Part shown: positions 1 to 64,000 of the stretch, piece by piece
Numbering within the stretch: the stretch's first letter is position 1
How the letters are laid out: every line of letters begins with the position of its first letter
NCBI RefSeq assembly: GCF_947503415.1
Contig: NZ_CANNDS010000001.1
Coordinates: forward strand, 1,522,501 to 1,586,500
Origin: an uncultured Tateyamaria sp.
GTDB lineage: Bacteria; Pseudomonadota; Alphaproteobacteria; Rhodobacterales; Rhodobacteraceae
DNA length: 64,000 nucleotides
Direction: 5' to 3'
Program-made: the position numbers and the translations under genes
Notes under the pieces: model-generated
The model's database searches: none
Told to the model about the DNA's origin: nothing
Seen by the model: only the letters and a program-made list of their open reading frames with translations

Positions 1-621
1 GCCCTGCCGGTTGGCGCGTGGATCGCGGCGGAAGGTTGTGGCTTCGAAACGATGGCGCGTTTCTTCTGGGAAATCATCGGTTTGCATGCTGGGCACAATG
101 CGCACCGTGCCCCCTTCAAACCGGGTATCACGTGGCAATGTCAAACCAACCTCACCACCAGAATCCTGTCCTACCGGTAGCGTGTCACCAGCAGTGACCA
201 ACGCGCCCAACCCACAGGATTGATGTGTTGCGCGGGACCCCAACATGGGTTCGGTGTCAAAGCCGCCACCGACATGCAGGTAGCCGTAAGTCCCGGCGCG
301 TGTTGGCCCGATAACCAAAAGCGCGCCTTTGGGGACCATGTGGCTGGCGTTCCATGCCGCGGCAGATCCGTCAATTTGCACCGTCATTTCTGCGCCGGTA
401 AACGCCACACGTATATCCGCCGTCGCCTCGAACGTACCGCCGGTGCCGACCATCTCGAGAACCGCGAGGTCCTTGGGTTGCTTCAGCAACGCGGCCCCCT
501 CGTATACGGCCAGCCGATCTGCGGCACCGCCGCGCGTCAGCCCTTTCGCCAGAAGTCCAGTGCGGCCCAGATCCTGTACCGCAACACCGGGGCCCACCTG
601 AACAACACGCAATGCGGTCAT
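1..621 (-). CDS. pxpC: 5-oxoprolinase subunit C (biotin-dependent carboxyltransferase family), partial
   Basis: The first 207 codons of a PxpC/KipA (allophanate hydrolase subunit 2 type) protein are visible; the 3' end lies beyond the left edge, since family members usually run to about 300 residues or more. The N-terminus reads like the family, with a V-x-x-x-G-x-G-x-x-V-x-D-x-G-R-x-G segment followed by G-G-A-A-D. Its ATG overlaps the pxpB stop in an ATGA junction, so the two are translationally coupled. In E. coli and B. subtilis PxpA, PxpB and PxpC together hydrolyse 5-oxoproline to glutamate with ATP (known). A pxpA gene may lie further left but cannot be seen. Confidence 0.85.
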   Translation of the reverse strand, partial: MTALRVVQVGPGVAVQDLGRTGLLAKGLTRGGAADRLAVYEGAALLKQPKDLAVLEMVGTGGTFEATADIRVAFTGAEMTVQIDGSAAAWNASHMVPKGALLVIGPTRAGTYGYLHVGGGFDTEPMLGSRATHQSCGLGALVTAGDTLPVGQDSGGEVGLTLPRDTRFEGGTVRIVPSMQTDDFPEETRHRFEATTFRRDPRANRQG

Positions 622-1367
622 CCCAGCACCTCACGCGTGGCACCGCCTGATCCATCGGTCACCTTGTCTTCAATGCGCGCCAGCTCTGCCGCGGAGATAT
701 CGGTGAACTGAACTTCATCGCCCGGCGCGAGGGGGAAGGGCGTGTCGCCTTGCGGGCGAAAACAGGCAAATGCGGATTGACCTACATGCCGCCAGCCCGT
801 GGGCGTGTCATTTGCAAACAGGCATATCTGACGGACCGCAGCCACCAACGCACCCGCTGGAACATTCGGTGTCAGTTCTTTCTGTCGGGGAATATTCCAA
901 TGCGCATCCAATGTGCCAAGATACGGCTGACCCGGCGCGAAGCCCAATGTGAGCACCCTCAAGCGCGTCGATGTCAGTTCACGCAAAGCGTCCTCTTCGC
1001 TCACCCCGGCAGCCTCTGCGGCCTCGGCCAATTGCGGTGCACGGTGCCCGCCAAACGAAGCTGGGATGGTCCAGAGCGCCCGGCCTTCGGGCAATGGCGC
1101 ATCGAACCAGTTCCGGGAGGACAGTTCACTATTCAAGCGGTCTGCGACGGCTTCGAAGGCATGCACTGACAGGTCGACACGGAAGAACGCCGACACCAGT
1201 GTGCTGCTGCTTTCCGAAATCATATCCCAGCGTTCGGCATCCACAGCACCGCGAAAGGCGATCGCCGCGCGGTTGGCTGCGTCGGTTGCCTTGTCGCCAA
1301 ACGTCACAAGCACACCATCCAGTCCAACAGAGCGGATTTTCGGTGTGTATGAGGTGGTGAGTGTCAT
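618..1367 (-). CDS. pxpB: 5-oxoprolinase subunit B (KipI / AHS1 family)
   Basis: A 249-residue cytoplasmic protein of normal length for the PxpB/KipI family. The diagnostic central block L-G-F-A-P-G-Q-P-Y-L-G-x-L-D is followed by P-R-x-x-x-x-x-x-V-P-A-G and then the G-W-x-x-x-G motif (here T-G-W-R-H-V-G-Q). It partners PxpC for ATP-dependent 5-oxoproline opening, which recycles glutamate from cyclised glutamine or glutathione breakdown. The gene is last-but-one in a minus-strand run (LacI regulator, glycosylase, pxpB, pxpC), 36 nt downstream of the glycosylase stop, so cotranscription is likely. The old KipI name (KinA inhibitor) comes from Bacillus and probably does not describe the role here. 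Confidence 0.87.
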   Translation of the reverse strand: MTLTTSYTPKIRSVGLDGVLVTFGDKATDAANRAAIAFRGAVDAERWDMISESSSTLVSAFFRVDLSVHAFEAVADRLNSELSSRNWFDAPLPEGRALWTIPASFGGHRAPQLAEAAEAAGVSEEDALRELTSTRLRVLTLGFAPGQPYLGTLDAHWNIPRQKELTPNVPAGALVAAVRQICLFANDTPTGWRHVGQSAFACFRPQGDTPFPLAPGDEVQFTDISAAELARIEDKVTDGSGGATREVLG

Positions 1368-1403
1368 GGGCGGCAGCGTAGATGCTTTGACTTCGGACGC
1401 AAG

Positions 1404-2612
1404 TCAAAGCGCCGTCCGCAGCCAGCCTTCCTCAAAGGCAATCTGCGAGACACCTGCCACTTTGGTTACACGATCCAGTTCCGCTTCGAACGCGGCCTGC
1501 CGACCCTTGCCCCAGCGCACCTTACGCTCGGGCCACACGGCGCGGACACGCAGTACATCATCGGCGCGGTGCGCTTTCATATCCACCCGGCCTACGATCC
1601 GGTCGCCCTCCATCAGGGGAAAGACATAGTAGCCATAGGTGCGTTTGGGTTCAGGCACGAAAATCTCGATCCGATAGGCGAATCCGAACAGACGTTCGGC
1701 GCGTTTGCGATCACGCAAGGCAGGATCGAACGGGCTCAGAACACGCAAACGGGACGTGGGTTCGTGGTGCAAGGCCGGGTCATCGGGCAGGTTCGGCCAA
1801 GCAAAAGCTGTCCGTGCCACCCCATCCACGCCCGTCACATTCACCTGCATGATACGCCCGGTTGCAAGCGCTTGGGCGCACCATGCCTTGGCCTCTGCCG
1901 GGCTGACATGATCCCAGAAGGCGGCCAATTCACCGTGTGTGGCAAAGCCCAACCTGCTCAGCGCCTCGCGGCAGCACCAGTCGATGGTTTCCTCGACATC
2001 TGGTGCATTGCCGATAGTGCGCGCGTCCAGCACCCGTTCGGTGAGGTCGTAGTATTTCTGGAAGCCTTCACGTTTGACGACTTGAAGGGCGCCGCTGCGC
2101 CAAAGGTATTCAAGTGCGGTTTTGGACGGGTGCCAATCCCACCAACCGCCGGAACCTCGCTTTTCATCCTGTCCCACGTCGCCTGAGCAGCATGGCCCTT
2201 GCTCTCGGATACGGTCCAACACGGGTTGGAATTTCGCCTCGAACCCGTCGCGGCGCCACTCGCTCCACCTGTCGCGCAGGCGGGCGGCGTCTCTTTCGCG
2301 GCGCAGGTGCCAATACGGATAGAATGCCGATGGGATCACCGCCGCGTCGTGCGTCCAATGTTCGAACAAGGCGCGGTCGCGCTCGTACAGGTTTTTCAGG
2401 TTCTTGGGCCGATACCGAGGTTTGCGCGCAAAAAGGATCAAATCGTGCGCCCGTGCAACGGTGTTGATGCTGTCAAGCTGGACAAAGCCAAGCTGTGTGA
2501 TCAGATCCAGCAGCGCGGCACCATGGGCCGGACCGGCGGGCGTTTCTGTCAAAAGGTGACGGTGCAGAAAGACGCCACGCGCTTGAGTGTTCGATAGAGT
2601 AAAGGGCGTCAC
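1404..2612 (-). CDS. Winged-helix DNA glycosylase of the YcaQ/AlkX (HTH_42) family
   Basis: This 402-residue protein starts at a GTG that overlaps the stop of the upstream LacI-type gene (GTGA). Family members unhook interstrand crosslinks or excise bulky alkylated bases. The catalytic segment near residues 44-50 reads V-Q-L-D-S-I-N followed by T-V-A-R-A-H-D. A Q-hydrophobic-D pattern is what I recall for the AlkX/YcaQ branch, whereas AlkZ has Q-hydrophobic-Q, so I place it nearer YcaQ. Downstream, W-E-W/D-W-H-P-S-K-T-A-L-E-Y and a G-R-V-D-M-K-A-H-R segment near the C-terminus are also family-like. Lesion specificity cannot be read from sequence. Confidence 0.82.
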   Translation of the reverse strand: MTPFTLSNTQARGVFLHRHLLTETPAGPAHGAALLDLITQLGFVQLDSINTVARAHDLILFARKPRYRPKNLKNLYERDRALFEHWTHDAAVIPSAFYPYWHLRRERDAARLRDRWSEWRRDGFEAKFQPVLDRIREQGPCCSGDVGQDEKRGSGGWWDWHPSKTALEYLWRSGALQVVKREGFQKYYDLTERVLDARTIGNAPDVEETIDWCCREALSRLGFATHGELAAFWDHVSPAEAKAWCAQALATGRIMQVNVTGVDGVARTAFAWPNLPDDPALHHEPTSRLRVLSPFDPALRDRKRAERLFGFAYRIEIFVPEPKRTYGYYVFPLMEGDRIVGRVDMKAHRADDVLRVRAVWPERKVRWGKGRQAAFEAELDRVTKVAGVSQIAFEEGWLRTAL

Positions 2613-3667
2613 GTCCGCATGGTGCGGCGCAGCGTATCGCCGTAGGAGATCTTGGGAGTGAGCGTGATGTGCTTGGGCGCAGGATCTGCGCCGTCGGCGT
2701 TGCGGTCGCGTATGATCTCGGCTGCGGCGCGCCCGATTTCAAGCCGGCAGGCATCGGTCGTCGCCAATTGACGTGGCAGCCCCTGCAACAGTTCGACTCC
2801 GTTGAACCCGGCAAGACCAATCTGACCTGGCACATCGATGCCTTCGTCCAGCAGGTACAGCAAGCCGCCTGCGCCAATCATGTCATTGGAATAATACAGG
2901 AAATCGAGGTCTGGATTTGCATCCAGCATCGTCTTGGTCATCTCGCGCCCCTTGGCCAGCGCTGAGCCACCCTCATAGAAATCGCGGGCTTCGATTTCGA
3001 TCCCTGCTTTGGCAAGCCCTTCGGTCAGCCCCTCGAACCGTTTGCGCGCGCGGTGATCGCGGGGCATGGATGTGCCCATAAATCCAATGCGCGAATAGCC
3101 CTGTTTCAGGATGGCCTTGGCCATATCGAGCCCGGCCTGCCGGTGCGAAATGCCAACCATATTGTCGACCGGATTGCCGTCGGTGTCCATGATCTCGACC
3201 ACCGGAATACCTGCATTCTGTAGCATCGCCTGCGCCGCGTCAGAGTGTTCAAGCCCCGCGATGATCACGCCCGACGGGCGCCACGACAGCATTTCGTACA
3301 GCACCCGTTCTTCCTTGTCGCGCATGTAGTCGGTCACGCCAAAGACAGGTTGAAGGGCGGTTTCTTCGAGCACTTGGTTGATGCCTGTCAGTACCTCGGG
3401 GAACACCATATTGCTCAGCGACGGGACAATGACCGCGACAAGGTTCACATGTTGTGACGCAAGGGACCCGGCAATCTGGTTGGGCACGTAGCCAAGCGTT
3501 TTGGCAGCTTCCAGTACCTTTTTGCGCGTGGCTTCGGAGACATCCCCTCGGTTGCGCAGCACCCGACTGACGGTCATTTCGGACACGCCGGACGCGGCAG
3601 AAACATCGCGCAGGGTCAACGGGCGGGCAGGGCGTTCGGTCAAAGACGGTCCTTTCAGGTGTTTCAT
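2609..3667 (-). CDS. LacI/GalR-family transcriptional regulator
   Basis: A 352-residue repressor-type protein. Residues about 18-42 hold the LacI helix-turn-helix (T-L-R-D-V-S-A-A-S-G-V-S then M-T-V-S-R-V-L-R), followed by the hinge region N-Q-I-A-G-S-L-A-S and a periplasmic-binding-protein-like effector domain to the C-terminus (V-A-V-I-V-P-S-L-S-N, then F-M-G-T and L-A-G-F-N-G). ATG 3667 is preferred over an upstream in-frame TTG at 3682. Members close to GntR bind sugar acids, but the ligand here is unknown. It heads the run that contains the glycosylase and pxpBC, an odd set of companions, so its true target may be elsewhere. Confidence 0.88.
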   Translation of the reverse strand: MKHLKGPSLTERPARPLTLRDVSAASGVSEMTVSRVLRNRGDVSEATRKKVLEAAKTLGYVPNQIAGSLASQHVNLVAVIVPSLSNMVFPEVLTGINQVLEETALQPVFGVTDYMRDKEERVLYEMLSWRPSGVIIAGLEHSDAAQAMLQNAGIPVVEIMDTDGNPVDNMVGISHRQAGLDMAKAILKQGYSRIGFMGTSMPRDHRARKRFEGLTEGLAKAGIEIEARDFYEGGSALAKGREMTKTMLDANPDLDFLYYSNDMIGAGGLLYLLDEGIDVPGQIGLAGFNGVELLQGLPRQLATTDACRLEIGRAAAEIIRDRNADGADPAPKHITLTPKISYGDTLRRTMRT

Positions 3668-3770
3668 CCGAGTTACCGTCAAAACCGTTCAGGATTCAAG
3701 CGTTTGGACAGCTTGTATCGTGCTGAAACGGGTGACAACGGCTGCACGAAACGATAATTCGATGTTCAAC

Positions 3771-3847
3771 GGCCCCGTGGCTCAACTGGATAGAGCAGCC
3801 CCCTCCTAAGGGGCAGGTTGCAGGTTCGAATCCTGCCGGGGTCGCCA
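3771..3847 (+). tRNA. tRNA-Arg (anticodon CCT)
   Basis: A full cloverleaf can be folded: a 7-bp acceptor stem (GGCCCCG with CGGGGTC, one G-U), a D-arm GCTC/GAGC, an anticodon stem GCCCC/GGGGC with loop CTCCTAA, and a T-arm GCAGG/CCTGC with loop TTCGAAT. The anticodon is CCT, reading AGG (arginine). The CCA tail (3845-3847) is encoded. The gene sits head-to-tail against the convergent pobA stop, leaving no spacer. No integrase or direct repeat of the tRNA end is visible nearby, so there is no sign of it serving as an attachment site. Confidence 0.96.
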
Positions 3848-5017
3848 TCAGTAGGGAAGGCCTACGTAATTTAAGGCCATTGCAGCCTGTGCCTCGTTGT
3901 TGTCCCGAAGCAGGGCAAGCTCCGCCAACTGCATCTTCTTGTCGAATTCGGTCTGACCGGGGAAATGGTGCATCAGCGTCGAAAACCACCAACTGAAACG
4001 CTGAGTTTTCCACACCCGGGCCAAGGCCCTTATCGAGTATTGATCAATACCCGCGGAATCACCTTCGCCGTAATACTGGCGCAGGCCCTGGTTCAGATAA
4101 TGCACATCCGATGCCGCCGTGTTCAGCCCCTTGGCACCGGTCGGTGGCACGATATGAGCCGCGTCGCCGCATAGAAACAGACGTCCCCACCGCATGGGTT
4201 CACACACAAAACTGCGCAGCGGGGCGATGGATTTTTCGATGCTGGGGCCTGTCACTAACGCTTCGGCGGCTTGCGGGGGAATGCGGCGGCGCAGCTCGTC
4301 CCAGAATGCCTCGTCTGTCCAATTCGCAGGGTCATCCGATGTCTCGCACTGGATATAGTACCGGCTCAGATTGGCATTTCGCATCGAACACAGGGCAAAG
4401 CCACGATCGGAGTTGGCATAGATCAGTTCGTCATTGACGGGAGGCGTTTCCGACAAGATGCCCAGCCAACCGAACGGATACACTTTCTCGTATTCTCTTC
4501 GGACATCTTCTGGGATCGTTTTCCGGCTGACCCCATGGAACCCGTCACAGCCCGCGACGAAATCGCAGTCAATTCGGTGAGTTTGCCCGTGTTGGGAATA
4601 CGTCACGAAGGGTGCATCGGTGTCGGCATCTTGGATCGACACCTCTTCTACTTCGAAATGGGTGTCACCGCCCGTGCTGTCGCGCGCATCATACAGATCG
4701 CGTGTGACCTCGGTTTGGCCATAAACGAGAACCGTGGCGTCCGTATGGGCCGCGAAATCCACGCGAAACATGTCGTTGTCGTAGGCGATCAACGTTCCAT
4801 CATGCACAAACCCTTCGGCTTTCATGCGGGCGTCGACGCCGGCTTGTCCCATCAAATCCACAAGGCCGCGTTCCAATACACCCGCGCGGATGCGCCCAAG
4901 CACATACTCCCGGGATTGACGCTCCAGCACCACTGTTTCAACTCCAGCCTTGTGTAAAAGCTGGCCCAGCAACAAGCCTGATGGCCCGCCACCGACTATG
5001 ACGACCTGAGTGCGCAT
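3848..5017 (-). CDS. pobA: 4-hydroxybenzoate 3-monooxygenase
   Basis: A 389-residue flavoprotein, the usual length for PobA. It hydroxylates 4-hydroxybenzoate to protocatechuate with NADPH and O2, feeding the beta-ketoadipate pathway. The N-terminal FAD motif is V-G-G-G-P-S-G-L-L, the central D-G motif reads A-G-C-D-G-F-H-G, and the flavin ribityl-binding block is G-D-A-A-H-I-V-P-P-T-G-A-K-G-L-N. A good Shine-Dalgarno (AGGGAGA) precedes the ATG. It lies 50 nt downstream of the TetR gene on the same strand and may be read through from that operon or from its own promoter. No PobR-type regulator is adjacent. Confidence 0.95.
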   Translation of the reverse strand: MRTQVVIVGGGPSGLLLGQLLHKAGVETVVLERQSREYVLGRIRAGVLERGLVDLMGQAGVDARMKAEGFVHDGTLIAYDNDMFRVDFAAHTDATVLVYGQTEVTRDLYDARDSTGGDTHFEVEEVSIQDADTDAPFVTYSQHGQTHRIDCDFVAGCDGFHGVSRKTIPEDVRREYEKVYPFGWLGILSETPPVNDELIYANSDRGFALCSMRNANLSRYYIQCETSDDPANWTDEAFWDELRRRIPPQAAEALVTGPSIEKSIAPLRSFVCEPMRWGRLFLCGDAAHIVPPTGAKGLNTAASDVHYLNQGLRQYYGEGDSAGIDQYSIRALARVWKTQRFSWWFSTLMHHFPGQTEFDKKMQLAELALLRDNNEAQAAMALNYVGLPY

Positions 5018-5067
5018 ACGTTCTCCCTGGAAGTATCGTCATACGACATAACTATTTTCCAAAAAGG

Positions 5068-5742
5068 TCAAGCAGGGGCGGAGTGTGCCGCCACCTCGCG
5101 CGCATAGGTGTTGAAGGCCGCGATCTCGTGTTCGGCGGCGTCTTTGCCCGTGAACGCCACGAGGTACCCGGGGACCATGGCAAGCCGTTCCTCCAGCGTT
5201 TCACCCAGTTTCGCGTTGTCGTAACCAAGCTGCATATAGTAAATCACCCGTGCCCGTGCCGTGGCTTCCAATGGGGCATAGCCGAAGCGCGTGAACATGG
5301 CGGTCAGTGCATCCAGTCTGGCCGCATCGCCTGCCTTTAGTACAGTATTCACCCGTTCTGACCGCCGCGCCCAGTCCCGGATCGCAAAGTCGAGCCGGTT
5401 GTCGAACAATGCGGTGTCGATGTTGCAATGGAAGATGTTGCAACACGCCTCAGTAATGGTGCGCGCGGGTGCATTCGCTTGCGTCACCATGGCAGCCGTG
5501 TTGGTGTTCTGCCAATGCTCCAGCAGGGCGTTCAAAAGATCCGTGCGATTCTTGAAGTACCAGTAGAAACTCGACCGAGACACCTGCAAGTGTCCAGCCA
5601 GATCGGCGACCTTGACGGCTTCGACGCCACCCTGTTTCAGCACAGTCAAGGCGGCATTCATCCAGTCCTGACGCGTAACCTTCACATTGCCGATCAACGG
5701 GTCCTTGTCGGGGTCGTCCCGGTGCAGAAGTGGAGCGTCCAT
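5068..5742 (-). CDS. TetR/AcrR-family transcriptional regulator
   Basis: A 224-residue protein with an N-terminal TetR helix-turn-helix at about residues 24-70 (A-A-L-T-V-L-K-Q-G-G then V-S-R-S-S-F-Y-W-Y-F-K-N-R). The C-terminal helical domain should bind a small ligand. Its ATG overlaps the stop of the MttB-like gene by one base (TGATG), so it is translationally coupled as third gene of the GcvT-like/MttB-like operon. The perfect dyad at 9720-9741 ahead of that operon is a natural candidate for its operator and would give autoregulation (inference). The ligand may be a methylated amine or a derivative, but nothing in the sequence proves it. Confidence 0.85.
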   Translation of the reverse strand: MDAPLLHRDDPDKDPLIGNVKVTRQDWMNAALTVLKQGGVEAVKVADLAGHLQVSRSSFYWYFKNRTDLLNALLEHWQNTNTAAMVTQANAPARTITEACCNIFHCNIDTALFDNRLDFAIRDWARRSERVNTVLKAGDAARLDALTAMFTRFGYAPLEATARARVIYYMQLGYDNAKLGETLEERLAMVPGYLVAFTGKDAAEHEIAAFNTYAREVAAHSAPA

Positions 5743-7271
5743 CAGTTGGTCGGTGCACAGCCACCGGCGGCTGTTCGGTCAGTGATGTATTTATGCAGTG
5801 CCTCGATCCGATCGCCGTCGGTCGGCGGCGGAGTGAAATCGCGCAAAATGCCCTTCCACACATCCGTGGCCCGTGTTGTTGCATCGACACTGCCGCGCTC
5901 TTCCCATGTTCCGAAATTGGCAAAGTCGGCCACGACAGGTTCGTAGAATTCGGTGGCGTAGCGTTCCATTGTGTGGGCAGCGCCAAAGAAATGTCCGCCT
6001 GGTTGCACCTCTTCCAGCGCGTCCATTGCGATCTCCGCGTCCTCTGCGGGTGTGGCTGCGCACAGTTCGGCGACCATCTGCAAGACCTCCACATCCGTGA
6101 CCAGTTTTTCGTAGGAAATGGTTAATCCACCTTCCAACCAGCCCGCAGAATGCAGCGTGACCGTGGCCCCGGCCATAAGGCAGCCCCACGTGCCGAACTG
6201 CGTCTCATTTGCGGCCTGCACGTCGCTGAGATTTGCAGCCGACCCGGACGCACAACGCCACGGCAGTCCGATGTGGCGGGCCAATTGCCCTGCAGCCAGC
6301 GACGCCTTGAAGTGCTCGGGCGTGCCAAAGATGGGCGCACCGGATTTCATATCCACGTTGGACGTGAACGTGCCGTAGCACACCGGCGCGCCGGGGTTGA
6401 CCAACTGGCCCAATGTGATCGCCGCCAAGGCCTCCGCATGGCTGAGCGTCATGGCCCCGGCCACCGTGATCGGTGCCATTGCGCCCATCAGGGTAAAGGG
6501 CGTGATGATGGCCATCTGACCCGCCTTGGCAAAGTCCATGACCCCGAGGGCCATGGGAATGTCCAACTGGCGGGGTGAGTTGGTGTTGATAATCGTGTAG
6601 CTATGCGAATTGGCCGCAAATTCCGCATCTGAAAGCCCGCGAAAATCCCGCAGCATTTCAAAGCTCTCTTCAACTTGCCCGGTTCCCCGTGAAAAGATGA
6701 ACGGCAGCTTGTCCGTCAGCTCCATCTGCCCTTTGACCGTCGCATAGTGGCGCAAATGAACGGGCACATCCTGTGGTTCCACCAGTGGCGGGATCATGTG
6801 CAGCACATCGTAGTGCTGGGTCAACTGGATCAGCTCTCGAAAGTCCTGCTCGGTGCCGGGGCGTCGTCCGCGGTCCAGATCGGTGGCATGGGGACAGCCC
6901 GCACCGGGCTGAAAGATCATCGACCCCAGCTCCATGACCAGATTCCGATCCGGGTTGCCTGCGATCAGAGGGAAAGACTTGGGCGCGGTGTCCAGCGCCG
7001 CCTCCACCATTTCACGCCCGATATGCACCATCTCGGTGCTGTCATCGACCCGCGCGCCGCCCGCTCTGAACTGCGCCCGCGCCTCGGACAGCAGCACCTT
7101 GATGCCCAGCCGTTCCAGCACATCCAGCGACGCCTCGTGCATCGCCGCAATCCGGTCTTCCGAAAACACATTCATCGGTGGGAACGGATTGCGCAGATTG
7201 CGGTAATTCGTGGTGCGGGTTTTGGCCGGTGGTGCACCACGGCCCCGACGACGGCGAGGTTGGTCGGTCAT
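5742..7271 (-). CDS. MttB-like trimethylamine methyltransferase family protein (non-pyrrolysine)
   Basis: A 509-residue protein of the MttB superfamily, with an Arg-rich N-terminus and a TIM-barrel core; Q-P-G-A-G-C-P-H-A and a glycine/alanine-rich C-terminal half are typical. The frame has no internal TAG, so this is the pyrrolysine-free branch, in which one studied anaerobic member demethylates glycine betaine (known). Its start overlaps the upstream GcvT-family oxidoreductase (ATGA) and its stop overlaps the TetR start. The pairing with a GcvT-type demethylase suggests methyl transfer from a quaternary or tertiary amine to tetrahydrofolate (inference). Substrate unknown. Confidence 0.85.
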   Translation of the reverse strand: MTDQPRRRRGRGAPPAKTRTTNYRNLRNPFPPMNVFSEDRIAAMHEASLDVLERLGIKVLLSEARAQFRAGGARVDDSTEMVHIGREMVEAALDTAPKSFPLIAGNPDRNLVMELGSMIFQPGAGCPHATDLDRGRRPGTEQDFRELIQLTQHYDVLHMIPPLVEPQDVPVHLRHYATVKGQMELTDKLPFIFSRGTGQVEESFEMLRDFRGLSDAEFAANSHSYTIINTNSPRQLDIPMALGVMDFAKAGQMAIITPFTLMGAMAPITVAGAMTLSHAEALAAITLGQLVNPGAPVCYGTFTSNVDMKSGAPIFGTPEHFKASLAAGQLARHIGLPWRCASGSAANLSDVQAANETQFGTWGCLMAGATVTLHSAGWLEGGLTISYEKLVTDVEVLQMVAELCAATPAEDAEIAMDALEEVQPGGHFFGAAHTMERYATEFYEPVVADFANFGTWEERGSVDATTRATDVWKGILRDFTPPPTDGDRIEALHKYITDRTAAGGCAPTN

Positions 7272-9673
7272 CCGCGCATCGCCTTGCCTGTGGGGTCATA
7301 GGGGGACGGCGCGATCACCTTGGCCGACCGTTCGACGCCGACAACATGCACCTTGAGGTCGGTGCCCTCTGTGGCGGCATCCGCATCCACCAATGCCATG
7401 GCGAGCGACTTTTGCACTGTGTGCCCGTATCCACCCGAGGTCACAAAGCCCACACGCGTGTCGCCTTTCCACACGGGTTCATACCCGCTGGCATCTGCAT
7501 CGTCTGCGTCAACCTCCAACGTCACAAGATGCTGCGCAGGCCCGTTGCCATCGCGCTCGGCCACGGCCGCCTCTTTGCCCACGAAGTCCTTGTCCCAGTC
7601 GATCCAACGGTCCATGCCCGTCATTCCGGGCGTGTAGCCTTGGGTGAATTCCGCCGACCAGATGCCAAAGGATTTCTCGAGCCGCAGCGACAACATGGCG
7701 TTGAAGCCATATTCCTGCAGGCCAAACTCTTCGCCCGCGTCCAGCAGCATCCGGCGCAGTTTGACGTGATCGCCATAGCGGCAGTTGATCTCGAACCCCA
7801 TCTCGCCTGCGACCGACATGCGCGCCACCTTGGCGCGGATCATGCCCACATCGAAATCGCCACAGCCCATGAACTTCAGCGCCCCGATGTCCTGATGGCA
7901 GAGCTTCTCGATCACCTTGCGGGAGTTCGGGCCGGTCAGACCAAAGCCACACATCTCTTCGCCCAGATCGCGGATCGTGACACCGTCCATCATGTGATCG
8001 TCGAACCAGCGCATGTGCCAGGCGCGCAGGTAATAGGACCCCATGATCCACCACGTGCCGTTCCCCCAATTGAGCACTGTCAGGTCGCCCTTAAGCCGCC
8101 CATCCTCGCCCAACATCGGCGCCAGCTTGGCCCGACCCGGTGCAGGCAGTTTCGACGCCATGACGTGGTTCAACCACGCTTCGGCCTTTGGCCCCGTCAC
8201 TTCGAACCGCGAGAAGCCGGTGATGTCCACCATGCCCACATTTTCGCGCACGTTCTTGCACTCGGCAGCGACGATATCATGCGCGTTCGAGCGCTTGAGG
8301 GTCAGGTTCTCCTCGAAATCCTCGGACGGCGCGAAATACAGCGGCGTCTCCAGATCCCAGCTTGATCCCCAACGGCACCCGGCGGCGGTCATAGCATCAT
8401 GCGCCGGGGCCATCTTGAGGGGACGGCCTGCGGGCAGTTGCTCGTTCGGATAGGACATTACGAACCGGCGGGAATAGAATTGTCCGGTGGTTTCCTTGAT
8501 GTACTGCTTGTTCTCGGCAAACTTGCCATAGCGGGCCACGTCCATGGCATAAACGTCCGCCTCCGGCTCGCCCTCGATCATCCATTCGGCGAGGGATTTG
8601 CCGACACCGCCGCCCTGCAGGAACCCGGCCATAACGGCACAGGCGGACCAGTACCCCTTCTTGCCCGGCACCGGCCCCACCAGCGGGTTGCCATCAGGCG
8701 AGAAAGTGAAGGCCCCGTTTACCCACGTCTTGATCCCCACATTCTCCGCCGACGGATAGCGGGCAAAGCCTAGCATCAGCTCATTCTCGATCCGGTCGAG
8801 GTCTTCCTGAAACAGCTCCATCCCGTAATTCCACGGCGCGCCGTCCATGGCCCAGTGCTGGTGCTCCAACTCGTAGATACCGATCAGGATGCCCTTCTGA
8901 TCCTGCCGCATATAGGTGAAGCCCTCGAGGTCCACGGTCATAGGCATCTCGAAGTCATGGGCCGCCACTTCGGGGATCTGGTCGGTGATCAGGTAATGGT
9001 GCTTGAGCGGGGACACGGGCAATTCGATCCCCGCCATGCGCCCCACCTGCTTGGCCCAAAGGCCCGCGGCATTGACCACGTGTTCGCAACGAATGTCGCC
9101 CTTGTCGGTCTTCACGATCCAGCCGTCATGGACCTGCTCCAACGCCTCGACCTTGGTGTGTTCGAACACGGACGCGCCGCGTTTTTTGGCGGCGGTGGCA
9201 TAGGCGTGGACGGTGCCCGTGGTGTCGACATAGCCCTCACGGTCGGCCCACATCGCGCCCAACACGCCATCTGTGGACATGATGGGGCAGCGGTCCTGCG
9301 CCTGCCCGGGGGTCAGCAATTCGCAGTCTTCGATGCCGATGGACTGGAACACGCGGAACGCGGATTGCAGCCATTCCCACCGCTCGGGCGTGCCCGCCAA
9401 TGTCAGACCACCGGTCATGTGCAGCCCGATGTTCTGACCACTTTCCTTTTCGATCTCGGGCAACAGGTCGATGGTATAGGCTTGCAACGACGCCATGTTC
9501 GGATCGGCGTTCAACGCATGAATACCGCCAGCGGCGTGCCAGCTGGACCCGGCGGTCAGCACCGACCGTTCAATCAGGGCCACGTCCGACCATCCCATCT
9601 TGGCCAGGTGATACAGGACCGATGCCCCCACAACACCACCGCCAATCACCACTACTCTGTATTGCGAATTCAT
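7268..9673 (-). CDS. GcvT-family FAD-dependent oxidoreductase (dimethylglycine/sarcosine dehydrogenase-like)
   Basis: An 801-residue two-domain protein. Residues 1 to about 380 form a DAO-type FAD domain beginning V-V-I-G-G-G-V-V-G-A-S-V-L-Y-H-L, with S-S-W-H-A-A-G-G-I as in dimethylglycine dehydrogenases. Residues from about 420 form a GCV_T folate-binding domain (V-D-I-T-G-F-S-R-F-E-V-T-G-P, then G-E-M-G-F-E-I-N and the C-terminal barrel). Such enzymes oxidise an N-methyl group and pass the formaldehyde unit to tetrahydrofolate (known). It is the first gene of the operon with the MttB-like and TetR genes. The exact substrate (dimethylglycine, sarcosine or other) is not settled by sequence. 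Confidence 0.9.
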   Translation of the reverse strand: MNSQYRVVVIGGGVVGASVLYHLAKMGWSDVALIERSVLTAGSSWHAAGGIHALNADPNMASLQAYTIDLLPEIEKESGQNIGLHMTGGLTLAGTPERWEWLQSAFRVFQSIGIEDCELLTPGQAQDRCPIMSTDGVLGAMWADREGYVDTTGTVHAYATAAKKRGASVFEHTKVEALEQVHDGWIVKTDKGDIRCEHVVNAAGLWAKQVGRMAGIELPVSPLKHHYLITDQIPEVAAHDFEMPMTVDLEGFTYMRQDQKGILIGIYELEHQHWAMDGAPWNYGMELFQEDLDRIENELMLGFARYPSAENVGIKTWVNGAFTFSPDGNPLVGPVPGKKGYWSACAVMAGFLQGGGVGKSLAEWMIEGEPEADVYAMDVARYGKFAENKQYIKETTGQFYSRRFVMSYPNEQLPAGRPLKMAPAHDAMTAAGCRWGSSWDLETPLYFAPSEDFEENLTLKRSNAHDIVAAECKNVRENVGMVDITGFSRFEVTGPKAEAWLNHVMASKLPAPGRAKLAPMLGEDGRLKGDLTVLNWGNGTWWIMGSYYLRAWHMRWFDDHMMDGVTIRDLGEEMCGFGLTGPNSRKVIEKLCHQDIGALKFMGCGDFDVGMIRAKVARMSVAGEMGFEINCRYGDHVKLRRMLLDAGEEFGLQEYGFNAMLSLRLEKSFGIWSAEFTQGYTPGMTGMDRWIDWDKDFVGKEAAVAERDGNGPAQHLVTLEVDADDADASGYEPVWKGDTRVGFVTSGGYGHTVQKSLAMALVDADAATEGTDLKVHVVGVERSAKVIAPSPYDPTGKAMRG

Positions 9674-9719
9674 GTCCGTTCCCTGTCGACTGAGTCTTGA
9701 TTGCGCACAGCGTGCAAAA

Positions 9720-9741
9720 CACTGGACAGTTCTGTCCAGTG
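9720..9741. promoter_or_regulatory. Perfect 10-bp-arm palindrome, probable operator of the GcvT-like/MttB-like/TetR operon
   Basis: Two perfectly complementary 10-base arms, CACTGGACAG and CTGTCCAGTG, flank a 2-base centre, 46 nt upstream of the GcvT-like start codon. The dyad contains TGGACA, which resembles a -35 hexamer on both strands, so bound protein could block transcription. Size and symmetry fit a TetR-type homodimer, and the operon's third gene encodes a TetR protein. Assignment to that regulator is inference. Confidence 0.6.
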
Positions 9742-9787
9742 CTTTCGCGACATGCGCCAGTCTGCCCGCGACGGGTGGTTTGGGGTT

Positions 9788-10927
9788 TCAGGTGCGCCTG
9801 TTCTTCATCAGGTGCGCATCCATCGCGGCCAGCCCTTCATCCAAACCAGTGCGACCAAAGCCAAGGCGGAAGCGATCCGTGGGAGTCTGGCCAAGTTCCG
9901 AGGAATAGATCGTGCTGGGCAACAACAGCACGCCGCTGTCTTCGACCAAGGTGCGGCAGAATTCCTCCACGCCCTCGGGGCCTTTGTAGCGCGGAAACGC
10001 CATGCAGGACCCGTCGGGGCGCGCCCAGTCGAACAGGTCGGCATGGCGGGCAAAGAACGCATCCCACTTGGGTAGGTTTTCATCCACGATCCCACAGTTG
10101 CGGGCTAACAATGTGTCCCGGTTCTTGAGGGCGATCTTGGCCAACCGCTCGCTCGGACCGGAATTGCAGATGGACAGGTAGTGTTTCATCCGCTCCATCC
10201 GAGACAGCAGCGCGTGGTCCTGACAGGCGATCCAGCCGATCCTCAGCCCGGGAAGGCCATAGGATTTGGACATCACGCCCAGCGACAGGCCCCGCTCGTA
10301 TACATCCGCGACAAAGGGCAGGTGCTCAGTGCCAGAAGGGCCAAGCCCGTTAAAAATCTCGTCATGAAGGATGTAGATGCCGTGTGTCCGGCAAAGCTCG
10401 ATCAAGGCCATGTACCGATCCAACGGCAGGATGGTGCCGGTCGGATTATGGGGGAAATTGATCGTGACAAGCTTTGTGTTTGGCCGGATGGCATCCTTGA
10501 TGCGGTCAATATCCAGCGACCAGCCATCGTTTGGATCCAGTGGCACGCCGGTTGCCTCGCAAATTGCGATGGGCAGCGTCTCGTGGCTTTGGTAATTGGG
10601 CGTGACCACGATGGCATGGCTGTCAGCATCCAGAATGACATTGTTGGCGGCAAAGATGCCTTCGCTTGCCCCCGCAAAACACAGGATGTCGGACGCAGAT
10701 TGACTGGCGTAAGTATCCGCGATCGCGGCGCGCAGATCGGGGGCGCCAAAGGTCTCGGTATAGCCCAGCCACATCCCCTCGAACTCTTCACGGTCCTCGG
10801 GCGTCGCCATGGCCAGCAAGTCGCGCATCGAGAGGCTTTCGGCGTCCGACGCCGTCATGTGGTAGCGCGCCTTGAACTCCCATTTGGCAAAATGGGTCTC
10901 CAGACGGAAATCGGGCAGTGTTGGCAT
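9788..10927 (-). CDS. PLP-dependent aminotransferase, class I/II
   Basis: A 379-residue fold-type I aminotransferase. The Schiff-base lysine is at about residue 221 in S-K-S-Y-G-L-P-G-L-R-I-G-W; the N-P-T-G-T motif (about 161-165), the H-D-E motif and the C-terminal F-R-L-G-F-G-R phosphate/carboxylate-binding arginine are all present. An in-frame TTG 15 nt upstream is possible, but the ATG at 10927 gives M-P-T-L-P-D-F, which looks like the natural N-terminus. It precedes the GcvT-like operon on the same strand with a 114-nt gap containing the palindrome, so it may belong to the same amine-related locus. Substrate unknown. Confidence 0.85.
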   Translation of the reverse strand: MPTLPDFRLETHFAKWEFKARYHMTASDAESLSMRDLLAMATPEDREEFEGMWLGYTETFGAPDLRAAIADTYASQSASDILCFAGASEGIFAANNVILDADSHAIVVTPNYQSHETLPIAICEATGVPLDPNDGWSLDIDRIKDAIRPNTKLVTINFPHNPTGTILPLDRYMALIELCRTHGIYILHDEIFNGLGPSGTEHLPFVADVYERGLSLGVMSKSYGLPGLRIGWIACQDHALLSRMERMKHYLSICNSGPSERLAKIALKNRDTLLARNCGIVDENLPKWDAFFARHADLFDWARPDGSCMAFPRYKGPEGVEEFCRTLVEDSGVLLLPSTIYSSELGQTPTDRFRLGFGRTGLDEGLAAMDAHLMKNRRT

Positions 10928-11043
10928 GGGCGGGTCTTTCAAGGGGTCAAGCCAAACATGGGTATCTTGGATTGACGGCGGATCGAAGGGCTATTTTGCC
11001 AACGTCGGTCCACAGCCAATGAACAGATCAACCTTTCGGAAAT

Positions 11044-11120
11044 TGGTCGGAGTGAGAGGATTCGAACCTCCGGCCCCTGCCTCCCGAAGACAGTGCTCTA
11101 CCAGGCTGAGCTACACTCCG
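11044..11120 (-). tRNA. tRNA-Pro (anticodon CGG)
   Basis: On the minus strand the acceptor stem CGGAGTG/CACTCCG, D-arm GCTC/GAGC, anticodon stem CTGTC/GGCAG (one G-U) with loop TTCGGGA, and T-arm GGAGG/CCTCT with loop TTCGAAT give a normal fold. The anticodon is CGG, reading CCG (proline). The CCA end is encoded at 11046-11044. It stands alone between the aminotransferase and the EamA transporter gene. Confidence 0.96.
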
Positions 11121-11136
11121 ACCGATGCGCGCGGAA

Positions 11137-12120
11137 TTACTCCGCGTCCTGCGTCTTGGCAAGTGTCTTGTCGCGGAACCGGCCGCTGGTCATCAAGCTG
11201 CTGACACGAAACGCACCGGGGGTGCCCACGCGGCTGCGGGTGCGCAAAACGGGTGTGTTTTCCGAATTTCCGGAGGTGCTTTCGCGGAAGACAATGAACA
11301 GGCCCGAAGCGATGATGATGGCCGCACCGACCCCGGTGTAGATGTCCGGCGTCTCGTCGAAAAAGATCAGGCCATAGGCCGTCGCCCACAGGATTTGCGA
11401 GTATTGCATGGGCGCCACGATGGCCGCCTCACCCGTCTGGTAGGCCGCAATGATGAACCGCCCGGCGATCCACGCCATGACCGAGATGACGGCGAGCATG
11501 CCCAGATGCTCAATCGGCATTGGCTTGTAGACAAATGCCAGCGCGATCCCCATCACAATGAAATTCGCCGTCATGGGATAGAGCAGCAGCACGACCGTGC
11601 GTTCTTCGGCCCCGATCTTGCGCACGACAATGGACGCAAACGCCCCGGCAAAGGCTGCCACAATGGCGGCCGCATGGCCCAGCGTCAGGTCGGTGGTGCC
11701 GGGGCGCAGCACCACCATGACACCCAGCAGCCCGACGATTACGGCCAGCCAACGTGGCAGGCGTACCTTCTCCCCCAGCACTGGAATCGACAGTACCGTG
11801 ATCAGCAACGGGGTAGCAAAGAGGATGGCATAGGTCTGCGTCAAGGGCAGGTTGGAAAACGCATAAAATGCCGAAACGCCCGTGATCACGGCCCCCACCG
11901 TACGCAGCGCCATCCACCATGGATGCACGGGCACCAGCGTGCCGGGCTTGGCATCCCGCATCAGCATGATCGTCGCCAGCGGAAAGCTGAGCAGAACGCT
12001 GAAAAACACGATCTGGATCGGGGAATAGGTCGCGCCCAACGTCTTGATAAACACGTCGTGGGTGGAAAAGAGCCCAAAGGCGATCAGGGCCAGCAGGGCA
12101 CCTTTTGCGTTGGAGGACAT
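11137..12120 (-). CDS. EamA/DMT-superfamily membrane transporter
   Basis: A protein of about 327 residues with ten hydrophobic segments in two EamA repeats, starting M-S-S-N-A-K-G-A-L-L-A-L-I-A-F-G. Members export or import small metabolites such as amino acids, purines or choline-like compounds across the inner membrane. The chosen ATG at 12120 has AAGGCG upstream; a longer frame beginning at 12177 would add 19 non-hydrophobic residues and is less likely. The C-terminus is hydrophilic (R-T-R-S-R-V-G-T-P). It ends 17 nt before the tRNA-Pro gene on the same strand. No substrate can be named. Confidence 0.85.
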   Translation of the reverse strand: MSSNAKGALLALIAFGLFSTHDVFIKTLGATYSPIQIVFFSVLLSFPLATIMLMRDAKPGTLVPVHPWWMALRTVGAVITGVSAFYAFSNLPLTQTYAILFATPLLITVLSIPVLGEKVRLPRWLAVIVGLLGVMVVLRPGTTDLTLGHAAAIVAAFAGAFASIVVRKIGAEERTVVLLLYPMTANFIVMGIALAFVYKPMPIEHLGMLAVISVMAWIAGRFIIAAYQTGEAAIVAPMQYSQILWATAYGLIFFDETPDIYTGVGAAIIIASGLFIVFRESTSGNSENTPVLRTRSRVGTPGAFRVSSLMTSGRFRDKTLAKTQDAE

Positions 12121-12192
12121 GAGCGTCGCCTTGGTGGTTGGTTTGGGCGGTGCATAGCGGGGCAGGCAGTGGTCCACCAGCCCCGACGCTAC

Positions 12193-12555
12193 TTAAATGG
12201 ACAACGCACCTTGTCCAAAGATGAACTGCCAGCGGCTGCCATCCGTCATGGTGACAAAGCCAGAGCCGGCAGTGGGCGACTGGAAATATGCCGTGCCGAC
12301 CCCGCGCAAACCGTTGTTGCAGGACACCGGAAAGCTGACCGTGCTGATGTCCGCGAACTTGTCATAGGTGCCTGTGCAAACAGCATTGCCGTTCGTGGCC
12401 TGAAAGCTGCCGCCATGCAGGAACGTGTCTGTGGCAGAGCCTCGGAACGTCATGCCATCGTCACCGATGACCGTGACGGGATAAGCAAGATCGCAAGCCG
12501 CGAGGCCACCAAGAACAAGGGCGCACAACGCGGCGCGAAGAGGGAACAGGGACAT
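12193..12555 (-). CDS. Small predicted lipoprotein of unknown function
   Basis: A 120-residue protein with a clear lipoprotein signal: a short basic N-terminus, a hydrophobic stretch and the lipobox G-L-A-A-C with the acylated Cys at residue 21. The mature part is rich in Gly, Thr and Ser with beta-like alternation (F-R-G-S-A-T, V-C-T-G-T-Y-D) and two further cysteines. A C-T-G motif of this sort occurs in several small roseobacter envelope proteins, but I do not recognise a named family. It lies between leuB and the EamA gene, all on the minus strand. Confidence 0.7.
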   Translation of the reverse strand: MSLFPLRAALCALVLGGLAACDLAYPVTVIGDDGMTFRGSATDTFLHGGSFQATNGNAVCTGTYDKFADISTVSFPVSCNNGLRGVGTAYFQSPTAGSGFVTMTDGSRWQFIFGQGALSI

Positions 12556-12640
12556 GGAATTTCCTTTGGTCCGTTACAACAGATCACGAGGTGGTGATCG
12601 TGCCGTGATGGCCCAAGTCAGGAATTCCTGCCCTTACAAG

Positions 12641-12666
12641 GCGCGCGAAATATGGCTATCGCGCGC
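12641..12666 (-). terminator. Hairpin just downstream of leuB
   Basis: A perfect 8-bp stem (GCGCGCGA with TCGCGCGC) and a 10-base loop lie 12 nt past the leuB stop. There is no T-run after it, so it may act as an mRNA 3'-end stabiliser or a weak or factor-dependent terminator. Confidence 0.4.
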
Positions 12667-12677
12667 CCGCGTCAGGC

Positions 12678-13781
12678 TTACAGGCTGGCGTCGAGGGCGG
12701 CGAGGATCGCGTCACCCATCTGGGCCGTCGACAGCGGCGTGCCGCCCTCCGGGCCCATCAGGTCTGCGGTCCGTGCGCCATCTGCCAGCACTTTTTCGAT
12801 GGCATTTTCCAGTCGCGCGGCCTCGTCACCTTGGTCAAAGCTGTACCGCAGCGCCATGGCAAAGCTGAGCATGCAGGCAATCGGGTTCGCCTTGCCCTGA
12901 CCCGCAATGTCGGGGGCCGAGCCGTGCACGGGCTCGTACATCGCCTTTGGCCGACCGTTGGCCATCGGTGCACCAAGCGAAGCAGACGGCAACATACCGA
13001 GCGACCCGGTCAACATTGCCGCGCAATCCGACAGGATGTCACCGAACAGGTTGTCGGTCACAATCACGTCGAACTGCTTGGGCGCGCGCACCAGCTGCAT
13101 CGCACCGTTGTCGGCATACATGTGGCTCAGTTCCACCTCGGGGTAATCCGCACCCACGCGTGTGACGACTTCGCGCCACAGGATGCCGCTCTCCATCACG
13201 TTGGCCTTCTCCATCGAGCAGACCTTCTTGTTGCGGCGCATCGCCAGTTCAAAGGCCGAACGGGCGGCGCGTTCGATTTCGCTTTCGGTGTAGCGCTGCG
13301 TGTTGATGCCCACGCGTTCGTTGCCTTCTTCGAAGATGCCGCGCGGCTCTCCAAAATAGACGCCCGAGGTCAGTTCGCGCACGATCATGATGTCGAGGCC
13401 CGCAACGATGTCTTTCTTCAGGGACGAGAAGTCGGCCAGCGCGTCAAAGCATTGCGCCGGGCGCAGGTTCGAGAACAGGTCCATCTCTTTGCGCAGGCGC
13501 AGCAGGCCGCGCTCAGGCTTTACCGAAAAGTCCAGATCGTCGTATTTCGGGCCGCCCACGGCACCCAAAAGAACAGCGTCAACCTCTTGCGCCTTGGCCA
13601 TCGTGTCGTCGTGCAGCGGCACCCCGTGCGCGTCATAGGCGGCACCGCCCACAAGGTCGGTGGACACGTCAAAGGCCAGGTCCCGTTTCGCGCCGTACCA
13701 GTCGATGACACGTGTCACCTGGTCCATGACTTCGGGGCCGATGCCGTCGCCGGGCAGGATCAAGATCGACGGATTGGACAT
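12678..13781 (-). CDS. leuB: 3-isopropylmalate dehydrogenase
   Basis: A 367-residue enzyme of standard LeuB length that oxidatively decarboxylates 3-isopropylmalate to 2-oxoisocaproate with NAD in leucine synthesis. The family start [11 protein letters not shown], the substrate-loop arginines ([17 protein letters not shown]) and the metal/NAD block H-M-Y-A-D-N-G-A and [12 protein letters not shown] are all present. A strong Shine-Dalgarno (AAAGGAG) precedes the ATG. leuB, leuD and leuC lie on the same strand but are interrupted by unrelated genes, an arrangement often seen in roseobacters. Confidence 0.97.
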
Positions 13782-13814
13782 GGGCGAAACTCCTTTGATT
13801 GCTTGGGCTTTCGC

Positions 13815-14837
13815 CTACTCACCACCGCCCGCAGGGTCAAGGGTCAGGTCCGCCCAAACCAGCCTATGACGGCTGGCTGTTGCGACGGTGTCGGCAAAGG
13901 GGTCGTCTGGCGCGGGCCACAGCACACCGCTGTCTTCCACGCGCCAATGGATCGAGGGGAAAACATAGCTGACGCGCAGGTCGCCGGGCACCGGATCGGT
14001 CCAGTCCACGGTGTCTGTTCCAAAGTGTCCCAGCGGGGACAGATTGATAAGTCTTTGATCTGAAAGGAGGTTGGATATGCCGCTGTGCAAACCGCTGCCA
14101 TCTTCGGGGTCTAGGTTGGCGTCCCCTGCGATGACAAATGCTCCGGGTGGGGCTGTGCCGACCGTTCCATCAAGCACGTGCTGCCAGAGCCGAACCTCGT
14201 CGTGATTGCGCTTGCCGTTTCGATCTTCCGGGCCATCAAAGACCGGGGGCGACGCGTGGAAAGTCATCAGCTGAAACGGACCGTCTGGCGTGTCGATGGG
14301 CACAATCCAGTGCCCCGTGGTGGACAGTCGTTGCGCAGCTTGGGCCTCCGCTGATGGGAAAGGCGCGCCCAACACCTCGGGAAGGAGCGCCTCGGGAATG
14401 TCGACCCAAAGCAGATCGGACAGGTCCTGCACGTTGCCTGCGTCGATGGGCAAGCGCGACAGGATCGCCATGCCGCCCTGTCCCGAAAAGCGGCCGTAGC
14501 CTTGCGCGTCACGCGGTCCGCCAAGCCGCCCGTCGCCATCCATGTCGAGGCCGGTGGGCAGGCCAGTATTGGGGCGCAGGGCGAAATGGTGAGGGTATCC
14601 GGCGGCCTTGGCGAACCGGGTCAGCGCCTCGCCCGTCAGGTCGTAGTCGATGCCTTGCAGGGCCAGAACGTCCGCGTCCGCGCGCTTGATGACAGCCAGA
14701 ACAGCGTTGATCTGATCATCTTCGCCGCGCGCCAGATCGCGCAGGAACAGCCCCGGACCGTCGCGGTGAAGTTCAGTGTTGTATGTGGCGATGCGGATCG
14801 TGTCCGCCTGTGCCATGGCCCCCGTTGCGAGGGCCAT
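13815..14837 (-). CDS. Endonuclease/exonuclease/phosphatase-fold protein, probably exported
   Basis: A protein of about 340 residues with the EEP fold: I-R-I-A-T-Y-N near the N-terminus, A-D-V-L-A-L-Q-G-I-D-Y-D, a late G-D-A-N-L-D-P motif and C-terminal D-W-T-D and R-H-R-L-V-W-A-D-L. The catalytic Asp/His set is consistent with a metal-dependent phosphodiesterase. Translation in this frame upstream of ATG 14837 gives R-R-R-G-F-V-A-G-L-I-P-L-F, which would complete a signal peptide. The only upstream ATG, at 14972, would overlap the preceding gene by about 124 nt, so the exact start is uncertain. A-M-A-Q-A looks like a signal-peptidase site. Confidence 0.75.
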   Translation of the reverse strand: MALATGAMAQADTIRIATYNTELHRDGPGLFLRDLARGEDDQINAVLAVIKRADADVLALQGIDYDLTGEALTRFAKAAGYPHHFALRPNTGLPTGLDMDGDGRLGGPRDAQGYGRFSGQGGMAILSRLPIDAGNVQDLSDLLWVDIPEALLPEVLGAPFPSAEAQAAQRLSTTGHWIVPIDTPDGPFQLMTFHASPPVFDGPEDRNGKRNHDEVRLWQHVLDGTVGTAPPGAFVIAGDANLDPEDGSGLHSGISNLLSDQRLINLSPLGHFGTDTVDWTDPVPGDLRVSYVFPSIHWRVEDSGVLWPAPDDPFADTVATASRHRLVWADLTLDPAGGGE

Positions 14838-14848
14838 GAAGAGCGGGA

Positions 14849-15658
14849 TCAGGCCAGCAACAAATCCGCGTCGGCGTTGGCGTAGGCCCGCTTGCGCTGG
14901 TCCTTGATCATCTCTGCGATCCGCTGCATCGCGATGCCACGCATGATCATGCTGGCGGGAAGGAAAGCCCATGCGCTCATTGTCCAGATCAGGGTTTGCG
15001 GGTTCTCAAGCGAGATCGGGTTTAGCAGGTCAGCGGCCATTTTGACCACCGCAGGAATGAGGAACGGCAGAAGGAACCCAAGCGCGATGTTGATCCGTGC
15101 GTCACGGTTCAGCCGATACAGGACGTCGCCGCCTGCTGTGGGGTCGAACAGCGGCAGGTTGACCCACACGTTGAAAGACCCGTTGCGCGACGGCCAGCCC
15201 AACACCCGAACAAGGAACAGGAACACGGCCATGGCGGTGAGGGAGATCAGATAGGCGAGGCCAGCGGCGGTGCGCACCGATTGCACAATGCTGTCCTGTG
15301 CGTCCGGTGGCAGCATCAGCACGACAAGGCGCACGGGGCTGTAGGGAAAATCAATGCTGTTGCCGATGATCGTGCCCACGGAGGTGAGGGCATTGGTCAA
15401 AAGCGTCGGATCCGTCTTGCCCCGGCAGATCATGCTGAGCAGGAAAACGGTCGCCAGCAAGGCGGCAAAGCGCAAGCGATTGAAGGGGGCAGCATCGCGG
15501 AATTCGACGATGCTGGGACTGGTCGAATTGTATTCGACAAAGGTGAGGAACGCCGCAAGAAGCGCAATCAGGATGGTTGCTTGCGATGAATCCATGGAGG
15601 CTCCGGGCACCACCAGGGCCGGTGTGGCAATCATCAATGCCACAAGAAAGCCGCGCAT
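14849..15658 (-). CDS. Multi-pass membrane protein of unknown function
   Basis: A protein of about 269 residues with some six hydrophobic segments (for example F-L-V-A-L-M-I-A-T-P-A-L, I-L-I-A-L-L-A-A-F-L and L-I-S-L-T-A-M-A-V-F-L-F-L-V). The start is unclear: ATG 15658 has an AGGTG ahead of it, while in-frame GTG 15685 and TTG 15703 would extend it slightly. The product ends with a charged cytoplasmic tail (K-D-Q-R-K-R-A-Y). It is directly upstream of the exported EEP-fold protein and probably cotranscribed with it. I recognise no domain. Confidence 0.68.
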   Translation of the reverse strand: MRGFLVALMIATPALVVPGASMDSSQATILIALLAAFLTFVEYNSTSPSIVEFRDAAPFNRLRFAALLATVFLLSMICRGKTDPTLLTNALTSVGTIIGNSIDFPYSPVRLVVLMLPPDAQDSIVQSVRTAAGLAYLISLTAMAVFLFLVRVLGWPSRNGSFNVWVNLPLFDPTAGGDVLYRLNRDARINIALGFLLPFLIPAVVKMAADLLNPISLENPQTLIWTMSAWAFLPASMIMRGIAMQRIAEMIKDQRKRAYANADADLLLA

Positions 15659-15945
15659 CGCGGCACCTGACAATCGTGCAATCACGTTTCTCGATCCCTT
15701 CAAACTGGCCAGTCCCGATACGTTGCCGCGACTTGTTCCAACTTGATCCCGCCGGGTCAGGCGGGTGCCTCATTCTGGCCACATTTGTGCCTTGATTGAC
15801 CCGGTGTCTCAAGTCTCATGGTTAATGAAACGTAAATGGTTGGGCATTTTGAGGGGCGGGGTGGTGCGTTTGTGCATCATTTCTGAGGCAGGGTTTGGGC
15901 ACTCTATTGTGCGACCCCAACATGTTGTGTGCACGTTCTGAGGGA

Positions 15946-15972
15946 GGCATAGCGGCGCACCACCGCTATGCC
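15946..15972. terminator. Hairpin downstream of leuD
   Basis: A perfect 10-bp stem (GGCATAGCGG with CCGCTATGCC) and a 7-base loop lie 20 nt past the leuD stop, in the 334-nt stretch (15659-15992) between leuD and the membrane-protein gene. There is no T-run on either side. The rest of that stretch shows no convincing gene. Confidence 0.45.
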
Positions 15973-15992
15973 AGACCTTGGTTAATGCAGGC

Positions 15993-16598
15993 TTAGACCC
16001 ACGGGCGCGCTTGTGCGGCCTGCGCCTCATAGGTGTCGATGCTGCTGACCTTTTCCATCGTCAGGCCGATGTCATCGAGCCCTTCCATCAGGCAGTGCTT
16101 TTTGAAGGCGTCGACCTCGAAGGAGAAGCTTTCGCCGTCCGACGTGGTCACGGTCTGGTTCTCCAGATCGACCGTCATGCGGGCGTTCGCGCCCTTTTCG
16201 GCATCTTTCATCAGAACTTCGACCGCGTCGGCGGGCAGGGCGATGGGAAGAATGCCGTTCTTGAAGCAGTTGTTGTAGAAAATGTCGGCAAAACTGGTGG
16301 ATATGACGCAGCGGATGCCGAAATCCTTGATCGCCCAAGGCGCGTGTTCGCGGGACGAGCCGCACCCAAAGTTGTCACCGGCCACGAGGATTTCTGCAGA
16401 ACGGTATGCGTCCTGGTTCAGCACGAAATCGGGAATTTCGTTGCCGGAGCGGTCAAAGCGCATCTCGTCAAAGAGGTTCGCGCCAAGGCCGGAGCGCTTG
16501 ATCGTTTTCAGGAACTGCTTGGGGATGATCATATCGGTGTCGATATTCACCAGCGGCATGGGCGCCGCGATCCCTGTGAGTGTTTCGAATTTGTCCAT
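15993..16598 (-). CDS. leuD: 3-isopropylmalate dehydratase, small subunit
   Basis: A 201-residue swivelling-domain subunit that joins LeuC to isomerise 2- to 3-isopropylmalate in leucine synthesis. Typical features are the N-terminal [14 protein letters not shown], the catalytic-loop block [13 protein letters not shown] and the following A-I-K-D-F-G. AAAGGT precedes the ATG. It lies downstream of leuC, separated by the small secreted-protein gene and a GC-rich palindrome. Confidence 0.97.
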
Positions 16599-16616
16599 TG
16601 TCGTTAACCTTTCAAA

Positions 16617-16645
16617 GGTTGGCGGCGGGGTGAACCCCGCCCTAC
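16617..16645 (-). repeat. REP-like palindromic element (GTAGGGCGGG type)
   Basis: On the minus strand the element begins GTAGGGCGGG and folds through a GGGGTTCACCCC core back to CCGCC. The same plan (GTARGGCGG followed by an inverted repeat) recurs at 51572-51631. It sits 20 nt upstream of the leuD start, between leuD and the small secreted-protein gene. Confidence 0.5.
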
Positions 16646-16801
16646 ATCTTGTTGTCTTGGTGTGGCAGACAGGGTGTCACCCCCCGTGCACCATCCGTAC
16701 ACCCCCTGTGCACCCCGACCGCGAAGGTGGTGTAACGGGCTGTTAACCCTTGGGTGCGTGCGTTGGCTGGGGCTTGATGATCCATCGGGTGTGTTCTGAC
16801 G

Positions 16802-17131
16802 TCAGCGTAGCGGTGCGATGCGCAGCGATCCGGTTGATGTTCGATCAACATAAACCGTGCCGGTGCGCATTGTGTATCCGGCAGAGCAGAGTGCGGAGAA
16901 TGTGCGGTCGCCGCTGCTGTCCACCGATGTGGTGAAGCCGGAGATTGCTTTTCCGGGGCAGATCGCTGCAAGGGCGGAACGCACGTCACCGTCGGTGAAG
17001 GCACTTGCCCTTGCATTGCCGATTGCGAAATTGTCGGACAGCGAGAACCAGAATGTCGTGTTTCGGTTCTGTGCCGCGGCGGGGACTGCAACCCCCGCTG
17101 CCACCGCCAATATCGCAAGTGCGCCGCGCAT
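16802..17131 (-). CDS. Small secreted protein, translationally coupled to leuC
   Basis: A 109-residue protein starting [16 protein letters not shown] with a clean signal peptide and A-A-A-Q cleavage site. The mature part (about 89 residues) has two cysteines (I-C-P-G and A-L-C-S-A) likely to form a disulphide, and no family I can name. Its ATG overlaps the leuC stop codon by one base (TAATG), so ribosomes finishing LeuC could re-initiate here. A link to leucine synthesis is not implied by the sequence; simple cotranscription is enough. Confidence 0.72.
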   Translation of the reverse strand: MRGALAILAVAAGVAVPAAAQNRNTTFWFSLSDNFAIGNARASAFTDGDVRSALAAICPGKAISGFTTSVDSSGDRTFSALCSAGYTMRTGTVYVDRTSTGSLRIAPLR

Positions 17132-18534
17132 TACATCAGGTCCCGCACGTCTGTCAGTTTGCCGGTGATGGCCGCAGCCGCCGCCATTCCGGGGGACACG
17201 AGGTGCGTGCGGCCCTTGTAGCCTTGCCGCCCCTCGAAGTTCCGGTTGGAGGTGGAGGCGCAGCGTTCGCCTTCGCTCAGCTGGTCGGGGTTCATGGCAA
17301 GGCACATGGAACAGCCCGCGAGCCGCCATTCGAATCCCGCCTCTTTGAAGATGTCGGCCAGCCCTTCTTCCTCGGCCTGTGCGCGCACGAGGCCCGAGCC
17401 GGGCACGACCATGGCGCGTTTGACGGCCACTTTCTTGCCCTTCAGGATTTCCGCAGCGGCGCGCAGGTCTTCGATCCGGCCATTGGTACAGGAGCCGATG
17501 AACACGGTGTCAATCTCGATCTCGGACAGCGGTGTGCCGGGCGTCAGACCCATATAGTCGAGCGAGCGTTGGGCCGCGCCGACCTTGCCGCCTTCGAAGT
17601 CATCCGCCGACGGCACGGTGGCCGTGATCGGCAGCACGTCTTCGGGCGAGGTGCCCCATGTCACAACCGGTGCGATGTCTTCGCCCTTGATCGTGATGAC
17701 CTTGTCCCACTGGGCGTCATCATCCGAATAAAGCGTTTTCCACCATGCAAGGGCGGCTTCGAACTGCGCGCCTTTGGGGGCGTGGGGGCGGCCCTTCACG
17801 TATTCAAAGGTTTTCTCGTCCGGTGCGATCAGGCCAGCGCGCGCGCCGCCTTCGATGGCCATGTTGCAGACGGTCATGCGCCCTTCCATGGACAGGTCGC
17901 GGATCGCTTCGCCGCAATATTCGATGACGTAGCCGGTGCCGCCTGCGGTGCCCGTTTCGCCAATCACCGACAGGGTGATGTCCTTGGCCGTGACGCCGGG
18001 GCGCAGCTTGCCCGTGATCTCGACCTTCATGTTCTTGGATTTCTTCTGGATCAGCGTCTGGGTTGCCAACACGTGCTCCACCTCGGACGTGCCGATGCCG
18101 TGGGCCAGTGCGCCAAACGCACCGTGGGTGGCGGTGTGGCTGTCACCGCACACGACCGTCATGCCCGGCAGGGTCCAGCCCTGTTCAGGACCGACGATGT
18201 GCACGATGCCTTGGCGCACGTCGGACACGGGGTAGTAGTGGATGCCGAAATCCTTGGCGTTCTTGTCGAGCGCTTCGACCTGCACGCGGCTGTCTTCGGT
18301 CATGGTGGCGGCGTTGGCGCGGTCCAGCGTGGTGGGCACGTTGTGGTCCGGCACGGCGATGGTCTTGTCGGGCGCGCGGACGGGGCGATTTGCCATGCGC
18401 AGCCCTTCGAAGGCTTGCGGGCTGGTCACTTCGTGCACGAGGTGCCGGTCGATATAAAGCAGGCAGGTGCCATCGTCGGCTTCGTGCGCGACATGGGCAT
18501 CCCAGATTTTGTCATAGAGCGTCTTGGGGGACAT
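17131..18534 (-). CDS. leuC: 3-isopropylmalate dehydratase, large subunit
   Basis: A 467-residue aconitase-superfamily subunit of normal length. The [4Fe-4S] ligands are visible in I-G-S-C-T-N-G-R and in C-S-M-C-L-A-M-N, and the substrate block [17 protein letters not shown] is intact. With LeuD it converts 2-isopropylmalate to 3-isopropylmalate. The ATG follows a strong GGGAGAG. A 235-nt gap separates it from the divergent mscS-type gene, which should hold promoters for both; I see no Leu-rich leader peptide or attenuator. Confidence 0.97.
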
Positions 18535-18769
18535 GGGTCCTCTCCCTTCGGAAAACGGATTTTGAGATGGATGGAGGGCAAGCCGCCTTATAGGCGTGCC
18601 AGCACCGTGTGCGTCGCCCCGAAAAAGCGTTCGCGCAGCCGTGCGCGGTCATCCATGTCGAACAGGCGTGTCATGCGTGCCAGATAACGGGATTCCATGC
18701 GCCGATCAAGCGAGGTTCGATTGATCACCCGGCGTGGGCGTTGCATGCTGCCCGGAACGGAGGGCAGCG

Positions 18770-20167
18770 ATGAGCAATCACACGGACAGCACCGGCAACG
18801 AGATTGCCGACGCGCTGAATTCCGCGGCGGAAGCGGCAGCGCTGGGCGAGTCGCAGGATGGCGAGACGCTGCTGGAAGTGGTCGCATCGCTGGCACTGTT
18901 GCTGCTGGAGCATGCGCAGACCCTGTTGTCATCACTGTTGCGGCCCTGGGTGGCCTACCAGATCGGCATCGCCCTCTTGGTGTTTGTGGCGGCGTTGCTG
19001 CTGCGCCGGACCCTTGGTCCGCGCATTCGGGAATGGATGGGCACGCGCGAAGGCTGGCCCAAATGGCGTATGCGTGTGCTTGTGGTCGTGCATCAAAGGC
19101 TGCGTGCGATCTTTTTCGTTGTCCTGATCTGGATGGTTGTCTGGATCATGCGCGAGGTGACGTGGCCGTCGCGGTCCTATGTGCTTGGCCTGATTGCAAC
19201 GCTGGCCACGGCGTGGCTGCTGGTTGTCTTTGCAACGCGGTTGATCCGCTCGATCTTTTTGCGCCGGACAGTGCGGTACGGGGCGTATATCTATGTCACG
19301 CTTTACGTGCTGGGCCTTGTGGACGAGGCGGCAGAGGTGCTGGACGCCGCCGCGTTCAGCATCGGGGAGTTCCGGATATCGGCCCTGCTGATCGTGCAGG
19401 GCGTTGTGATCATCGGCTGTCTTCTGGCGCTGGCCCGTTTTGTCACGGTCACCACGTCCAGCCGCATTCAGGCCAACGAAGATATCTCGCCCTCTATGCG
19501 CGTGCTGATCGTGAAGGTCGTGCAGATCGGGTTTTACGCCATCGCTTTTTACGCCGGTGTGCGGGCGTTGGGGATCGATCTGACGGGACTGGCCGTGCTG
19601 TCCGGTGCCATCGGTGTGGGCCTTGGCTTTGGTCTGCAAAAGGTGGTGTCGAACCTTGTGTCGGGCGTCATCATCCTGCTTGATAAATCCATCAAACCCG
19701 GTGACGTGATCTCGCTGGGCGACACGTTCGGGTGGATCCAGACGCTGGGCGCGCGCTATGCCTCGGTCGTGACGCGCGACGGGCGCGAATACCTGATCCC
19801 GAACGAAGACCTGATCACCGGGCAGGTGGTCAACTGGTCTCATTCCAACGATTTTGTCCGCCTCGATATTTACTTTGGCACGTCTTATGGCTGTGACCCG
19901 CACAAGGTCCGCAAGCTGGCGATTGAGGCCGCGAAGGAGGTCGAGCGCGTGCTGTCCTCGCGCCCGCCGGTGTGTCACATCGTGGGCTTTGGCGACAGTT
20001 CGGTGGACTACATCCTGCGCTTCTGGATCACGGACCCGACCGGGGGCCTGACCAATATCAGGGGCAATGTGTATCTGGCCTTGTGGGACGCGTTCAAAGA
20101 GAACAACATTTCCATTCCGTTCCCGCAGCGCGAGGTTCGGTTGTTGGGAGAGGACGACGGATCATGA
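18770..20167 (+). CDS. Mechanosensitive ion channel, MscS family
   Basis: A 465-residue inner-membrane protein with four or more hydrophobic segments between about residues 55 and 290, then the MscS pore-lining helix and beta domain: G-L-A-V-L-S-G-A-I-G-V-G-L-G-F-G-L-Q-K, S-N-L-V-S-G-V-I-I-L and P-G-D-V-I-S-L-G-D-T-F-G-W-I. It opens on membrane tension to release solutes during osmotic downshock (known). ATG 18770 has GGAGGG upstream and is preferred over a start 36 nt earlier. Its stop overlaps the next start (ATGA). Confidence 0.92.
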   Translation: MSNHTDSTGNEIADALNSAAEAAALGESQDGETLLEVVASLALLLLEHAQTLLSSLLRPWVAYQIGIALLVFVAALLLRRTLGPRIREWMGTREGWPKWRMRVLVVVHQRLRAIFFVVLIWMVVWIMREVTWPSRSYVLGLIATLATAWLLVVFATRLIRSIFLRRTVRYGAYIYVTLYVLGLVDEAAEVLDAAAFSIGEFRISALLIVQGVVIIGCLLALARFVTVTTSSRIQANEDISPSMRVLIVKVVQIGFYAIAFYAGVRALGIDLTGLAVLSGAIGVGLGFGLQKVVSNLVSGVIILLDKSIKPGDVISLGDTFGWIQTLGARYASVVTRDGREYLIPNEDLITGQVVNWSHSNDFVRLDIYFGTSYGCDPHKVRKLAIEAAKEVERVLSSRPPVCHIVGFGDSSVDYILRFWITDPTGGLTNIRGNVYLALWDAFKENNISIPFPQREVRLLGEDDGS

Positions 20168-20829
20168 TCCAGATTGCGGAAGGGGCATGGCAAATACCCG
20201 TGATGCCACGCCAGTCGATCAACTGCTATTTGCTGGGCGATGTACTGGTGGATGCGGGCGTCAAACGGTCGGGTCCCAAGCTGCTGCGTGCGCTGCGGGG
20301 CAAAGCCGTGTCGGCGCACGTGCTGACCCACGCCCATCCCGACCATCAGGGTGCAACCGCCGATATGTGCGATGCGCTGAACCTGCCCCTCATGTGTCAC
20401 GCGGATGAACGCGAGGCGGCCGAAACCGGATACGTTCTGGGCTCATTTCCGAAACCCAACGCGCTCATGGCGCGGATGCAGCAGACGTTCTTTGCCGGGC
20501 GGGGGCATCCGGTTGCCCGAACCTTGGTCGAGGGGGACAATGTGGGCGGATTTCAGGTGGTGGAGACGCCCGGCCATACGCGCGGCCACATCTCGTTCTG
20601 GCGGGCGTCGGATGGCGTGCTGATTGCCGGTGATGCGGCCGTCGGCATGAACCTGTTTACCACGAAGCCTGAGCTTGGCCTGCCCTTGGGCGTTGCGACC
20701 TGGGATATGGGCGCGGCCAGGCAGTCGATCCGTAAGCTTGCAGCCTTGCAGCCCAAGAAAGTGGCGTTTGGGCATGGGCCAGCTGTCGACGGTGCGACAT
20801 TTGTGCGGTTTGCCGAGGGTCTGGCCTAG
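20164..20829 (+). CDS. Metallo-beta-lactamase-fold hydrolase
   Basis: A 221-residue cytoplasmic protein with the metal-binding signature T-H-A-H-P-D-H-Q-G (HxHxDH), a later G-H-T-R-G-H histidine, the bridging aspartate in I-A-G-D-A-A and a final histidine in F-G-H-G-P. The fold binds two metals, usually zinc, and hydrolyses thioesters, lactones or phosphodiesters depending on subfamily. It is coupled to the MscS-type gene by ATGA and followed 51 nt later by a flavin reductase. Substrate unknown. Confidence 0.88.
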   Translation: MIQIAEGAWQIPVMPRQSINCYLLGDVLVDAGVKRSGPKLLRALRGKAVSAHVLTHAHPDHQGATADMCDALNLPLMCHADEREAAETGYVLGSFPKPNALMARMQQTFFAGRGHPVARTLVEGDNVGGFQVVETPGHTRGHISFWRASDGVLIAGDAAVGMNLFTTKPELGLPLGVATWDMGAARQSIRKLAALQPKKVAFGHGPAVDGATFVRFAEGLA

Positions 20830-20880
20830 GCGCGGAACAGGACAGGTGTCGAGGCGTTGGGTGATCAAAGGAGACACCAC

Positions 20881-21552
20881 ATGCCACACACCATGACCCT
20901 GCGAGACGTCGCGCAATTGACCCACGACACGCATCGGTACGTTTTCGGACGCCCTGCCAATTTCGATTTCAAACCCGGACAGGCCGCAGAGCTTGCGATC
21001 TGCCGGGATGGATGGCGCGATGCGTCGCGGCCCTTCACCTTTACCTCCCTGCCCGAAGACGATGAATTGGAATTTGTCATCAAGAGCTATCCGAGCAAGG
21101 ACGGTGTGACCGATGAACTGACCGACATCGAGCCCGGCACCGTCTTCGAGATGGACGGCCCCTTTGGCGCAATCGAGGACAAGGGACCAGGTGTGTTTCT
21201 CGCGGCGGGTGTCGGCATCACGCCGTTCATCGCGATCCTGCGCCACCGCGCCCGCGCGGGCACGCTGAAGGGCTGCCACCTGATCTTTTCCAACACATGC
21301 GCAAAGGACATTATTCTACGTGATGAGTGGGATGGGATGACGGACCTGACCGTTGATCACGTGCTGGATCAAGAGCAGGTGGATGGATTGCACCACGGTC
21401 AGGTCGACGGCGCGTTTCTGCGCAAGCATCTGAGCAATTTGGACCGGATGTTCTATATCTGCGGGCCGCAAGCCTATGTGGACGCGATGCGCGATGCCTT
21501 GAGCGAAATGGGCGTGGACAGCGACAAAATCGTCACCGAAGACGGCTGGTAG
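20881..21552 (+). CDS. FAD-dependent oxidoreductase, ferredoxin/flavodoxin reductase type
   Basis: A 223-residue protein with the ferredoxin-NADP reductase fold and no 2Fe-2S domain. The flavin-binding motif is R-P-F-T-F-T-S, the nucleotide-binding block is A-A-G-V-G-I-T-P-F-I-A-I-L, and the C-terminal N-A-D(P)-site segment is Y-I-C-G-P-Q-A-Y-V. It would shuttle electrons between NAD(P)H and an unknown partner. A textbook AAGGAG precedes ATG 20881. It may share a transcript with the two genes upstream. Confidence 0.86.
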   Translation: MPHTMTLRDVAQLTHDTHRYVFGRPANFDFKPGQAAELAICRDGWRDASRPFTFTSLPEDDELEFVIKSYPSKDGVTDELTDIEPGTVFEMDGPFGAIEDKGPGVFLAAGVGITPFIAILRHRARAGTLKGCHLIFSNTCAKDIILRDEWDGMTDLTVDHVLDQEQVDGLHHGQVDGAFLRKHLSNLDRMFYICGPQAYVDAMRDALSEMGVDSDKIVTEDGW

Positions 21553-21564
21553 GCCCGGCCCGGA

Positions 21565-21810
21565 TCAAGAGCGCAGAACGTCGGCCGGTTGCAGGTCGGC
21601 GCTCTGAACATCCGCCTCAAGCAGATCGCCCGGTTGGCAGTCGAGGGCGGCGCACAGCTTTGCCAGCGTTTCGAAGCGGATGCCTTTGACCTTGCCTGAT
21701 TTGAGCAGGCTGAGGTTTTGTTCGGTGATGCCAATCTGGGCCGCCAGATCGCGCCCCTTGATCTTGCGCAGCGCCATCATCACGTCGAGGCGGACGATGA
21801 TGCCGGTCAT
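21565..21810 (-). CDS. XRE-family small HTH regulator (partner of DUF2975 protein)
   Basis: An 81-residue Cro/C1-type DNA-binding protein; the helix-turn-helix spans about residues 14-50 (M-A-L-R-K-I-K-G, then L-A-A-Q-I-G-I-T-E-Q-N-L-S-L-L-K). It resembles the YozG-like regulators that regularly follow a DUF2975 membrane protein. Its ATG overlaps the stop of that gene (ATGA). Such pairs look like a membrane sensor with a regulator and probably autoregulate (inference). An inner ATG near residue 11 could also be used. Confidence 0.87.
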   Translation of the reverse strand: MTGIIVRLDVMMALRKIKGRDLAAQIGITEQNLSLLKSGKVKGIRFETLAKLCAALDCQPGDLLEADVQSADLQPADVLRS

Positions 21811-22340
21811 ACGAATTCCTTGTTCTCGGTCATCAGCCGCGCCGCTTCGGACTGGATGTATCCAAACAGGGTGAGCACCGCCGCTGCCAGAAGCAGGAAC
21901 AACCCGGTGCCATCAATCGCGACGGACAGCGTGCGTTGGCCCGGTGCGTTGTTCCAGGTAAGCGCCAGGATGACCAACGTGTGGCTGAACACGTTGATCA
22001 CTGCCAGCGCCAACAGCCCTTGGCCGATGCGCAGGACTTGTCGGGCCGTGTCACTTTCAAATATGTCCCCGTCCGCGCAGGCGGCCAACCAGCTGCGAAT
22101 GCACCACAGCACCCACAACAGAAGTCCGAAGGATGCGACTTCGACCATGCGCCAAAGGCCGATGGCCCATGGTCCGGGCGTGTCGGGAAAGTGTGTAGTG
22201 GCGTAATCCTCGCGCAATGCCGCAACGCCGAGCCCGCCATCGGCAATGCTGATGGCAGCAGCCACGCACAGCAGCGTGATCAGGCCGATGGTGGCCCATT
22301 CGAACGTGCGGGCGCGGCGGGCGAATATGTCGTCTTGCAT
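21807..22340 (-). CDS. DUF2975-domain membrane protein
   Basis: A 177-residue protein with four hydrophobic segments (about 15-33, 65-85, 108-130 and 145-165), in line with the DUF2975 family. It precedes and overlaps the XRE regulator, the usual gene order for this pair. The promoter probably lies in the AT-rich stretch upstream (about 22345-22400), which stands out in this GC-rich genome. Family function is not established; the constant linkage suggests the membrane protein modulates the regulator. Confidence 0.85.
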   Translation of the reverse strand: MQDDIFARRARTFEWATIGLITLLCVAAAISIADGGLGVAALREDYATTHFPDTPGPWAIGLWRMVEVASFGLLLWVLWCIRSWLAACADGDIFESDTARQVLRIGQGLLALAVINVFSHTLVILALTWNNAPGQRTLSVAIDGTGLFLLLAAAVLTLFGYIQSEAARLMTENKEFV

Positions 22341-22408
22341 GAGGTGTTCCTGTTTAATATCTAAAACTTAATGTAAAACAGTAATTAATGATTCGAAAGA
22401 GGTAAACA

Positions 22409-22471
22409 GTGGTAAGGCAGACCATCCTGTTCATTGCGATTTTATTGGGGATTTTCGCGCAGACCCAATAG
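22409..22471 (+). CDS. Possible 20-residue hydrophobic peptide
   Basis: A GTG-started reading frame of 20 codons preceded by AAAGAGG at a 6-nt spacing. The product is one hydrophobic segment with a charged start (M-V-R-Q-T-I-L-F-I) and a polar end (F-A-Q-T-Q). It lies divergent to the DUF2975 gene in an otherwise empty 342-nt stretch. A real small membrane peptide is possible, but length alone makes chance occurrence quite likely. Confidence 0.25.
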   Translation: MVRQTILFIAILLGIFAQTQ

Positions 22472-22626
22472 GACGCGTCGAAGGTCAGATCACATTTTGG
22501 CTTCGATCATTTCGCAACGGAAGATCACGGAATGTCGCGCCTACATTGAAATGTCGCATGCGCGTTGTTACGATCAGGTTATCCCAGCGCCGGGGATTTT
22601 GGACGGCGTGCTGACTAAGGAGGACA

Positions 22627-22683
22627 ATGTCCTGTCAATCTCTGCCGACGCGGTGTACTCCGCCGATGGAGCCGCGGCTGTAA
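22627..22683 (+). CDS. Possible leader peptide coupled to rsfS
   Basis: An 18-codon frame (M-S-C-Q-S-L-P-T-R-C-T-P-P-M-E-P-R-L) follows the best Shine-Dalgarno of the area, TAAGGAGG, though only 3 nt separate it from the ATG. Its TAA stop overlaps the rsfS ATG as TAATG, while rsfS itself has no close Shine-Dalgarno. This fits translational coupling. The alternative is that the AAGGAGG serves an in-frame CTG start of rsfS at 22632 (spacing 8), which would lengthen RsfS by 17 residues. Confidence 0.4.
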   Translation: MSCQSLPTRCTPPMEPRL

Positions 22684-23042
22684 TGGCCGCTCCCAAAACG
22701 CAAGCCACAAGCGAGGGTATCCTTGAGGCTGTGCTGTCTTCCCTCTCAGACGACAAGGCCGAAGATGTTGTGCAGATCGATCTGCGCGGCAAGACGGCCA
22801 TGGGTGATCACATGGTCATCTGTTCCGGTCGGTCGTCCCGCCAGGTGGCGGCGATTTCCGAAAAGCTGGTCGAACGGCTGAAGGCCAAGTTTGGCATTTC
22901 AACCCGGGTTGAGGGCAAGGATACTGGCGATTGGGTCCTGATCGACACGGGCGATGTGATCGTCCACGTGTTCCGTCCCGAAGTGCGCGAGTTTTACCAG
23001 TTGGAGAAGATGTGGCAGCCAAGCGCTGCTGCGACCAACTGA
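22683..23042 (+). CDS. rsfS: Ribosome silencing factor RsfS
   Basis: A 119-residue Iojap/RsfS protein. Core motifs are D-D-K-A-E-D-V-V-Q-I-D-L-R-G-K, M-V-I-C-S-G-R-S-S-R-Q-V, E-G-K-D-T-G-D-W-V-L-I-D-T-G-D-V-I-V-H-V-F and R-E-F-Y-Q-L-E-K-M-W. It binds ribosomal protein L14 and blocks 30S-50S joining when nutrients are short (known). Followed closely by rlmH, the usual order. Start chosen at ATG 22683; the frame is open far upstream and other starts are possible (see the leader-peptide entry). Confidence 0.93.
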   Translation: MAAPKTQATSEGILEAVLSSLSDDKAEDVVQIDLRGKTAMGDHMVICSGRSSRQVAAISEKLVERLKAKFGISTRVEGKDTGDWVLIDTGDVIVHVFRPEVREFYQLEKMWQPSAAATN

Positions 23043-23054
23043 TGTAGCGCACCT

Positions 23055-23525
23055 GTGCGTGTGCATATCTGTGCGGTGGGCCGCCTGCGCGGTGGCCCCG
23101 AGGGTGATTTGGTCAAAGACTATGTCACCCGCTTTGACCGCACGGGCCGGGCCCTTGGCCTTGGCCCCCTGACCCTGACCGAAGTCGAAGACCGCAAGGG
23201 CGGCGGCATGGCTGCCGAGGCGGACCTGTTGCGCCGTTCGGTTCCCAAAGGCGCTGTTATGTGCTGTCTGGATGAGCGCGGCAAGGTCGAGCCGTCTCCC
23301 GCCTTTGCCAAGCGGCTTGCGGGGTGGCGGGATATGGGGCGCGCCGATGTCGCCTTTGTCATTGGTGGGGCAGATGGGATTGACCCGTCGCTTCGGTCCG
23401 AGGCCGATCATTTGTTGTCGTTCGGGGCGATGGTGTGGCCGCATATGCTGGTGCGGGTGATGCTGGCCGAGCAGTTGTACCGGGCAGCGTCGATCCTGGC
23501 CGGATCGCCCTATCACCGGGTGTGA
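23055..23525 (+). CDS. rlmH: 23S rRNA (pseudouridine1915-N3)-methyltransferase
   Basis: A 156-residue SPOUT-class enzyme that methylates pseudouridine 1915 in helix 69 of 23S rRNA using S-adenosylmethionine. The knot motifs are visible in the block F-V-I-G-G-A-D-G-I-D-P-S and the C-terminal L-A-E-Q-L-Y-R-A-A-S-I-L-A-G-S-P-Y-H-R. Translation starts at GTG 23055, giving the family-typical beginning M-R-V-H-I-C-A-V-G-R-L. It is 12 nt after rsfS and cotranscribed with it. Confidence 0.95.
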   Translation: MRVHICAVGRLRGGPEGDLVKDYVTRFDRTGRALGLGPLTLTEVEDRKGGGMAAEADLLRRSVPKGAVMCCLDERGKVEPSPAFAKRLAGWRDMGRADVAFVIGGADGIDPSLRSEADHLLSFGAMVWPHMLVRVMLAEQLYRAASILAGSPYHRV

Positions 23526-23565
23526 TCCAAAGGCCGCTTGCGCGACGCGATTTCTTTTCTTGAAT

Positions 23566-23607
23566 GGGGCTCTGCCCCAAACCCCGGGATATTTCTGGCC
23601 AAGAGAA
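23566..23607 (+). repeat. Dispersed intergenic hairpin-plus-motif element, copy 1
   Basis: A GGGGC-tct-GCCCC hairpin is followed by ACCCCGGGATATTTCTGGCCAAG. The same plan (GC-rich hairpin, then a T-rich motif ending in GCAAGATGAAG or a variant) is repeated at 26237, 45007, 46437 and 61187. It lies after rlmH and ends just inside the convergent gene's 3' edge at 23613, so it may serve as a terminator. Confidence 0.5.
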
Positions 23608-23612
23608 GGTGT

Positions 23613-23969
23613 TTAGCTGCCGGGGAGCGGAACGATCGTGGTGCCTTCGTTCCAGCCCTTGGGCAGGTCGCGGGCCTGCACCTGCACCTCTGTCGTACCT
23701 GCCGGGATCACCACGCCGTCGAGGCTGCGCGTGAAGGGTTGTTCGTTTTCATGCGGGTGGAAGAGGACCCGCATGCCCAGTTCGTTTCCGTCCATATCCA
23801 GCACCCGCCAGCCGTCGGCGTAGTGGTCCCAGCCTGTGTCGGGGTGCCTGATCGTCACGGAGAACCGGTATGTGTCGTCGCCGGTTTTCGTGATGGCGAC
23901 ATCTTCGATCACGGGTTCTTCGGCGAAGGCGGGGGCTGCGATCAGCAGCAGGGGCAGCAAACGTTTCAT
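23613..23969 (-). CDS. Small periplasmic protein of unknown function
   Basis: A 118-residue protein with an 18-residue signal peptide (M-K-R-L-L-P-L-L-L-I-A-A-P-A-F-A) and a mature domain of about 100 residues with beta-sandwich-like alternation (Y-R-F-S-V-T-I-R-H-P-D-T-G-W-D-H-Y-A-D-G-W, later V-Q-V-Q-A-R-D-L). The H-P-D-T-G-W-D-H-Y-A-D-G-W block recurs, as far as I recall, in a small conserved proteobacterial family without a name. It stands alone, convergent with rlmH. Confidence 0.78.
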   Translation of the reverse strand: MKRLLPLLLIAAPAFAEEPVIEDVAITKTGDDTYRFSVTIRHPDTGWDHYADGWRVLDMDGNELGMRVLFHPHENEQPFTRSLDGVVIPAGTTEVQVQARDLPKGWNEGTTIVPLPGS

Positions 23970-24005
23970 ATGGGAAGGGTAAGCAGTTGATGGCTGCCTG
24001 TCATG

Positions 24006-24704
24006 TCACGTGTCCGTGCCCAGAAGGATCGTGCGCGATTGGGAGGCAAATTCGCGCCGCCATATCACGGCCAGTGTGAAGGTCGTGGCGACCAGTAGGG
24101 TGATTGGCCCTGCCAACCATGCCACGCAGGCGAGGGCAAAGTAGACCGAGCGCAGGCCGCGGTTGAACGACCGGGCGGCGGTGATGTTGATCTCTGCCGC
24201 TTGGGCGGCGCGGGGGTGGCAGTCGGGGTGTGACGTGTCGTTTGGCACGGCGGCCATGACAACGGCGGCATAGCCGAACAGCCGGTTGGCCCAGACAAAT
24301 TTCAGAAACGCGTTGGTGAGGAACAGGGCGACCACCAGCATCTTTGCCTCCCAGACGAAGGCGGGAGTGTCCATCAAGACGAGGTCGTTGGCGATGCCCG
24401 TGAGCCGTTCTGCATTGCCCAGCAGGGCCAGCGTGCCGCCGATGGCGATCACGGACGTCGAGGCGAAGAAGGCCGTGCCCTGGCGCAGGCTTGCGACAAC
24501 CTGAGCGTCGAAAATCCGCGGTTCGCGCGTGATCATCTGCTGCATCCACTCACGTCGGAAGCCGGCCATGATCTGTGAGGTCGAGGGATGCTTGGAGGCG
24601 GGGTGTTCGATCCGCCAGCCGATCAGCGCCCACCCGAGCACCAGCAAGCCAAGTGCGCCGAAATCGAGAGGGGTGAACAGGCTAAATCGGTCAATCCAGG
24701 TCAT
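24006..24704 (-). CDS. DUF599-family membrane protein
   Basis: A protein of about 232 residues starting M-T-W-I-D-R-F, with four hydrophobic segments (about 12-30, 75-97, 115-140 and 190-220) and the family block W-M-x-x-M-I-T-R-E-P-R-I-F-D-A-Q. DUF599 proteins are widely conserved in proteobacteria and have no proven role. An upstream in-frame start at 24758 would add an unlikely polar extension. The gene is divergent from glcD across an 84-nt gap. Confidence 0.85.
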   Translation of the reverse strand: MTWIDRFSLFTPLDFGALGLLVLGWALIGWRIEHPASKHPSTSQIMAGFRREWMQQMITREPRIFDAQVVASLRQGTAFFASTSVIAIGGTLALLGNAERLTGIANDLVLMDTPAFVWEAKMLVVALFLTNAFLKFVWANRLFGYAAVVMAAVPNDTSHPDCHPRAAQAAEINITAARSFNRGLRSVYFALACVAWLAGPITLLVATTFTLAVIWRREFASQSRTILLGTDT

Positions 24705-24788
24705 GGCTGCGGTCTTACACCGCAGCGTTTGGGATTGCATCCCTGCGGAATTGGTCATATTATTTTACCAATCGCCGGAGGATGCCCC

Positions 24789-26237
24789 ATGGAAATGCCT
24801 GTCCCTGATTCTGACGTGTTGTCGCGCAAGGCGCGGGTGGTGGAGCGTTTGCGCGGTGTGTTGCCAGCTGACGCCGTGATTGATGATCCGGCGCAAACGC
24901 GCGCCTATGAATGCGACGCGCTGACCGCCTATCGCTGTCCGCCCATGGTGGCTGTATTGCCGTCGACCACGGGCGAGGTTTCGGACGTGCTGCGTATTTG
25001 CCACGAAGAAGGTGTACCGGTCGTGCCACGCGGATCAGGCACGTCACTGGCCGGAGGCGCGCTGCCCACGGCCGATTGCGTTATTCTGGGCGTGGCCCGC
25101 ATGAATGACGTGATCGAGACCGACTATGACAACCGCATCATCCGCGTGCAGACGGGCCGCACCAATCTGAGCGTCACGGGCGCGGTCGAGGAGGACGGGT
25201 TCTTTTACGCCCCCGATCCGTCGAGCCAACTGGCTTGTGCCATCGCGGGCAATATCGCGATGAATTCAGGCGGGGCGCACTGTTTGAAATACGGGGTGAC
25301 CACCAACAATCTGATGGGCGTGACGCTGGTGCAGATGGACGGCACTGTGGTCGAGATTGGTGGCGCGCATCTGGATGCCGGGGGGCTCGACCTTTTGGGT
25401 GTGATCTGCGGATCAGAGGGACAGCTGGGTGTTGTGACCGAGGCGACGTTGCGCATCCTGCACAAGCCTGAAGGCGCACGGCCCGTGCTGATGGGGTTTG
25501 AAAGCGCCGAAGTGGCAGGCGCATGCGTGGCCGATATCATCAAGGCGGGTGTTCTGCCCGTGGCCATAGAGTTCATGGACAAGATGCTGATCGAGGTCTG
25601 TGAGGATTTCGCCAAGGCCGACTATCCCATGTGCAGTGCACTGCTGATCGTCGAAGTCGAAGGATCGGATGCAGAGATTGATGCGCAATTGGCGTTGATC
25701 ACGGACATTGCCAAACGCCACAATCCGGTGGCCCTGCGCGAAAGCGCGTCGACCGAGGAAAGCGCACGCATCTGGGCGGGGCGCAAAGCGGCGTTTTCGG
25801 CCATCGGGCGCATCAGCGACTACATGTGCCTCGATGGCACGATCCCTGTGTCGGAACTGCCCTATGTCCTGCGCCGCATCGGTGAAATGTCGGAAAAATA
25901 CGGCCTGCCTGTGGGCAACGTGTTTCATGCGGGCGACGGCAACATGCACCCGTTGATTTGTTATGACGCCAACAAACCCGGTGACCTCGAACTGTGCGAA
26001 GAGTTTGGTGCAGAAGTTTTGAAGCTGTGCGTTGAGGTGGGCGGTTGTCTGACCGGAGAGCATGGTGTGGGGATCGAGAAGCGTGATCTGATGACCTATC
26101 AATATGCCCCAGCCGATCTTGAGGCGCAGATGGCCGTCAAGGATGTGTTCGATGCAAGGTGGTTGTTGAACCCCGCCAAGGTGTTTCCTCTGGCCGTGTC
26201 GGAACAACGCCGTGGCGTGCAGATTGCAGCGGAGTAG
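24789..26237 (+). CDS. glcD: Glycolate oxidase subunit GlcD (FAD-linked)
   Basis: A 482-residue FAD-binding subunit of glycolate oxidase, which oxidises glycolate to glyoxylate and passes electrons through GlcF to the respiratory chain. The PP-loop flavin region includes V-V-P-R-G-S-G-T-S-L-A-G-G-A; other signs are N-I-A-M-N-S-G-G-A-H-C-L-K-Y-G-V-T, the V-F-H-A-G-D-G-N-M-H-P histidine motif and the C-terminal G-G-C-L-T-G-E-H-G-V-G. GGAGG precedes ATG 24789. It heads the glcD-glcE-membrane protein-glcF run. No GlcC-type regulator is seen. Confidence 0.96.
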   Translation: MEMPVPDSDVLSRKARVVERLRGVLPADAVIDDPAQTRAYECDALTAYRCPPMVAVLPSTTGEVSDVLRICHEEGVPVVPRGSGTSLAGGALPTADCVILGVARMNDVIETDYDNRIIRVQTGRTNLSVTGAVEEDGFFYAPDPSSQLACAIAGNIAMNSGGAHCLKYGVTTNNLMGVTLVQMDGTVVEIGGAHLDAGGLDLLGVICGSEGQLGVVTEATLRILHKPEGARPVLMGFESAEVAGACVADIIKAGVLPVAIEFMDKMLIEVCEDFAKADYPMCSALLIVEVEGSDAEIDAQLALITDIAKRHNPVALRESASTEESARIWAGRKAAFSAIGRISDYMCLDGTIPVSELPYVLRRIGEMSEKYGLPVGNVFHAGDGNMHPLICYDANKPGDLELCEEFGAEVLKLCVEVGGCLTGEHGVGIEKRDLMTYQYAPADLEAQMAVKDVFDARWLLNPAKVFPLAVSEQRRGVQIAAE

Positions 26238-26294
26238 GGGGCCAGCCCCCTCGGCCTGATGGCCTCACCCCGAAGTTTATTGGGCAAGATGAAG
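26237..26294 (+). repeat. Dispersed intergenic hairpin-plus-motif element, copy 2
   Basis: A GGGGGC-ca-GCCCCC hairpin overlapping the glcD stop is followed by a CCCCGAAGTTTATTGGGCAAG-ATGAAG motif that runs into the glcE start. The element therefore sits within the operon, between glcD and glcE, and supplies the sequence around the glcE start codon. Confidence 0.5.
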
Positions 26295-27410
26295 ATGAGC
26301 AAATTGAAGACGGAAGAGGCGATTGCGGACGCGGTTGCATCAGCGCAAGGCCCATTGGCCATTCGCGGGGGCGGTACGCGGTCTGTGGGCCGACCGGTTG
26401 TGGGTGAGGTGCTGGATGTGTCGGGCCTGTCGGGCGTGACGCTTTACGAACCGGGCGCGTTGACCATCGTGGCGCAGGCGGGCACGCCTGTGGCAGAGAT
26501 TGAGGCCACGCTGGCCGCTGAAAACCAGCGTCTTGCGTTTGAGCCATATGATTTGACGGGGCTGCTCGGAACCTCGGGTGCGTCCACAATTGGCGGGGTC
26601 ATTGCCACCAATGCCAGCGGGCCGCGCCGCATTATGGCAGGGGCCGCGCGGGACTTTGCGCTTGGCGTGCGGTTCGTCGATGGCGCAGGGCGCGTTGTCA
26701 AAAACGGTGGCCGCGTGATGAAGAATGTCACGGGGTATGATCTGGTGAAGCTGATGTGTGGATCGTGGGGCACGTTGGGCGTGCTGACCGAGGTCAGCCT
26801 GAAAGTGATGCCGTCGGTTGAAGCCGAGATGACGCTGGCCATCGACGGTCTGGACCCCTCCCGCGCCGTTGCCGCGATGAGCCAAGCCCTCGGGTCGCCC
26901 TTCGAGGTGTCGGGCGCTGCCTGGGTCGACGGGCAGGTCTGGCTGCGCCTTGAGGGGTTCGAGGCATCGGTCGCGTACCGCGCGGGCATGCTGAGATCGC
27001 TGTTGTCCGAGTTTGGTGACGCCGCTGAGGTGAACGCCGATTGGGCTACGGTTCGGGATGCAAAGCCCTTGCAGCAGGCCGACGCTGTCTGGCGCGTTTC
27101 GGTCAAGCCGGGTGACGGTCCTGCAGTGATCGCGGATGTTCCAGACGCCTGCGAGACGTTGATGGATTGGGGGGGCGGTCTGCTCTGGATCGGTCAAACC
27201 GGCGGTGGCAGTGCGGCCACACATGAGCGCCTGCAGGCGCAGGTGGCTGCACTTGGTGGCCATGCAACGTTGATCAAGGGGCCGGAGGACGTTCGCGCCG
27301 CCGTGCCCGTATTCCAACCCGAAGCCCCGGGCGTGGCGGCCTTGACCGCGGCATTGCGGCAGAGGTTTGACCCGCAGGGCATCCTGAACCCCGGATTGAT
27401 GGCGGCCTGA
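26289..27410 (+). CDS. glcE: Glycolate oxidase subunit GlcE (FAD-binding)
   Basis: A protein of about 373 residues, shorter than GlcD and with a reduced FAD domain: A-I-R-G-G-G-T-R-S-V-G, then G-T-S-G-A-S-T-I-G-G-V-I-A-T-N-A-S-G-P-R-R and V-M-K-N-V-T-G-Y-D-L-V-K-L-M-C-G-S-W-G-T-L. It forms the middle subunit of the glycolate oxidase complex. Starts at 26289 and 26295 are both possible. The region around the start is formed by the dispersed intergenic element, so it has no ordinary Shine-Dalgarno. Its stop overlaps the next start (TGATG). Confidence 0.94.
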   Translation: MKMSKLKTEEAIADAVASAQGPLAIRGGGTRSVGRPVVGEVLDVSGLSGVTLYEPGALTIVAQAGTPVAEIEATLAAENQRLAFEPYDLTGLLGTSGASTIGGVIATNASGPRRIMAGAARDFALGVRFVDGAGRVVKNGGRVMKNVTGYDLVKLMCGSWGTLGVLTEVSLKVMPSVEAEMTLAIDGLDPSRAVAAMSQALGSPFEVSGAAWVDGQVWLRLEGFEASVAYRAGMLRSLLSEFGDAAEVNADWATVRDAKPLQQADAVWRVSVKPGDGPAVIADVPDACETLMDWGGGLLWIGQTGGGSAATHERLQAQVAALGGHATLIKGPEDVRAAVPVFQPEAPGVAALTAALRQRFDPQGILNPGLMAA

Positions 27411-27763
27411 TGATCCTGACCCTGTTCCTGATGGCCTTTGTCGTTGGTCCTGCCTTGTTTTTTGCGCTGGATCGCATGGTATCGCGGCATTGGCCGCTGG
27501 CTTTGATCGCATTTATCCTTGTTCTCGCCAGCTTTGTCCTGCGCAGCGATGCGCGCCTTGTCCTCAGTTTCGAGGAGACGGGCGCTGTTCTGAGCGTGGT
27601 CTTTATCTGGCTGGCGTGGGTGCTGGTGATGGCACTTGTATCGCGCGCGTTGAAGCAGGGGTTCCCCTCGGTCCGGGCGGGGCGGTTGATCCGTATCGCA
27701 TGCGCAATGGGCACCACGGTGCCATGGTTCGGCTTTGCCGCAGCTCAAATGATGGCGAGATAG
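27410..27763 (+). CDS. Small four-helix membrane protein between glcE and glcF
   Basis: A 117-residue hydrophobic protein with four likely transmembrane segments (residues about 2-20, 27-44, 58-80 and 92-112). It is coupled to glcE by TGATG and ends one base before glcF, so it is clearly part of the glycolate oxidase operon. The classic operon has glcD-glcE-glcF contiguous. A membrane anchor or a transporter-like accessory for the complex is possible but unproven. No family recognised. Confidence 0.75.
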   Translation: MILTLFLMAFVVGPALFFALDRMVSRHWPLALIAFILVLASFVLRSDARLVLSFEETGAVLSVVFIWLAWVLVMALVSRALKQGFPSVRAGRLIRIACAMGTTVPWFGFAAAQMMAR

Positions 27764-27764
27764 A

Positions 27765-29078
27765 ATGCAAACCACCTTTACTCCCGAGCAATTGACCGAT
27801 CCGCAGATCGAACGGTCCAACGAGATCCTGCGCAATTGCGTGCATTGCGGGTTCTGCACTGCGACGTGCCCCACGTATCAGGTGCTGGGCGATGAGTTGG
27901 ACAGCCCGCGCGGGCGTATTTACCTGATCAAGGACATGCTCGAAAACGACCGGGTTCCGGATGAGAAAGTGGTCAAACATATCGACCGTTGCCTGTCGTG
28001 TCTGGCGTGCATGTCCACGTGCCCGTCAGGTGTGCACTATATACATCTGGTCGATCATGCGCGCGAGTATATCGAGAACCGGTACAAACGTCCCTTCACC
28101 GATCGTGCCTTGCGCTGGATCCTGGCCCGTATCCTGCCCTATCCCATGCGCTTTCGTGTGGCGTTGCTGGGGGCCAAGATGGGACGCCCGTTCGCGCGAT
28201 TGATGCCGGACGCGCGGTTGCGCGCGATGCTTGAGATGGCGCCGGATCACATTCCGCCCGTCAGCCGCAATGACGACCCGCAAAGCTTTGCGCCCTTGGC
28301 CGAGAAGAAGATGCGCGTGGCCCTGATGACCGGTTGTGCCCAAAAGGCGCTGAACACGGATATCAACGATGCGACCATCCGCTTGCTCACCCGGCTGGGC
28401 TGCGAAGTGGTGGTGGCGGAGGGGGCCGGGTGCTGCGGTGCGCTGACCCACCACATGGGCAAGGCAAGCGAGAGCCACGCGACGGCGGCCAAGAACATCA
28501 AGGCTTGGGCGGCAGAGATGGATGGCAAGGGGCTGGATGCTATTGTCGTGAACACGTCCGGCTGCGGCACCACGGTCAAGGATTACGGGCACATGTTCCG
28601 CAATGATCCTCTGGCTGACGATGCCGCGCGCGTGGCCGGTATCGCCATGGATGTGAGCGAGGTCCTGATGAAGTTGGACCTGCCCGAGGGCGACACGAAG
28701 GGCATGACAATCGCCTACCATGCCGCTTGTTCGTTGCAGCATGGCCAGCAGATCAAGACGTTTCCCAAGGACCTTCTGAAACGCGCGGGCTATACCGTGG
28801 TTGAGCCTGCTGACAGCCATCTTTGTTGTGGATCTGCAGGGACTTACAACCTGATGCAGCCCGAGATTTCCAAGCAGTTGAAAGAGCGTAAGGTGCGGAC
28901 ATTGCAGGCCAGGAACCCGGATATCATTGCCGCGGGCAACATTGGGTGCATGATGCAGATCGGGTCCGCCGCCGGTGTGCCTGTGGTGCATACGGTGGAG
29001 CTTCTGGATTGGTCGACAGGTGGCCCGCGTCCACCCGCGTTGGACCGGCACCCAAGCGACGTGCCCATTTTACGTTAA
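27765..29078 (+). CDS. glcF: Glycolate oxidase iron-sulphur subunit GlcF
   Basis: A 437-residue subunit with two [4Fe-4S] ferredoxin motifs at Cys25/28/31/35 (C-V-H-C-G-F-C-T-A-T-C-P) and Cys76/79/82/86 (C-L-S-C-L-A-C-M-S-T-C-P). The C-terminal half has two CCG cysteine-rich domains (G-A-G-C-C-G-A-L and H-L-C-C-G-S-A-G) typical of HdrB/GlcF-like electron carriers. It passes electrons from GlcDE to the quinone pool at the inner membrane. Last gene of the operon. Confidence 0.96.
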   Translation: MQTTFTPEQLTDPQIERSNEILRNCVHCGFCTATCPTYQVLGDELDSPRGRIYLIKDMLENDRVPDEKVVKHIDRCLSCLACMSTCPSGVHYIHLVDHAREYIENRYKRPFTDRALRWILARILPYPMRFRVALLGAKMGRPFARLMPDARLRAMLEMAPDHIPPVSRNDDPQSFAPLAEKKMRVALMTGCAQKALNTDINDATIRLLTRLGCEVVVAEGAGCCGALTHHMGKASESHATAAKNIKAWAAEMDGKGLDAIVVNTSGCGTTVKDYGHMFRNDPLADDAARVAGIAMDVSEVLMKLDLPEGDTKGMTIAYHAACSLQHGQQIKTFPKDLLKRAGYTVVEPADSHLCCGSAGTYNLMQPEISKQLKERKVRTLQARNPDIIAAGNIGCMMQIGSAAGVPVVHTVELLDWSTGGPRPPALDRHPSDVPILR

Positions 29079-29148
29079 ATTCGACGCGTGCCCTAATTTT
29101 GCCGCCATTCGATCCTAAACCGGACAGACCCTTGGGATCGGAGATTTC

Positions 29149-29949
29149 GTGCATATGCGCCGATGGATGGCCCTCTTCATAGCGGCGCTGGCGATAGCGT
29201 CGGGTGCGATTGCACAGGATGCGCAATTACGGCGTCTGGAGTCAGGCGCTGATGCCGCCGGGTGGGAGGCCGTCGGGCGGCTCAACATCGGTGGCACGGG
29301 CTTTTGCACCGGTGCCTTGATCGCATCCAATCTGGTGCTGACGGCGGGACATTGCCTCTTTGACAAGGCGACAGGTGAGCGGATCGATCACACCCGGGTC
29401 GAATTTCTGGCGGGCTGGCGCAATGGCCGCGCCTCTGCCTATCGGAACGTGCGCCGGGCCGTGATCCATCCCGATTATGCCCATGCCGGGCACGCAAGTT
29501 CCGAAGGTGTGCGCAACGATTTGGCGCTGCTGGAGCTGAACCATCCCATCCGCAACGGCAAAATCATTCCGTTTGAAACCGCAGCCCGCCCACGCCGTGG
29601 CGCTAAAGTGGGCGTTGTCAGTTACGGCACCGGCAGGTCCGAAGCCCCGTCCCTGCAAGAATTGTGCAGCGTGCTGGCGCAACAGGATGGTCTGTTGGTC
29701 ACGTCCTGTTCTGTCGAATTCGGCAGCTCGGGCGCACCGATCTTTGTCATCGATCAAGGCCGGGCACAGATCGTGTCCGTGGTCTCTGCCAAGGCTGAAG
29801 TCGAAGGGAAAGCCGTTTCTCTGGGGACATCGCTTGGTGCGCCACTTGCACGACTGCAAGCCGAACTTGTGGCACAGCGTGATGATGTGAGCCCTCGAAT
29901 CTCTGGCGGAACCCGCCGGGACACAGGGGCGAAATTTATCAAACCATGA
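29149..29949 (+). CDS. Trypsin-like serine protease (first of a tandem pair)
   Basis: A 266-residue secreted S1-family protein: signal peptide (W-M-A-L-F-I-A-A-L-A-I-A-S-G-A-I-A-Q), then a protease domain with His68 in L-T-A-G-H-C, Asp124 in N-D-L-A-L-L-E and Ser194 in F-G-S-S-G-A-P. The catalytic loop is GSSGAP where trypsin has GDSGGP, which places it with bacterial trypsin-like proteins of altered oxyanion loop. GTG 29149 is 5 nt from a GGAG; ATG 29155 is the alternative. It overlaps its paralogue by 4 nt. Confidence 0.87.
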   Translation: MHMRRWMALFIAALAIASGAIAQDAQLRRLESGADAAGWEAVGRLNIGGTGFCTGALIASNLVLTAGHCLFDKATGERIDHTRVEFLAGWRNGRASAYRNVRRAVIHPDYAHAGHASSEGVRNDLALLELNHPIRNGKIIPFETAARPRRGAKVGVVSYGTGRSEAPSLQELCSVLAQQDGLLVTSCSVEFGSSGAPIFVIDQGRAQIVSVVSAKAEVEGKAVSLGTSLGAPLARLQAELVAQRDDVSPRISGGTRRDTGAKFIKP

Positions 29950-30749
29950 GGGCGTTGGCGCTGATCCTGGCCCTTTTGGCCGCCCCTTGGGCGCAGGCGC
30001 AAACCTCGCAACTGCGCTCGCTCGACACTGATTATTCTGCGGCCAGTTGGAAAGCGGTGGGGCGTATCGACTTTGATGGCCGCGCCTTTTGTTCCGGCAC
30101 TTTGATTGCCCGTGATCTGGTTCTGACGGCTGCACATTGCCTGTATAAACCGGGTACGAATACGCTTTGGCCAGCGGACACCATTCGTTTCAGCGCAGGT
30201 TTCCGGGATGGACGCGCCGTTGCGACGCGGCGGGCCGCAGATGCCGCCGCACATTCCAGGTTCGATGCAGTGGCTGCTTTGACAGCCACGAACGCATCCT
30301 ATGATGTTGGTCTGATCAGGCTGTCTGAGCCCATTTCCACCTTCGATGTGCCGCCATTCTATGTCCATGACGGGCGGGTTACGCCGGGGCCGGTGAGCGT
30401 TGTCAGCTATGGCCGCGGGCGGGCAACCACTCAGTCGCGGCAAAAGGAATGCCAGATGCTTGGCCGCTCCAGTGATACCATGGTGTTCGATTGCGATGTG
30501 ACCTTCGGGTCGTCTGGCGCGCCAGTTTTCACGCATCGGAACGGGCGGGGTCAGATCATGTCCGTGATCTCTGGCATGGTCGAAGTCGACGGTCAGAAAC
30601 GCTCCATTGGGATGGTGCTGCCCGCACGCGTGACCGAGGTGAAACGCCAGATGCGCATGCAGGTGGCTCCACCTGTGGCGCAAGTCCGGCGCATCACCGT
30701 GGGTGGTGGCAAGCGGTCCAATACGGGTGCGAAATTCGTTCGGCCCTAG
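29946..30749 (+). CDS. Trypsin-like serine protease (second of a tandem pair)
   Basis: A 267-residue paralogue of the preceding gene with the same plan: a signal peptide ending A-Q-A-Q, His64 in T-A-A-H-C, Asp120 in S-Y-D-V-G-L-I and Ser190 in F-G-S-S-G-A-P. Both end with a similar tail (T-G-A-K-F-I/V-K/R-P). The pair evidently arose by tandem duplication with later divergence. The ATG sits in an ATGA junction with the first copy. Targets unknown; periplasmic or extracellular. Confidence 0.87.
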   Translation: MRALALILALLAAPWAQAQTSQLRSLDTDYSAASWKAVGRIDFDGRAFCSGTLIARDLVLTAAHCLYKPGTNTLWPADTIRFSAGFRDGRAVATRRAADAAAHSRFDAVAALTATNASYDVGLIRLSEPISTFDVPPFYVHDGRVTPGPVSVVSYGRGRATTQSRQKECQMLGRSSDTMVFDCDVTFGSSGAPVFTHRNGRGQIMSVISGMVEVDGQKRSIGMVLPARVTEVKRQMRMQVAPPVAQVRRITVGGGKRSNTGAKFVRP

Positions 30750-30753
30750 GGGT

Positions 30754-30783
30754 CTTGAACGGCCAAAAATCCTCACCACATTA
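30754..30783 (+). promoter_or_regulatory. Candidate heat-shock (RpoH-type) promoter for hsp20
   Basis: CTTGAA is followed after 16 nt by CCACATTA, close to the RpoH pattern CTTGAA(A) and CCCCATNT at the expected distance. It lies 97 nt upstream of the Hsp20 gene. The match is by eye, with two mismatches in the -10 part. Confidence 0.45.
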
Positions 30784-30879
30784 CTGTCATCGGATGCCCG
30801 AATGGGGTCCGACCATAGCAACCATGCGGGTTTGTCCGAACCGGAAAGCCCGCCGTTAATCGCTCAAGATGAGGATGAC

Positions 30880-31344
30880 ATGCGTACATACGACTTTGCA
30901 CCGCTTTACCGCGCAACCGTTGGCTTTGACCAAATCGCTGACCTGATGGACCGGGTCACTGCGACAGAAGGCAACGCAAACAGCTACCCCCCTTACAACA
31001 TCGAAAAGACCGACGATGATGCGTATCGCATCTCGATTGCCGTTGCCGGCTTCTCGGACGCTGACCTTGGTGTCGAGGTCAAGGAAAAGAGCCTGATCGT
31101 TTCGGCCAAGAAAGCCGAAGGCGAGGACAAGACCTACCTCCACCGTGGCATCGCAACCCGCGCGTTTGAACGCCGGTTCCATCTGGCCGACCACGTGGTC
31201 GTGACCGGTGCGTCCCATGTGGACGGCATGCTGCATATCGATCTGGTCAAGGAAGTTCCCGAGGCCCTGAAGCCCCGCCGCATCGAAATTGCCAACCAAA
31301 AGGCGATTGAGACCGACGTGGTTGACGCCAAGGCCGTGAACTAA
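30880..31344 (+). CDS. Hsp20 family small heat-shock protein (IbpA-like)
   Basis: A 154-residue alpha-crystallin-domain chaperone. The class A start M-R-T-Y-D-F-A-P-L-Y-R-A-T-V-G-F-D, the P-P-Y-N-I-E-K core opening, I-A-V-A-G-F and the R-x-F-x-L motif (F-E-R-R-F-H-L-A-D-H-V) are IbpA-like. Such proteins hold denatured proteins for DnaK/ClpB refolding. GAGGAT precedes the ATG. A heat-shock-type promoter lies upstream and a strong intrinsic terminator follows, so it is a monocistronic unit. Confidence 0.93.
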   Translation: MRTYDFAPLYRATVGFDQIADLMDRVTATEGNANSYPPYNIEKTDDDAYRISIAVAGFSDADLGVEVKEKSLIVSAKKAEGEDKTYLHRGIATRAFERRFHLADHVVVTGASHVDGMLHIDLVKEVPEALKPRRIEIANQKAIETDVVDAKAVN

Positions 31345-31370
31345 GTCCGACACCCTCCCTGTTGGATGGA

Positions 31371-31400
31371 CCCGGGATGCGAAGGCATCCCGGGTTTTTT
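31371..31400 (+). terminator. Intrinsic terminator of hsp20
   Basis: A perfect 10-bp stem (CCCGGGATGC with GCATCCCGGG), a GAAG tetraloop and a run of six T. It lies 26 nt after the hsp20 stop. Confidence 0.93.
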
Positions 31401-31472
31401 CGTGCGCAACTGATCCAGCGCAAGGACATGAAGCGGCCATTATGTTCCGATCCGCGCGAAAGGGGACGGACC

Positions 31473-31982
31473 ATGGCCGCAGACAACAAGCACGACCTTG
31501 TCGCTGTAACCGAAAAGGAATTTGGCAAGCTGGAGAGGCTGATCGCCTCCCTTGAGCCAGACATCGCGATGAAGACGCTGGAGGATGACACCTGCATCAA
31601 GGATATCATCGGCCACCGCGCCCATTGGATCGAATTGTTTCTGGGCTGGTATGCCGATGGGCAAGCGGGCAAACCTGTGTTCTTCCCTGCCGAGGGGTAC
31701 AAGTGGAACGACTTGAAACGGTACAATGCCGACCTGCGCCAACGGCAGGCGGATCTGGATTGGCCTGATGCGGTGGCGCTTCTGCGGGACAACCATGCGC
31801 GGCTTACGTCCTTTATCGCCGATCAATCGGATGACACGCTCTATGGTGGCCCGATGAAGGGGGCGAACAACGCGTGGACGCCCGGGCGTTGGGCCGAAGC
31901 GGCTGGTGCAAGCCACTATCGGTCCGCTTCAAAGTTCATTCGTGCCGCCACACGGGCGCTGGCCCGAGGCGTCGCGTCCTAG
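31473..31982 (+). CDS. ClbS/DfsB-family four-helix-bundle protein (DUF1706)
   Basis: A 169-residue protein resembling the ClbS/DfsB family: an N-terminal helix with L-V-A-V-T-E-K-E-F, a conserved H-R-A-H-W-I-E-L-F-L-G-W-Y, and a later S-H-Y-R-S-A-S-K-F. ClbS hydrolyses the colibactin warhead in producers; most other members have no known substrate. ATG 31473 has AAGGGG upstream. Its TAG stop shares the palindrome CTAG with the stop of the convergent Hsp70-like gene. Confidence 0.82.
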   Translation: MAADNKHDLVAVTEKEFGKLERLIASLEPDIAMKTLEDDTCIKDIIGHRAHWIELFLGWYADGQAGKPVFFPAEGYKWNDLKRYNADLRQRQADLDWPDAVALLRDNHARLTSFIADQSDDTLYGGPMKGANNAWTPGRWAEAAGASHYRSASKFIRAATRALARGVAS

Positions 31983-33217
31983 CGACTTGCCGCAATTGCC
32001 AACCCGTCAGCCACGGCTGTGAACACCTCGGAAAACGAATGTTTGGCGGTTGGGAACAGATCGCCCATCGTGTCCGTGACCATCGACATCAGGCTTGAGC
32101 CTCCGACATAGATCACCTGATCGATCCCATCGGCATCCACGCCCGCCATCTCCAATGCCTCGGCCACACCTTTCCGCAATGCGGCTGCATGTGGCTCAAG
32201 GATGCCCCGCAACGCAGAGGCGGGCACAGCTGCCGACAGCCCTCGGGCCACCTCATCCAGTGCAATCACCGCATCCTCCCGTCCTGAATTTGCGTCAATC
32301 TTGCCCTGTTCGACGGCAAAGGCAACGTCATGACCCAGTTCGTTCTCAAGCACCGTCTCAAGGCGTCCCATCTTGCCCGGCTCTTCCGCCAATTGCGCCA
32401 TGTCGCGTGCCATGCGCCGGGTCTTGGCCGTGTAGAGGAACGGGATTTTCTCCCACGTGGCGAGATCGTTGAAGATTGCCTTGGGCGCGGGCAGCGTGCC
32501 GGGGCCGATGGCGTTGCGGATCAGCGTGCCCGCCCCGAAATGGGGCATGACACGGTCGATGCTGATGGACCGGTCAAAGTCTGTGCCCCCGATGCGCACA
32601 CCGTGATTGGCAAGGATCGTGACCCCGTCATTGCCGGTGCGGAACACCGAAAAGTCCGACGTACCACCGCCGATATCCACGATCAGACCCGTGGCGCCGG
32701 GGTGATCCAACGCGCCGCTTGCAATGGCCGCGGCTTCGGGTTCCGGCAGGAAGGACACGCCCTTGAACCCGGCCGCCAGATAACAGGCGCGCAAGTCCGC
32801 TTCTGCCTGGGCCTCACGCGGATCATCTGTGCCGTGAAACACCACGGGTCGCCCCGACAGGGCATGGTCAAAGCTGTGCCCGGCCTCCGCTTCGGCGCGC
32901 TTTTTCACCTCGGCCAAGAAGCGCCCGATGATGTCCACAAAGGTCATCCGCGTGTTCAGCAACTGCCGCTTTTCGTGCATGATCGACGTGCCCAGCACCC
33001 GCTTGAGCGCGCGCATGAACCGCCCTTCGATCCCGTCAAGAAGTGCGGCATTCGCTGGATGCCCCATCAGCATCTTGCGCGCGTCATAGTCAAAGAACAC
33101 GGCCGTCGGCAGCGTTGTCTGCCCCGGTGCCATGGTCACAAGATGCGGCTTGCCGTCCCGGACATAGCCCGCAGCCGAGTTGGAGGTGCCGAAATCAATG
33201 CCCAAAACCTGTGCCAT
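31979..33217 (-). CDS. Short Hsp70-family protein (YegD-like, no substrate-binding domain)
   Basis: A 412-residue actin-fold ATPase: phosphate-1 motif I-D-F-G-T-S-N-S, phosphate-2 V-D-I-G-G-G-T-S-D-F-S and adenosine motif Y-V-G-G-S-S-L-M. DnaK runs to about 640 residues; here the protein ends after the nucleotide-binding domain, so the peptide-binding domain and lid are missing. That architecture matches E. coli YegD, whose function is unclear. It sits convergent to the DfsB-like gene and close to hsp20, but no shared regulation is visible. Confidence 0.88.
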   Translation of the reverse strand: MAQVLGIDFGTSNSAAGYVRDGKPHLVTMAPGQTTLPTAVFFDYDARKMLMGHPANAALLDGIEGRFMRALKRVLGTSIMHEKRQLLNTRMTFVDIIGRFLAEVKKRAEAEAGHSFDHALSGRPVVFHGTDDPREAQAEADLRACYLAAGFKGVSFLPEPEAAAIASGALDHPGATGLIVDIGGGTSDFSVFRTGNDGVTILANHGVRIGGTDFDRSISIDRVMPHFGAGTLIRNAIGPGTLPAPKAIFNDLATWEKIPFLYTAKTRRMARDMAQLAEEPGKMGRLETVLENELGHDVAFAVEQGKIDANSGREDAVIALDEVARGLSAAVPASALRGILEPHAAALRKGVAEALEMAGVDADGIDQVIYVGGSSLMSMVTDTMGDLFPTAKHSFSEVFTAVADGLAIAASR

Positions 33218-33286
33218 GACGCGCCCTCGTGCCGCTGCGGAAAGGCGCGGGGTTTAGGCGCGCGGGACGGTCGCGTCAACCGTCCA

Positions 33287-34255
33287 TCACACGTGTGGGG
33301 TTTGCCCGTCCAGCACGGTGCGAAACCAGCCCGTGTCGATGTTGCCGCCGCACAGGATCACGCCGACCTTCTTGCCCGCCATCTGGTCGCGTTCCTGCAT
33401 GAGGCCTGCGAGTGGCGCGGCCCCGGCACCCTCGGCCACGTTATGCGTGGCCGTAAAATAAAGTCGGATTGCATCTGCCACGTCATCGTCGCTGACGGCA
33501 ATGATGCGTTCGGCGCCTTTGGAATAGATGTCGAACGCCTCTTGCACCGGTATCCGCACGGCCATGCCGTCGGCAAAGGTACTGGCCGAGTTGGTCTCTA
33601 CCAGCCGCCCCGCCTCGACCGATAGCTTTGCGGTTTGCGCCTGATCGGACACGACGCCCACCACCTTGGTGGTCAGACCCAAAGCGTCGCGCGCCATGAT
33701 TGTCCCGCAAATGCCCGACCCACACCCGATGGGCACATAAACGGTGTCGAGGTCGGGCTGCGCCGTGAACAACTCAAAGGCATAGGTCGCCACGCCGCGC
33801 ACCAGCTCGGGGTGGTAGGGCGGTACGATGAACAACCCCTCTTCGTCCGCCACGCGAAAGGCTTCCTCGCGCGCGGTGTCAAAGTCGTCGCCGAACTCGA
33901 TCAATTCTGCACCGAAGGCCTCCATCGCCGCGTTTTTCTCAACCGAATTGCCGCGCGGGACATAGACCTTGGCCGTCAGCCCCGCATTCGTCGCGGCCCA
34001 GGCCTGCCCCTGACCATGATTGCCGCGTGTTGCGGTGCAAATGCCCGGCACATCCGGGTGCGTGCGCACCAGCCAATCCATAAAGGTCAGCGCACCGCGC
34101 ACCTTGAAGGCCCCGGTGGGTGTGTGGTTCTCGTGCTTGACCCACACCTCCGCGCCCGTGGCGGCACTCAGCAGCGGCCAATGGTGCTGCGGCGTGGGGG
34201 CCATGCGGGCGTGAACAAAGCGGGCGGCGGTCTCAAGATCGGAGCGGGTCAGCAT
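33287..34255 (-). CDS. Threonine/serine dehydratase-like PLP enzyme
   Basis: A 322-residue fold-type II enzyme. The PLP lysine is Lys51 in T-G-A-F-K-V-R-G-A, the phosphate-binding glycine loop is G-C-G-S-G-I, and the substrate loop reads A-T-R-G-N-H-G-Q. It lacks the C-terminal ACT domain of biosynthetic IlvA, so it is of the catabolic or hydroxyectoine-related (EutB-like) type. It would deaminate threonine, serine or a related hydroxy-amino acid. No ectoine genes lie next to it, so I do not give a symbol. Confidence 0.87.
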   Translation of the reverse strand: MLTRSDLETAARFVHARMAPTPQHHWPLLSAATGAEVWVKHENHTPTGAFKVRGALTFMDWLVRTHPDVPGICTATRGNHGQGQAWAATNAGLTAKVYVPRGNSVEKNAAMEAFGAELIEFGDDFDTAREEAFRVADEEGLFIVPPYHPELVRGVATYAFELFTAQPDLDTVYVPIGCGSGICGTIMARDALGLTTKVVGVVSDQAQTAKLSVEAGRLVETNSASTFADGMAVRIPVQEAFDIYSKGAERIIAVSDDDVADAIRLYFTATHNVAEGAGAAPLAGLMQERDQMAGKKVGVILCGGNIDTGWFRTVLDGQTPHV

Positions 34256-34273
34256 GGGCGCATCTGACCCAGA

Positions 34274-35101
34274 TCAGCCGCTCTCGTCCAGCCCCTTGCC
34301 CTCGAACCAGTCCATGACACGGGCGGCCCAACCCTGCGGCGCGCCGTGCCCGCCCTTGTGCAGCATCAGGCGGATGTCGCCAGCCCTGCAGTCAGTCCAG
34401 TGGCGAAACCACAGGTCGCCCTCAAAACTGTTGCGCTCTGGCTGGCGTGCATTGCAGCCATTGGTTTCGCGCAGGATTTTCAACGACGCCCAGACATCGC
34501 CCTGCACAACGGCCCCATCCGCAAAGGATCGCCCCTCCAGCGGCACAGTCCGGTCATTCCAGCCATGGGTGTGAAACAGACGGACGGGGGCGGCACAGCC
34601 GGTGGGCAGATCATCCCAGAAGGCCCCGGCCAGTGGGGCAAAGGCATCGGCGAATTCGGGGTGCTGGCATGCCATATCCCACACAAAGGACCCACCGCGC
34701 GAAAAGCCCGCCAGCAATACGGTGCCCCCTTCAAACCCAGTGCGCGCCCGGACATCGGCCATCACTTCGGGCAGGAAGCCAAAGTCCTGCCGGTCATATT
34801 CCAACCCCTTGCCACGCACCGACCAATCCCGTTTGAACCGTCGTGTGGGTTGATCACCATCGGGGGCGACGAAGATATAGCCGCGGTCCAATGCCTCGCG
34901 TGCAAGCCCTGAGTTCAGCAACCCGCGGCCCCGGCCCCCGCCGCCGTGCAGGTGCATCACGAAGCCCTTCGGCGCGACCTCGGGCACGGCCATATGATAG
35001 TTGCCCGACGGAATTTCGCAGGCATCATCGCGCCCGCCACAGGCCAGCGCGGGCAGGGACATCAGGCAAAAGGCAAGGCAACTGGCAATCAGGCGGATCA
35101 T
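34274..35101 (-). CDS. Secreted esterase, PHB-depolymerase/LpqC-like
   Basis: A 275-residue alpha/beta hydrolase with a signal peptide (L-I-A-S-C-L-A-F-C-L-M-S-L-P-A-L-A). The oxyanion-hole region is H-L-H-G-G-G-G-R-G and the nucleophile elbow is G-F-S-R-G-G-S (G-x-S-x-G); a C-terminal H-x-G-G-H-G histidine follows. The family includes polyhydroxybutyrate depolymerases and feruloyl esterases, and the exact ester is unknown. ATG 35101 has GGAGAG upstream; a longer start at 35152 is unlikely. Confidence 0.82.
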   Translation of the reverse strand: MIRLIASCLAFCLMSLPALACGGRDDACEIPSGNYHMAVPEVAPKGFVMHLHGGGGRGRGLLNSGLAREALDRGYIFVAPDGDQPTRRFKRDWSVRGKGLEYDRQDFGFLPEVMADVRARTGFEGGTVLLAGFSRGGSFVWDMACQHPEFADAFAPLAGAFWDDLPTGCAAPVRLFHTHGWNDRTVPLEGRSFADGAVVQGDVWASLKILRETNGCNARQPERNSFEGDLWFRHWTDCRAGDIRLMLHKGGHGAPQGWAARVMDWFEGKGLDESG

Positions 35102-35271
35102 GGGGCTCTCCGGAACAGGGATTCCCAAACCAGACTGCATCGGACCCGGCACTGCAAGTCACGAGGGCGTCACATCGCAGATGCCAGTTGCAGGATCACC
35201 CGTATGGCATGATAAAAGCGCATATGGACGCGCGGCACGATCAACCGGGCGCAGACCACGTGGGGACGGAT

Positions 35272-35562
35272 ATGACACGAACACTTTTGGTGCTTGGTGC
35301 AGCGGCTGTAGTTTTGGCGGCCTGTGATGAGACGACACAAACGGGCGGGGATGGCGGACCCTTCATTTCGCCTCTGCCCGAGCGGATCATGGCGCTGGCC
35401 GACCCCAAACAGGACCTGAACGCGGTCAAGGTCGACCCGGTTGATGGCTGCCTTGTCTACCGCCACGTTGGCCCGGTCGAGACGACGTTCCTGCCCCTCC
35501 GCTCGCGCGAAGGGCGTCCGATCTGCACACGTCCGGCGGCTGAAGCAACGCCGGCTACGTGA
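35272..35562 (+). CDS. Small predicted lipoprotein
   Basis: A 96-residue protein with a lipoprotein signal (M-T-R-T-L-L-V-L-G-A-A-A-V-V-L-A-A-C), acylated Cys at residue 18. The mature domain has D-G-C-L-V-Y and R-P-I-C-T near the end, suggesting one disulphide. It ends exactly where the convergent L,D-transpeptidase gene ends. No family recognised. ATG 35272 has GGGGAC upstream. Confidence 0.72.
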   Translation: MTRTLLVLGAAAVVLAACDETTQTGGDGGPFISPLPERIMALADPKQDLNAVKVDPVDGCLVYRHVGPVETTFLPLRSREGRPICTRPAAEATPAT

Positions 35563-36228
35563 TCAACTTGCCGCTGTAACGCCGTCTTCCGATGGATACA
35601 GAAACGCGGTCGAGCCCGGTGCGACATTGGGGTAAAGCTGGTTGATATGGGCCATGATCATCCGCACGCAGCCCGAACTTGCGCGCCCGCCGATGGATCG
35701 CGGGTAGGGTGTGCCGTGGATGCGCAGATACGTGTCGCGATTGCCGACAAACAGATACAGCGCCCGTGAGCCAAGCGGGTTTGTCGGCCCGCCATTCATC
35801 CCGTCAGCATGTTTCTCGAACAGATCCGGGTCCCGCTCGATCATCGCGGCGGTTGGGGTCCATGTGGGCCATTTCGTCTTGCGCTTGATGGTGTAGGTGC
35901 CCGGCTCGTACAGGTTGCCGCGCGCGATGGCCGCGCCATACCGCATGGCCGAACCGTCCGCCTGGATGTGGTACAGGTATCGCGCCACGGCATCGACATG
36001 GATGTCCCCCGGTGTCAGCCCATCATTGGCCTGCACCCGCTGCGGAAGGAACCGGCGGTGCACGCCCCAAGGGTTCGACGTGGCCGGGTCATAATTCGCG
36101 GGCGTCACCTGCGCATCCCAAGCCGACCATTTTGACTGGTCCGAGATCGGACGGGCTAGAACCGGCCCGGCAATCGGGGCCGAAAACAGGGCGGCGGTGG
36201 TCACTACAAAATGGCGTCTGGTCAACAT
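35563..36228 (-). CDS. L,D-transpeptidase (YkuD domain), probably Tat-exported
   Basis: A 221-residue periplasmic protein. The N-terminus T-R-R-H-F-V-V-T-T-A-A-L-F has the twin arginine of a Tat signal. The YkuD catalytic block is H-G-T-P at about 184 followed by S-S-G-C-V-R-M, with Cys as nucleophile. Such enzymes make 3-3 peptidoglycan crosslinks or attach proteins to the cell wall. GAGGAA lies 9 nt before ATG 36228; an upstream in-frame ATG at 36264 is less likely. Confidence 0.9.
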   Translation of the reverse strand: MLTRRHFVVTTAALFSAPIAGPVLARPISDQSKWSAWDAQVTPANYDPATSNPWGVHRRFLPQRVQANDGLTPGDIHVDAVARYLYHIQADGSAMRYGAAIARGNLYEPGTYTIKRKTKWPTWTPTAAMIERDPDLFEKHADGMNGGPTNPLGSRALYLFVGNRDTYLRIHGTPYPRSIGGRASSGCVRMIMAHINQLYPNVAPGSTAFLYPSEDGVTAAS

Positions 36229-36403
36229 CGGTTCAAATTCCTCGTACTGAAGTTCGCTTTGCATAGCGCAATTGGGCCGTTTTGAAAAATCCTGTCCGCA
36301 ATTGGTCACGGCCATGTGAGGGGTGCATTCCTTAACAAATTCCAAACGTGGCTTTGTAACCCCTTGGAATTGCTCATGTGGTGCGCTGTCCCAGCGTGGG
36401 ACA

Positions 36404-37879
36404 TCACACGCTCATGCACACATACTTCATTTCCAGAAATTCCTCGATCCCGTGATGCGACCCTTCGCGGCCCAGCCCCGATTGCTTGACCCCACCAAAC
36501 GGCGCCACCTCGGTAGATATGATGCCGGTGTTCACGCCGACAATCCCGTATTCCAGCGCCTCGGCCACCTTGTACACGCGGCTCAGATCGTTGGCATAGA
36601 AGTAGGCAGCGAGGCCGAAAATCGTGTCGTTGGCCATCGCAATCACATCATCCACGTCGTCGAATTTGAACAGCGGAGCAAGCGGCCCAAAAGTCTCCTC
36701 ATGCGCGACGGTCATGTCCTGCGTCACACCGGTCACGATGGTCGGCTGGAAGAACCCGCCGCCCAAGGCATGCGGCTCACCCCCCGTCAGCACGGCCCCG
36801 CCATGCTCTACAATATCCGTCAGATGGTTCTGCACCTTCTCCACCGCCTTGTCGTTGATCAGTGGCCCGGTGGTCACACCGTCCTCGAACCCGTCACCCA
36901 CCTTCAACGCCTCGACGGCGTCCTTCAGCTTGGAGGCAAAGGCGTCATAGACCCCGGCCTGCACGTAAATCCGGTTGGCACAGACACAGGTCTGACCTGC
37001 ATTGCGAAACTTGCACATCATCGCGCCTTCGACGGCAGCATCCAGATCGGCGTCGTCAAACACGATGAAAGGTGCATTGCCGCCCAACTCCATCGAGCAC
37101 TTCATCACCTGATCGGCGGCCTGTTTCAGCAGGATGCGCCCCACTTGGGTCGATCCGGTAAAGGTCAGCTTGCGCACGGCGGGGTTCTCGCAGAACTCCT
37201 TGCCCGTGCCGGAGGAATCGGATGTCGTGACCACCTGAAACACCCCCGCAGGCAGACCCGCACGCTCGGCCAGTACGCCCATGGCAATGGCCGACAGGGG
37301 CGTCAATTCCGCAGGGCGTGCCACAAACGAACAGCCCGCCGCCAGCGCCGGTGCGGCCTTGCGGGTGATCATGGCGTTGGGGAAGTTCCACGGCGTGATC
37401 GATGCCGCCACACCGATGGGCTGCTTCATCACCATGATCCGCTTGTCGCGCTGGTGGCCGGGGATCGTCTCGCCATAGATGCGCTTGGCCTCTTCGGCAA
37501 AGAATTCGACAAAGGACGCGCCATAGGCAATCTCGCCCTTGGCCTCTGCCAGCGGCTTGCCCTGTTCGGCGGTCAGGATCGTGCCCAGATCGTCCTGATG
37601 CTTCATCATCAACTCAAACCACGTGCGCAACACGGCGGCGCGTTCCTTTCCGGTCCACGTGGCCCACTCCTTTTGGGCCGCTTCGGCCCCGGCAATGGCC
37701 TCGGCCACCTGCGCGCGGCTCAGATCGGCCACCTGCGCCACAACATCCCCGCGCGCGGGGTTGGTCACGTCAAACGTGCCTTCGTCGCCATCCATCCACC
37801 CGCCATTCACATAGGCGCGGGTCTCAAGAAGTGACGGATCGTTGAGCATGGATTTAAGGTCAGTGGTCTGATCGAGCAT
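36404..37879 (-). CDS. gabD: NAD(P)-dependent succinate-semialdehyde dehydrogenase
   Basis: A 491-residue aldehyde dehydrogenase close to GabD. The catalytic Cys is in G-Q-T-C-V-C-A-N-R, the general-base Glu in M-E-L-G-G-N-A-P, and the nucleotide site in F-T-G-S-T-Q-V-G. It oxidises succinic semialdehyde to succinate in the GABA or related pathways. AAAGGA precedes ATG 37879; an alternative ATG ten codons later exists. No gabT is beside it. Related semialdehydes are possible substrates. Confidence 0.9.
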   Translation of the reverse strand: MLDQTTDLKSMLNDPSLLETRAYVNGGWMDGDEGTFDVTNPARGDVVAQVADLSRAQVAEAIAGAEAAQKEWATWTGKERAAVLRTWFELMMKHQDDLGTILTAEQGKPLAEAKGEIAYGASFVEFFAEEAKRIYGETIPGHQRDKRIMVMKQPIGVAASITPWNFPNAMITRKAAPALAAGCSFVARPAELTPLSAIAMGVLAERAGLPAGVFQVVTTSDSSGTGKEFCENPAVRKLTFTGSTQVGRILLKQAADQVMKCSMELGGNAPFIVFDDADLDAAVEGAMMCKFRNAGQTCVCANRIYVQAGVYDAFASKLKDAVEALKVGDGFEDGVTTGPLINDKAVEKVQNHLTDIVEHGGAVLTGGEPHALGGGFFQPTIVTGVTQDMTVAHEETFGPLAPLFKFDDVDDVIAMANDTIFGLAAYFYANDLSRVYKVAEALEYGIVGVNTGIISTEVAPFGGVKQSGLGREGSHHGIEEFLEMKYVCMSV

Positions 37880-37956
37880 GGGGCATCCTTTCAGGTCTGG
37901 CGCATGTGAAACAACACGCGGTAGGCTTGTCCAGTTCCAAAGTAAGGGGGGACATC

Positions 37957-38748
37957 ATGCCAGACATGGATGATGCGTATGCAAACGGGGCCTATATCGA
38001 AGGGGCCGCAGATTATCCACCGCGCTGGGTGGCGCAGGCACAGGCGTTTCGTGACAGTCTTGGGGACCGTGCTCGCATCGGTCTGACATATGGTCCATCC
38101 GAACGCATGGCGCTTGATTACTTTCTGCCCGAAGGGGCGGCCAAGGGAACGCTGATATTTGTGCACGGCGGGTACTGGCTGAAATTCGACCGCACCTATT
38201 GGTCACATCTGGCCCACGGGGCGCTGACAAAAGGCTGGGCGGTGGCGATGCCGTCCTACGATCTGTGCCCAAACATCCGCATCGCCGGGATCACGCAACA
38301 GATCGCGCAGGCCGTCATGGCCGTGGCCGAGGGCAGCATGGGGCCGATCAGTCTGGCCGGTCATTCCGCGGGCGGGCATCTGGTGTCGCGCATGCTGGCA
38401 CCGGGGATGCTGCCTGCGTCCGTGACGGCGCGGCTTGCACATGTCATGCCGATCTCGCCCGTCTCCGACCTTGAACCGCTCTTGCAAACGGCCATGAACG
38501 CTGAATTCGGTATGGACACGGCCATGGCGCAGGCGGAAAGCCCGATCCACCAACCCAAACCCGACGTGCCCGTCACGGTCTGGGTCGGGGCGGATGAACG
38601 ACCCGTTTTCCTTGATCAGGCGCGTTGGCTGGCCAAGGCATGGGGGGCAGATCACGTGGTCACGGACGGCGAACACCATTTCAACGTGATCGACGCGCTG
38701 ACCGACCCAGACAGCGACATGATCCGGCGCTTGACCACAGCGCCCTGA
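37957..38748 (+). CDS. Alpha/beta hydrolase, arylformamidase-like
   Basis: A 263-residue cytoplasmic hydrolase with an F-V-H-G-G-Y-W oxyanion motif (the HGGXW of arylformamidases and esterases), nucleophile elbow G-H-S-A-G-G-H and a late G-E-H-H-F-N-V histidine. Kynurenine formamidases have this arrangement, but there is no other kynurenine-pathway gene here, so the substrate is left open. AAGGGGG precedes ATG 37957. It is divergent from gabD with a 77-nt gap. Confidence 0.82.
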   Translation: MPDMDDAYANGAYIEGAADYPPRWVAQAQAFRDSLGDRARIGLTYGPSERMALDYFLPEGAAKGTLIFVHGGYWLKFDRTYWSHLAHGALTKGWAVAMPSYDLCPNIRIAGITQQIAQAVMAVAEGSMGPISLAGHSAGGHLVSRMLAPGMLPASVTARLAHVMPISPVSDLEPLLQTAMNAEFGMDTAMAQAESPIHQPKPDVPVTVWVGADERPVFLDQARWLAKAWGADHVVTDGEHHFNVIDALTDPDSDMIRRLTTAP

Positions 38749-38843
38749 CGCGCAACAAGGCAGCGGCTGCGGGCGATGGCGTCGCCCGCTGATCTGCCAG
38801 ACTGTCCTGAACGCCGGGACCTTTCTGCAAAGGAGGGTCAAGG

Positions 38844-40052
38844 ATGACCAACCGTCCCGATTTCTACCGCTTCCACAACGGCTCAAAAGCGGCATTGCCG
38901 TTCGAGGCCGCCGAATATGACGCCCGCCTGACTGAACTGCGCGAACGCATGGATGCCCAAGGCGCATCTGCTGCGGTCTTCACGTCCATGCACAACGTCG
39001 CCTATTACTCGGGCTTTCTTTATTGCGCCTTTGGCCGTCCATATGCCTGCGTCGTGACGGACGACGCCTGCGTGACGATCAGCGCAGGCATCGACGCGGG
39101 CCAGCCATGGCGGCTCAGCCATGGCGACAACATCACCTACACAGACTGGCAGCGCGACAACTTCTGGCGCGCGGTGCGCGAAGTGACGGGCGAGATTGCG
39201 GTGATCGGCATCGAAGCCGACCACCTGACCGTGCAGCAACAGGGCAAGATGGAAGATTTCCTGAAACCCATCGTCACCGTCGATCTGTCGGATACCACCA
39301 TGCGCCAGCGTATGTACAAGTCAGAGGCCGAGATCGCCCTGATCCGCCACGGGGCCCAAGTGGCCGATGTGGGCGGCTATGCCATCCGCGATGCGATCAA
39401 GCTGGGTGCACGCGAGATTGACGTGGCCATGGCGGGCCGTGACGCAATGGAACTGGAAATTGCCAAACGCTTTCCCGATGCCGAATACCGCGACACGTGG
39501 GTCTGGTTCCAATCCGGCCTGAACACGGACGGCGCACACAACCCGGTCACCAGCCGGCAGTTGGAACGCGGCGATATCCTGTCGCTCAACACCTTTCCCA
39601 TGATCTCGGGCTACTACACCGCGCTGGAACGCACGTTGTTCGTGGAAACGGTGGACGACGCCAGCCTTGCCATCTGGAACCACAACGTCGCCGCGCATGA
39701 ATTGGGCATGTCGCTGCTGAAACCCGGTGCCACCTGCGCGCAAGTGACGGAAGGCGTAAACGCCTATTTCCGCGAACATGACCTGCTTCAATACCGGACC
39801 TTCGGCTACGGCCACTCCTTCGGCGTGTTGTCGCATTACTACGGACGCGAGGCCGGGCTGGAACTGCGTGAAGACATCGACACGGTGCTGGAACCCGGCA
39901 TGGTCATCTCGATGGAGCCGATGCTGACGATCCCCGATGGCCAACCGGGCGCGGGCGGATACCGCGAACACGACATCCTGATCATCACCGAAGACGGTAA
40001 CGAGAACATCACCGGCTTCCCCTATGGCCCGGATCACAATGTGATCGGCTGA
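38844..40052 (+). CDS. Creatinase (creatine amidinohydrolase)
   Basis: A 402-residue pita-bread-fold enzyme that, as I recall the Pseudomonas putida creatinase sequence (403 residues), is similar over its whole length. The catalytic His232 falls at the same number (S-G-L-N-T-D-G-A-H-N-P), and the substrate-binding F-G-R, A-L-E-R-T-L-F and S-M-E-P blocks are all kept, as is H-Y-Y-G-R-E-A-G. Creatinase hydrolyses creatine to sarcosine and urea. A good AGGAGG precedes the ATG. It faces the amidinotransferase gene with only 13 nt between stops. Confidence 0.9.
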   Translation: MTNRPDFYRFHNGSKAALPFEAAEYDARLTELRERMDAQGASAAVFTSMHNVAYYSGFLYCAFGRPYACVVTDDACVTISAGIDAGQPWRLSHGDNITYTDWQRDNFWRAVREVTGEIAVIGIEADHLTVQQQGKMEDFLKPIVTVDLSDTTMRQRMYKSEAEIALIRHGAQVADVGGYAIRDAIKLGAREIDVAMAGRDAMELEIAKRFPDAEYRDTWVWFQSGLNTDGAHNPVTSRQLERGDILSLNTFPMISGYYTALERTLFVETVDDASLAIWNHNVAAHELGMSLLKPGATCAQVTEGVNAYFREHDLLQYRTFGYGHSFGVLSHYYGREAGLELREDIDTVLEPGMVISMEPMLTIPDGQPGAGGYREHDILIITEDGNENITGFPYGPDHNVIG

Positions 40053-40065
40053 GCGCGCGCGGCGG

Positions 40066-41187
40066 CTATTGCTTGGGGAAATAATCCTCGCAATCGCCGT
40101 CGCGGTACACATCCGCAGTGCAGCAATGCAGCCCGCCGCCAAAGGCGTAGGCATCGCGCAACTCGACCTCGACAACCTCTAGCCCCAGCTTGTCCATCTG
40201 CTCGGCCTGATAGACCTCGGATTTCTCGACACAGACGGTCTTTGGGTCCAGCACCAGAACGTTCATGCTTAGCCACGTGGACGAATAGCACAAAGGCGGC
40301 GGCGAGTTATGCGCAGGCTGGGCGGCATCCACAATCTCCCACCCGTTCGCCTCGAACATGCCGCGCTGATCGTCGGGCAACCGGCGCTGCGGATTGTTCA
40401 GGATCAGACCGGGGCGCAGGGGGGTAAAGGTCGCGTCGATGTGGATGGGATAAGGATCACCGGGGAAGTTGACGGTGTGCACGCGGTGATCGGGGAAGTG
40501 ACGGCGCAGCCACTCGATGCCCTTGAGGTTTGTGGTGAACCCGTGCTGCACCACCAGATCCTTGCCAAAGCGCAGCACGTCGGCGGCGTCAAACAGGGGC
40601 TCTTCTTCGGTCGTGACAAAGAACTTCTTTGCGGCCCATTCCAGCCGCTTGGCGTTGCCGATCTTGTCGCTCAGGTAATCAGGGTGATAATCGGCATCGG
40701 TCAGGCGGGGCTTGGGGGCGGCCTCGTGCCGGAAATTCGGGTCCTCGTCCCAGTATTGCTGCATCAGCGGGCGGTAATTCAGGTACTCGAACCACCGGCA
40801 GCGATAGGACATCGTGGCTTCCAGTATCTCATGGCCCACGGTCAGCAAGACGTCACGGGGTGGCATGCAGCCAAACTGGCTTTCGGTGTGAAAATCCGGC
40901 GTGGTGGCAGGCACCGAATGGTCAATCGATGTCGGGCGATCCACCCGGATGCCGCGCGCCTGCAACTGGTTGGCAAAATTGTCCAGCAGCTCATTGGCCC
41001 GGTCGATGGTTTCTTGTGGACGGCGGCCCCACTGGCCGCGCATGTCGCTGTCCTCGGGCACCTTGGCGTCCAGCGCAGGTTCTTCGGGCGGGATATGGCA
41101 ATCATCTGCCCGGCCCACGATCACGTGGCGCAGCGTGTCCCATTCGTTCCAGCTTTTGACTTCGGTTTTGTCCGGTGACCATGCCAT
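40066..41187 (-). CDS. Glycine amidinotransferase-like enzyme
   Basis: A 373-residue amidinotransferase close to animal AGAT. The triad is visible: Asp in P-L-F-D-A-A-D-V-L-R-F-G, His in P-I-H-I-D-A-T-F and Cys355 in G-G-G-L-H-C-C-T-A-D-V. AGAT moves an amidino group from arginine to glycine, giving guanidinoacetate and ornithine; related bacterial enzymes use other acceptors (for example in toxin or inosamine pathways). ATG 41187 has GGGGAGAG upstream. The facing creatinase suggests a guanidino-compound context, but no guanidinoacetate methyltransferase is in the window. Confidence 0.85.
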   Translation of the reverse strand: MAWSPDKTEVKSWNEWDTLRHVIVGRADDCHIPPEEPALDAKVPEDSDMRGQWGRRPQETIDRANELLDNFANQLQARGIRVDRPTSIDHSVPATTPDFHTESQFGCMPPRDVLLTVGHEILEATMSYRCRWFEYLNYRPLMQQYWDEDPNFRHEAAPKPRLTDADYHPDYLSDKIGNAKRLEWAAKKFFVTTEEEPLFDAADVLRFGKDLVVQHGFTTNLKGIEWLRRHFPDHRVHTVNFPGDPYPIHIDATFTPLRPGLILNNPQRRLPDDQRGMFEANGWEIVDAAQPAHNSPPPLCYSSTWLSMNVLVLDPKTVCVEKSEVYQAEQMDKLGLEVVEVELRDAYAFGGGLHCCTADVYRDGDCEDYFPKQ

Positions 41188-41249
41188 GTGCTCTCTCCCC
41201 TCATGTCCGCGCGCCAGATTGCGGAAAGCGCGAGCAGAGGCAAGAGGGC

Positions 41250-41798
41250 TCAGAAATATCCTTCGCGCAGCCACATGAAAACAGCCGCCGCACTCCCGGC
41301 AAAGATCAGCATGGTGTATTGAATGCGTTGCTGGCGGGACATCCATTCGTGAGCGGACAGTATGGACAGGATGGAATACCATGCGGCCAGAAGAGCGGCA
41401 GCGCCCGGCAGAATCAGGACCAGAAACATATCCGGCTGGATCCCGGCAAAAAATACCAAGGCGAGAGCGGGAAAAAACGGGATCTCACCCCAAAAGAACA
41501 CAGGTGTAAAAGCCATAAGGCCTGCCGCAATCACGGCACGGCGCCGGTGTATGGGAAACATCGCGGACCGCACTCTGGTGCGGGCATCATACCCCAACGT
41601 GACAACCATCCCGGCGGCATAACCCGCCATCAGGGACAGTAATCCAGCCGCCGCAGGATGCAGCGTGTCCATCCAATAGGGGTTATGGATCCAGCCGGGC
41701 GCGCGATAGGCAAGATAGGCCAGCCAGAACAGCGCCGCGATGGGCAGGGCCGTCCAGTGAAGGCGCTTGCGCAAGGGGTTGGGCATTGAATTGTCCAT
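41250..41798 (-). CDS. Multi-pass membrane protein, last gene of the pspA-like arm
   Basis: A 182-residue protein with about four hydrophobic segments (roughly 15-31, 48-65, 88-122 and 125-140, plus 160-175). AAAGGTG precedes the ATG. It follows the YiaA/B protein on the same strand with a 56-nt gap and ends the minus-strand arm of the PspA/AAA+ cluster. No family recognised; membership of the cluster is by position only. Confidence 0.68.
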   Translation of the reverse strand: MDNSMPNPLRKRLHWTALPIAALFWLAYLAYRAPGWIHNPYWMDTLHPAAAGLLSLMAGYAAGMVVTLGYDARTRVRSAMFPIHRRRAVIAAGLMAFTPVFFWGEIPFFPALALVFFAGIQPDMFLVLILPGAAALLAAWYSILSILSAHEWMSRQQRIQYTMLIFAGSAAAVFMWLREGYF

Positions 41799-41854
41799 GA
41801 AATCACCTTTCTCAAATCGGGTGGGCCGCCCCTTGCCGGGGCGACCTGTGGGGA

Positions 41855-42142
41855 TCAGGCCGCGTCCTTGATGTCGCCGACATAATCCTCAAGCAGCTTC
41901 TCGTTGCGCGCTTCCTCGATCCGGTTGATGCGGTCGATGCGCTGCTGATTGTCGAAGCGGTATTTGACAAAGTTCACAAGGCTGAGGGTCAGCATCAGAA
42001 TGCCGATGCCCCAGTAACCCTTGGTCGCAAGGGGCACGTCGGTGCTGAGCCACAGGGACAGGCCCAGCATGACATAGGCAATGGCCACGCCAGCGCCGTT
42101 GACGAACATGATAAGCGTATTATCGGGTTGTTGATTGTGCAT
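41855..42142 (-). CDS. YiaA/YiaB-type two-helix membrane protein
   Basis: A 95-residue protein starting M-H-N-Q-Q-P-D-N-T, with two transmembrane helices (about 11-30 and 40-58; the second holds G-Y-W-G-I-G-I-L-M-L-T-L-S-L-V-N-F-V-K-Y) and a charged C-terminal helix. This is the YiaA/B two-helix domain. It lies 28 nt after the PspA-like gene. YiaA/B domains are among the partners I recall near PspA in other bacteria, so a membrane-docking role for PspA is plausible (inference). Confidence 0.82.
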   Translation of the reverse strand: MHNQQPDNTLIMFVNGAGVAIAYVMLGLSLWLSTDVPLATKGYWGIGILMLTLSLVNFVKYRFDNQQRIDRINRIEEARNEKLLEDYVGDIKDAA

Positions 42143-42170
42143 TTTTTCTCTCCGTCGGTGTTGGGTTTGG

Positions 42171-42845
42171 TCAGTCTTTAAGGCGGGCCAGAACATCCCG
42201 ACCCGTCACTTTGGTGGCAGCGCCAAAGCCTGCGTCGGCCATGCGGTCTTCAAGCCCGCTGTGGTCCAGACCGGCATTGATGTCGGCCAGAATTTGCGCC
42301 TGCTCCAGTGGGTCGTCCTTGCCCACCACCCGGTCGATCAGCTCCTGGGCCTCATCGGCAGAAGATGTTCCGGCAAGGGTGCTGTGCAGCTTGGCCTGCA
42401 TGCCCTGTTCGCGGCGCATGGCACGGGCGGTGATGGCCCCTTGCTTGAGGTCGATGACACGGCGGTGGCCCCGTTCGACGGAAGCGCGCAGGCGCGTGGT
42501 CTGGGTGTCCAGCCGGTCGATGGTCGCCTGCCGCAGTGTCGCTTCGTTTTCCATTTCGGCCACGGCATTGGCCGCTTCGGTGGCCATATCCTCGCGCCCG
42601 GCCTCCAGCGCCTCGCGGGCGCGGCCGGTCAATGTGGCGATCCGTGTGCCCAGCAGATCAAGCAGCTTCTGCTCGGACCGGCTGCGCTGGATCAGGCTCG
42701 CCAGCGTAGACTTGGCCGCGCGGACCTGCGCTTCGGTCTCGCGGATCTTCTGGTCGATCAACTCGATGGCATAGACGTCGCGCAGCCGGTCTTCGGCCCG
42801 GGCATCAACGCCTGCAATCAATGTACGTAATGTGGATAGCATCAT
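42171..42845 (-). CDS. PspA/IM30 (ESCRT-III superfamily) protein
   Basis: A 224-residue, almost entirely helical and proline-poor protein. It begins M-L-S-T-L-R-T-L-I-A-G, an amphipathic N-terminal helix like the membrane-binding helix of PspA, followed by long coiled coils (D-Q-K-I-R-E-T-E-A-Q-V-R-A-A-K and A-L-E-A-G-R-E-D-M-A-T-E-A-A). The segment A-L-E-A-G-R-E-D-x-A resembles the PspA signature A-L-x-x-G-R-E-D-L-A. PspA/Vipp1 polymers coat and repair membranes. First gene of the TetR-controlled arm; three operator dyads lie just upstream. There is no pspBC. Confidence 0.87.
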   Translation of the reverse strand: MMLSTLRTLIAGVDARAEDRLRDVYAIELIDQKIRETEAQVRAAKSTLASLIQRSRSEQKLLDLLGTRIATLTGRAREALEAGREDMATEAANAVAEMENEATLRQATIDRLDTQTTRLRASVERGHRRVIDLKQGAITARAMRREQGMQAKLHSTLAGTSSADEAQELIDRVVGKDDPLEQAQILADINAGLDHSGLEDRMADAGFGAATKVTGRDVLARLKD

Positions 42846-42857
42846 GTTTCCCTTTCA

Positions 42858-42929
42858 TGAACATCGTTCACGAAAGGTCAGATAAGGGTAGCATGAACAT
42901 TGTTCAAGAACAACAATGAACAATGTTCA
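42858..42929. promoter_or_regulatory. Three TetR-type operator dyads ahead of the pspA-like gene
   Basis: Three 13-bp dyads share the arms TGAAC/GTTCA: 42858-42870 (centre ATC), 42894-42906 (TGAACA-T-TGTTCA) and 42917-42929 (TGAACA-A-TGTTCA). Sites two and three are exact reverse complements, centred 23 bp apart. Site two overlaps a possible minus-strand -35 (TTGAAC) set 16-17 nt from a TTATCT/TATCTG -10, and site one sits at the ribosome-binding region. Site three touches the end of the TetR gene. The adjacent TetR protein is the obvious ligand (inference). Confidence 0.75.
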
Positions 42930-43538
42930 CATTTTCTTGTTTCCGGTCGCAGAGCGCAGGATCAGGGCGATCATGTTGCGGATCTGGTCGCGCGGGACGG
43001 CGGAAATCCGGTTTTCCAATCCCAACAGCACGATGCCGTGCACAGATGAGAACAGCGCGCGGGTCAACAGATCGACCTCGTTCTGATCCATGTCCGGAAA
43101 GCATTCCTGCACCGGTCCGTTGATGTGGCTGAACAGGCGCGCCAGCTCTTCAAGGTACCAGTCAGGCACATTTATATCCGCGGACATACGCAAGTCGAAC
43201 AGCGCCCGCCACAGCTTGGGATGTGCGCCCGCGTAATCAAGATAGGCATGCGCCATCACGATCAAACGGTCGGTCGGGGGCAGGGTCTCCTTGCCCTCAA
43301 GTGCTGCGGCCACGAAGCGTCCCAGCTTGCGAAACGTGCGCCCGTTCACGGCGATAATGATGTCTTCAAGATCGCCAAAAACGTTGTAAATTGCACCAAC
43401 AGAACACCCAGCCGCCTGCGCCAGCGGGCGTGCCTTGATGGCCTGAATGCCCTCTTGCTCGATCTGTTGCTCGGCAAGGGTGATCAGCCTGTCCCGCAAC
43501 GCGTTGCGGCGTTCTTCTGCTTTGCTGGCCATGCCCAT
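42927..43538 (-). CDS. TetR-family regulator of the PspA/AAA+ cluster
   Basis: A 203-residue protein with a TetR helix-turn-helix at about residues 12-60 (A-R-P-L-A-Q-A-A-G-C-S-V-G-A-I-Y-N-V-F-G) and a C-terminal ligand-binding domain with W-R-A-L-F-D-L-R-M and V-H-G-I-V-L-L-G. It lies upstream of the pspA-like gene in the same direction and is divergent from the plus-strand arm. Three TGAACA dyads directly follow its stop. It probably represses the pspA-like gene and perhaps itself, releasing on an envelope-related signal; the signal is unknown. Confidence 0.88.
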   Translation of the reverse strand: MGMASKAEERRNALRDRLITLAEQQIEQEGIQAIKARPLAQAAGCSVGAIYNVFGDLEDIIIAVNGRTFRKLGRFVAAALEGKETLPPTDRLIVMAHAYLDYAGAHPKLWRALFDLRMSADINVPDWYLEELARLFSHINGPVQECFPDMDQNEVDLLTRALFSSVHGIVLLGLENRISAVPRDQIRNMIALILRSATGNKKM

Positions 43539-43718
43539 CCCCGTCTTGAACCACGTTCACGGCATAACGGGCTGGGCAGGGCAGGAAAACCCCGGTCACA
43601 TCCTTTTATTCCCGCAGTGGTTTTGCAACACTTCGCGGGAATTCCGGGGATGCGCTGATGTAAATCCTCGTCACATTGCCTATATGCGTACCAACGCATT
43701 GAAACAAGGGAGTATTTA

Positions 43719-44795
43719 ATGGCGAATTTCGCATCTCAGGTCGAAGAATCTCAGGCGCAAGTGGCCGAGGCACAAGATAAAATCGCCGAATTGACCAGCC
43801 GGATCGAAATGGCGCGGGCTAAGATGAAGTCGGGCGACGACATTTCCATGGATATTGAAAACGCCACGCTGGAAGACGTGCACGCCCACACGGATGTGAT
43901 GAACGCCAACATCGCTGAGCTGATCATGGGTCTGGACGACGTGACCGCCGCCTTTTCAAAGGATTTTGACGAGATGCGGTCCAAAACGGGCTGGGAAAGC
44001 TTTGTCGGTGTCTTTGCCAAGGCCAAGTCGGAATCCATGCGGCAGGAGCGCGTGCGCAGCGCCTCCATCGACGACAAGCTGCAGGACCTGATTTCCAAGT
44101 CCGACGTGATCGTCCAATTGCTGCAAGGTCAGCTGACCATGCTGGAAGAGCAGAAAACCAAGGTCGAAACCAACTTGACCGAAACGCTGGACGAACGTGA
44201 ATTCACCGTGCAGGAGCTGTCGGCCCTGCAAGCCGACATTCAGGCGATGGATCCGCAGATCATCACGCTGGAAAACAAGATCGCATCCGAGACCGACGCC
44301 GCCGCGCGGACCGCGTTGGAAACCGAGCTGGCCGAGATGAACACGAAATACAACGAGATGGTGCAAGAAGAGCAGGTCAAGCTGGCGAAATCCCAGACCC
44401 TTGAGCGGTACATCGAAAAGGGAAAGACGTGGGTCGACTCCCTGCAAAATCAGGCTGCGACCCAGATGGTGCTGATCAACAAGTTACAAACAGACACCAA
44501 GCAGCGTGTGGTGCTGTATGATGCGCTGACCAAGTCTCTGAAAACAGCACAACAACAGGACGTCGCCCACCGCATCAACGAGATAGGCGTGCAGACAGAT
44601 CAGGAAGCCCAAACGGCGATGGCCGGGATCGGGGCCGCCACCAACGCCCGCATGGCCGACATGCTGGAAGCGCACGAAGATCACATGGTCTTTGCCCGCG
44701 ACGTGCTGGAGCAGAAGGCGAAGGCGGATGAACGCTTTGCCCGCCGCTTTGCCCAGATCGTCGAGAAGCACGACAGCAATGCGTATGGTGGCTAG
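43719..44795 (+). CDS. Long coiled-coil protein heading the plus-strand arm
   Basis: A 358-residue cytosolic protein with no cysteine and one proline (residue 179), rich in Ala, Glu, Gln and Lys, so nearly all helix. Coiled coils run from about 5-38, 115-175 and 180-240, and again in the C-terminal third (T-A-Q-Q-Q-D-V-A-H-R). The proline between two long helices suggests a hairpin, as in PspA and other ESCRT-III-type subunits; a distant likeness to TelA-type proteins is also conceivable. AAGGGAG precedes the ATG. No domain is recognised with certainty. Confidence 0.75.
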   Translation: MANFASQVEESQAQVAEAQDKIAELTSRIEMARAKMKSGDDISMDIENATLEDVHAHTDVMNANIAELIMGLDDVTAAFSKDFDEMRSKTGWESFVGVFAKAKSESMRQERVRSASIDDKLQDLISKSDVIVQLLQGQLTMLEEQKTKVETNLTETLDEREFTVQELSALQADIQAMDPQIITLENKIASETDAAARTALETELAEMNTKYNEMVQEEQVKLAKSQTLERYIEKGKTWVDSLQNQAATQMVLINKLQTDTKQRVVLYDALTKSLKTAQQQDVAHRINEIGVQTDQEAQTAMAGIGAATNARMADMLEAHEDHMVFARDVLEQKAKADERFARRFAQIVEKHDSNAYGG

Positions 44796-44797
44796 TC

Positions 44798-44947
44798 ATG
44801 AATTTAGGTTTTGCTGCCATCGCGGTGTCAATCATCTGCCTGCTGGCAGCACTCGCCTTCGGCGCCCCCACATGGGTCAACGGAGTGGGGTTCTTTTCCG
44901 GGATTGTCGGGCTCTATCTGCTGTCCAAGGGGCGCAAGAGCGGGTGA
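44798..44947 (+). CDS. 49-residue two-helix membrane protein
   Basis: A short frame starting two bases after the coiled-coil gene's stop: M-N-L-G-F-A-A-I-A-V-S-I-I-C-L-L, then a turn (G-A-P-T-W-V-N-G) and a second hydrophobic segment (V-G-F-F-S-G-I-V-G-L-Y-L-L) ending in a basic tail (S-K-G-R-K-S-G). Two transmembrane hairpin helices with a positive C-terminus make a real gene likely. It is easily missed because of its size. No family recognised. Confidence 0.65.
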   Translation: MNLGFAAIAVSIICLLAALAFGAPTWVNGVGFFSGIVGLYLLSKGRKSG

Positions 44948-45006
44948 GGACTCTGCAGGAGTTGTGGGCGCGAGATCAAATCCAATGCCCGCCCGGTGGC
45001 ACCTCC

Positions 45007-45089
45007 GGGCAGCCCCCGACCGCCCCCCTGGGCGGGGGCTATACCCCCACCCGCGGCCGGGGGCTGCCCTTGTTTATATTTGAAAACGG
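45007..45089 (+). repeat. Large GC-rich inverted-repeat element, copy 3 of the dispersed family
   Basis: Perfect 12-base outer arms, GGGCAGCCCCCG (45007-45018) and CGGGGGCTGCCC (45058-45069), enclose a second hairpin (CCGCCC with GGGCGG). A T-rich tail, TTGTTTATATTTGAAAACG, follows. It sits inside the plus-strand arm, between the 49-residue membrane protein and the next gene, and could attenuate or process the transcript. Confidence 0.6.
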
Positions 45090-45098
45090 TTGAAGCTG

Positions 45099-45302
45099 AT
45101 GCAGTGGAAGATTGGTCTGATCGTTGTTGGCGCTCTTTGTTTGATCCTTGTACATCAATTTCACGGGGCTTGGTGGGCTTACGCAATTGGGTCTCTGCCG
45201 ATCCTCATCGGGTTGGCGTGGATCGGCGCATACGATGCCGCTGCTGACCGATCCGGACGTCAAAAGTGGGGCGATGGTTCCGGCCCCGGTGCGAGCACAT
45301 GA
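45099..45302 (+). CDS. 67-residue two-helix membrane protein
   Basis: A short protein: M-Q-W-K-I-G-L-I-V-V-G-A-L-C-L-I-L-V then W-W-A-Y-A-I-G-S-L-P-I-L-I-G-L-A-W-I-G-A-Y, ending in a polar Gly/Ser/Asp tail. ATG 45099 is chosen; an in-frame TTG nine bases earlier is possible. Its stop overlaps the start of the next gene (ATGA), so it belongs to the same operon. No family recognised. Confidence 0.7.
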   Translation: MQWKIGLIVVGALCLILVHQFHGAWWAYAIGSLPILIGLAWIGAYDAAADRSGRQKWGDGSGPGAST

Positions 45303-46414
45303 TCAAATCCGAAACCTCCGGCCTCACCGACCTCTTTGCATCGCGCCGCTATTTCAAGAAGTTCGAGACCATCACCGGGCATCTTGGCCGTGTCGCGGGC
45401 GTGATGGAGGCCGAGGGTGATCTGACCCGGGACGAGGTCAAGATCCTTACCCGCTATATCGCTGAGCTCACCTTTACCTTCCGCGCGCTGGGTCAAAAAT
45501 ACCTGCTGGTGGGCCGCGATACCGGGCGTTTCTTTGGCAGTCTCGCAATCGACACACGCTATAGCGGGTTTCCCGCCGCCGAAGAATTGCTCACCATGGC
45601 GTCGGACGCGCTGCAGGCGGGACGTCATCTTGACCGGATCGAACCGGCGGACGCGCTGAAAAAGCAGATGGTCGAGGTCATCATCGGCGACCGGCAGGTG
45701 CCGACGAAACTGCAATTCGCCCTGTCCCAGCGGCTTTATTACGAGGATCTTGTGCGCGGTCAGCTTTTCTGGCCCCGCAACGATCCCCAGATCGTTTGGA
45801 CCGGCAATCTGTCTGACGACCGCCGCAGCTTCCGCATCCATTGGGCCGTGTACGATACAGAACTGAACCTACCCGTCATCTACATGATGGAGGTCGAAGA
45901 CTCAGGCCGCACCGCCCTGCCCAAAGACCCCCGCCGCTGGCCGGAAGCCCAAGCGCACCTGATGGCGCAATCGCTTGGCAAGCTGAAGCTGGTAACCATC
46001 GCCAAGGGTTTTGACGAGGATTTCGACGACCTGCACCCCAAACGCCTGCGCCGCTTCTATGCCGGGCCGATGTATTCGTCGGCCTTCACCGATCAATCGG
46101 GGCCCATTCTGAATGTCCTCAAGGCGGCGCGTGCACCCGCAGGCCAGGACTGGGCGCTGGTGTGGACCGAGGAAGACCTGCATTCGGAACGCGTGATCGA
46201 GGAACGTTCGGGCTGGTTTTCGTCCGTGGAACGTGAGGTCTTTGCCCTCGATCCGTTCTCGGGTCGTGGCGCGGATCTGGGAGCCACACGGATGGAACGC
46301 AGCATCGTGTTGCCGCAGCGCGCCTTTCAGGCCCTTGAAGAGATGAACCCGCCCGGTTTTGGATCGGTCCGCAAGTTTGTGGTCAGCCCGTCGGGGCGGG
46401 TGCTCAGATACTGA
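45299..46414 (+). CDS. Unknown 371-residue protein of the PspA/AAA+ cluster
   Basis: A soluble protein without signal or membrane segments. The N-terminal 110 residues are helical (S-R-R-Y-F-K-K-F-E-T-I-T-G-H-L-G, then L-T-R-Y-I-A-E-L). The middle has beta-like segments (F-R-I-H-W-A-V-Y-D, P-V-I-Y-M-M-E-V-E), and the end reads F-V-V-S-P-S-G-R-V-L-R-Y. ATGA coupling to the small membrane protein and a place just ahead of the AAA+ ATPase suggest an adaptor or partner. I do not recognise a family. Confidence 0.75.
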   Translation: MIKSETSGLTDLFASRRYFKKFETITGHLGRVAGVMEAEGDLTRDEVKILTRYIAELTFTFRALGQKYLLVGRDTGRFFGSLAIDTRYSGFPAAEELLTMASDALQAGRHLDRIEPADALKKQMVEVIIGDRQVPTKLQFALSQRLYYEDLVRGQLFWPRNDPQIVWTGNLSDDRRSFRIHWAVYDTELNLPVIYMMEVEDSGRTALPKDPRRWPEAQAHLMAQSLGKLKLVTIAKGFDEDFDDLHPKRLRRFYAGPMYSSAFTDQSGPILNVLKAARAPAGQDWALVWTEEDLHSERVIEERSGWFSSVEREVFALDPFSGRGADLGATRMERSIVLPQRAFQALEEMNPPGFGSVRKFVVSPSGRVLRY

Positions 46415-46436
46415 AGGGTGGGACGCATGGCGAACC

Positions 46437-46471
46437 GGCCCTCCGGGGGGAGTTTATTTTGCAAGATGAAG
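46437..46471 (+). repeat. Dispersed intergenic element, copy 4
   Basis: CCCTCCGGGGGGAG followed by TTTATTTTGCAAGATGAAG. It is almost identical to the minus-strand copy at 61187-61221 (which has TTTATTTGGCAAGATGAAG). It lies between the 371-residue protein gene and the AAA+ ATPase gene. Confidence 0.65.
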
Positions 46472-46485
46472 CAGGGGATCAGTGA

Positions 46486-48423
46486 ATGAGCCAAACGTCG
46501 GATCAGATGGAACTGCGCGAGGCCGAGATCATTGCGCACTACCCCATGGCGCTGTCCATGTTGCAGGGTTTTGATCATGCGCCGCGCATCGGGACGGGCA
46601 AGGCGGCACCTCAGCAAGAGCGCTCAAGCGGCGTTGGCACGCGGCGCCGGTTTCGGTCGACCACGCCGGGGCTAACCACGCGGCGCATTGTGCCCACGGG
46701 TGCTGTGCAACTGATGGCCACCATCGAAGGGGCCGATGACGACGATGCGCTGATGTCGCCCGTGCAGGCCACGGTGCTGAACGCCCTGCGCCGCGCCATT
46801 TCAATCGCGCTGGCGGTGGCCGAGAACTATGCGTCGGTCTCGGGTCTCGGCGATCTCAAACGCGCCAACCTTGAAGGGGCGTTGCCCGCCGCGCGCAAGA
46901 CTGAGTTTGCCGAATTGCTGGCCGCCGAGGCACTCATCACCCTCTACGTCTTTGGCAATGCGACAGCGTATTTGCTGTCGGCGCACCAGATCGAAATCAC
47001 GGCAGAGGTGGGTGAGGTCGAGGAGGTGCTGACCGACAATGGCCAGACCGCCCTGCACGGCATTCTGTGGGAACTGGATCAGGACATCGCGACCCACGCC
47101 CCGGACGACACCCACCTTGTTGCGACCATCACGGCCTTTGCGGAGGCATGTATGGAAAAGGTCGCCCTGCGCGCTCAGAACGCCCCGCGTCTTGCCCCCT
47201 TCACCGGGGCGTCTTGGCATGTGGAGGCCGACGACTTCACAGTGCAGGGCTTTACCCCGGCGACAAAGGCCAAGTCGCAAACCCTGACCATGACCTTCAA
47301 GAAACCGCACGAGGTTGTGGGCAATCACATCGCCAAATATCAGGCCATGAAGCTGGCCAAGATGCTGATGGCCTATGATTTTGACCGGCGGCTGAACCCC
47401 TTTGCCGAGTTGGGCGGCTTCATCTTCACCTTTATGGGGGACGGTGCGCCGGGGACGGGCAAGACCACGCTGATCCAGATGATGGCGGGGCTGATCAACG
47501 ACTATTGCGGGGTCGCGGGCTATGCGTTTCGTTATCAGAACCTGAGCACGGACAATATCGACAGCTATCAGGGCAAATCGGGCCAGAATGCCAAGGCGTT
47601 CATCAACAACGTGCTTGATCCGGGTGTCATAGGCTTTGGCACCATCGATGATATCGACCAGTTGGCGGGCAAACGGGGCGACCGGCAGTCGTCAGCGGGG
47701 CAGTTGGAAATCACCGCCGTGTTGATGGAGAGCTTTGCAGGCGCCAATACTGTTGTGCGGGGCAATTGCACCTTCGGCATGTTCTCGAACTACCCCGAGA
47801 ACGTGGACGACGCCCTGCGCCAGCGGGCTGGGGCGCGGTTTCTGGTGGATGGGCCGCAAACGCGCGAGGATTACATCGACATTCTGGCGCTATTGATGGG
47901 CAAGAACCACGATATCCCGATGGGTGCGCATGAGTTGTTCTCGGCCCAGGAGATCAAGAAGGCGGTCGCCGCCAGCTTTGACAGCCACTCCCGCCCGCAT
48001 GAACCGGGGCTGATGGAGGTGTTTGACCGAGTGCATTCGGACATCGGGGAGATGGACACGATTGCGAAGCTGGGCACGTATCTGAAGGCGATCCAGAAGG
48101 CGGATGAGCGGTTCACGGGCCGCGCGATCAAGAACATCACGGATGCGGTGAAGGTGCGGGCGATGGACTTTGAGTTGCCCGATGAATGGATGGAGAACCC
48201 GGAGCTGTTCCTGTTCAAGGGCTATGACGAGAAGAAAGCGATGATCGAAGAGCTGCGTGTGCCGATCACGGTCGACATGGTGGTGCAGGAGATCAACCGC
48301 TACGCGGACAGCGAGTTTCGCTATGCGGACAAGTCGGATGAGGTCGCGATCGAGGCGATGGTGCGGGAGTTTGGGCGGCAGGAAGAGGCGAAGAAGCGGT
48401 TTTTGGGGGACAACAGGGAATGA
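46486..48423 (+). CDS. AAA+ ATPase of the PspA-linked cluster
   Basis: A 645-residue protein with one AAA+ module after a 300-residue N-terminal region of unknown fold. Walker A is G-A-P-G-T-G-K-T at 320-327, Walker B is G-F-G-T-I-D-D-I-D at 383-391 (two acidic residues), and the second region of homology is S-N-Y-P-E-N-V-D-D-A-L-R-Q-R-A with sensor-1 Asn435 and an arginine-finger candidate. This is the classic-AAA layout seen in Vps4, katanin and FtsH-type remodelers, without a protease domain. Next to a PspA-type polymer gene it may disassemble or remodel that polymer (inference). Confidence 0.88.
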   Translation: MSQTSDQMELREAEIIAHYPMALSMLQGFDHAPRIGTGKAAPQQERSSGVGTRRRFRSTTPGLTTRRIVPTGAVQLMATIEGADDDDALMSPVQATVLNALRRAISIALAVAENYASVSGLGDLKRANLEGALPAARKTEFAELLAAEALITLYVFGNATAYLLSAHQIEITAEVGEVEEVLTDNGQTALHGILWELDQDIATHAPDDTHLVATITAFAEACMEKVALRAQNAPRLAPFTGASWHVEADDFTVQGFTPATKAKSQTLTMTFKKPHEVVGNHIAKYQAMKLAKMLMAYDFDRRLNPFAELGGFIFTFMGDGAPGTGKTTLIQMMAGLINDYCGVAGYAFRYQNLSTDNIDSYQGKSGQNAKAFINNVLDPGVIGFGTIDDIDQLAGKRGDRQSSAGQLEITAVLMESFAGANTVVRGNCTFGMFSNYPENVDDALRQRAGARFLVDGPQTREDYIDILALLMGKNHDIPMGAHELFSAQEIKKAVAASFDSHSRPHEPGLMEVFDRVHSDIGEMDTIAKLGTYLKAIQKADERFTGRAIKNITDAVKVRAMDFELPDEWMENPELFLFKGYDEKKAMIEELRVPITVDMVVQEINRYADSEFRYADKSDEVAIEAMVREFGRQEEAKKRFLGDNRE

Positions 48424-48658
48424 TGGTTCACCAAATTCAGAATGTGGTTAGCGGGGACGTGCCCGACCTCGGGTGGGCGCACGCAGCATCAGCGCAATGT
48501 GGGGCGCTGGCATCACGTAATTCGGCCATTCGAAGCGTGACATCAGCAATGCACCCTCCCGGGGGGGAGATCGGGCGCGGCCCGGCGATGCCGGGCACCT
48601 GCGGTTCACATGATGTGCCAGTTTCAGGCCGTTCAGGCATTGTGTGCGAGGCTTGAAA
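48424..48658. other. 235-nt stretch without a convincing gene inside the cluster
   Basis: Short frames exist on both strands (a plus frame starts in an ATGATG at the ATPase stop, ending 48656), but their composition is proline- and arginine-rich and frame-shadow-like. A GC-rich block (CCCTCCCGGGGGGGAG) near 48552 and a GGCCCGGCGATGCCGGGC hairpin near 48580 resemble the dispersed intergenic elements. The gap splits the arm into two operon-like halves. Confidence 0.5.
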
Positions 48659-49027
48659 ATGACCCCCGACACCATCACACTTTGGAACACTGGCCTGCCG
48701 CTTGGCATCGCAGGTGCGTTGGGTTGGTGCGTGCCGCGTTTCATCGCCCCGTCCGACACGCGATCACACATAAAGGTGGCCATTGCGATGGCCGCCTCAG
48801 CCGTTGTGCTGATCCTTGTCTCTGCAGGTTTGTTCGCTGCCCTTCAACCCGGCAAGTTCGCACGCACTGCTCAAGCTGGCGGTCTTTTTCTGGCCATCGA
48901 AATCGCTATCCGTGGCTCACTTCTTTTTGCAGTCGCATGGGGCCCGATCATGCTTATGTGCTGGCTCAATATGGCCCAGCGTGTCGAGGCATGGCGGGGC
49001 AAAGACCTTGCAGAAAAGGAAAGCTGA
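48659..49027 (+). CDS. Three-helix membrane protein of the cluster
   Basis: A 122-residue protein with hydrophobic segments at about 13-31, 39-63 and 74-103 and a charged tail (A-Q-R-V-E-A-W-R-G-K-D-L-A-E-K-E-S). The last segment, P-I-M-L-M-C-W-L-N, is strongly hydrophobic. The stop overlaps the next start (TGATG). ATG 48659 is chosen over an in-frame GTG at 48644. No family recognised. Confidence 0.7.
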   Translation: MTPDTITLWNTGLPLGIAGALGWCVPRFIAPSDTRSHIKVAIAMAASAVVLILVSAGLFAALQPGKFARTAQAGGLFLAIEIAIRGSLLFAVAWGPIMLMCWLNMAQRVEAWRGKDLAEKES

Positions 49028-49317
49028 TGCTGCTGATCCTCATAACCGTCGCCGCCGTGATACTCGGCAGCCTCCTTCCGCTCCGGCGCGCGCTCTTGGG
49101 CTTTCTCGCCGCTGTAGCGCTCCTGTTCCTCGTCCAAGCGGCCATCCACACCGCGATGGGCTTCGAAGGCACGTCGCTGTCGGAGACCATGCTGCTCTTC
49201 AACAACTCATGGGGTGCCTATCTGGGCTACAACGTCCAGATTACCTTCCGCGCCTTTGCGCTGCCGCTGCTGGCGCTCGCAACCCCGCTCATCTTCCGCA
49301 TGGGGCGTGCGCCATGA
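49027..49317 (+). CDS. Small membrane protein of the cluster
   Basis: A 96-residue protein with three hydrophobic segments (M-L-L-I-L-I-T-V-A-A-V-I-L-G-S-L-L, A-L-L-G-F-L-A-A-V-A-L-L-F-L-V and F-A-L-P-L-L-A-L-A-T-P-L-I-F). It overlaps its upstream neighbour by one base and its downstream neighbour by four (ATGA), so it is firmly within the operon. No family recognised. Confidence 0.7.
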   Translation: MLLILITVAAVILGSLLPLRRALLGFLAAVALLFLVQAAIHTAMGFEGTSLSETMLLFNNSWGAYLGYNVQITFRAFALPLLALATPLIFRMGRAP

Positions 49318-50645
49318 TCCGCCTCATCCAGCGTGGTCTGATGTTTGGCAATCTCTTTCACGTGGCCTCGCCCGCGCTGGTCGAACGTTACAACCGCGCG
49401 CTTGAACACCTGACGGGCAAGCGCACGGCGCTCACCGATTTCTACATCGACATCTCTGGCTATTCGCCCGAGGTGGGCAATGAGCTGGGCGATCCGCTTT
49501 ACCTGAACCACAACGGGGTCAATCGGCAGTTCATTCTGCTCAGCACCGAACAGCGCAAATGTCCGTTGCTGGATGCAAGTTTTTCCACCTCGCAGGGCAT
49601 TCTGAAACGGTTCATCGCGGAAAATGAGGCAGCGCTGTTTGCCCTGACCGCCCGCGATGCGGTGGCGGGGGAGTTGGTGAACTCGGTCTACGATATCTCG
49701 CATCCTGCGCGGCTCTTTGACCTGCGCGCCATCACGGTCGAGGCGGACACGACCCGGGGCACGGTGCGTAATGCGGCCACGCTGGCGTGCAAGGTGGACA
49801 CGTTTCTGAGCGAGGACGACGCGTGGTTCGATGATGTTCTGATCAGTGAAATGATCCAGCTTGCGGGGCAAACCGGCGACGTGACGCGCAACCCGGTCAA
49901 GCTGAAGCCGCTGACGGTGGAGAAGGGCAATTTCTGGACGTCCCATTTCGGTGGGCTTTACATCTTCCAGACGCTCGACCATCCGGCGACCATCGCGGCC
50001 GGGGACAAGCCGCAGGACGTGCCCACCAAATACACCTTTGATCTGACCGAACGAAACCGGATTGCCAAGTTCCTGGAGTTCAACGATCTGGTGGAGCCGG
50101 TGGTCAAGGCGCGCGGCATCGACGGGGCGGCGATCCTGCGTCAGAAAATGGATTTCATCCTTGTGTCAGCCGTGACCGAAGCGGGTGTGGACCTTGCAGG
50201 GACCACACGCCGCGACATGCGGATGCTGGCGCGCCAACACGCGCACCTGCTGCCAGATGAATTCCGCGGACTGGCCGATCTGGTCAACTGGGCCGAACAT
50301 GGCGGCGCTTGGCCGCGCATCAGCTCGGAACATCCGGCCTATTTCTATACGTTGCGGGCTGCCGACACGCCGGATGCGGACCTTGTGAACATGTTGCTGG
50401 CCGAGCTTTGCCCACGTGACGCGCGCCAGCTGTTCATCTGCCACAAGCAGGCGTTCTATGCCGCCTATGCCACATGGTCCGAGGCGAAGAAGGAATATGT
50501 CGCGCAGTATCTCGAAGCCGAGTACAAGGCCGACAAGGTGGGGGCGCGGGCAGCACTGTTCGGGCACGATGCCCCCATGGAGCCCGATGTCAAACCTCGC
50601 GATATGATCGCACGCGTGGGACCTTGGGGCGCAGTGAGGAGGTAA
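49314..50645 (+). CDS. Unknown 443-residue protein of the cluster
   Basis: A soluble protein starting M-I-R-L-I-Q-R-G-L-M-F-G-N-L-F-H. It has no signal peptide or transmembrane segment. Mixed alpha/beta composition, with landmarks R-Y-N-R-A-L-E-H-L-T-G-K-R-T near 25, S-H-F-G-G-L-Y-I-F-Q-T-L near 215 and a helical C-terminal third. I have a vague memory of a roseobacter-restricted uncharacterised family with this N-terminus but cannot name it safely. ATGA coupling ties it to the membrane proteins upstream. Confidence 0.75.
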   Translation: MIRLIQRGLMFGNLFHVASPALVERYNRALEHLTGKRTALTDFYIDISGYSPEVGNELGDPLYLNHNGVNRQFILLSTEQRKCPLLDASFSTSQGILKRFIAENEAALFALTARDAVAGELVNSVYDISHPARLFDLRAITVEADTTRGTVRNAATLACKVDTFLSEDDAWFDDVLISEMIQLAGQTGDVTRNPVKLKPLTVEKGNFWTSHFGGLYIFQTLDHPATIAAGDKPQDVPTKYTFDLTERNRIAKFLEFNDLVEPVVKARGIDGAAILRQKMDFILVSAVTEAGVDLAGTTRRDMRMLARQHAHLLPDEFRGLADLVNWAEHGGAWPRISSEHPAYFYTLRAADTPDADLVNMLLAELCPRDARQLFICHKQAFYAAYATWSEAKKEYVAQYLEAEYKADKVGARAALFGHDAPMEPDVKPRDMIARVGPWGAVRR

Positions 50646-50649
50646 GGAT

Positions 50650-50913
50650 ATGGCCATCGCCAGACTGTTTCTGATCGCCTTCGTGGTGCTGACGGTGATC
50701 TATATCTCGCTGTCATTCTACTCGCGCGCGCGTGCCCGTGACCGGCTGGAGGCTGAATGGGATCAAGGCGACAAACCCGGCCCGCGCGAGGCTTATGTCA
50801 AACACGGGCTGACGGATTACGACGGATCGCTCAGGCGCAAACTGATCCTCGGGGTGTATATCGTCCCCATGGCGCTTGTGTGCCTGATCATCTACCTAGT
50901 GAACTTCGCCTGA
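50650..50913 (+). CDS. Two-helix membrane protein of the cluster
   Basis: An 87-residue protein with an N-terminal transmembrane helix (L-F-L-I-A-F-V-V-L-T-V-I-Y-I), a charged loop of about 40 residues (R-A-R-A-R-D-R-L-E-A-E-W-D) and a C-terminal helix (L-I-L-G-V-Y-I-V-P-M-A-L-V-C-L-I-I-Y). It starts four bases after the 443-residue protein gene and is followed 11 nt later by the DUF1523 gene. No named family. Confidence 0.75.
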   Translation: MAIARLFLIAFVVLTVIYISLSFYSRARARDRLEAEWDQGDKPGPREAYVKHGLTDYDGSLRRKLILGVYIVPMALVCLIIYLVNFA

Positions 50914-50924
50914 AGGGGACCCAC

Positions 50925-51572
50925 ATGCGTTACATCGGCTGGACACTTCTGATTGCCTTCTGGGTCGTGGCGGGTGCCTTCCTGCACTACTCGCTGCCGC
51001 AGCGCGACATCGTGCGCATCGTGCGCGTATTCGAGGAGCGCCAGGACCTGAACGACTGGACACGTATCTTCTGGTCGCGCCCCGACGAACAATCCGACAC
51101 GCTGATCAACCGCGATGTGCAGTTCCTCCAGACCGTGCGCGCGAATGGCAATCCCATGGTTTACCGGAACGAGGACACAGGCTGGAGCTGGCCGCCGTAT
51201 TTCAAGTTCGACACCTCGAACCTGTTCACCGAAGCCGCCGATGCAGTTTCGACCCGGGCGGCCCCCGAGTGGTACGTGATCACCCATTATGGCTGGCGGA
51301 ACGAATTTCTGACGATCTTTCCCAATGCGATTTCGCTCCGGCCCATTGAGGGGCCGGACGCATCCAAAGGCATTCCGTGGGTCAACATCATCGTACTGAC
51401 ACTCATTGCGGCGATCTTCTATGCGATCTGGGTCCGCTGGCGCAGATTCCGCAGGGCAAGAATCGATCCGCGTCTGGAAGAGATCCAAGACAGTTGGGAC
51501 GCTGCAGGTGAAGCAGTGTCGCAAAGGCGCGGGCGCATCCGGCGCTGGCTTGATACGTGGAAATCCAAATAG
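50925..51572 (+). CDS. DUF1523-family membrane protein
   Basis: A 215-residue protein with an N-terminal helix (W-T-L-L-I-A-F-W-V-V-A-G-A-F-L-H-Y), a soluble domain with H-Y-S-L-P-Q-R-D-I-V-R-I, R-N-E-D-T-G-W-S-W-P-P-Y-F-K-F-D and H-Y-G-W-R-N-E-F-L-T-I-F-P-N-A, then a second helix (V-N-I-I-V-L-T-L-I-A-A-I-F-Y-A-I-W) and a basic tail. These blocks fit DUF1523, a family without known function that I associate with alphaproteobacteria. AAGGGG precedes the ATG. It is the last gene of the plus-strand arm. Confidence 0.87.
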   Translation: MRYIGWTLLIAFWVVAGAFLHYSLPQRDIVRIVRVFEERQDLNDWTRIFWSRPDEQSDTLINRDVQFLQTVRANGNPMVYRNEDTGWSWPPYFKFDTSNLFTEAADAVSTRAAPEWYVITHYGWRNEFLTIFPNAISLRPIEGPDASKGIPWVNIIVLTLIAAIFYAIWVRWRRFRRARIDPRLEEIQDSWDAAGEAVSQRRGRIRRWLDTWKSK

Positions 51573-51660
51573 GGCGGATCAAGATCCGCTTTACAGTTGA
51601 AGCGGTGGAGTAAGGCGGATCTTGATCCGCCACGCTGGGCGCAGGGCACCTGCGCCTTAC
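51572..51660. repeat. REP-like palindromes and bidirectional terminator candidate
   Basis: Three hairpins in a row: GCGGATC-aa-GATCCGC (51574-51589), GGCGGATC-tt-GATCCGCC (51614-51631) and GGCGCAGG-gca-CCTGCGCC (51638-51656). Outer arms GTAAGGCG (51610) and CGCCTTAC (51653) bracket the last two. It fills the gap between the convergent DUF1523 and methyltransferase genes. The GTARGGCGG opening is shared with the element at 16617-16645. Confidence 0.65.
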
Positions 51661-52775
51661 GTCAAAGCTGCGGTACGCCATAGTTTCACCCGCAACCCAC
51701 CATGGGCGATGCTGGGACCCTCGGGCAAGAACGGCAGGCCGGTGGCTTTGGCCAGCGATGCTTCGCTGGTCACGATACCCACGCGCCAGCCGGAGAACCG
51801 CTCGGCCAGCACTTGGCCCAAGCGGCCATAGACGGGGTAAAGCGCCTTCTTGTTACCAATCCGCGCACCGTATGGCGGGTTCACTATGACCAGTCCGGGT
51901 GGGCCATCCGGCGGCAGGATGTCCCCCGCACTGCACTGATCGAACTGGACCAAATCGCTAACGCCGGCCCGCGCGGCATTGCCTCGGGCCATCGCGATCA
52001 CACCCTGGTCACGGTCCGACCCAGTAAGGCGCACCTGTGGTGCGCCCCGCCGCTCAGATGTCCGCACCGCGGCCACAGCATCCGGGTCAAACCCCACCAG
52101 TTGCTCAAAGGCAAAGCTGCGCGCCCGACCTGCTTGCAGCCCTGCCGCCACTTCGGCGGCTTCAGTGACAAATGTGCCTGACCCGCACATGGGATCAAAC
52201 ACAGGCTCCGACCCGTCATATCCGCATTGGCGCAGAAACAAGGCGGCCAGGGTTTCGCGCATGGGGGCTTTGCCCACGGCTTCCTTGTGCCCGCGCTTGT
52301 GCAGAGGCTCGCCCGATGTATCGACGCTTATGGTGACCCGGTTGTCGTCAATGCGCACCTTCAGAACCACCGGAGCGTCCGAGGCGATGGTCATGACCGC
52401 ACTTTCCACCAAAGCAGTCTCGATCCGTTTGGTCGCGGCGCCCGCGTGGTAGATCTTGGACTTGCGCGACGTCGCAACCTCTACCTTTACCGGCACATCC
52501 GGGCGGAGCACGTCAGCCCACGGAAATTTGCGCGCGCGCTTGTCGAGTTGGGCGAGATGAAAGGCCATGAAGGACCCAACGCGCCACAGCACGCGCGTTG
52601 CCCCACGCAGTTCCAGATTGGCGCGCCACACGTCCGGCCACCCTCCGGCCATGCTGACCCCACCGGGCATCACATCACGGACATCAAACCCAAAGCCGCG
52701 CGCCTCTTCCGCCAGAGTGGTTTCCATTCCGGGCAGGGTAATTGCGAAAATGGGGGCAGGGATATCCTCGGACAT
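51657..52775 (-). CDS. THUMP-domain class I RNA methyltransferase (RlmL N-terminal/YpsC type)
   Basis: A protein of about 372 residues. The N-terminal part (to about 160) fits THUMP, with V-D-T-S-G-E-P-L-H-K-R-G-H-K closing it. The methyltransferase part has P-M-C-G-S-G-T-F and the catalytic N-P-P-Y-G-A-R-I-G, as in enzymes making N2-methylguanosine in 23S rRNA (RlmL, position 2445). ATG 52775 gives M-S-E-D-I-P-A-P-I-F-A-I-T; an upstream in-frame start at 52817 is less likely. The second (RlmK) domain of E. coli RlmKL is absent. Confidence 0.88.
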   Translation of the reverse strand: MSEDIPAPIFAITLPGMETTLAEEARGFGFDVRDVMPGGVSMAGGWPDVWRANLELRGATRVLWRVGSFMAFHLAQLDKRARKFPWADVLRPDVPVKVEVATSRKSKIYHAGAATKRIETALVESAVMTIASDAPVVLKVRIDDNRVTISVDTSGEPLHKRGHKEAVGKAPMRETLAALFLRQCGYDGSEPVFDPMCGSGTFVTEAAEVAAGLQAGRARSFAFEQLVGFDPDAVAAVRTSERRGAPQVRLTGSDRDQGVIAMARGNAARAGVSDLVQFDQCSAGDILPPDGPPGLVIVNPPYGARIGNKKALYPVYGRLGQVLAERFSGWRVGIVTSEASLAKATGLPFLPEGPSIAHGGLRVKLWRTAALT

Positions 52776-52826
52776 GCCCGCGTCTATAGGGACCCACGCC
52801 GCCCGGCGCGACCACAAATGACGAAC

Positions 52827-54404
52827 TCAGTCGGCATAGAGGTAATCGACGGTCGCGATCTCGCGCGCCTTCTCGGTGGGCACCGTCAGAAAGCGGGAAA
52901 GGGCATTGGCGTTGTCTTCGATGTCCGCCTCCTCCCGCATCCGATCCAGATGTTCGAAATCAGCGTCCCGAATGCGATCGGATTCAAAGATCATGTCGTT
53001 GCGGATTGTGGGCAGCAGGCGTTCCAGCGTTTCCGGGCTGGTCTGCTCCCCGGCCAAGCCCACGCGCATGGCGTGACCGATCAAGTAGTCATCCGAAAAC
53101 GAACATTGAATTTCCAGCATTCGAGTGATCGACCGATCTCCCGCGAAGTCCTGCAACAGATCCAGATTGCCGGGATCCATGCACACGATCAGCTTGTCGG
53201 TCTCGTAATAGTCGAAAAGCATCCGCATTAGGGCACGGCGGTGGCGCGTGCGCTTTTCCAACGTGTTCTGGATACCGCCCAGATCGGGCAGGGGCGTGTG
53301 TTCTTCGTTGAACAAGTATTCGATGGCGGGCACGTTGGTCATCACGCGGATACGTTCAAGCAACCGCTTGGCCACGTGCCACTTCTTGCAAATGATGATC
53401 AACAGCTCTCGATTTCGGCCGAGCGTGCTCTCGGTCTCCCAGAATCGCGTGGCGAAACGGCGGCCAATCCGCCCGCGCCCCGTCAGAAACTTGAACAGGC
53501 TGGCGCCCTCGTTCGATATCTGAAACGGCACGTTTTCGGCGGCATACAGCAGACCCAAACGGCGTTTCAAATCGCGGGCTTCTGGACTGATCTTGCGGGC
53601 GAACAGGAAATCCTGGCTCAACAACAGATCATAGTGATCGTCATAGAAGGTCACCGGCATCCCATAGTCGGTAAACATCAGGAAGGTCAGCGTGCGCGTG
53701 CGAATCTCATCCTCTGGAACGACATGGCGCACGATGGTTTGAAAGAATGTCTCGTCCGGAATCCAGGTGGTGCGAAAAAAGCGCATCACGTCGCGGCGCT
53801 GGCGGGTGAAATCCAGCACCCACTCAATTGTACGACGGCGCAAACACCACCATTGGCTGCCGATCTGTACCTGAATGTCAGCCGGTATCTCGCGCTTGAA
53901 GCCAAAGCGTTGCTGCAGGTGGTAGCTCGCATAGAAACGACGCTTTTGCGTGCGTTCATTGAAGAAGTGGCGGTAGATCAACCGCTCTTCCTTCATGCCT
54001 GTCTTGATCCAGTCGCTCTCGAAATAGTCCAGGCTCTCGATAAAATCGGCGTCATTGTCGTCTAGAAACTGGTGGGTGTACTCAGCTGATTTGATGGCCA
54101 TGCAATCGCCTGAAAGCATGTAGAAATGTGTGGCGCGCGGGAACGCTTCAACCGCACTTTCCACGGCGTGCAGAGTCGCCTGTACAAGGCTCCACTCACC
54201 CCATCCACAGCGGATACGTTTATGGGCAAACACCACATTCGAATTGTCCTTGAGCGCTGCACGTATCTCCGCAAAGGCGGCGCTGCTGGCGCGCGCATCG
54301 AAGTGAATGGACATGTAGTCGCCCGCGGCCGTCAGCCGTTCCGCCTGCTTGATGATGGCATCCGGGTCCTTGTGACACAGCAGGATGTAGGCGATTCTTG
54401 CCAT
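52827..54404 (-). CDS. Core-2/I-branching-type glycosyltransferase with C-terminal extension
   Basis: A 525-residue protein. Residues 1 to about 260 match the GT14-like core-2/I-branching N-acetylglucosaminyltransferase family: I-A-Y-I-L-L-C-H-K-D-P, I-H-F-D-A-R-A, F-Y-M-L-S-G-D-C-M-A-I-K-S and G-S-Q-W-W-C-L. The rest is an extension, which I associate with roseobacter proteins annotated with a DUF5928-type domain (recalled, not verified). It is divergent from the sulfotransferase gene, so both probably act on a surface glycan. No signal or membrane segment; cytoplasmic. Confidence 0.85.
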   Translation of the reverse strand: MARIAYILLCHKDPDAIIKQAERLTAAGDYMSIHFDARASSAAFAEIRAALKDNSNVVFAHKRIRCGWGEWSLVQATLHAVESAVEAFPRATHFYMLSGDCMAIKSAEYTHQFLDDNDADFIESLDYFESDWIKTGMKEERLIYRHFFNERTQKRRFYASYHLQQRFGFKREIPADIQVQIGSQWWCLRRRTIEWVLDFTRQRRDVMRFFRTTWIPDETFFQTIVRHVVPEDEIRTRTLTFLMFTDYGMPVTFYDDHYDLLLSQDFLFARKISPEARDLKRRLGLLYAAENVPFQISNEGASLFKFLTGRGRIGRRFATRFWETESTLGRNRELLIIICKKWHVAKRLLERIRVMTNVPAIEYLFNEEHTPLPDLGGIQNTLEKRTRHRRALMRMLFDYYETDKLIVCMDPGNLDLLQDFAGDRSITRMLEIQCSFSDDYLIGHAMRVGLAGEQTSPETLERLLPTIRNDMIFESDRIRDADFEHLDRMREEADIEDNANALSRFLTVPTEKAREIATVDYLYAD

Positions 54405-54544
54405 TCAGGAAACTTTACTGCCTCTTAGCGTATGATTGTTTACGGTGATAAAGCTAAGGAGAGATTGAATAAACAGGATTTATTTGCTTTTTTGCGCCAC
54501 AACGCGAACGGCAAGGGTCGCAATCGGTAAAAAGGGCGAGTGGT

Positions 54545-55363
54545 ATGGGATTTCCCGGCACCTGGATGACGGAAAGTGAAAGCGTGGTGTACCGCGTGGT
54601 GCCGAAATGCGCCTGCTCGACCATCGGGCAGATCATGTTCTATTCCGACCACGGCGAATTCTTCGACGGCGACATCCATGACGCGCAAGGTGGCATGCAC
54701 AAATGGGCGCTTGAGGCGAGCCAGCCGATCATCACCGACAACGTGAAAACTCACGGCTCGTACTCCTTCACCTGCGTGCGCAACCCCTACACCCGCATCC
54801 TGTCATCCTTCTTTGACAAGATCTGCGGCATCCAGCGCAATGGCAAACGCTACCGCGGCAACCTCGTGCCGCTGCTCATCCAGAAATACGGGATCGAGGT
54901 GGGCGGCGACGATGGCAAGCAGGAATTCGACCAGATCAAGTCGTTCCGCCGATTTCTTCTGTTTGCCCGCGACACCATTCGCTGGCGCCGCCCGATGGAG
55001 CCTGACATCCACTGGTCCGCTATGTCCGGCCACGTCAGCACGTTCATCGTGAACGGAGGCCGCTATGACAAGATCATCTGGACCGAGAAATTCAATGAGG
55101 GCATGGAGCAGGTGATGCAAGCGGTTGAAACCCCGCACGCCATCGACATTGCAGGCATCCCGCGCTTCAACGAAAGCGAAGGGCACGGTCCGAAACGCGC
55201 ACATCCGGTCGAGGACTACTTCGACGATCTGTCGATGCATCTGGTCTATGAAATCTACAAGCGCGATTTCGAAGTGTTCAAATATGACTTCGAAGACCCT
55301 TCAAACAAGATGCCCATTGGTGAGATCGACCTTGACGAAGTGCACAAGAAACTTGGCGACTGA
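54545..55363 (+). CDS. Sulfotransferase family protein
   Basis: A 272-residue protein with the PAPS 5'-phosphosulfate loop V-P-K-C-A-C-S-T-I near residue 19-27 and the 3'-phosphate block C-V-R-N-P-Y-T-R-I-L-S-S-F-F near 79, as in family-2 carbohydrate sulfotransferases. It would transfer sulfate to a sugar or lipid. AAAGGGCGAG precedes the ATG. The 140-nt divergent gap to the glycosyltransferase contains an AT-rich stretch (about 54450-54490) likely to hold both promoters. Acceptor unknown. Confidence 0.87.
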   Translation: MGFPGTWMTESESVVYRVVPKCACSTIGQIMFYSDHGEFFDGDIHDAQGGMHKWALEASQPIITDNVKTHGSYSFTCVRNPYTRILSSFFDKICGIQRNGKRYRGNLVPLLIQKYGIEVGGDDGKQEFDQIKSFRRFLLFARDTIRWRRPMEPDIHWSAMSGHVSTFIVNGGRYDKIIWTEKFNEGMEQVMQAVETPHAIDIAGIPRFNESEGHGPKRAHPVEDYFDDLSMHLVYEIYKRDFEVFKYDFEDPSNKMPIGEIDLDEVHKKLGD

Positions 55364-55415
55364 CCAAACACGCCGCGCTCGTTCCTGTTCCTGACAAATC
55401 CTTCCTGAGAGGCTG

Positions 55416-55467
55416 GGCAGCGACGCGCTGCCACGTCGCAGTTAAGGCTGTGGCGGAGGGGTTTTTT
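55416..55467 (+). terminator. Hairpin and T-run between sulfotransferase and next gene
   Basis: GGCAGCG-acg-CGCTGCC (55416-55432) lies 53 nt after the sulfotransferase stop. A run of six T follows at 55462-55467, too far away for a canonical intrinsic terminator, so this is tentative. Confidence 0.35.
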
Positions 55468-55485
55468 CTCGTCTAAATTGAGAGC

Positions 55486-55869
55486 ATGCGCGCAGTTGCT
55501 CCAAACCGGTCCTCTGGAACGGCCCAACGGGCCACGCGCGCCCTGTTCACGCTGATCTTCACCCTGTTTTCCCTGATCGCGCCGGGTGCCATGCCCGAAG
55601 CGAATGCGGGCGGCATCACCATGGTGATCTGCACCGGGCTTGAAACCACAACCGTCACACTGGATGCCGAAGGCAACCCGGTCGAGGCGCAGCATCAGCT
55701 CTGCGACTGGGCGGGCCAGACCGCACTTGATAGTCTCCCGGACACGGCCTTCCGTGCCGAAGCGGCCCAGATCACGGTCTTTGCGCCCAACCTTACCCGC
55801 ATTTCTACGGCGTTGGCACAGCATCGCCCCGACCGCACCAGGCCAAGGGGACCACCCACGCCGCTCTGA
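55486..55869 (+). CDS. Small exported protein upstream of the PepSY gene
   Basis: A 127-residue protein with a hydrophobic N-terminal segment (A-L-F-T-L-I-F-T-L-F-S-L-I-A-P-G-A) and A-N-A-G as a probable cleavage site, then a short mature domain with two cysteines (V-I-C-T-G and Q-L-C-D-W-A) and a basic, proline-rich tail. It resembles DUF2946-like proteins that precede PepSY or copper-handling genes, but I am not sure of the family. It is 42 nt upstream of the PepSY gene and cotranscribed. Confidence 0.7.
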   Translation: MRAVAPNRSSGTAQRATRALFTLIFTLFSLIAPGAMPEANAGGITMVICTGLETTTVTLDAEGNPVEAQHQLCDWAGQTALDSLPDTAFRAEAAQITVFAPNLTRISTALAQHRPDRTRPRGPPTPL

Positions 55870-55911
55870 CAGACCCAATCCAACACATTGATCTGACAGA
55901 GGAATATTTCC

Positions 55912-57318
55912 ATGGTCTCAATCGACCCGACACAAGCGCCCGCACGGGCGCAAGACGCAACTGCGTCCTCCAAACTCTATCGCGCCGCGTGGCGATGGCA
56001 TTTTTACGCCGGGCTCTACGTCATCCCGTTCTTCGCAATGCTGGCAATCACCGGGATGGCAATGCTTTGGATCGCGTTCCTTGACGGGCGCGACGGTGAC
56101 CGCATCCCGGTTGTCCCGCAAGGGATCGCCCTCGCAATCTCGCAACAGGCCGATGCCGCCGTGGCCGCCGTTCCGGACGGCGTGGTACGCCAATACGTGG
56201 CCCCGCGCAGCGCTGACCGCGCTGCCATTTTCCGTGTGGACGTAGACGAGACCGCCACCATGGTTGCCATCGACCCCTACACAGGTGCCGTCCTGGAAAC
56301 CTTCCCCCGCCGCTCCGGCTGGTACGACTTTGCGGACAATGTGCATGGCAGTCTCATGCTGGGCGTCACCGGCGATCGGATGATCGAAATTGCCGCCTCG
56401 CTTGGCATGGTCCTGATCGCCACGGGTCTGTATATGTGGTGGCCCCGAGGTGCGGGCTGGCGGGCGGCACTGATACCTGCCTTGGGACGTGGGCGCAGCG
56501 CGTGGAAATCTTTGCACGGGGTCTTCGGTATCTGGATCTCGGTCTTCCTGTTCTTCTTCCTCATCTCGGGCCTTGCTTGGGCTGGCATCTGGGGCGGCAA
56601 GATGGTTCAGGCCTGGAGCCAGTTTCCCGCCGAGAAATGGGACAATGTTCCCTTGTCCGACGACACCCATGCCGCAATGAACCACGGCCCCAAGGAAGTG
56701 CCGTGGGCGCTGGAGCAAACACCCATGCCCGCGTCGGGCAGTCAGGCCGGGATCACGGGCTTGCCGGACGGCATGGCCGTGACGCTGGACAGTGTGGACA
56801 TGCTGGCACGTCAGATCGGGTTCGACGCACGGTATCAGTTGAACGTGCCCGGCGGGGCTGATGGGGTCTGGACCCTGTCGCGCGACAGCATGAGCAATGA
56901 CAGCGAAAACCCTATGGCCGACCGGACCACGCATGTTGATCAGTACACGGGCAAGATCCTGGCCGATGTGAAATTCGCGGACTATTCGCTTGCGGGCAAG
57001 GCCATGGCTGTGGGCATCGCGCTGCACATGGGCACGCTGGGATTGTGGAGCGTGCTGGCCAACACAATCGTCTGTCTGGCCGTGCTGTTCCTGTCGCTGT
57101 CAGGCGTGGTGATGTGGTGGAAACGGCGCCCCGCCGGTGGTCTACGGTTGGCCGCACCCGCGCTGCCGCGCAACATGCCGCTGTGGCAGGGGGCCGTGCT
57201 TGTCGGGCTTGCGGTGTCGCTTGCCTTCCCGATGGCTGGCATCACTCTGTTGACCGTTCTGCTGCTCGACTGGCTGATCCTGTCACGCATTCCGATATTG
57301 AAACGGGCGTTTTCCTGA
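55912..57318 (+). CDS. PepSY-domain membrane protein (PiuB/iron-regulated type)
   Basis: A 468-residue protein with about four transmembrane helices: H-F-Y-A-G-L-Y-V-I-P-F-F-A-M-L-A-I-T-G near 31, then around 165, 200 and 375-400. The typical PepSY-TM blocks are W-x-W-H-F-Y-A-G-L, D-P-Y-T-G-A-V-L and W-K-S-L-H-G-V-F-G-I-W. Family members occur next to siderophore or TonB-receptor genes and are thought to act in iron uptake or ferric-siderophore reduction. AGAGGAA precedes the ATG. No TonB receptor is in view. Confidence 0.88.
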   Translation: MVSIDPTQAPARAQDATASSKLYRAAWRWHFYAGLYVIPFFAMLAITGMAMLWIAFLDGRDGDRIPVVPQGIALAISQQADAAVAAVPDGVVRQYVAPRSADRAAIFRVDVDETATMVAIDPYTGAVLETFPRRSGWYDFADNVHGSLMLGVTGDRMIEIAASLGMVLIATGLYMWWPRGAGWRAALIPALGRGRSAWKSLHGVFGIWISVFLFFFLISGLAWAGIWGGKMVQAWSQFPAEKWDNVPLSDDTHAAMNHGPKEVPWALEQTPMPASGSQAGITGLPDGMAVTLDSVDMLARQIGFDARYQLNVPGGADGVWTLSRDSMSNDSENPMADRTTHVDQYTGKILADVKFADYSLAGKAMAVGIALHMGTLGLWSVLANTIVCLAVLFLSLSGVVMWWKRRPAGGLRLAAPALPRNMPLWQGAVLVGLAVSLAFPMAGITLLTVLLLDWLILSRIPILKRAFS

Positions 57319-57368
57319 CATTTCGCGCGCGCCTTGGCTCAGCTCGGGGCGCGCGCTTGGAACCCACT

Positions 57369-58040
57369 TCAGCGAATCGCGGCGGCAATCCGCGCAGCTA
57401 TGGCGGCACTGCCCTTGGGCGAGGGATGGATTCGGTCCCCGTCGTGAAAGCTCAGATCACCGTAAGGTACAACATCGGCCACAGAGACAAAGGTCACGCC
57501 GTCGTCGCGTGCTGCCATAAGATCCAAGCGGGTCTCGTATTGTTCACCCCATGTACGGCAGTGATCGATGATCGATGGCTGACCCGGCGTACGGAGATAA
57601 CCGACAAACACCACCCGCGCGCCATCTGCCCGTGCCCGCTTTACCATGTCGGCCACGGTCCCGGCGGACCCGTCCTTTGAAATCAATCGATCCAGTTGTG
57701 CTTCGCACTTACGGCAGCCACAGCCCAGCCACAGGTCATTGCCACCGCCGTTCATCACAACCCAATCCCACGGGCCAGACACGTATTGCGCCCCGATCCG
57801 CACACCCAGGCTGCCGCTGATGGGCAAAACATAGTGATACCGCGCGCCCACCACGGACCGGTCAACAACCTGCGCGCCCAAACGTTTTTCCAGCTCCGCG
57901 ACAACGGATCGGTTGGATCCGGCATTCCAAGCCAGCATGCTGTCGCCAGTCGCAATGATCCGTGCAACCCCGTTCGGCGGCACTGGCTCCGTGCATCCGA
58001 TCAGGGTTACGCACGCCAACAGGATCAACCACACCCGCAT
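57369..58040 (-). CDS. SGNH/GDSL hydrolase, predicted lipoprotein
   Basis: A 223-residue protein with a lipobox-like L-I-G-C at residue 13-16, followed by the SGNH blocks: G-D-S-M (block I), G-A in block II, G-G-G-N-D-L-W (block III) and D-R-I-H-P-S-P-K-G (block V, Asp/His). It probably removes acyl groups from a surface glycan or lipid. A C-G-C-x-K-C triplet near residue 107 is unusual and could bind metal or form disulphides. Convergent with the PepSY gene. Confidence 0.84.
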
Positions 58041-58154
58041 CTCTCTTCTCCGTTTCTTGCCCTTGCGGCGACCCTATCCGTACAATCGCCAAGATTCCAT
58101 GAACCCCGACGCACCTCTTGCCTGCACCAGTCCAACCCCCTACATCCACCGTCC

Positions 58155-58631
58155 ATGGCCCAAGGTAAATCAGACCCCAACTACAAGGTGGCCGCCGAAA
58201 ATCGGCGCGCCCGCTTTGACTATGCAATCGAGGATGACCTCGAATGCGGTATCGTGCTGGAAGGGTCCGAGGTTAAATCCCTGCGGGCGGGCGGGGCCAA
58301 CATTGCCGAAAGCTACGCGCATGTGGACAATGGTGAGTTGTGGTTGGTGAACAGCTATATCGCGCCTTACGATCAGGCAAAGTCGTTCAAACATGACGAG
58401 CGTCGCCCCCGCAAGTTGTTGGTGTCGCGCAAGGAACTGTCCAACCTTTGGAATGCCACCCAACGCAAGGGCATGACGCTTGTACCTCTCGTACTTTACT
58501 TCAACCACAAGGGCATGGCGAAGCTGAAGATCGGCATCGCAAAGGGCAAGAAGCTGCACGACAAGCGCGACACTTCGGCCAAGCGCGACTGGGGTCGCCA
58601 GAAACAGCGCCTGCTCAAGGAACGTGGCTGA
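58155..58631 (+). CDS. smpB: SsrA-binding protein SmpB
   Basis: A 158-residue protein of normal length that binds tmRNA and brings it to stalled ribosomes for trans-translation. Signature parts are [32 protein letters not shown] and the basic C-terminal tail [15 protein letters not shown]. No strong Shine-Dalgarno precedes ATG 58155. No ssrA gene was found near it. Confidence 0.96.
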
Positions 58632-58759
58632 CCCTGCCCACCTGTAGATCGACCCTTCGGGCCGGATTTTTTGGAATAGGGAAGGGTGGACCACCCTTGA
58701 ACGGCGCGTCGCACGGCGTTACCCAAGGGCGTTTTTGGCCACTCGAAGGGACTCACCCC

Positions 58760-59614
58760 ATGTCAGACGATCCACGCACCCTTGTTTCGACCGACTGGCT
58801 GGCGGCGCATCTCAAGGACCCTGACCTGCGGTTGCTTGACGCGTCTTGGTATTTGCCTGACGCCGGTCGCGACGCAAAGGCCGAATACGAAGCGGCCCAT
58901 ATCCCCGGAACACGCTTCTTTGATATCGACGACGTCAGCGACGCACGTTCAGATTTGCCGCATATGGCCCCGCCACCCGAGAAGTTCATGTCCCGCATGC
59001 GTGCGATGGGCGTGGGTGACGGGCATCAGGTCGTTGTCTATGATGGCAACGGCTTGCTGAGTGCTGCGCGCGTTTGGTGGTTGTTCCGCCTTATGGGCCA
59101 CCGCGATGTGGCCGTGCTGGATGGCGGTTTTCCCAAGTGGCAAGCCGAAGGTCGTGCTGTCGAAGATATGGCGCCCATCATCAAGGACCGGCACTTGACA
59201 GCGCGGTTCCAGAACCACCTTGTTCGAGATGTCACCCAAGTGAGCCAGGCTTCCAAATTGGGTACGACGCAAGTGGTCGATGCCCGGGCCGCTGCCCGCT
59301 TCAAGGGCGAAGCATCTGAACCGCGTGAAGGAATGCGCCCCGGCCACATCCCCGGCTCACGCAACGTGCCCTACGACACATTGCTGAACGCAGACAAAAC
59401 GATGAAATCACCGCAGGACACTCGCGCCATTTTTGAAGCCGCCGGCGTGGACCTCGACAAACCTATCATCACCAGCTGCGGGTCAGGCATCACTGCTGCC
59501 ATCCTGTCGCTGGCATTGGACCGCATGGGCCACGACAGTTGGGCCCTTTACGACGGCAGTTGGGCCGAATGGGGCATGTCGCTCATGGTCCCCGTCGCCA
59601 CAGGAGACGCCTGA
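58760..59614 (+). CDS. sseA: 3-mercaptopyruvate sulfurtransferase
   Basis: A 284-residue tandem-rhodanese enzyme with Cys240 as the active-site residue in T-S-C-G-S-G-I-T-A (mercaptopyruvate-type CG[S/T]G[V/I]T). The first rhodanese domain (residues about 8-125) lacks the cysteine; the second carries it. It moves sulphur from 3-mercaptopyruvate to a thiol or cyanide. Its stop overlaps the start of the aminotransferase gene (TGATG). Confidence 0.93.
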   Translation: MSDDPRTLVSTDWLAAHLKDPDLRLLDASWYLPDAGRDAKAEYEAAHIPGTRFFDIDDVSDARSDLPHMAPPPEKFMSRMRAMGVGDGHQVVVYDGNGLLSAARVWWLFRLMGHRDVAVLDGGFPKWQAEGRAVEDMAPIIKDRHLTARFQNHLVRDVTQVSQASKLGTTQVVDARAAARFKGEASEPREGMRPGHIPGSRNVPYDTLLNADKTMKSPQDTRAIFEAAGVDLDKPIITSCGSGITAAILSLALDRMGHDSWALYDGSWAEWGMSLMVPVATGDA

Positions 59615-60795
59615 TGTTTGAACACCTGACCGCGCAGAAACCCGACGGCATCCTGATGCTGATGCAGATGTACCGCGAAGACCCGCGCACCGACAAAGTC
59701 GACCTTGGCGTCGGCGTCTACAAGGACGCATCCGGCAACACGCCGATCATGCGCGCGATCAAGGCCGCTGAACACAAGCTGTGGGAGGCGCAGGACACCA
59801 AATCTTACGTGGGCCTTGCCGGTGCGCCTGACTTCAACGACGCGATGGTCAATCTGGTGCTGGGCGATGCGGTGCCACGTGCTGCGGTCAACTCGGTCGC
59901 CACCCCCGGCGGCACCGGGGCAGTGCGCCAGGCCTTCGAACTGGTCAAGATGGCCAACCCGGATGCACGCGTATTCGTGTCCGACCCTACCTGGCCCAAC
60001 CACCTGTCCATCCTCGACTACCTTGGCATGGAAAAGGTGATGTACCGCTATTTCGATGATGACACGCGGGGCGTGGATTTCGACGGCATGATCGCGGACC
60101 TGAAGACGGCAAAAAAGGGCGACCTGATCCTGTTGCACGGCTGCTGCCACAACCCCACCGGTGCCAACCTGACGGGCCCGCAATGGGATGAGGTGATCAA
60201 GGTCCTGCACGAAACGGGCGCAACCCCGATGATCGACATCGCGTATCAAGGATTTGGCGACGGTCTGGACGCGGACGCCGCTGGCACGCGCAAGGTCGCG
60301 GCGGCGGTGCCGGAATGCCTGATTGCGGCCAGCTGCTCAAAAAATTTCGGCATCTACCGCGAGCGCACTGGCATCCTGATGCTGGTGGCGGGTGGCACGG
60401 ACAAGGCGATTGCGCAGGGCACGCTCAACTTCCTCAACCGTCAGAACTACTCCTTCCCGCCGGACCACGGTGCGCGGCTGGTGACGATGATCCTGAACGA
60501 CGACGCCCTGCGCGCCGATTGGCAGGCAGAGCTGGAAGACATGCGCATAGGCATGCTCAGCTTGCGCGAACAGCTCGCCAAGGAACTGGAGACCCGCTCC
60601 GGCTCCAACCGCTTCGGCTTTCTGGCCCAGCACCGCGGCATGTTCTCACGCCTTGGGGCCGCCCCCGAAAACGTGGTGAAGATGCGCGAAGACAGTGGCA
60701 TTTACATGGTCGGAGACAGCCGCATGAACATCGCGGGCCTGAAAGCGCAAACCATTCCGATCCTGGCAGACGCCATTGTCAAAGCGGGCGTCTGA
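59614..60795 (+). CDS. Aromatic/aspartate aminotransferase
   Basis: A 393-residue class Ia aminotransferase. The PLP lysine is Lys243 (S-C-S-K-N-F-G-I-Y-R-E-R-T-G), the N-P-T-G motif is at 180-183, and the Asp/Tyr pair D-I-A-Y-Q-G-F-G-D is intact, as in E. coli AspC/TyrB. It would convert aspartate, tyrosine or phenylalanine to 2-oxo acids. Being coupled to sseA suggests it may make mercaptopyruvate from cysteine (inference); cysteine transamination by AspC is known. Confidence 0.92.
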   Translation: MFEHLTAQKPDGILMLMQMYREDPRTDKVDLGVGVYKDASGNTPIMRAIKAAEHKLWEAQDTKSYVGLAGAPDFNDAMVNLVLGDAVPRAAVNSVATPGGTGAVRQAFELVKMANPDARVFVSDPTWPNHLSILDYLGMEKVMYRYFDDDTRGVDFDGMIADLKTAKKGDLILLHGCCHNPTGANLTGPQWDEVIKVLHETGATPMIDIAYQGFGDGLDADAAGTRKVAAAVPECLIAASCSKNFGIYRERTGILMLVAGGTDKAIAQGTLNFLNRQNYSFPPDHGARLVTMILNDDALRADWQAELEDMRIGMLSLREQLAKELETRSGSNRFGFLAQHRGMFSRLGAAPENVVKMREDSGIYMVGDSRMNIAGLKAQTIPILADAIVKAGV

Positions 60796-60817
60796 TCAAA
60801 ACCGGAAGCGCGACAAC

Positions 60818-61147
60818 GTGGTGGCCCATCACCTGATCGAGATGGCGGAACGCGCGGGGCTCGCAGGTCCTGCGTTTGAACAAGCGCTCAGTCACCCGGC
60901 AGTGCGCGGCGCTATCCTTGCACGTCTTGAAGACTACGCCGACAGCGCCACGAGCAACATAGAAACGCGTAGTGTCTTCCTCTATCACATCGCCAACACG
61001 GCAAAGGCTTGGGCACCCCTGCTTGAGACAGAGGATCTTGCAAACATCGCGAACCAATTGCGCGGGGCGGAGGTGCTCAAGGGGCAGTCTTCCGTGCATT
61101 GGAGGGCAGGCGAAACCTTTGGTGAACAAGCCTGGTGGCCAAGCTGA
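60818..61147 (+). CDS. Small hypothetical protein downstream of the aminotransferase gene
   Basis: A helical protein of about 109 residues (V-A-H-H-L-I-E-M-A-E-R-A-G then P-A-V-R-G-A-I-L-A-R-L-E-D-Y-A) with no signal or membrane segment. GTG 60818, 9 nt after a GGAAG, is chosen; the frame can also be read from TTG 60776, inside the aminotransferase gene. It is likely to be the last gene of the sseA operon. No family recognised. Confidence 0.5.
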   Translation: MVAHHLIEMAERAGLAGPAFEQALSHPAVRGAILARLEDYADSATSNIETRSVFLYHIANTAKAWAPLLETEDLANIANQLRGAEVLKGQSSVHWRAGETFGEQAWWPS

Positions 61148-61186
61148 ACCTTCTCACCGCGCGTAAGACCACGCGGTGCAGATTTC

Positions 61187-61221
61187 TTCATCTTGCCAAA
61201 TAAACTCCCCCCGGAGGGTCG
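61187..61221 (-). repeat. Dispersed intergenic element, copy 5
   Basis: On the minus strand it reads CCCTCCGGGGGGAG followed by TTTATTTGGCAAGATGAAG, nearly the same as the copy at 46437-46471. It lies between the convergent small hypothetical gene and amtB. Confidence 0.65.
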
Positions 61222-61253
61222 GTCTGGAGCAGGCGATACCTGACCATTAAATC

Positions 61254-61282
61254 AAAAAAAGACCGGGCGCGAACGCCCGGTC
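61254..61282 (-). terminator. Intrinsic terminator of amtB
   Basis: A 9-bp stem (GACCGGGCG with CGCCCGGTC) and a 4-base loop, followed on the minus strand by seven T. It lies about 30 nt after the amtB stop. Confidence 0.93.
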
Positions 61283-61312
61283 AGTTGGTTCTCTAGCTAA
61301 GGGGAAGGAGCC

Positions 61313-62626
61313 TTAGCCTTTTGAGAATTCCGGATAGGCTTCCATGCCCAGCTCGGACATATCGAGGCCGTTGATCTCGTCCTCTTCGCTGACGCGGATA
61401 CCCATGACGGTTTTGAGAACAAACCATACGATCAGCGACGCCACGAAGGTAAACACACCGTAGGCGATGATGCCCATCAGCTGCGTGCCAAGGTTCGCGT
61501 CACTGTTGTAAAAGACCACCGCGATGGTGCCCCAGATGCCTGCAAACAGGTGAACCGGGATTGCACCGACCACATCGTCGATCTTCAGCTTGTCGAGCAG
61601 TGGCACGGTGAAGACCACGATCACGCCACCGATGGCACCGATCCAAAGCGCACCAAAGAGCGATGGGGCCAGAGGTTCGGCCGTAATGGAGACCAAACCA
61701 GCAAGCGCGCCGTTCAGCACCATCGTAAGGTCGGGCTTTTTGTACAGCAGCTGAGTCAGGATCAGAGCCGTCACAGCACCGGCAGCGGCGGCCATGTTGG
61801 TGTTGGCAAAGATGCGGCTCACGTCGCTGACGTCACCCACGGTTCCCATCGCCAGCTGCGAACCGCCGTTGAAACCAAACCAACCCAGCCACAGGATGAA
61901 CGTCCCCAAAGTCGCAAGGGCAAGGTTCGAACCGGGCATGGGGTTCACGCGACCGTCCTTGTACTTGCCTAGGCGCGGGCCCAGCACAATGGCACCGGCC
62001 AGAGCGGCCCAGCCACCCACAGAGTGCACGACTGTCGAACCGGCAAAGTCCTGGAACCCTGCAGCGTCCAGCCAACCTGCGCCCCATTTCCAGGAACCGG
62101 AAATCGGATACATGAAGCCTGTCAGAACGACGACGAAGATCAGGAAGGGCCACAGCTTGATGCGCTCGGCCAGTGCGCCCGATACGATGGATGCCGTTGC
62201 AGCCACAAACACCAGCTGGAAAAAGAAGTCCGACCCGATGGACGCATAATCCAGCGCCGCCTTTTCTGCCGCAACGCCAACGGGATCAAGCACGGTGGGC
62301 ACAAAGAAGCTGCCGATATAGCCGTTAAATTCGCCCGGATACATCAGGTTAAAGCCAACAAGCCAATACATGATCGCGGCAATGGAATAGAGCGCGATGT
62401 TCTTGGTCATCTGCATGGTCACGTTCTTGGAACGCACCAGCCCGCCTTCCAGCATGGCAAAACCTGCGGCCATGAAGAAAACCAGAAAGCCCGCCATGCA
62501 GAACAGCAGGGTGGTCATGATGTAGGGGCCGATTTCGTCAAAGCCCGGGGCGGCATCCTGCGCCAGCGCCAGCGTCGGCAGGGCGGTCAGACCCGCACCA
62601 ACTACAAGAGATTTCGTGAGTTTCAT
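61313..62626 (-). CDS. amtB: Ammonium transporter AmtB
   Basis: A 437-residue membrane protein with an N-terminal signal-like helix (L-V-V-G-A-G-L-T-A-L-P-T-L-A-L-A) and eleven hydrophobic segments. The family block D-F-A-G-S-T-V-V-H-S-V-G-G-W-A-A-L near the pore contains the first pore histidine, and the second is in P-V-H-L-F-A-G-I-W-G-T. It brings in ammonium and is blocked by binding of GlnK at low demand. It lies 27 nt downstream of glnK, the common order glnK-amtB. Confidence 0.95.
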   Translation of the reverse strand: MKLTKSLVVGAGLTALPTLALAQDAAPGFDEIGPYIMTTLLFCMAGFLVFFMAAGFAMLEGGLVRSKNVTMQMTKNIALYSIAAIMYWLVGFNLMYPGEFNGYIGSFFVPTVLDPVGVAAEKAALDYASIGSDFFFQLVFVAATASIVSGALAERIKLWPFLIFVVVLTGFMYPISGSWKWGAGWLDAAGFQDFAGSTVVHSVGGWAALAGAIVLGPRLGKYKDGRVNPMPGSNLALATLGTFILWLGWFGFNGGSQLAMGTVGDVSDVSRIFANTNMAAAAGAVTALILTQLLYKKPDLTMVLNGALAGLVSITAEPLAPSLFGALWIGAIGGVIVVFTVPLLDKLKIDDVVGAIPVHLFAGIWGTIAVVFYNSDANLGTQLMGIIAYGVFTFVASLIVWFVLKTVMGIRVSEEDEINGLDMSELGMEAYPEFSKG

Positions 62627-62653
62627 TGTTCCGTTTTTCCCTATGACTGGCGC

Positions 62654-63070
<417 letters not shown>

Positions 63071-63092
63071 TCACCCGCGCAAAGACCGCGCA

Positions 63093-63109
63093 TGCAGTGG
63101 GTATGTGCA
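63093..63109. promoter_or_regulatory. Candidate NtrC-type dyad upstream of glnK-amtB
   Basis: TGCA and GTGCA ends frame a 17-bp dyad close to the NtrC pattern TGCACC-N5-GGTGCA, 101 nt upstream of the glnK start. Nine of twelve consensus positions fit by eye. No strong sigma-54 promoter was found between it and the gene. Confidence 0.35.
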
Positions 63110-63244
63110 TAAAAAATGCGCAAAACGACGTGACAGCTTAAAAATTTAGCATATCAGAATCGTGAACGCCGCGTGCGCTAGGCGTGGCAAAGCGCGTCAA
63201 ACACGATAAAGTGGCACAAACAAAAGGCCGGGCAGGGGTCGAGT

Positions 63245-64000
63245 ATGAGTGATTCAAAAAAGGGCAAACGACCCTTGGTGGCCGACCGTCGCTACCCCAA
63301 GAAGGCTGCGAAAAAGCCCGTCAAAAAGGTTGCGCGCAAGGGACCGGCCAAGCGTCGCAGGGCTCCGATCAAGAAACCATCTCGCAACATTTTTGTCCGC
63401 TTGTTCCGTTGGGTGCTGCGCCTTGTCTGGTGGGTCACGTGGCGCGTCGGACTAACCGTCACGGCAGGCATTGCACTTGCAGTGGGATACTTCTGGACCA
63501 CGCTGCCGGATGTAAACGAATTGCTTGATGGCCGTGCGCGCGGGTCCGTCACATTGCTGGACCGCGAGGGCGAACGCTTTGCATGGCGTGGCGATCAGTT
63601 CGGTGGGGCGGTAATGGCCTCGACCGTGGCGCCCGGTCTAAAAAATGCGGTGATTGCCACCGAAGACAAACGGTTTTACCGCCATTTCGGCGTTAGCCCG
63701 CGTGGTATGGCCGGGGCCATACGTATCAATCTGAGCGAAGGGCGTGGGCCGTTGCAGGGCCATGGCGGCTCGACCATCACTCAGCAGACAGCCAAGCTCT
63801 TGTGCCTCGGTGTTGAATACGACCCCAGTGAATGGAAATCCGAAGCAGCTTATGTTGCTGATTGCCGTCGCGGATCAATCCAGCGCAAGGCCAAGGAAGC
63901 CATCTATGCCATGGCGATGGAGGCGAAGTATTCCAAGGACGAGATCCTGTCGATCTACCTCAACCGCGCCTATATGGGCGGCGGTGCTTACGGGGCCGAG
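63245..64000 (+). CDS. Class A penicillin-binding protein (PBP1A-like), partial
   Basis: The first 252 codons are visible; the gene continues past the right edge. A very basic, lysine-rich cytoplasmic tail (residues 1-50) precedes one transmembrane helix (about 60-83). The GT51 glycosyltransferase part then starts: catalytic Glu140 in E-D-K-R-F-Y-R-H-F-G, and G-S-T-I-T-Q-Q-T-A-K at 175-184, then L-N-R-A-Y-M-G-G-G-A-Y-G. It polymerises lipid II and, by family, would carry a transpeptidase domain in the unseen half. No clear Shine-Dalgarno; divergent from glnK. Confidence 0.88.
   Translation, partial: MSDSKKGKRPLVADRRYPKKAAKKPVKKVARKGPAKRRRAPIKKPSRNIFVRLFRWVLRLVWWVTWRVGLTVTAGIALAVGYFWTTLPDVNELLDGRARGSVTLLDREGERFAWRGDQFGGAVMASTVAPGLKNAVIATEDKRFYRHFGVSPRGMAGAIRINLSEGRGPLQGHGGSTITQQTAKLLCLGVEYDPSEWKSEAAYVADCRRGSIQRKAKEAIYAMAMEAKYSKDEILSIYLNRAYMGGGAYGAE

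Follow-up and report, generated by a model that had tools for sequence, protein, structure and literature searches.

A conserved four-gene AAA ATPase cassette lies back to back with a separable PspA module in an uncultured Tateyamaria

Introduction

Bacterial loci in which a PspA gene stands near an AAA ATPase gene have been described, and the passages of Ravi et al. 2024 (PMC11237479) on such loci report a protein with two AAA domains, of which the second, N-terminal one is inactive. The locus analyzed here resembles those loci in this pairing of genes, but its ATPase is a single-domain protein and the neighbourhood is rare. It lies at positions 41250 to 51572 of the window, by which we mean the whole analyzed stretch of 64,000 nucleotides from an uncultured Tateyamaria sp. 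(contig NZ_CANNDS010000001.1). Its PspA is a Pfam member and, as in Psp stress systems, has a dedicated regulator and a small membrane protein beside it, but the regulator is TetR-like with sites of its own. PspF, PspB and PspC, encoded with pspA in the classical Psp operon, are absent from the Pfam matches of the 14 proteins in the two arms of the locus, as an earlier note on this DNA had remarked. A term search of the main text of the Psp surveys PMC11237479 and PMC9239133 found neither TetR nor YiaA.

ESCRT-III/Vps4 is a further point of comparison. The window ATPase is likewise a classical AAA protein with a pore-loop aromatic residue and a helical, possibly membrane-linked partner, but it has no Pfam match to an MIT domain, and PspA is mostly absent or encoded elsewhere. 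From the classical AAA remodellers TRIP13/Pch2, Mpa and p97 it differs in its N-terminal region and in its proposed partner, a long coiled-coil protein. DUF6638 (PF20343), DUF1523 (PF07509) and DUF2333 (PF10095) are named Pfam families to which members of the cassette described below belong. No paper in the literature searched names DUF6638 or PF20343, while DUF1523 or DUF2333 is named by some; no published description of the cassette itself was found in that literature, which included portions of PMC11237479, PMC11746142, PMC10936438, PMC9239133 and PMC5256989.

Results

The tetR-pspA-yiaAB module

The open reading frames that the earlier note had placed between 41250 and 51572 are all present at their positions. 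On the minus strand, a TetR-family regulator (42927..43538), which exceeds the Pfam cut-offs of both TetR_N and TetR_C_33, is followed by a PspA/IM30 family protein of 224 aa (42171..42845). The latter scores 59.7 bits against a cut-off of 33.9 for PF04012 (PspA_IM30; E 4.1e-16), and a whole-genome search of the host returned this single PF04012 match. Both earlier assignments are therefore confirmed, while that of the next gene, encoding a YiaA/B-like small membrane protein (41855..42145, minus strand), is confirmed in part: PF05360 is matched, but only at 20.6 bits against a cut-off of 26.6. At the end of this arm lies a gene for a multi-pass membrane protein of 182 aa (41250..41798, minus strand) with three hydropathy segments. 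This protein has no match in Pfam, NCBIfam or PHROG and none by tblastn in the loci of 40 relatives, and it was seen elsewhere with neither of the two modules distinguished here.

Three palindromic TGAACNNNGTTCA sites, which are probable TetR operators, lie between tetR and pspA (42858..42929; at 42858, 42894 and 42917), and a fourth is found just upstream of tetR (43547..43559). Shuffling gives an expectation of 0.05 such sites for the window, compared with the four observed. The same set recurs in other genomes. A TetR gene is near PspA in 20 of 20 PspA loci and a YiaA/B-like gene adjoins it in 18 of the 20, and at least three TGAACNNNGTTCA sites are present in all 20 (L099-L118). Of the 24 family genomes that have a PspA match, 23 likewise carry at least three sites, and the remaining one, G283, carries two, with its PspA match broken by stops. 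Among 155 AAA loci outside the window, two or more sites were found only in the three that have an adjacent PspA. The sites thus track the PspA module and are the own sites of tetR-pspA-yiaAB, for whose regulator they are probably the operators. The earlier picture of two divergent arms issuing from one control region is not borne out.

A conserved cassette of four genes

Our main finding is a conserved four-gene cassette, CC - 371 - AAA - DUF6638, on the plus strand. CC (43719..44795) encodes an all-helical coiled-coil protein of 358 aa, the putative client of the ATPase, whose only proline is P179, in agreement with its earlier description as a one-proline coiled-coil protein. The other core genes encode a soluble 371-aa protein of an unnamed family (45299..46414), a classical AAA ATPase of 645 aa with a helical N-terminal region (46486..48423; PF00004, E 3.7e-11) and a 443-aa DUF6638 protein (49314..50645; PF20343, E 7.7e-228). 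Interspersed on the same strand are genes for s49, a single-span membrane protein of 49 aa (44798..44947), the membrane proteins s67 (67 aa; 45099..45302) and P122 (122 aa; 48659..49027), and P96, a hydrophobic protein of 96 aa read from an open frame (49027..49317). The accessory genes P87 (87 aa, two spans; 50650..50913) and DUF1523 (50925..51572; PF07509, E 4.8e-67), the product of the latter with membrane segments close to both termini, complete the arm. s49, s67, P96 and P87 have no Pfam match. The abundance of membrane proteins pointed out earlier is borne out by hydropathy segments in seven proteins (the 182-aa protein, the YiaA/B-like protein, s49, s67, P122, P87 and DUF1523), with P96 outside that scoring. 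The proteins previously listed as unknown are so in function, but Pfam does name families for DUF6638 and DUF1523. For the 371-aa protein the best Pfam E-value among 36 members was 0.0068, in one member only; neither it nor DUF6638 had a credible sequence match to a solved structure, and no similarity between the two was found.

Among 120 genomes of the family, each from a different genus, AAA is present in 50, CC in 51 and DUF6638 in 54, and they occur together: all 50 genomes with AAA also have CC (p = 3e-33) and DUF6638 (p = 2e-29). DUF6638 without AAA is seen in four genomes; the contigs of G233 and G296 stop at DUF6638, G256 has fragments, and G284 (77% complete) has ∼3.3 kb before DUF6638 without AAA. 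The cassette is collinear in 20 of 20 loci. The grouping of the ATPase with the 358-, 371- and 443-residue proteins, to which the earlier note had drawn attention, extends well beyond the window, with AAA in 104, 371 in 103, CC in 102 and DUF6638 in 101 of 104 loci. It is present in Rhodobacteraceae, rhizobia and Vibrio, with identical gene order in Sinorhizobium, Shinella, Rhizobium and Vibrio plasmid records, and in one copy per genome save for genes split at contig ends. In the rhizobial family, CC was found in 95 and AAA in 88 of 151 genomes, and the cassette often lies between the same neighbours, a thymidine kinase cluster (18 loci) and formate-THF ligase (20 loci), identities that were read from the annotation of the S. 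meliloti and R. leguminosarum loci. A class-wide search found AAA in three of 190 genomes, all of the home family; the draw covered many families but not the rhizobial one.

The membrane partners are lineage-specific, with P87 and DUF1523 (in 70 and 73 of 104 AAA loci, respectively) in Rhodobacteraceae and a DUF2333 (PF10095) protein in rhizobia. Matches to s49 were found in L171 and L199, to s67 in L187, L189 and L200, and to P122 in L171, L195 and L199.

The AAA ATPase

The claim that the ATPase has no protease domain is upheld by Pfam, which finds one AAA domain and no protease domain. The protein has a Walker A motif (318-327), a pore-loop Y361-Q-G, a Walker B motif (I387-D-D-I-D391), the sensor asparagine N435 and candidate arginine fingers R445/R447. 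All 39 members examined match PF00004, and the motifs are invariant in the 39 if Walker B DE is read as DD, the catalytic Walker B glutamate being an aspartate in every one. Because of this replacement, turnover may be slow or absent. As far as its residues tell, the protein is a classical AAA ATPase equipped as a protein-threading remodeller. It matches fidgetin-like proteins and TRIP13 in sequence, and Vps4 weakly; its model, in which the AAA core is poorly predicted (mean pLDDT 63.8), matches the folds of PCH-2/TRIP13, Mpa and p97.

The N-terminal region is predicted to be a helical bundle. A full-length scan of 39 AAA members gave no Pfam match to an MIT domain. A second AAA domain was considered and rejected, there being one Pfam AAA stretch and an hhalign probability of 0.1 between the N- and C-terminal parts, as was similarity of the N-terminal part to PspA or CC (hhalign probabilities of 0.1-0.2).

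The CC protein and loci without the ATPase

The model of CC (mean pLDDT 71.6) contains a long antiparallel hairpin (117-190/194-275) followed by another long helix. The most conserved stretch, residues 261-288, comes after the hairpin, and residues 270-293 served as the motif window for counts. CC has no profile similarity to PspA (hhalign probability 2.8), and nothing credible was found among solved structures by sequence. The best 50 matches listed in a fold comparison (VIA-align) comprised syntaxins, STATs, alpha-pore toxins, 14-3-3 proteins and generic helical bundles, with PspA, Vipp1 and ESCRT-III not among them.

In seven rhizobial loci, CC lies beside DUF2333 in a stretch with no AAA, 371 or DUF6638. 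There, residues 270-293 agree with the consensus at 0-17% of positions, compared with at least 58% in 140 other, AAA-bearing loci, from which the consensus itself was built and in which some genomes are counted twice; two of 150 sequences were dropped as shorter than 240 aa, and G779, which is 68% complete and whose congener G677 has AAA, was left out of the CC-only genomes. The change extends to the rest of the protein. Outside residues 261-293, and at 70-80% DUF2333 identity, CC identity is 86% in the 41 pairs of AAA-bearing loci but only 27% in the 10 pairs that span the divide between loci with and without AAA. Hence, in AAA-less loci CC lost the conserved segment and diverged strongly, whereas the neighbouring DUF2333 did not.

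CC still looks to be under purifying selection in these loci, judging from dN/dS values of 0.15-0.32 in four pairs, a range nearly touched by the AAA-bearing pairs (0.016, 0.022 and 0.141); one CC pair is not in this set, and for one DUF2333 pair dS was not valid. The DUF2333 tree implies at least two losses, or one loss followed by a regain, while in the CC tree the AAA-less loci form very long branches and the branching order is unsettled; as few as two loss events may be involved. CC without AAA could instead be an old, fast-evolving paralogue, but the matching flanks (thymidine kinase, formate-THF ligase) in S. meliloti and R. leguminosarum speak against it. Since the loss of the segment and the divergence of CC accompany the loss of three genes, the conserved segment is, we infer, the route by which the AAA module acts on CC. 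As 371, AAA and DUF6638 were lost together, the missing segment could instead serve 371 or DUF6638. The persistence of CC without the ATPase implies that it has some AAA-free function.

Linkage between the two modules

The earlier note had proposed one candidate system of PspA, the AAA ATPase and membrane anchors, with the two arms linked by position. Among the 120 family genomes, 50 carry AAA, 24 a PspA match and 14 both, an association that is not significant (Fisher p = 0.10, odds ratio 2.3), and with strong PspA matches only, AAA is present in 10 of 19 (p = 0.32). No PspA match was found in 36 of the 50 AAA genomes, and PspA as a fixed component is not supported. In 13 of the 14 genomes with both, the two lie at least 36 kb apart or on different contigs (the latter in eight of the 14, two of them assemblies of at least 350 contigs). 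At the corresponding site, the nearest relatives (82-87% nucleotide identity) carry the cassette but no PspA.

PspA adjoins the cassette in three of 155 further AAA loci, at least 11 of which are too short to reveal an adjacent PspA arm. Two of the three are from Tateyamaria; the third, L305 of genome G549 from another family, is an independent arrangement with diverged tetR (7721-8272), pspA (6932-7582) and yiaAB (6602-6817) genes beside DUF1523, on the opposite side of the cassette from that in the window. Against these three adjacencies, ∼0.1 would be expected under random placement if placement is uniform, 28% of AAA genomes have PspA and genomes measure 4.2 Mb; the sum is only rough because the third case was noticed through two TGAACNNNGTTCA sites in L139. 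Co-residence of the arms in related genomes, which the earlier note had expected, thus fails for most of them and holds in these three, and their linkage is not a rule but a rare arrangement, though not unique to the window. The PspA module and the AAA cassette are separable, and here lie back to back. Full independence, in turn, was dropped in part once tetR-pspA-yiaAB had been found beside the cassette in G549. In view of the three adjacencies in two independent arrangements, the modules may be less than fully independent, and some functional tie, if a loose one, is possible.

Discussion

How PspA, CC and the ATPase belong together can be read in several ways. The first reading, in which a PspA polymer and the AAA ATPase form one bacterial ESCRT-III/Vps4-like system, draws on their adjacency here, in two Tateyamaria loci and in G549, and on the weak match of the ATPase to Vps4. 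Regular coupling of the AAA gene to an ESCRT-III superfamily gene, here PspA, was nevertheless not found (p = 0.10; 3/155 adjacent), most AAA genomes and the corresponding site of the nearest relatives are without PspA, and the operator sites go with PspA, all of which makes this system improbable. The PspA module might alternatively be an optional accessory that shares a role in membrane stress and is sometimes drawn beside the cassette, PspA not being the client. Two independent adjacencies and the odds ratio of 2.3 speak for such an arrangement; the co-occurrence is not significant, however, L305 was noticed after the fact and the expected number carries the assumptions given above, and we regard it as a doubtful but real contender. 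CC itself could be a diverged ESCRT-III/PspA-like polymer and the cassette an ESCRT-III/Vps4 analogue built on it. The predicted long antiparallel hairpin with another long helix, the cognate classical AAA protein, the membrane partners and the most conserved segment after the hairpin are in line with this identity of CC, which we consider rather unlikely. Of comparably low probability is an ATP-driven membrane-remodelling machine that resembles ESCRT-III/Vps4 in its working but has no need of PspA, in which CC would polymerize at the membrane on DUF1523/DUF2333 anchors, AAA, recruited by 371 and DUF6638, would extract CC subunits via SLKTAQQQDVAH, and the PspA module would be an optional add-on in a few lineages.

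Other readings concern the function of the cassette as a whole. Anti-phage defence would suit its patchy presence, in 50 of 120 genomes of different genera, and some weak PADLOC matches, which for AAA are TRIP13 (E 1.2e-5) and IetA (E 0.0018), and for CC are LmuB (E 6e-4) and the model of a restriction enzyme (E 0.0012). Such a role is very unlikely given that 371, DUF6638 and DUF1523 have no PADLOC match at E 0.01 and that the cassette is single-copy and in rhizobia often has constant neighbours. CC might also be a TelA-family protein and the cassette a variant toxic-anion/Ter stress system, a proposal favoured by what we take to be a similar size and all-helical make-up. TelA (PF05816) is, however, neither one of the six Pfam families to which the window CC gives a match at an E-value of 10 or below nor among the 25 of 41 Pfam families listed for 13 CC members, hhalign of CC against 14 TelA proteins gave a probability of 1.8, and the host genome has a separate, clear TelA; we rejected TelA as a relative of CC and give the proposal next to no credence. 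Finally, rather than unfolding CC, the ATPase could serve as scaffold or chaperone for the assembly of a CC-371-DUF6638 complex at the membrane, turning over little ATP. The Walker B aspartate in 39 of 39 members and the presence of two further soluble core proteins of unknown fold are compatible with this, and a complex would explain the co-loss no less well than a client does; yet Y361, the sensor asparagine and the arginine-finger candidates are invariant in the same 39, as in active translocating AAA proteins, and we see a scaffold as possible, if not what we would expect.

The reading that we favour, by a modest measure of confidence, is that of two separable modules, a self-regulated PspA set and a cassette whose ATPase has CC as its dedicated client. 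In the former, the TetR protein would repress itself and pspA via the four TGAACNNNGTTCA sites, and a ligand or stress would relieve the repression. In the latter, the long helical hairpin of CC would be held at the membrane by a DUF1523 or DUF2333 partner, and AAA would grip CC via the segment SLKTAQQQDVAHRINEIG, which lies close to where the hairpin meets the last helix. With the 371 and DUF6638 proteins aiding it as adaptors, AAA would then unfold or rearrange CC in cycles of ATP hydrolysis. The earlier idea of an AAA protein that remodels a helical, membrane-linked protein survives in this form, but with CC as a better candidate partner than PspA.

The tempting link between PspA and the ATPase is therefore at best loose, and the locus points instead to an AAA machine that is conserved in alphaproteobacteria and vibrios and undescribed in the literature found. 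The cassette offers a client and a recognition segment of ∼24 residues, both predicted, as well as natural lineages that lost the machine while the client changed, so that a direct mutational test is possible in ordinary laboratory strains.

Gene content of the region

The genes that the earlier note had read as one candidate ESCRT-like system in two arms, a PspA with an AAA+ ATPase at 41250-51572, are present in the region at the positions it described. Pfam gave a PspA_IM30 match above cut-off (E 4.1e-16), the TetR regulator of the PspA arm, one classical AAA domain in the 645-residue ATPase (AAA; E 3.7e-11), DUF6638 (E 7.7e-228) and DUF1523 (E 4.8e-67), with YiaAB falling under its cut-off. 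The 358-residue coiled-coil protein (CC), the 371-residue protein (371) and a 182-residue protein lack a convincing Pfam family and anything firm from NCBIfam or PHROGs; the small proteins s49, s67, P96 and P87, named by length, lack a convincing Pfam family. The window's PspA is the only PF04012 protein of the whole genome, and a clear, separate TelA protein lies elsewhere (G000:C3:315495-316484). A branch-type glycosyltransferase with DUF5928 (52827-54404, minus strand) adjoins a sulfotransferase (54545-55363, plus strand), perhaps as a putative surface-glycan pair.

Separability of the two arms

The window's two arms are separable gene sets. In one draw of 120 Rhodobacteraceae genomes, four proteins were sought: AAA was found in 50, PspA in 24, CC in 51 and DUF6638 in 54. 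Every AAA genome also carried CC (50/50, p = 3e-33) and DUF6638 (50/50, p = 2e-29), while AAA and PspA coincided in 14 (p = 0.10, or 0.32 with strong PspA matches alone). Among these 14, AAA is seen near PspA only in the window's genome; the two lie 36 kb apart in G268, share a contig in four further genomes at a distance of at least 149 kb, and fall on separate contigs in eight. The gene sets were defined by reading 20 AAA and 20 PspA loci of relatives. CC-371-AAA-DUF6638-P87-DUF1523 occurred in 20/20 AAA loci, and TetR accompanied PspA in 20/20 PspA loci, with YiaAB in 18/20; tblastn found no gene of either set within the other set's loci.

Three Tateyamaria loci were the nearest found to the window, with 82-87% nucleotide identity over most shared cassette stretches, and they have both flanks in common with it. 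In L200 an M24 peptidase (end 4419) is followed directly by CC (start 4654), with no PspA between, and in L220 and L242 ∼1.2 kb stands between these genes in place of the PspA module; in L242 an open frame of this stretch reads as a putative histidine kinase. Between the flanks that these Tateyamaria loci share with the window, an arginine deiminase/amidinotransferase-like gene of the window (40066-41187, minus strand) is absent as well.

PspA adjoins the AAA cassette in 2 of 104 AAA loci (the best 80 of 529 found, 20 of relatives and 4 from plasmids), both Tateyamaria and arranged as in the window. Stray operator sites pointed to G549, which belongs to a different family and where a diverged tetR-pspA-yiaAB (31-33% identity) adjoins DUF1523, at the opposite cassette end from the window; module and cassette lie within 6602-14535 of L305 (G549:C11:600500-620000). 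This makes two independent cases in which the modules lie together. With 41 loci read for this purpose (G549 included) and 10 rhizobial loci added, PspA adjoins the cassette at 3 of 155 loci, which fall into two independent arrangements, against ∼0.1 expected under uniform placement, a rough figure, as G549 was noticed post hoc. Because of this excess, a loose tie between the modules may exist. The earlier observation is partly borne out; a single ESCRT-like PspA-AAA system is not supported by these results, though the modules meet in two lineages.

Predicted separate control of the PspA module

Four TGAACNNNGTTCA palindromes lie in the window (0.05 expected), three between tetR and pspA (42858-42929) and one upstream of tetR (43547-43559), as putative TetR operators. 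They form the sole cluster among ten in the whole genome, where a control pattern occurs twice. At least three sites are present in each of 20/20 PspA loci (L099-L118), and the spacing of the four palindromes is conserved. The sites probably serve as operators for the TetR protein of a tetR-pspA-yiaAB module that is spread over Rhodobacteraceae, and their pattern is what would be expected of an autoregulated tetR-pspA module. For PspA homologues that lack an AAA partner, PMC11237479 states that the regulation of assembly is unknown; PMC11746142 proposes chaperones or PspF for it.

Spread and make-up of the AAA cassette

The AAA cassette forms a system of its own. Plasmid records of Sinorhizobium, Shinella, Rhizobium and Vibrio also carry it, with gene order kept and AAA identity of 42-56%. 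Of 398 genomes searched across the phylum, 26 have DUF6638: 14 belong to Rhodobacteraceae, 11 to other families of the class and 1 lies outside the class. In rhizobial cassettes DUF2333 replaces P87 and DUF1523 as the downstream membrane protein. Many Rhodobacteraceae loci carry small, fast-changing membrane proteins between core genes, in the window at 44798-45302 and 48659-49317. The CC-371 gap reaches at least 250 bases in 39/99 loci; 31 of these 39 contain an open frame on the sense strand that encodes a membrane segment (antisense, 0), as do 38 of 70 AAA-DUF6638 gaps (antisense, 5), and none was found in the rhizobial and Vibrio loci listed in this survey.

All 39 AAA proteins compared have a Walker B aspartate-aspartate (residues 387-391; gene 46486-48423), with aspartate throughout in place of the usual catalytic glutamate. 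A decaying cassette (L304, G256:C173) retains CC and DUF6638 fragments and matches to P87 and DUF1523, with no AAA in the locus. On a Vibrio vulnificus plasmid (L119, NZ_CP015514.1) mfd follows the four-gene core, no DUF1523 is present, and proteins of 90 and 279 residues, neither with a Pfam match at E 0.001, come before the core.

CC as a predicted client

In the rhizobial family (f148, 151 genomes; named from related named loci), CC is present in 95 genomes and AAA in 88, all among the 95. Seven genomes thus carry CC without AAA. With G779 (68% complete) left out, the CC-only set comprises the other six, which are 99-100% complete and fall in three genera, together with a named plasmid of R. 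leguminosarum. At these seven rhizobial loci (L121, L285-L290) CC adjoins DUF2333, these two alone being kept from the cassette; AAA, 371 and DUF6638 were not found in the stretch read, where 371 and DUF6638 were sought, nor was AAA found genome-wide in the six genomes. The R. leguminosarum flanks match the S. meliloti cassette locus, so the AAA genes were probably lost in place. In a DUF2333 tree (supports 0.84 to 0.94) the AAA-bearing L291 and L296 split the AAA-less loci into two groups, which implies at least two losses, or loss and regain.

The family's most conserved CC part is deleted or unrecognisable in all seven CC-only proteins. Against a consensus built from the AAA-bearing set itself, residues 270-293 score 0-17% in these seven and on average 82% (minimum 58%) in the 140 other proteins, those of Vibrio among them; beyond this segment the values are 17-32% and at least 38%. 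Among locus pairs whose DUF2333 is 70-80% identical, CC identity outside 261-293 is 86% when both loci bear AAA (41 pairs) and 27% (maximum 32%) when one of them lacks it (10 pairs). The change in CC is out of proportion to its neighbour DUF2333. Purifying selection nevertheless seems to act on CC where AAA is missing: dN/dS is 0.15-0.32 for four pairs of AAA-less loci, against 0.016, 0.022 and 0.141 for the three pairs that bear AAA.

Because the segment is lost and CC has diverged where AAA is absent, CC is probably the client of the AAA module; on the simplest reading, contact with that module through segment 270-293 would keep CC nearly fixed. In the CC model (mean pLDDT 71.6) the segment spans the junction where a long helical hairpin ends and the last helix begins, with low local confidence (about 54-66). 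Profile comparison of CC with PspA, of the ESCRT-III superfamily, was negative, and a fold comparison of the CC model brought up generic helical bundles, which speak neither for nor against membership of that superfamily. The finding worth keeping is the conserved AAA cassette, for which both a client and a recognition segment are predicted.
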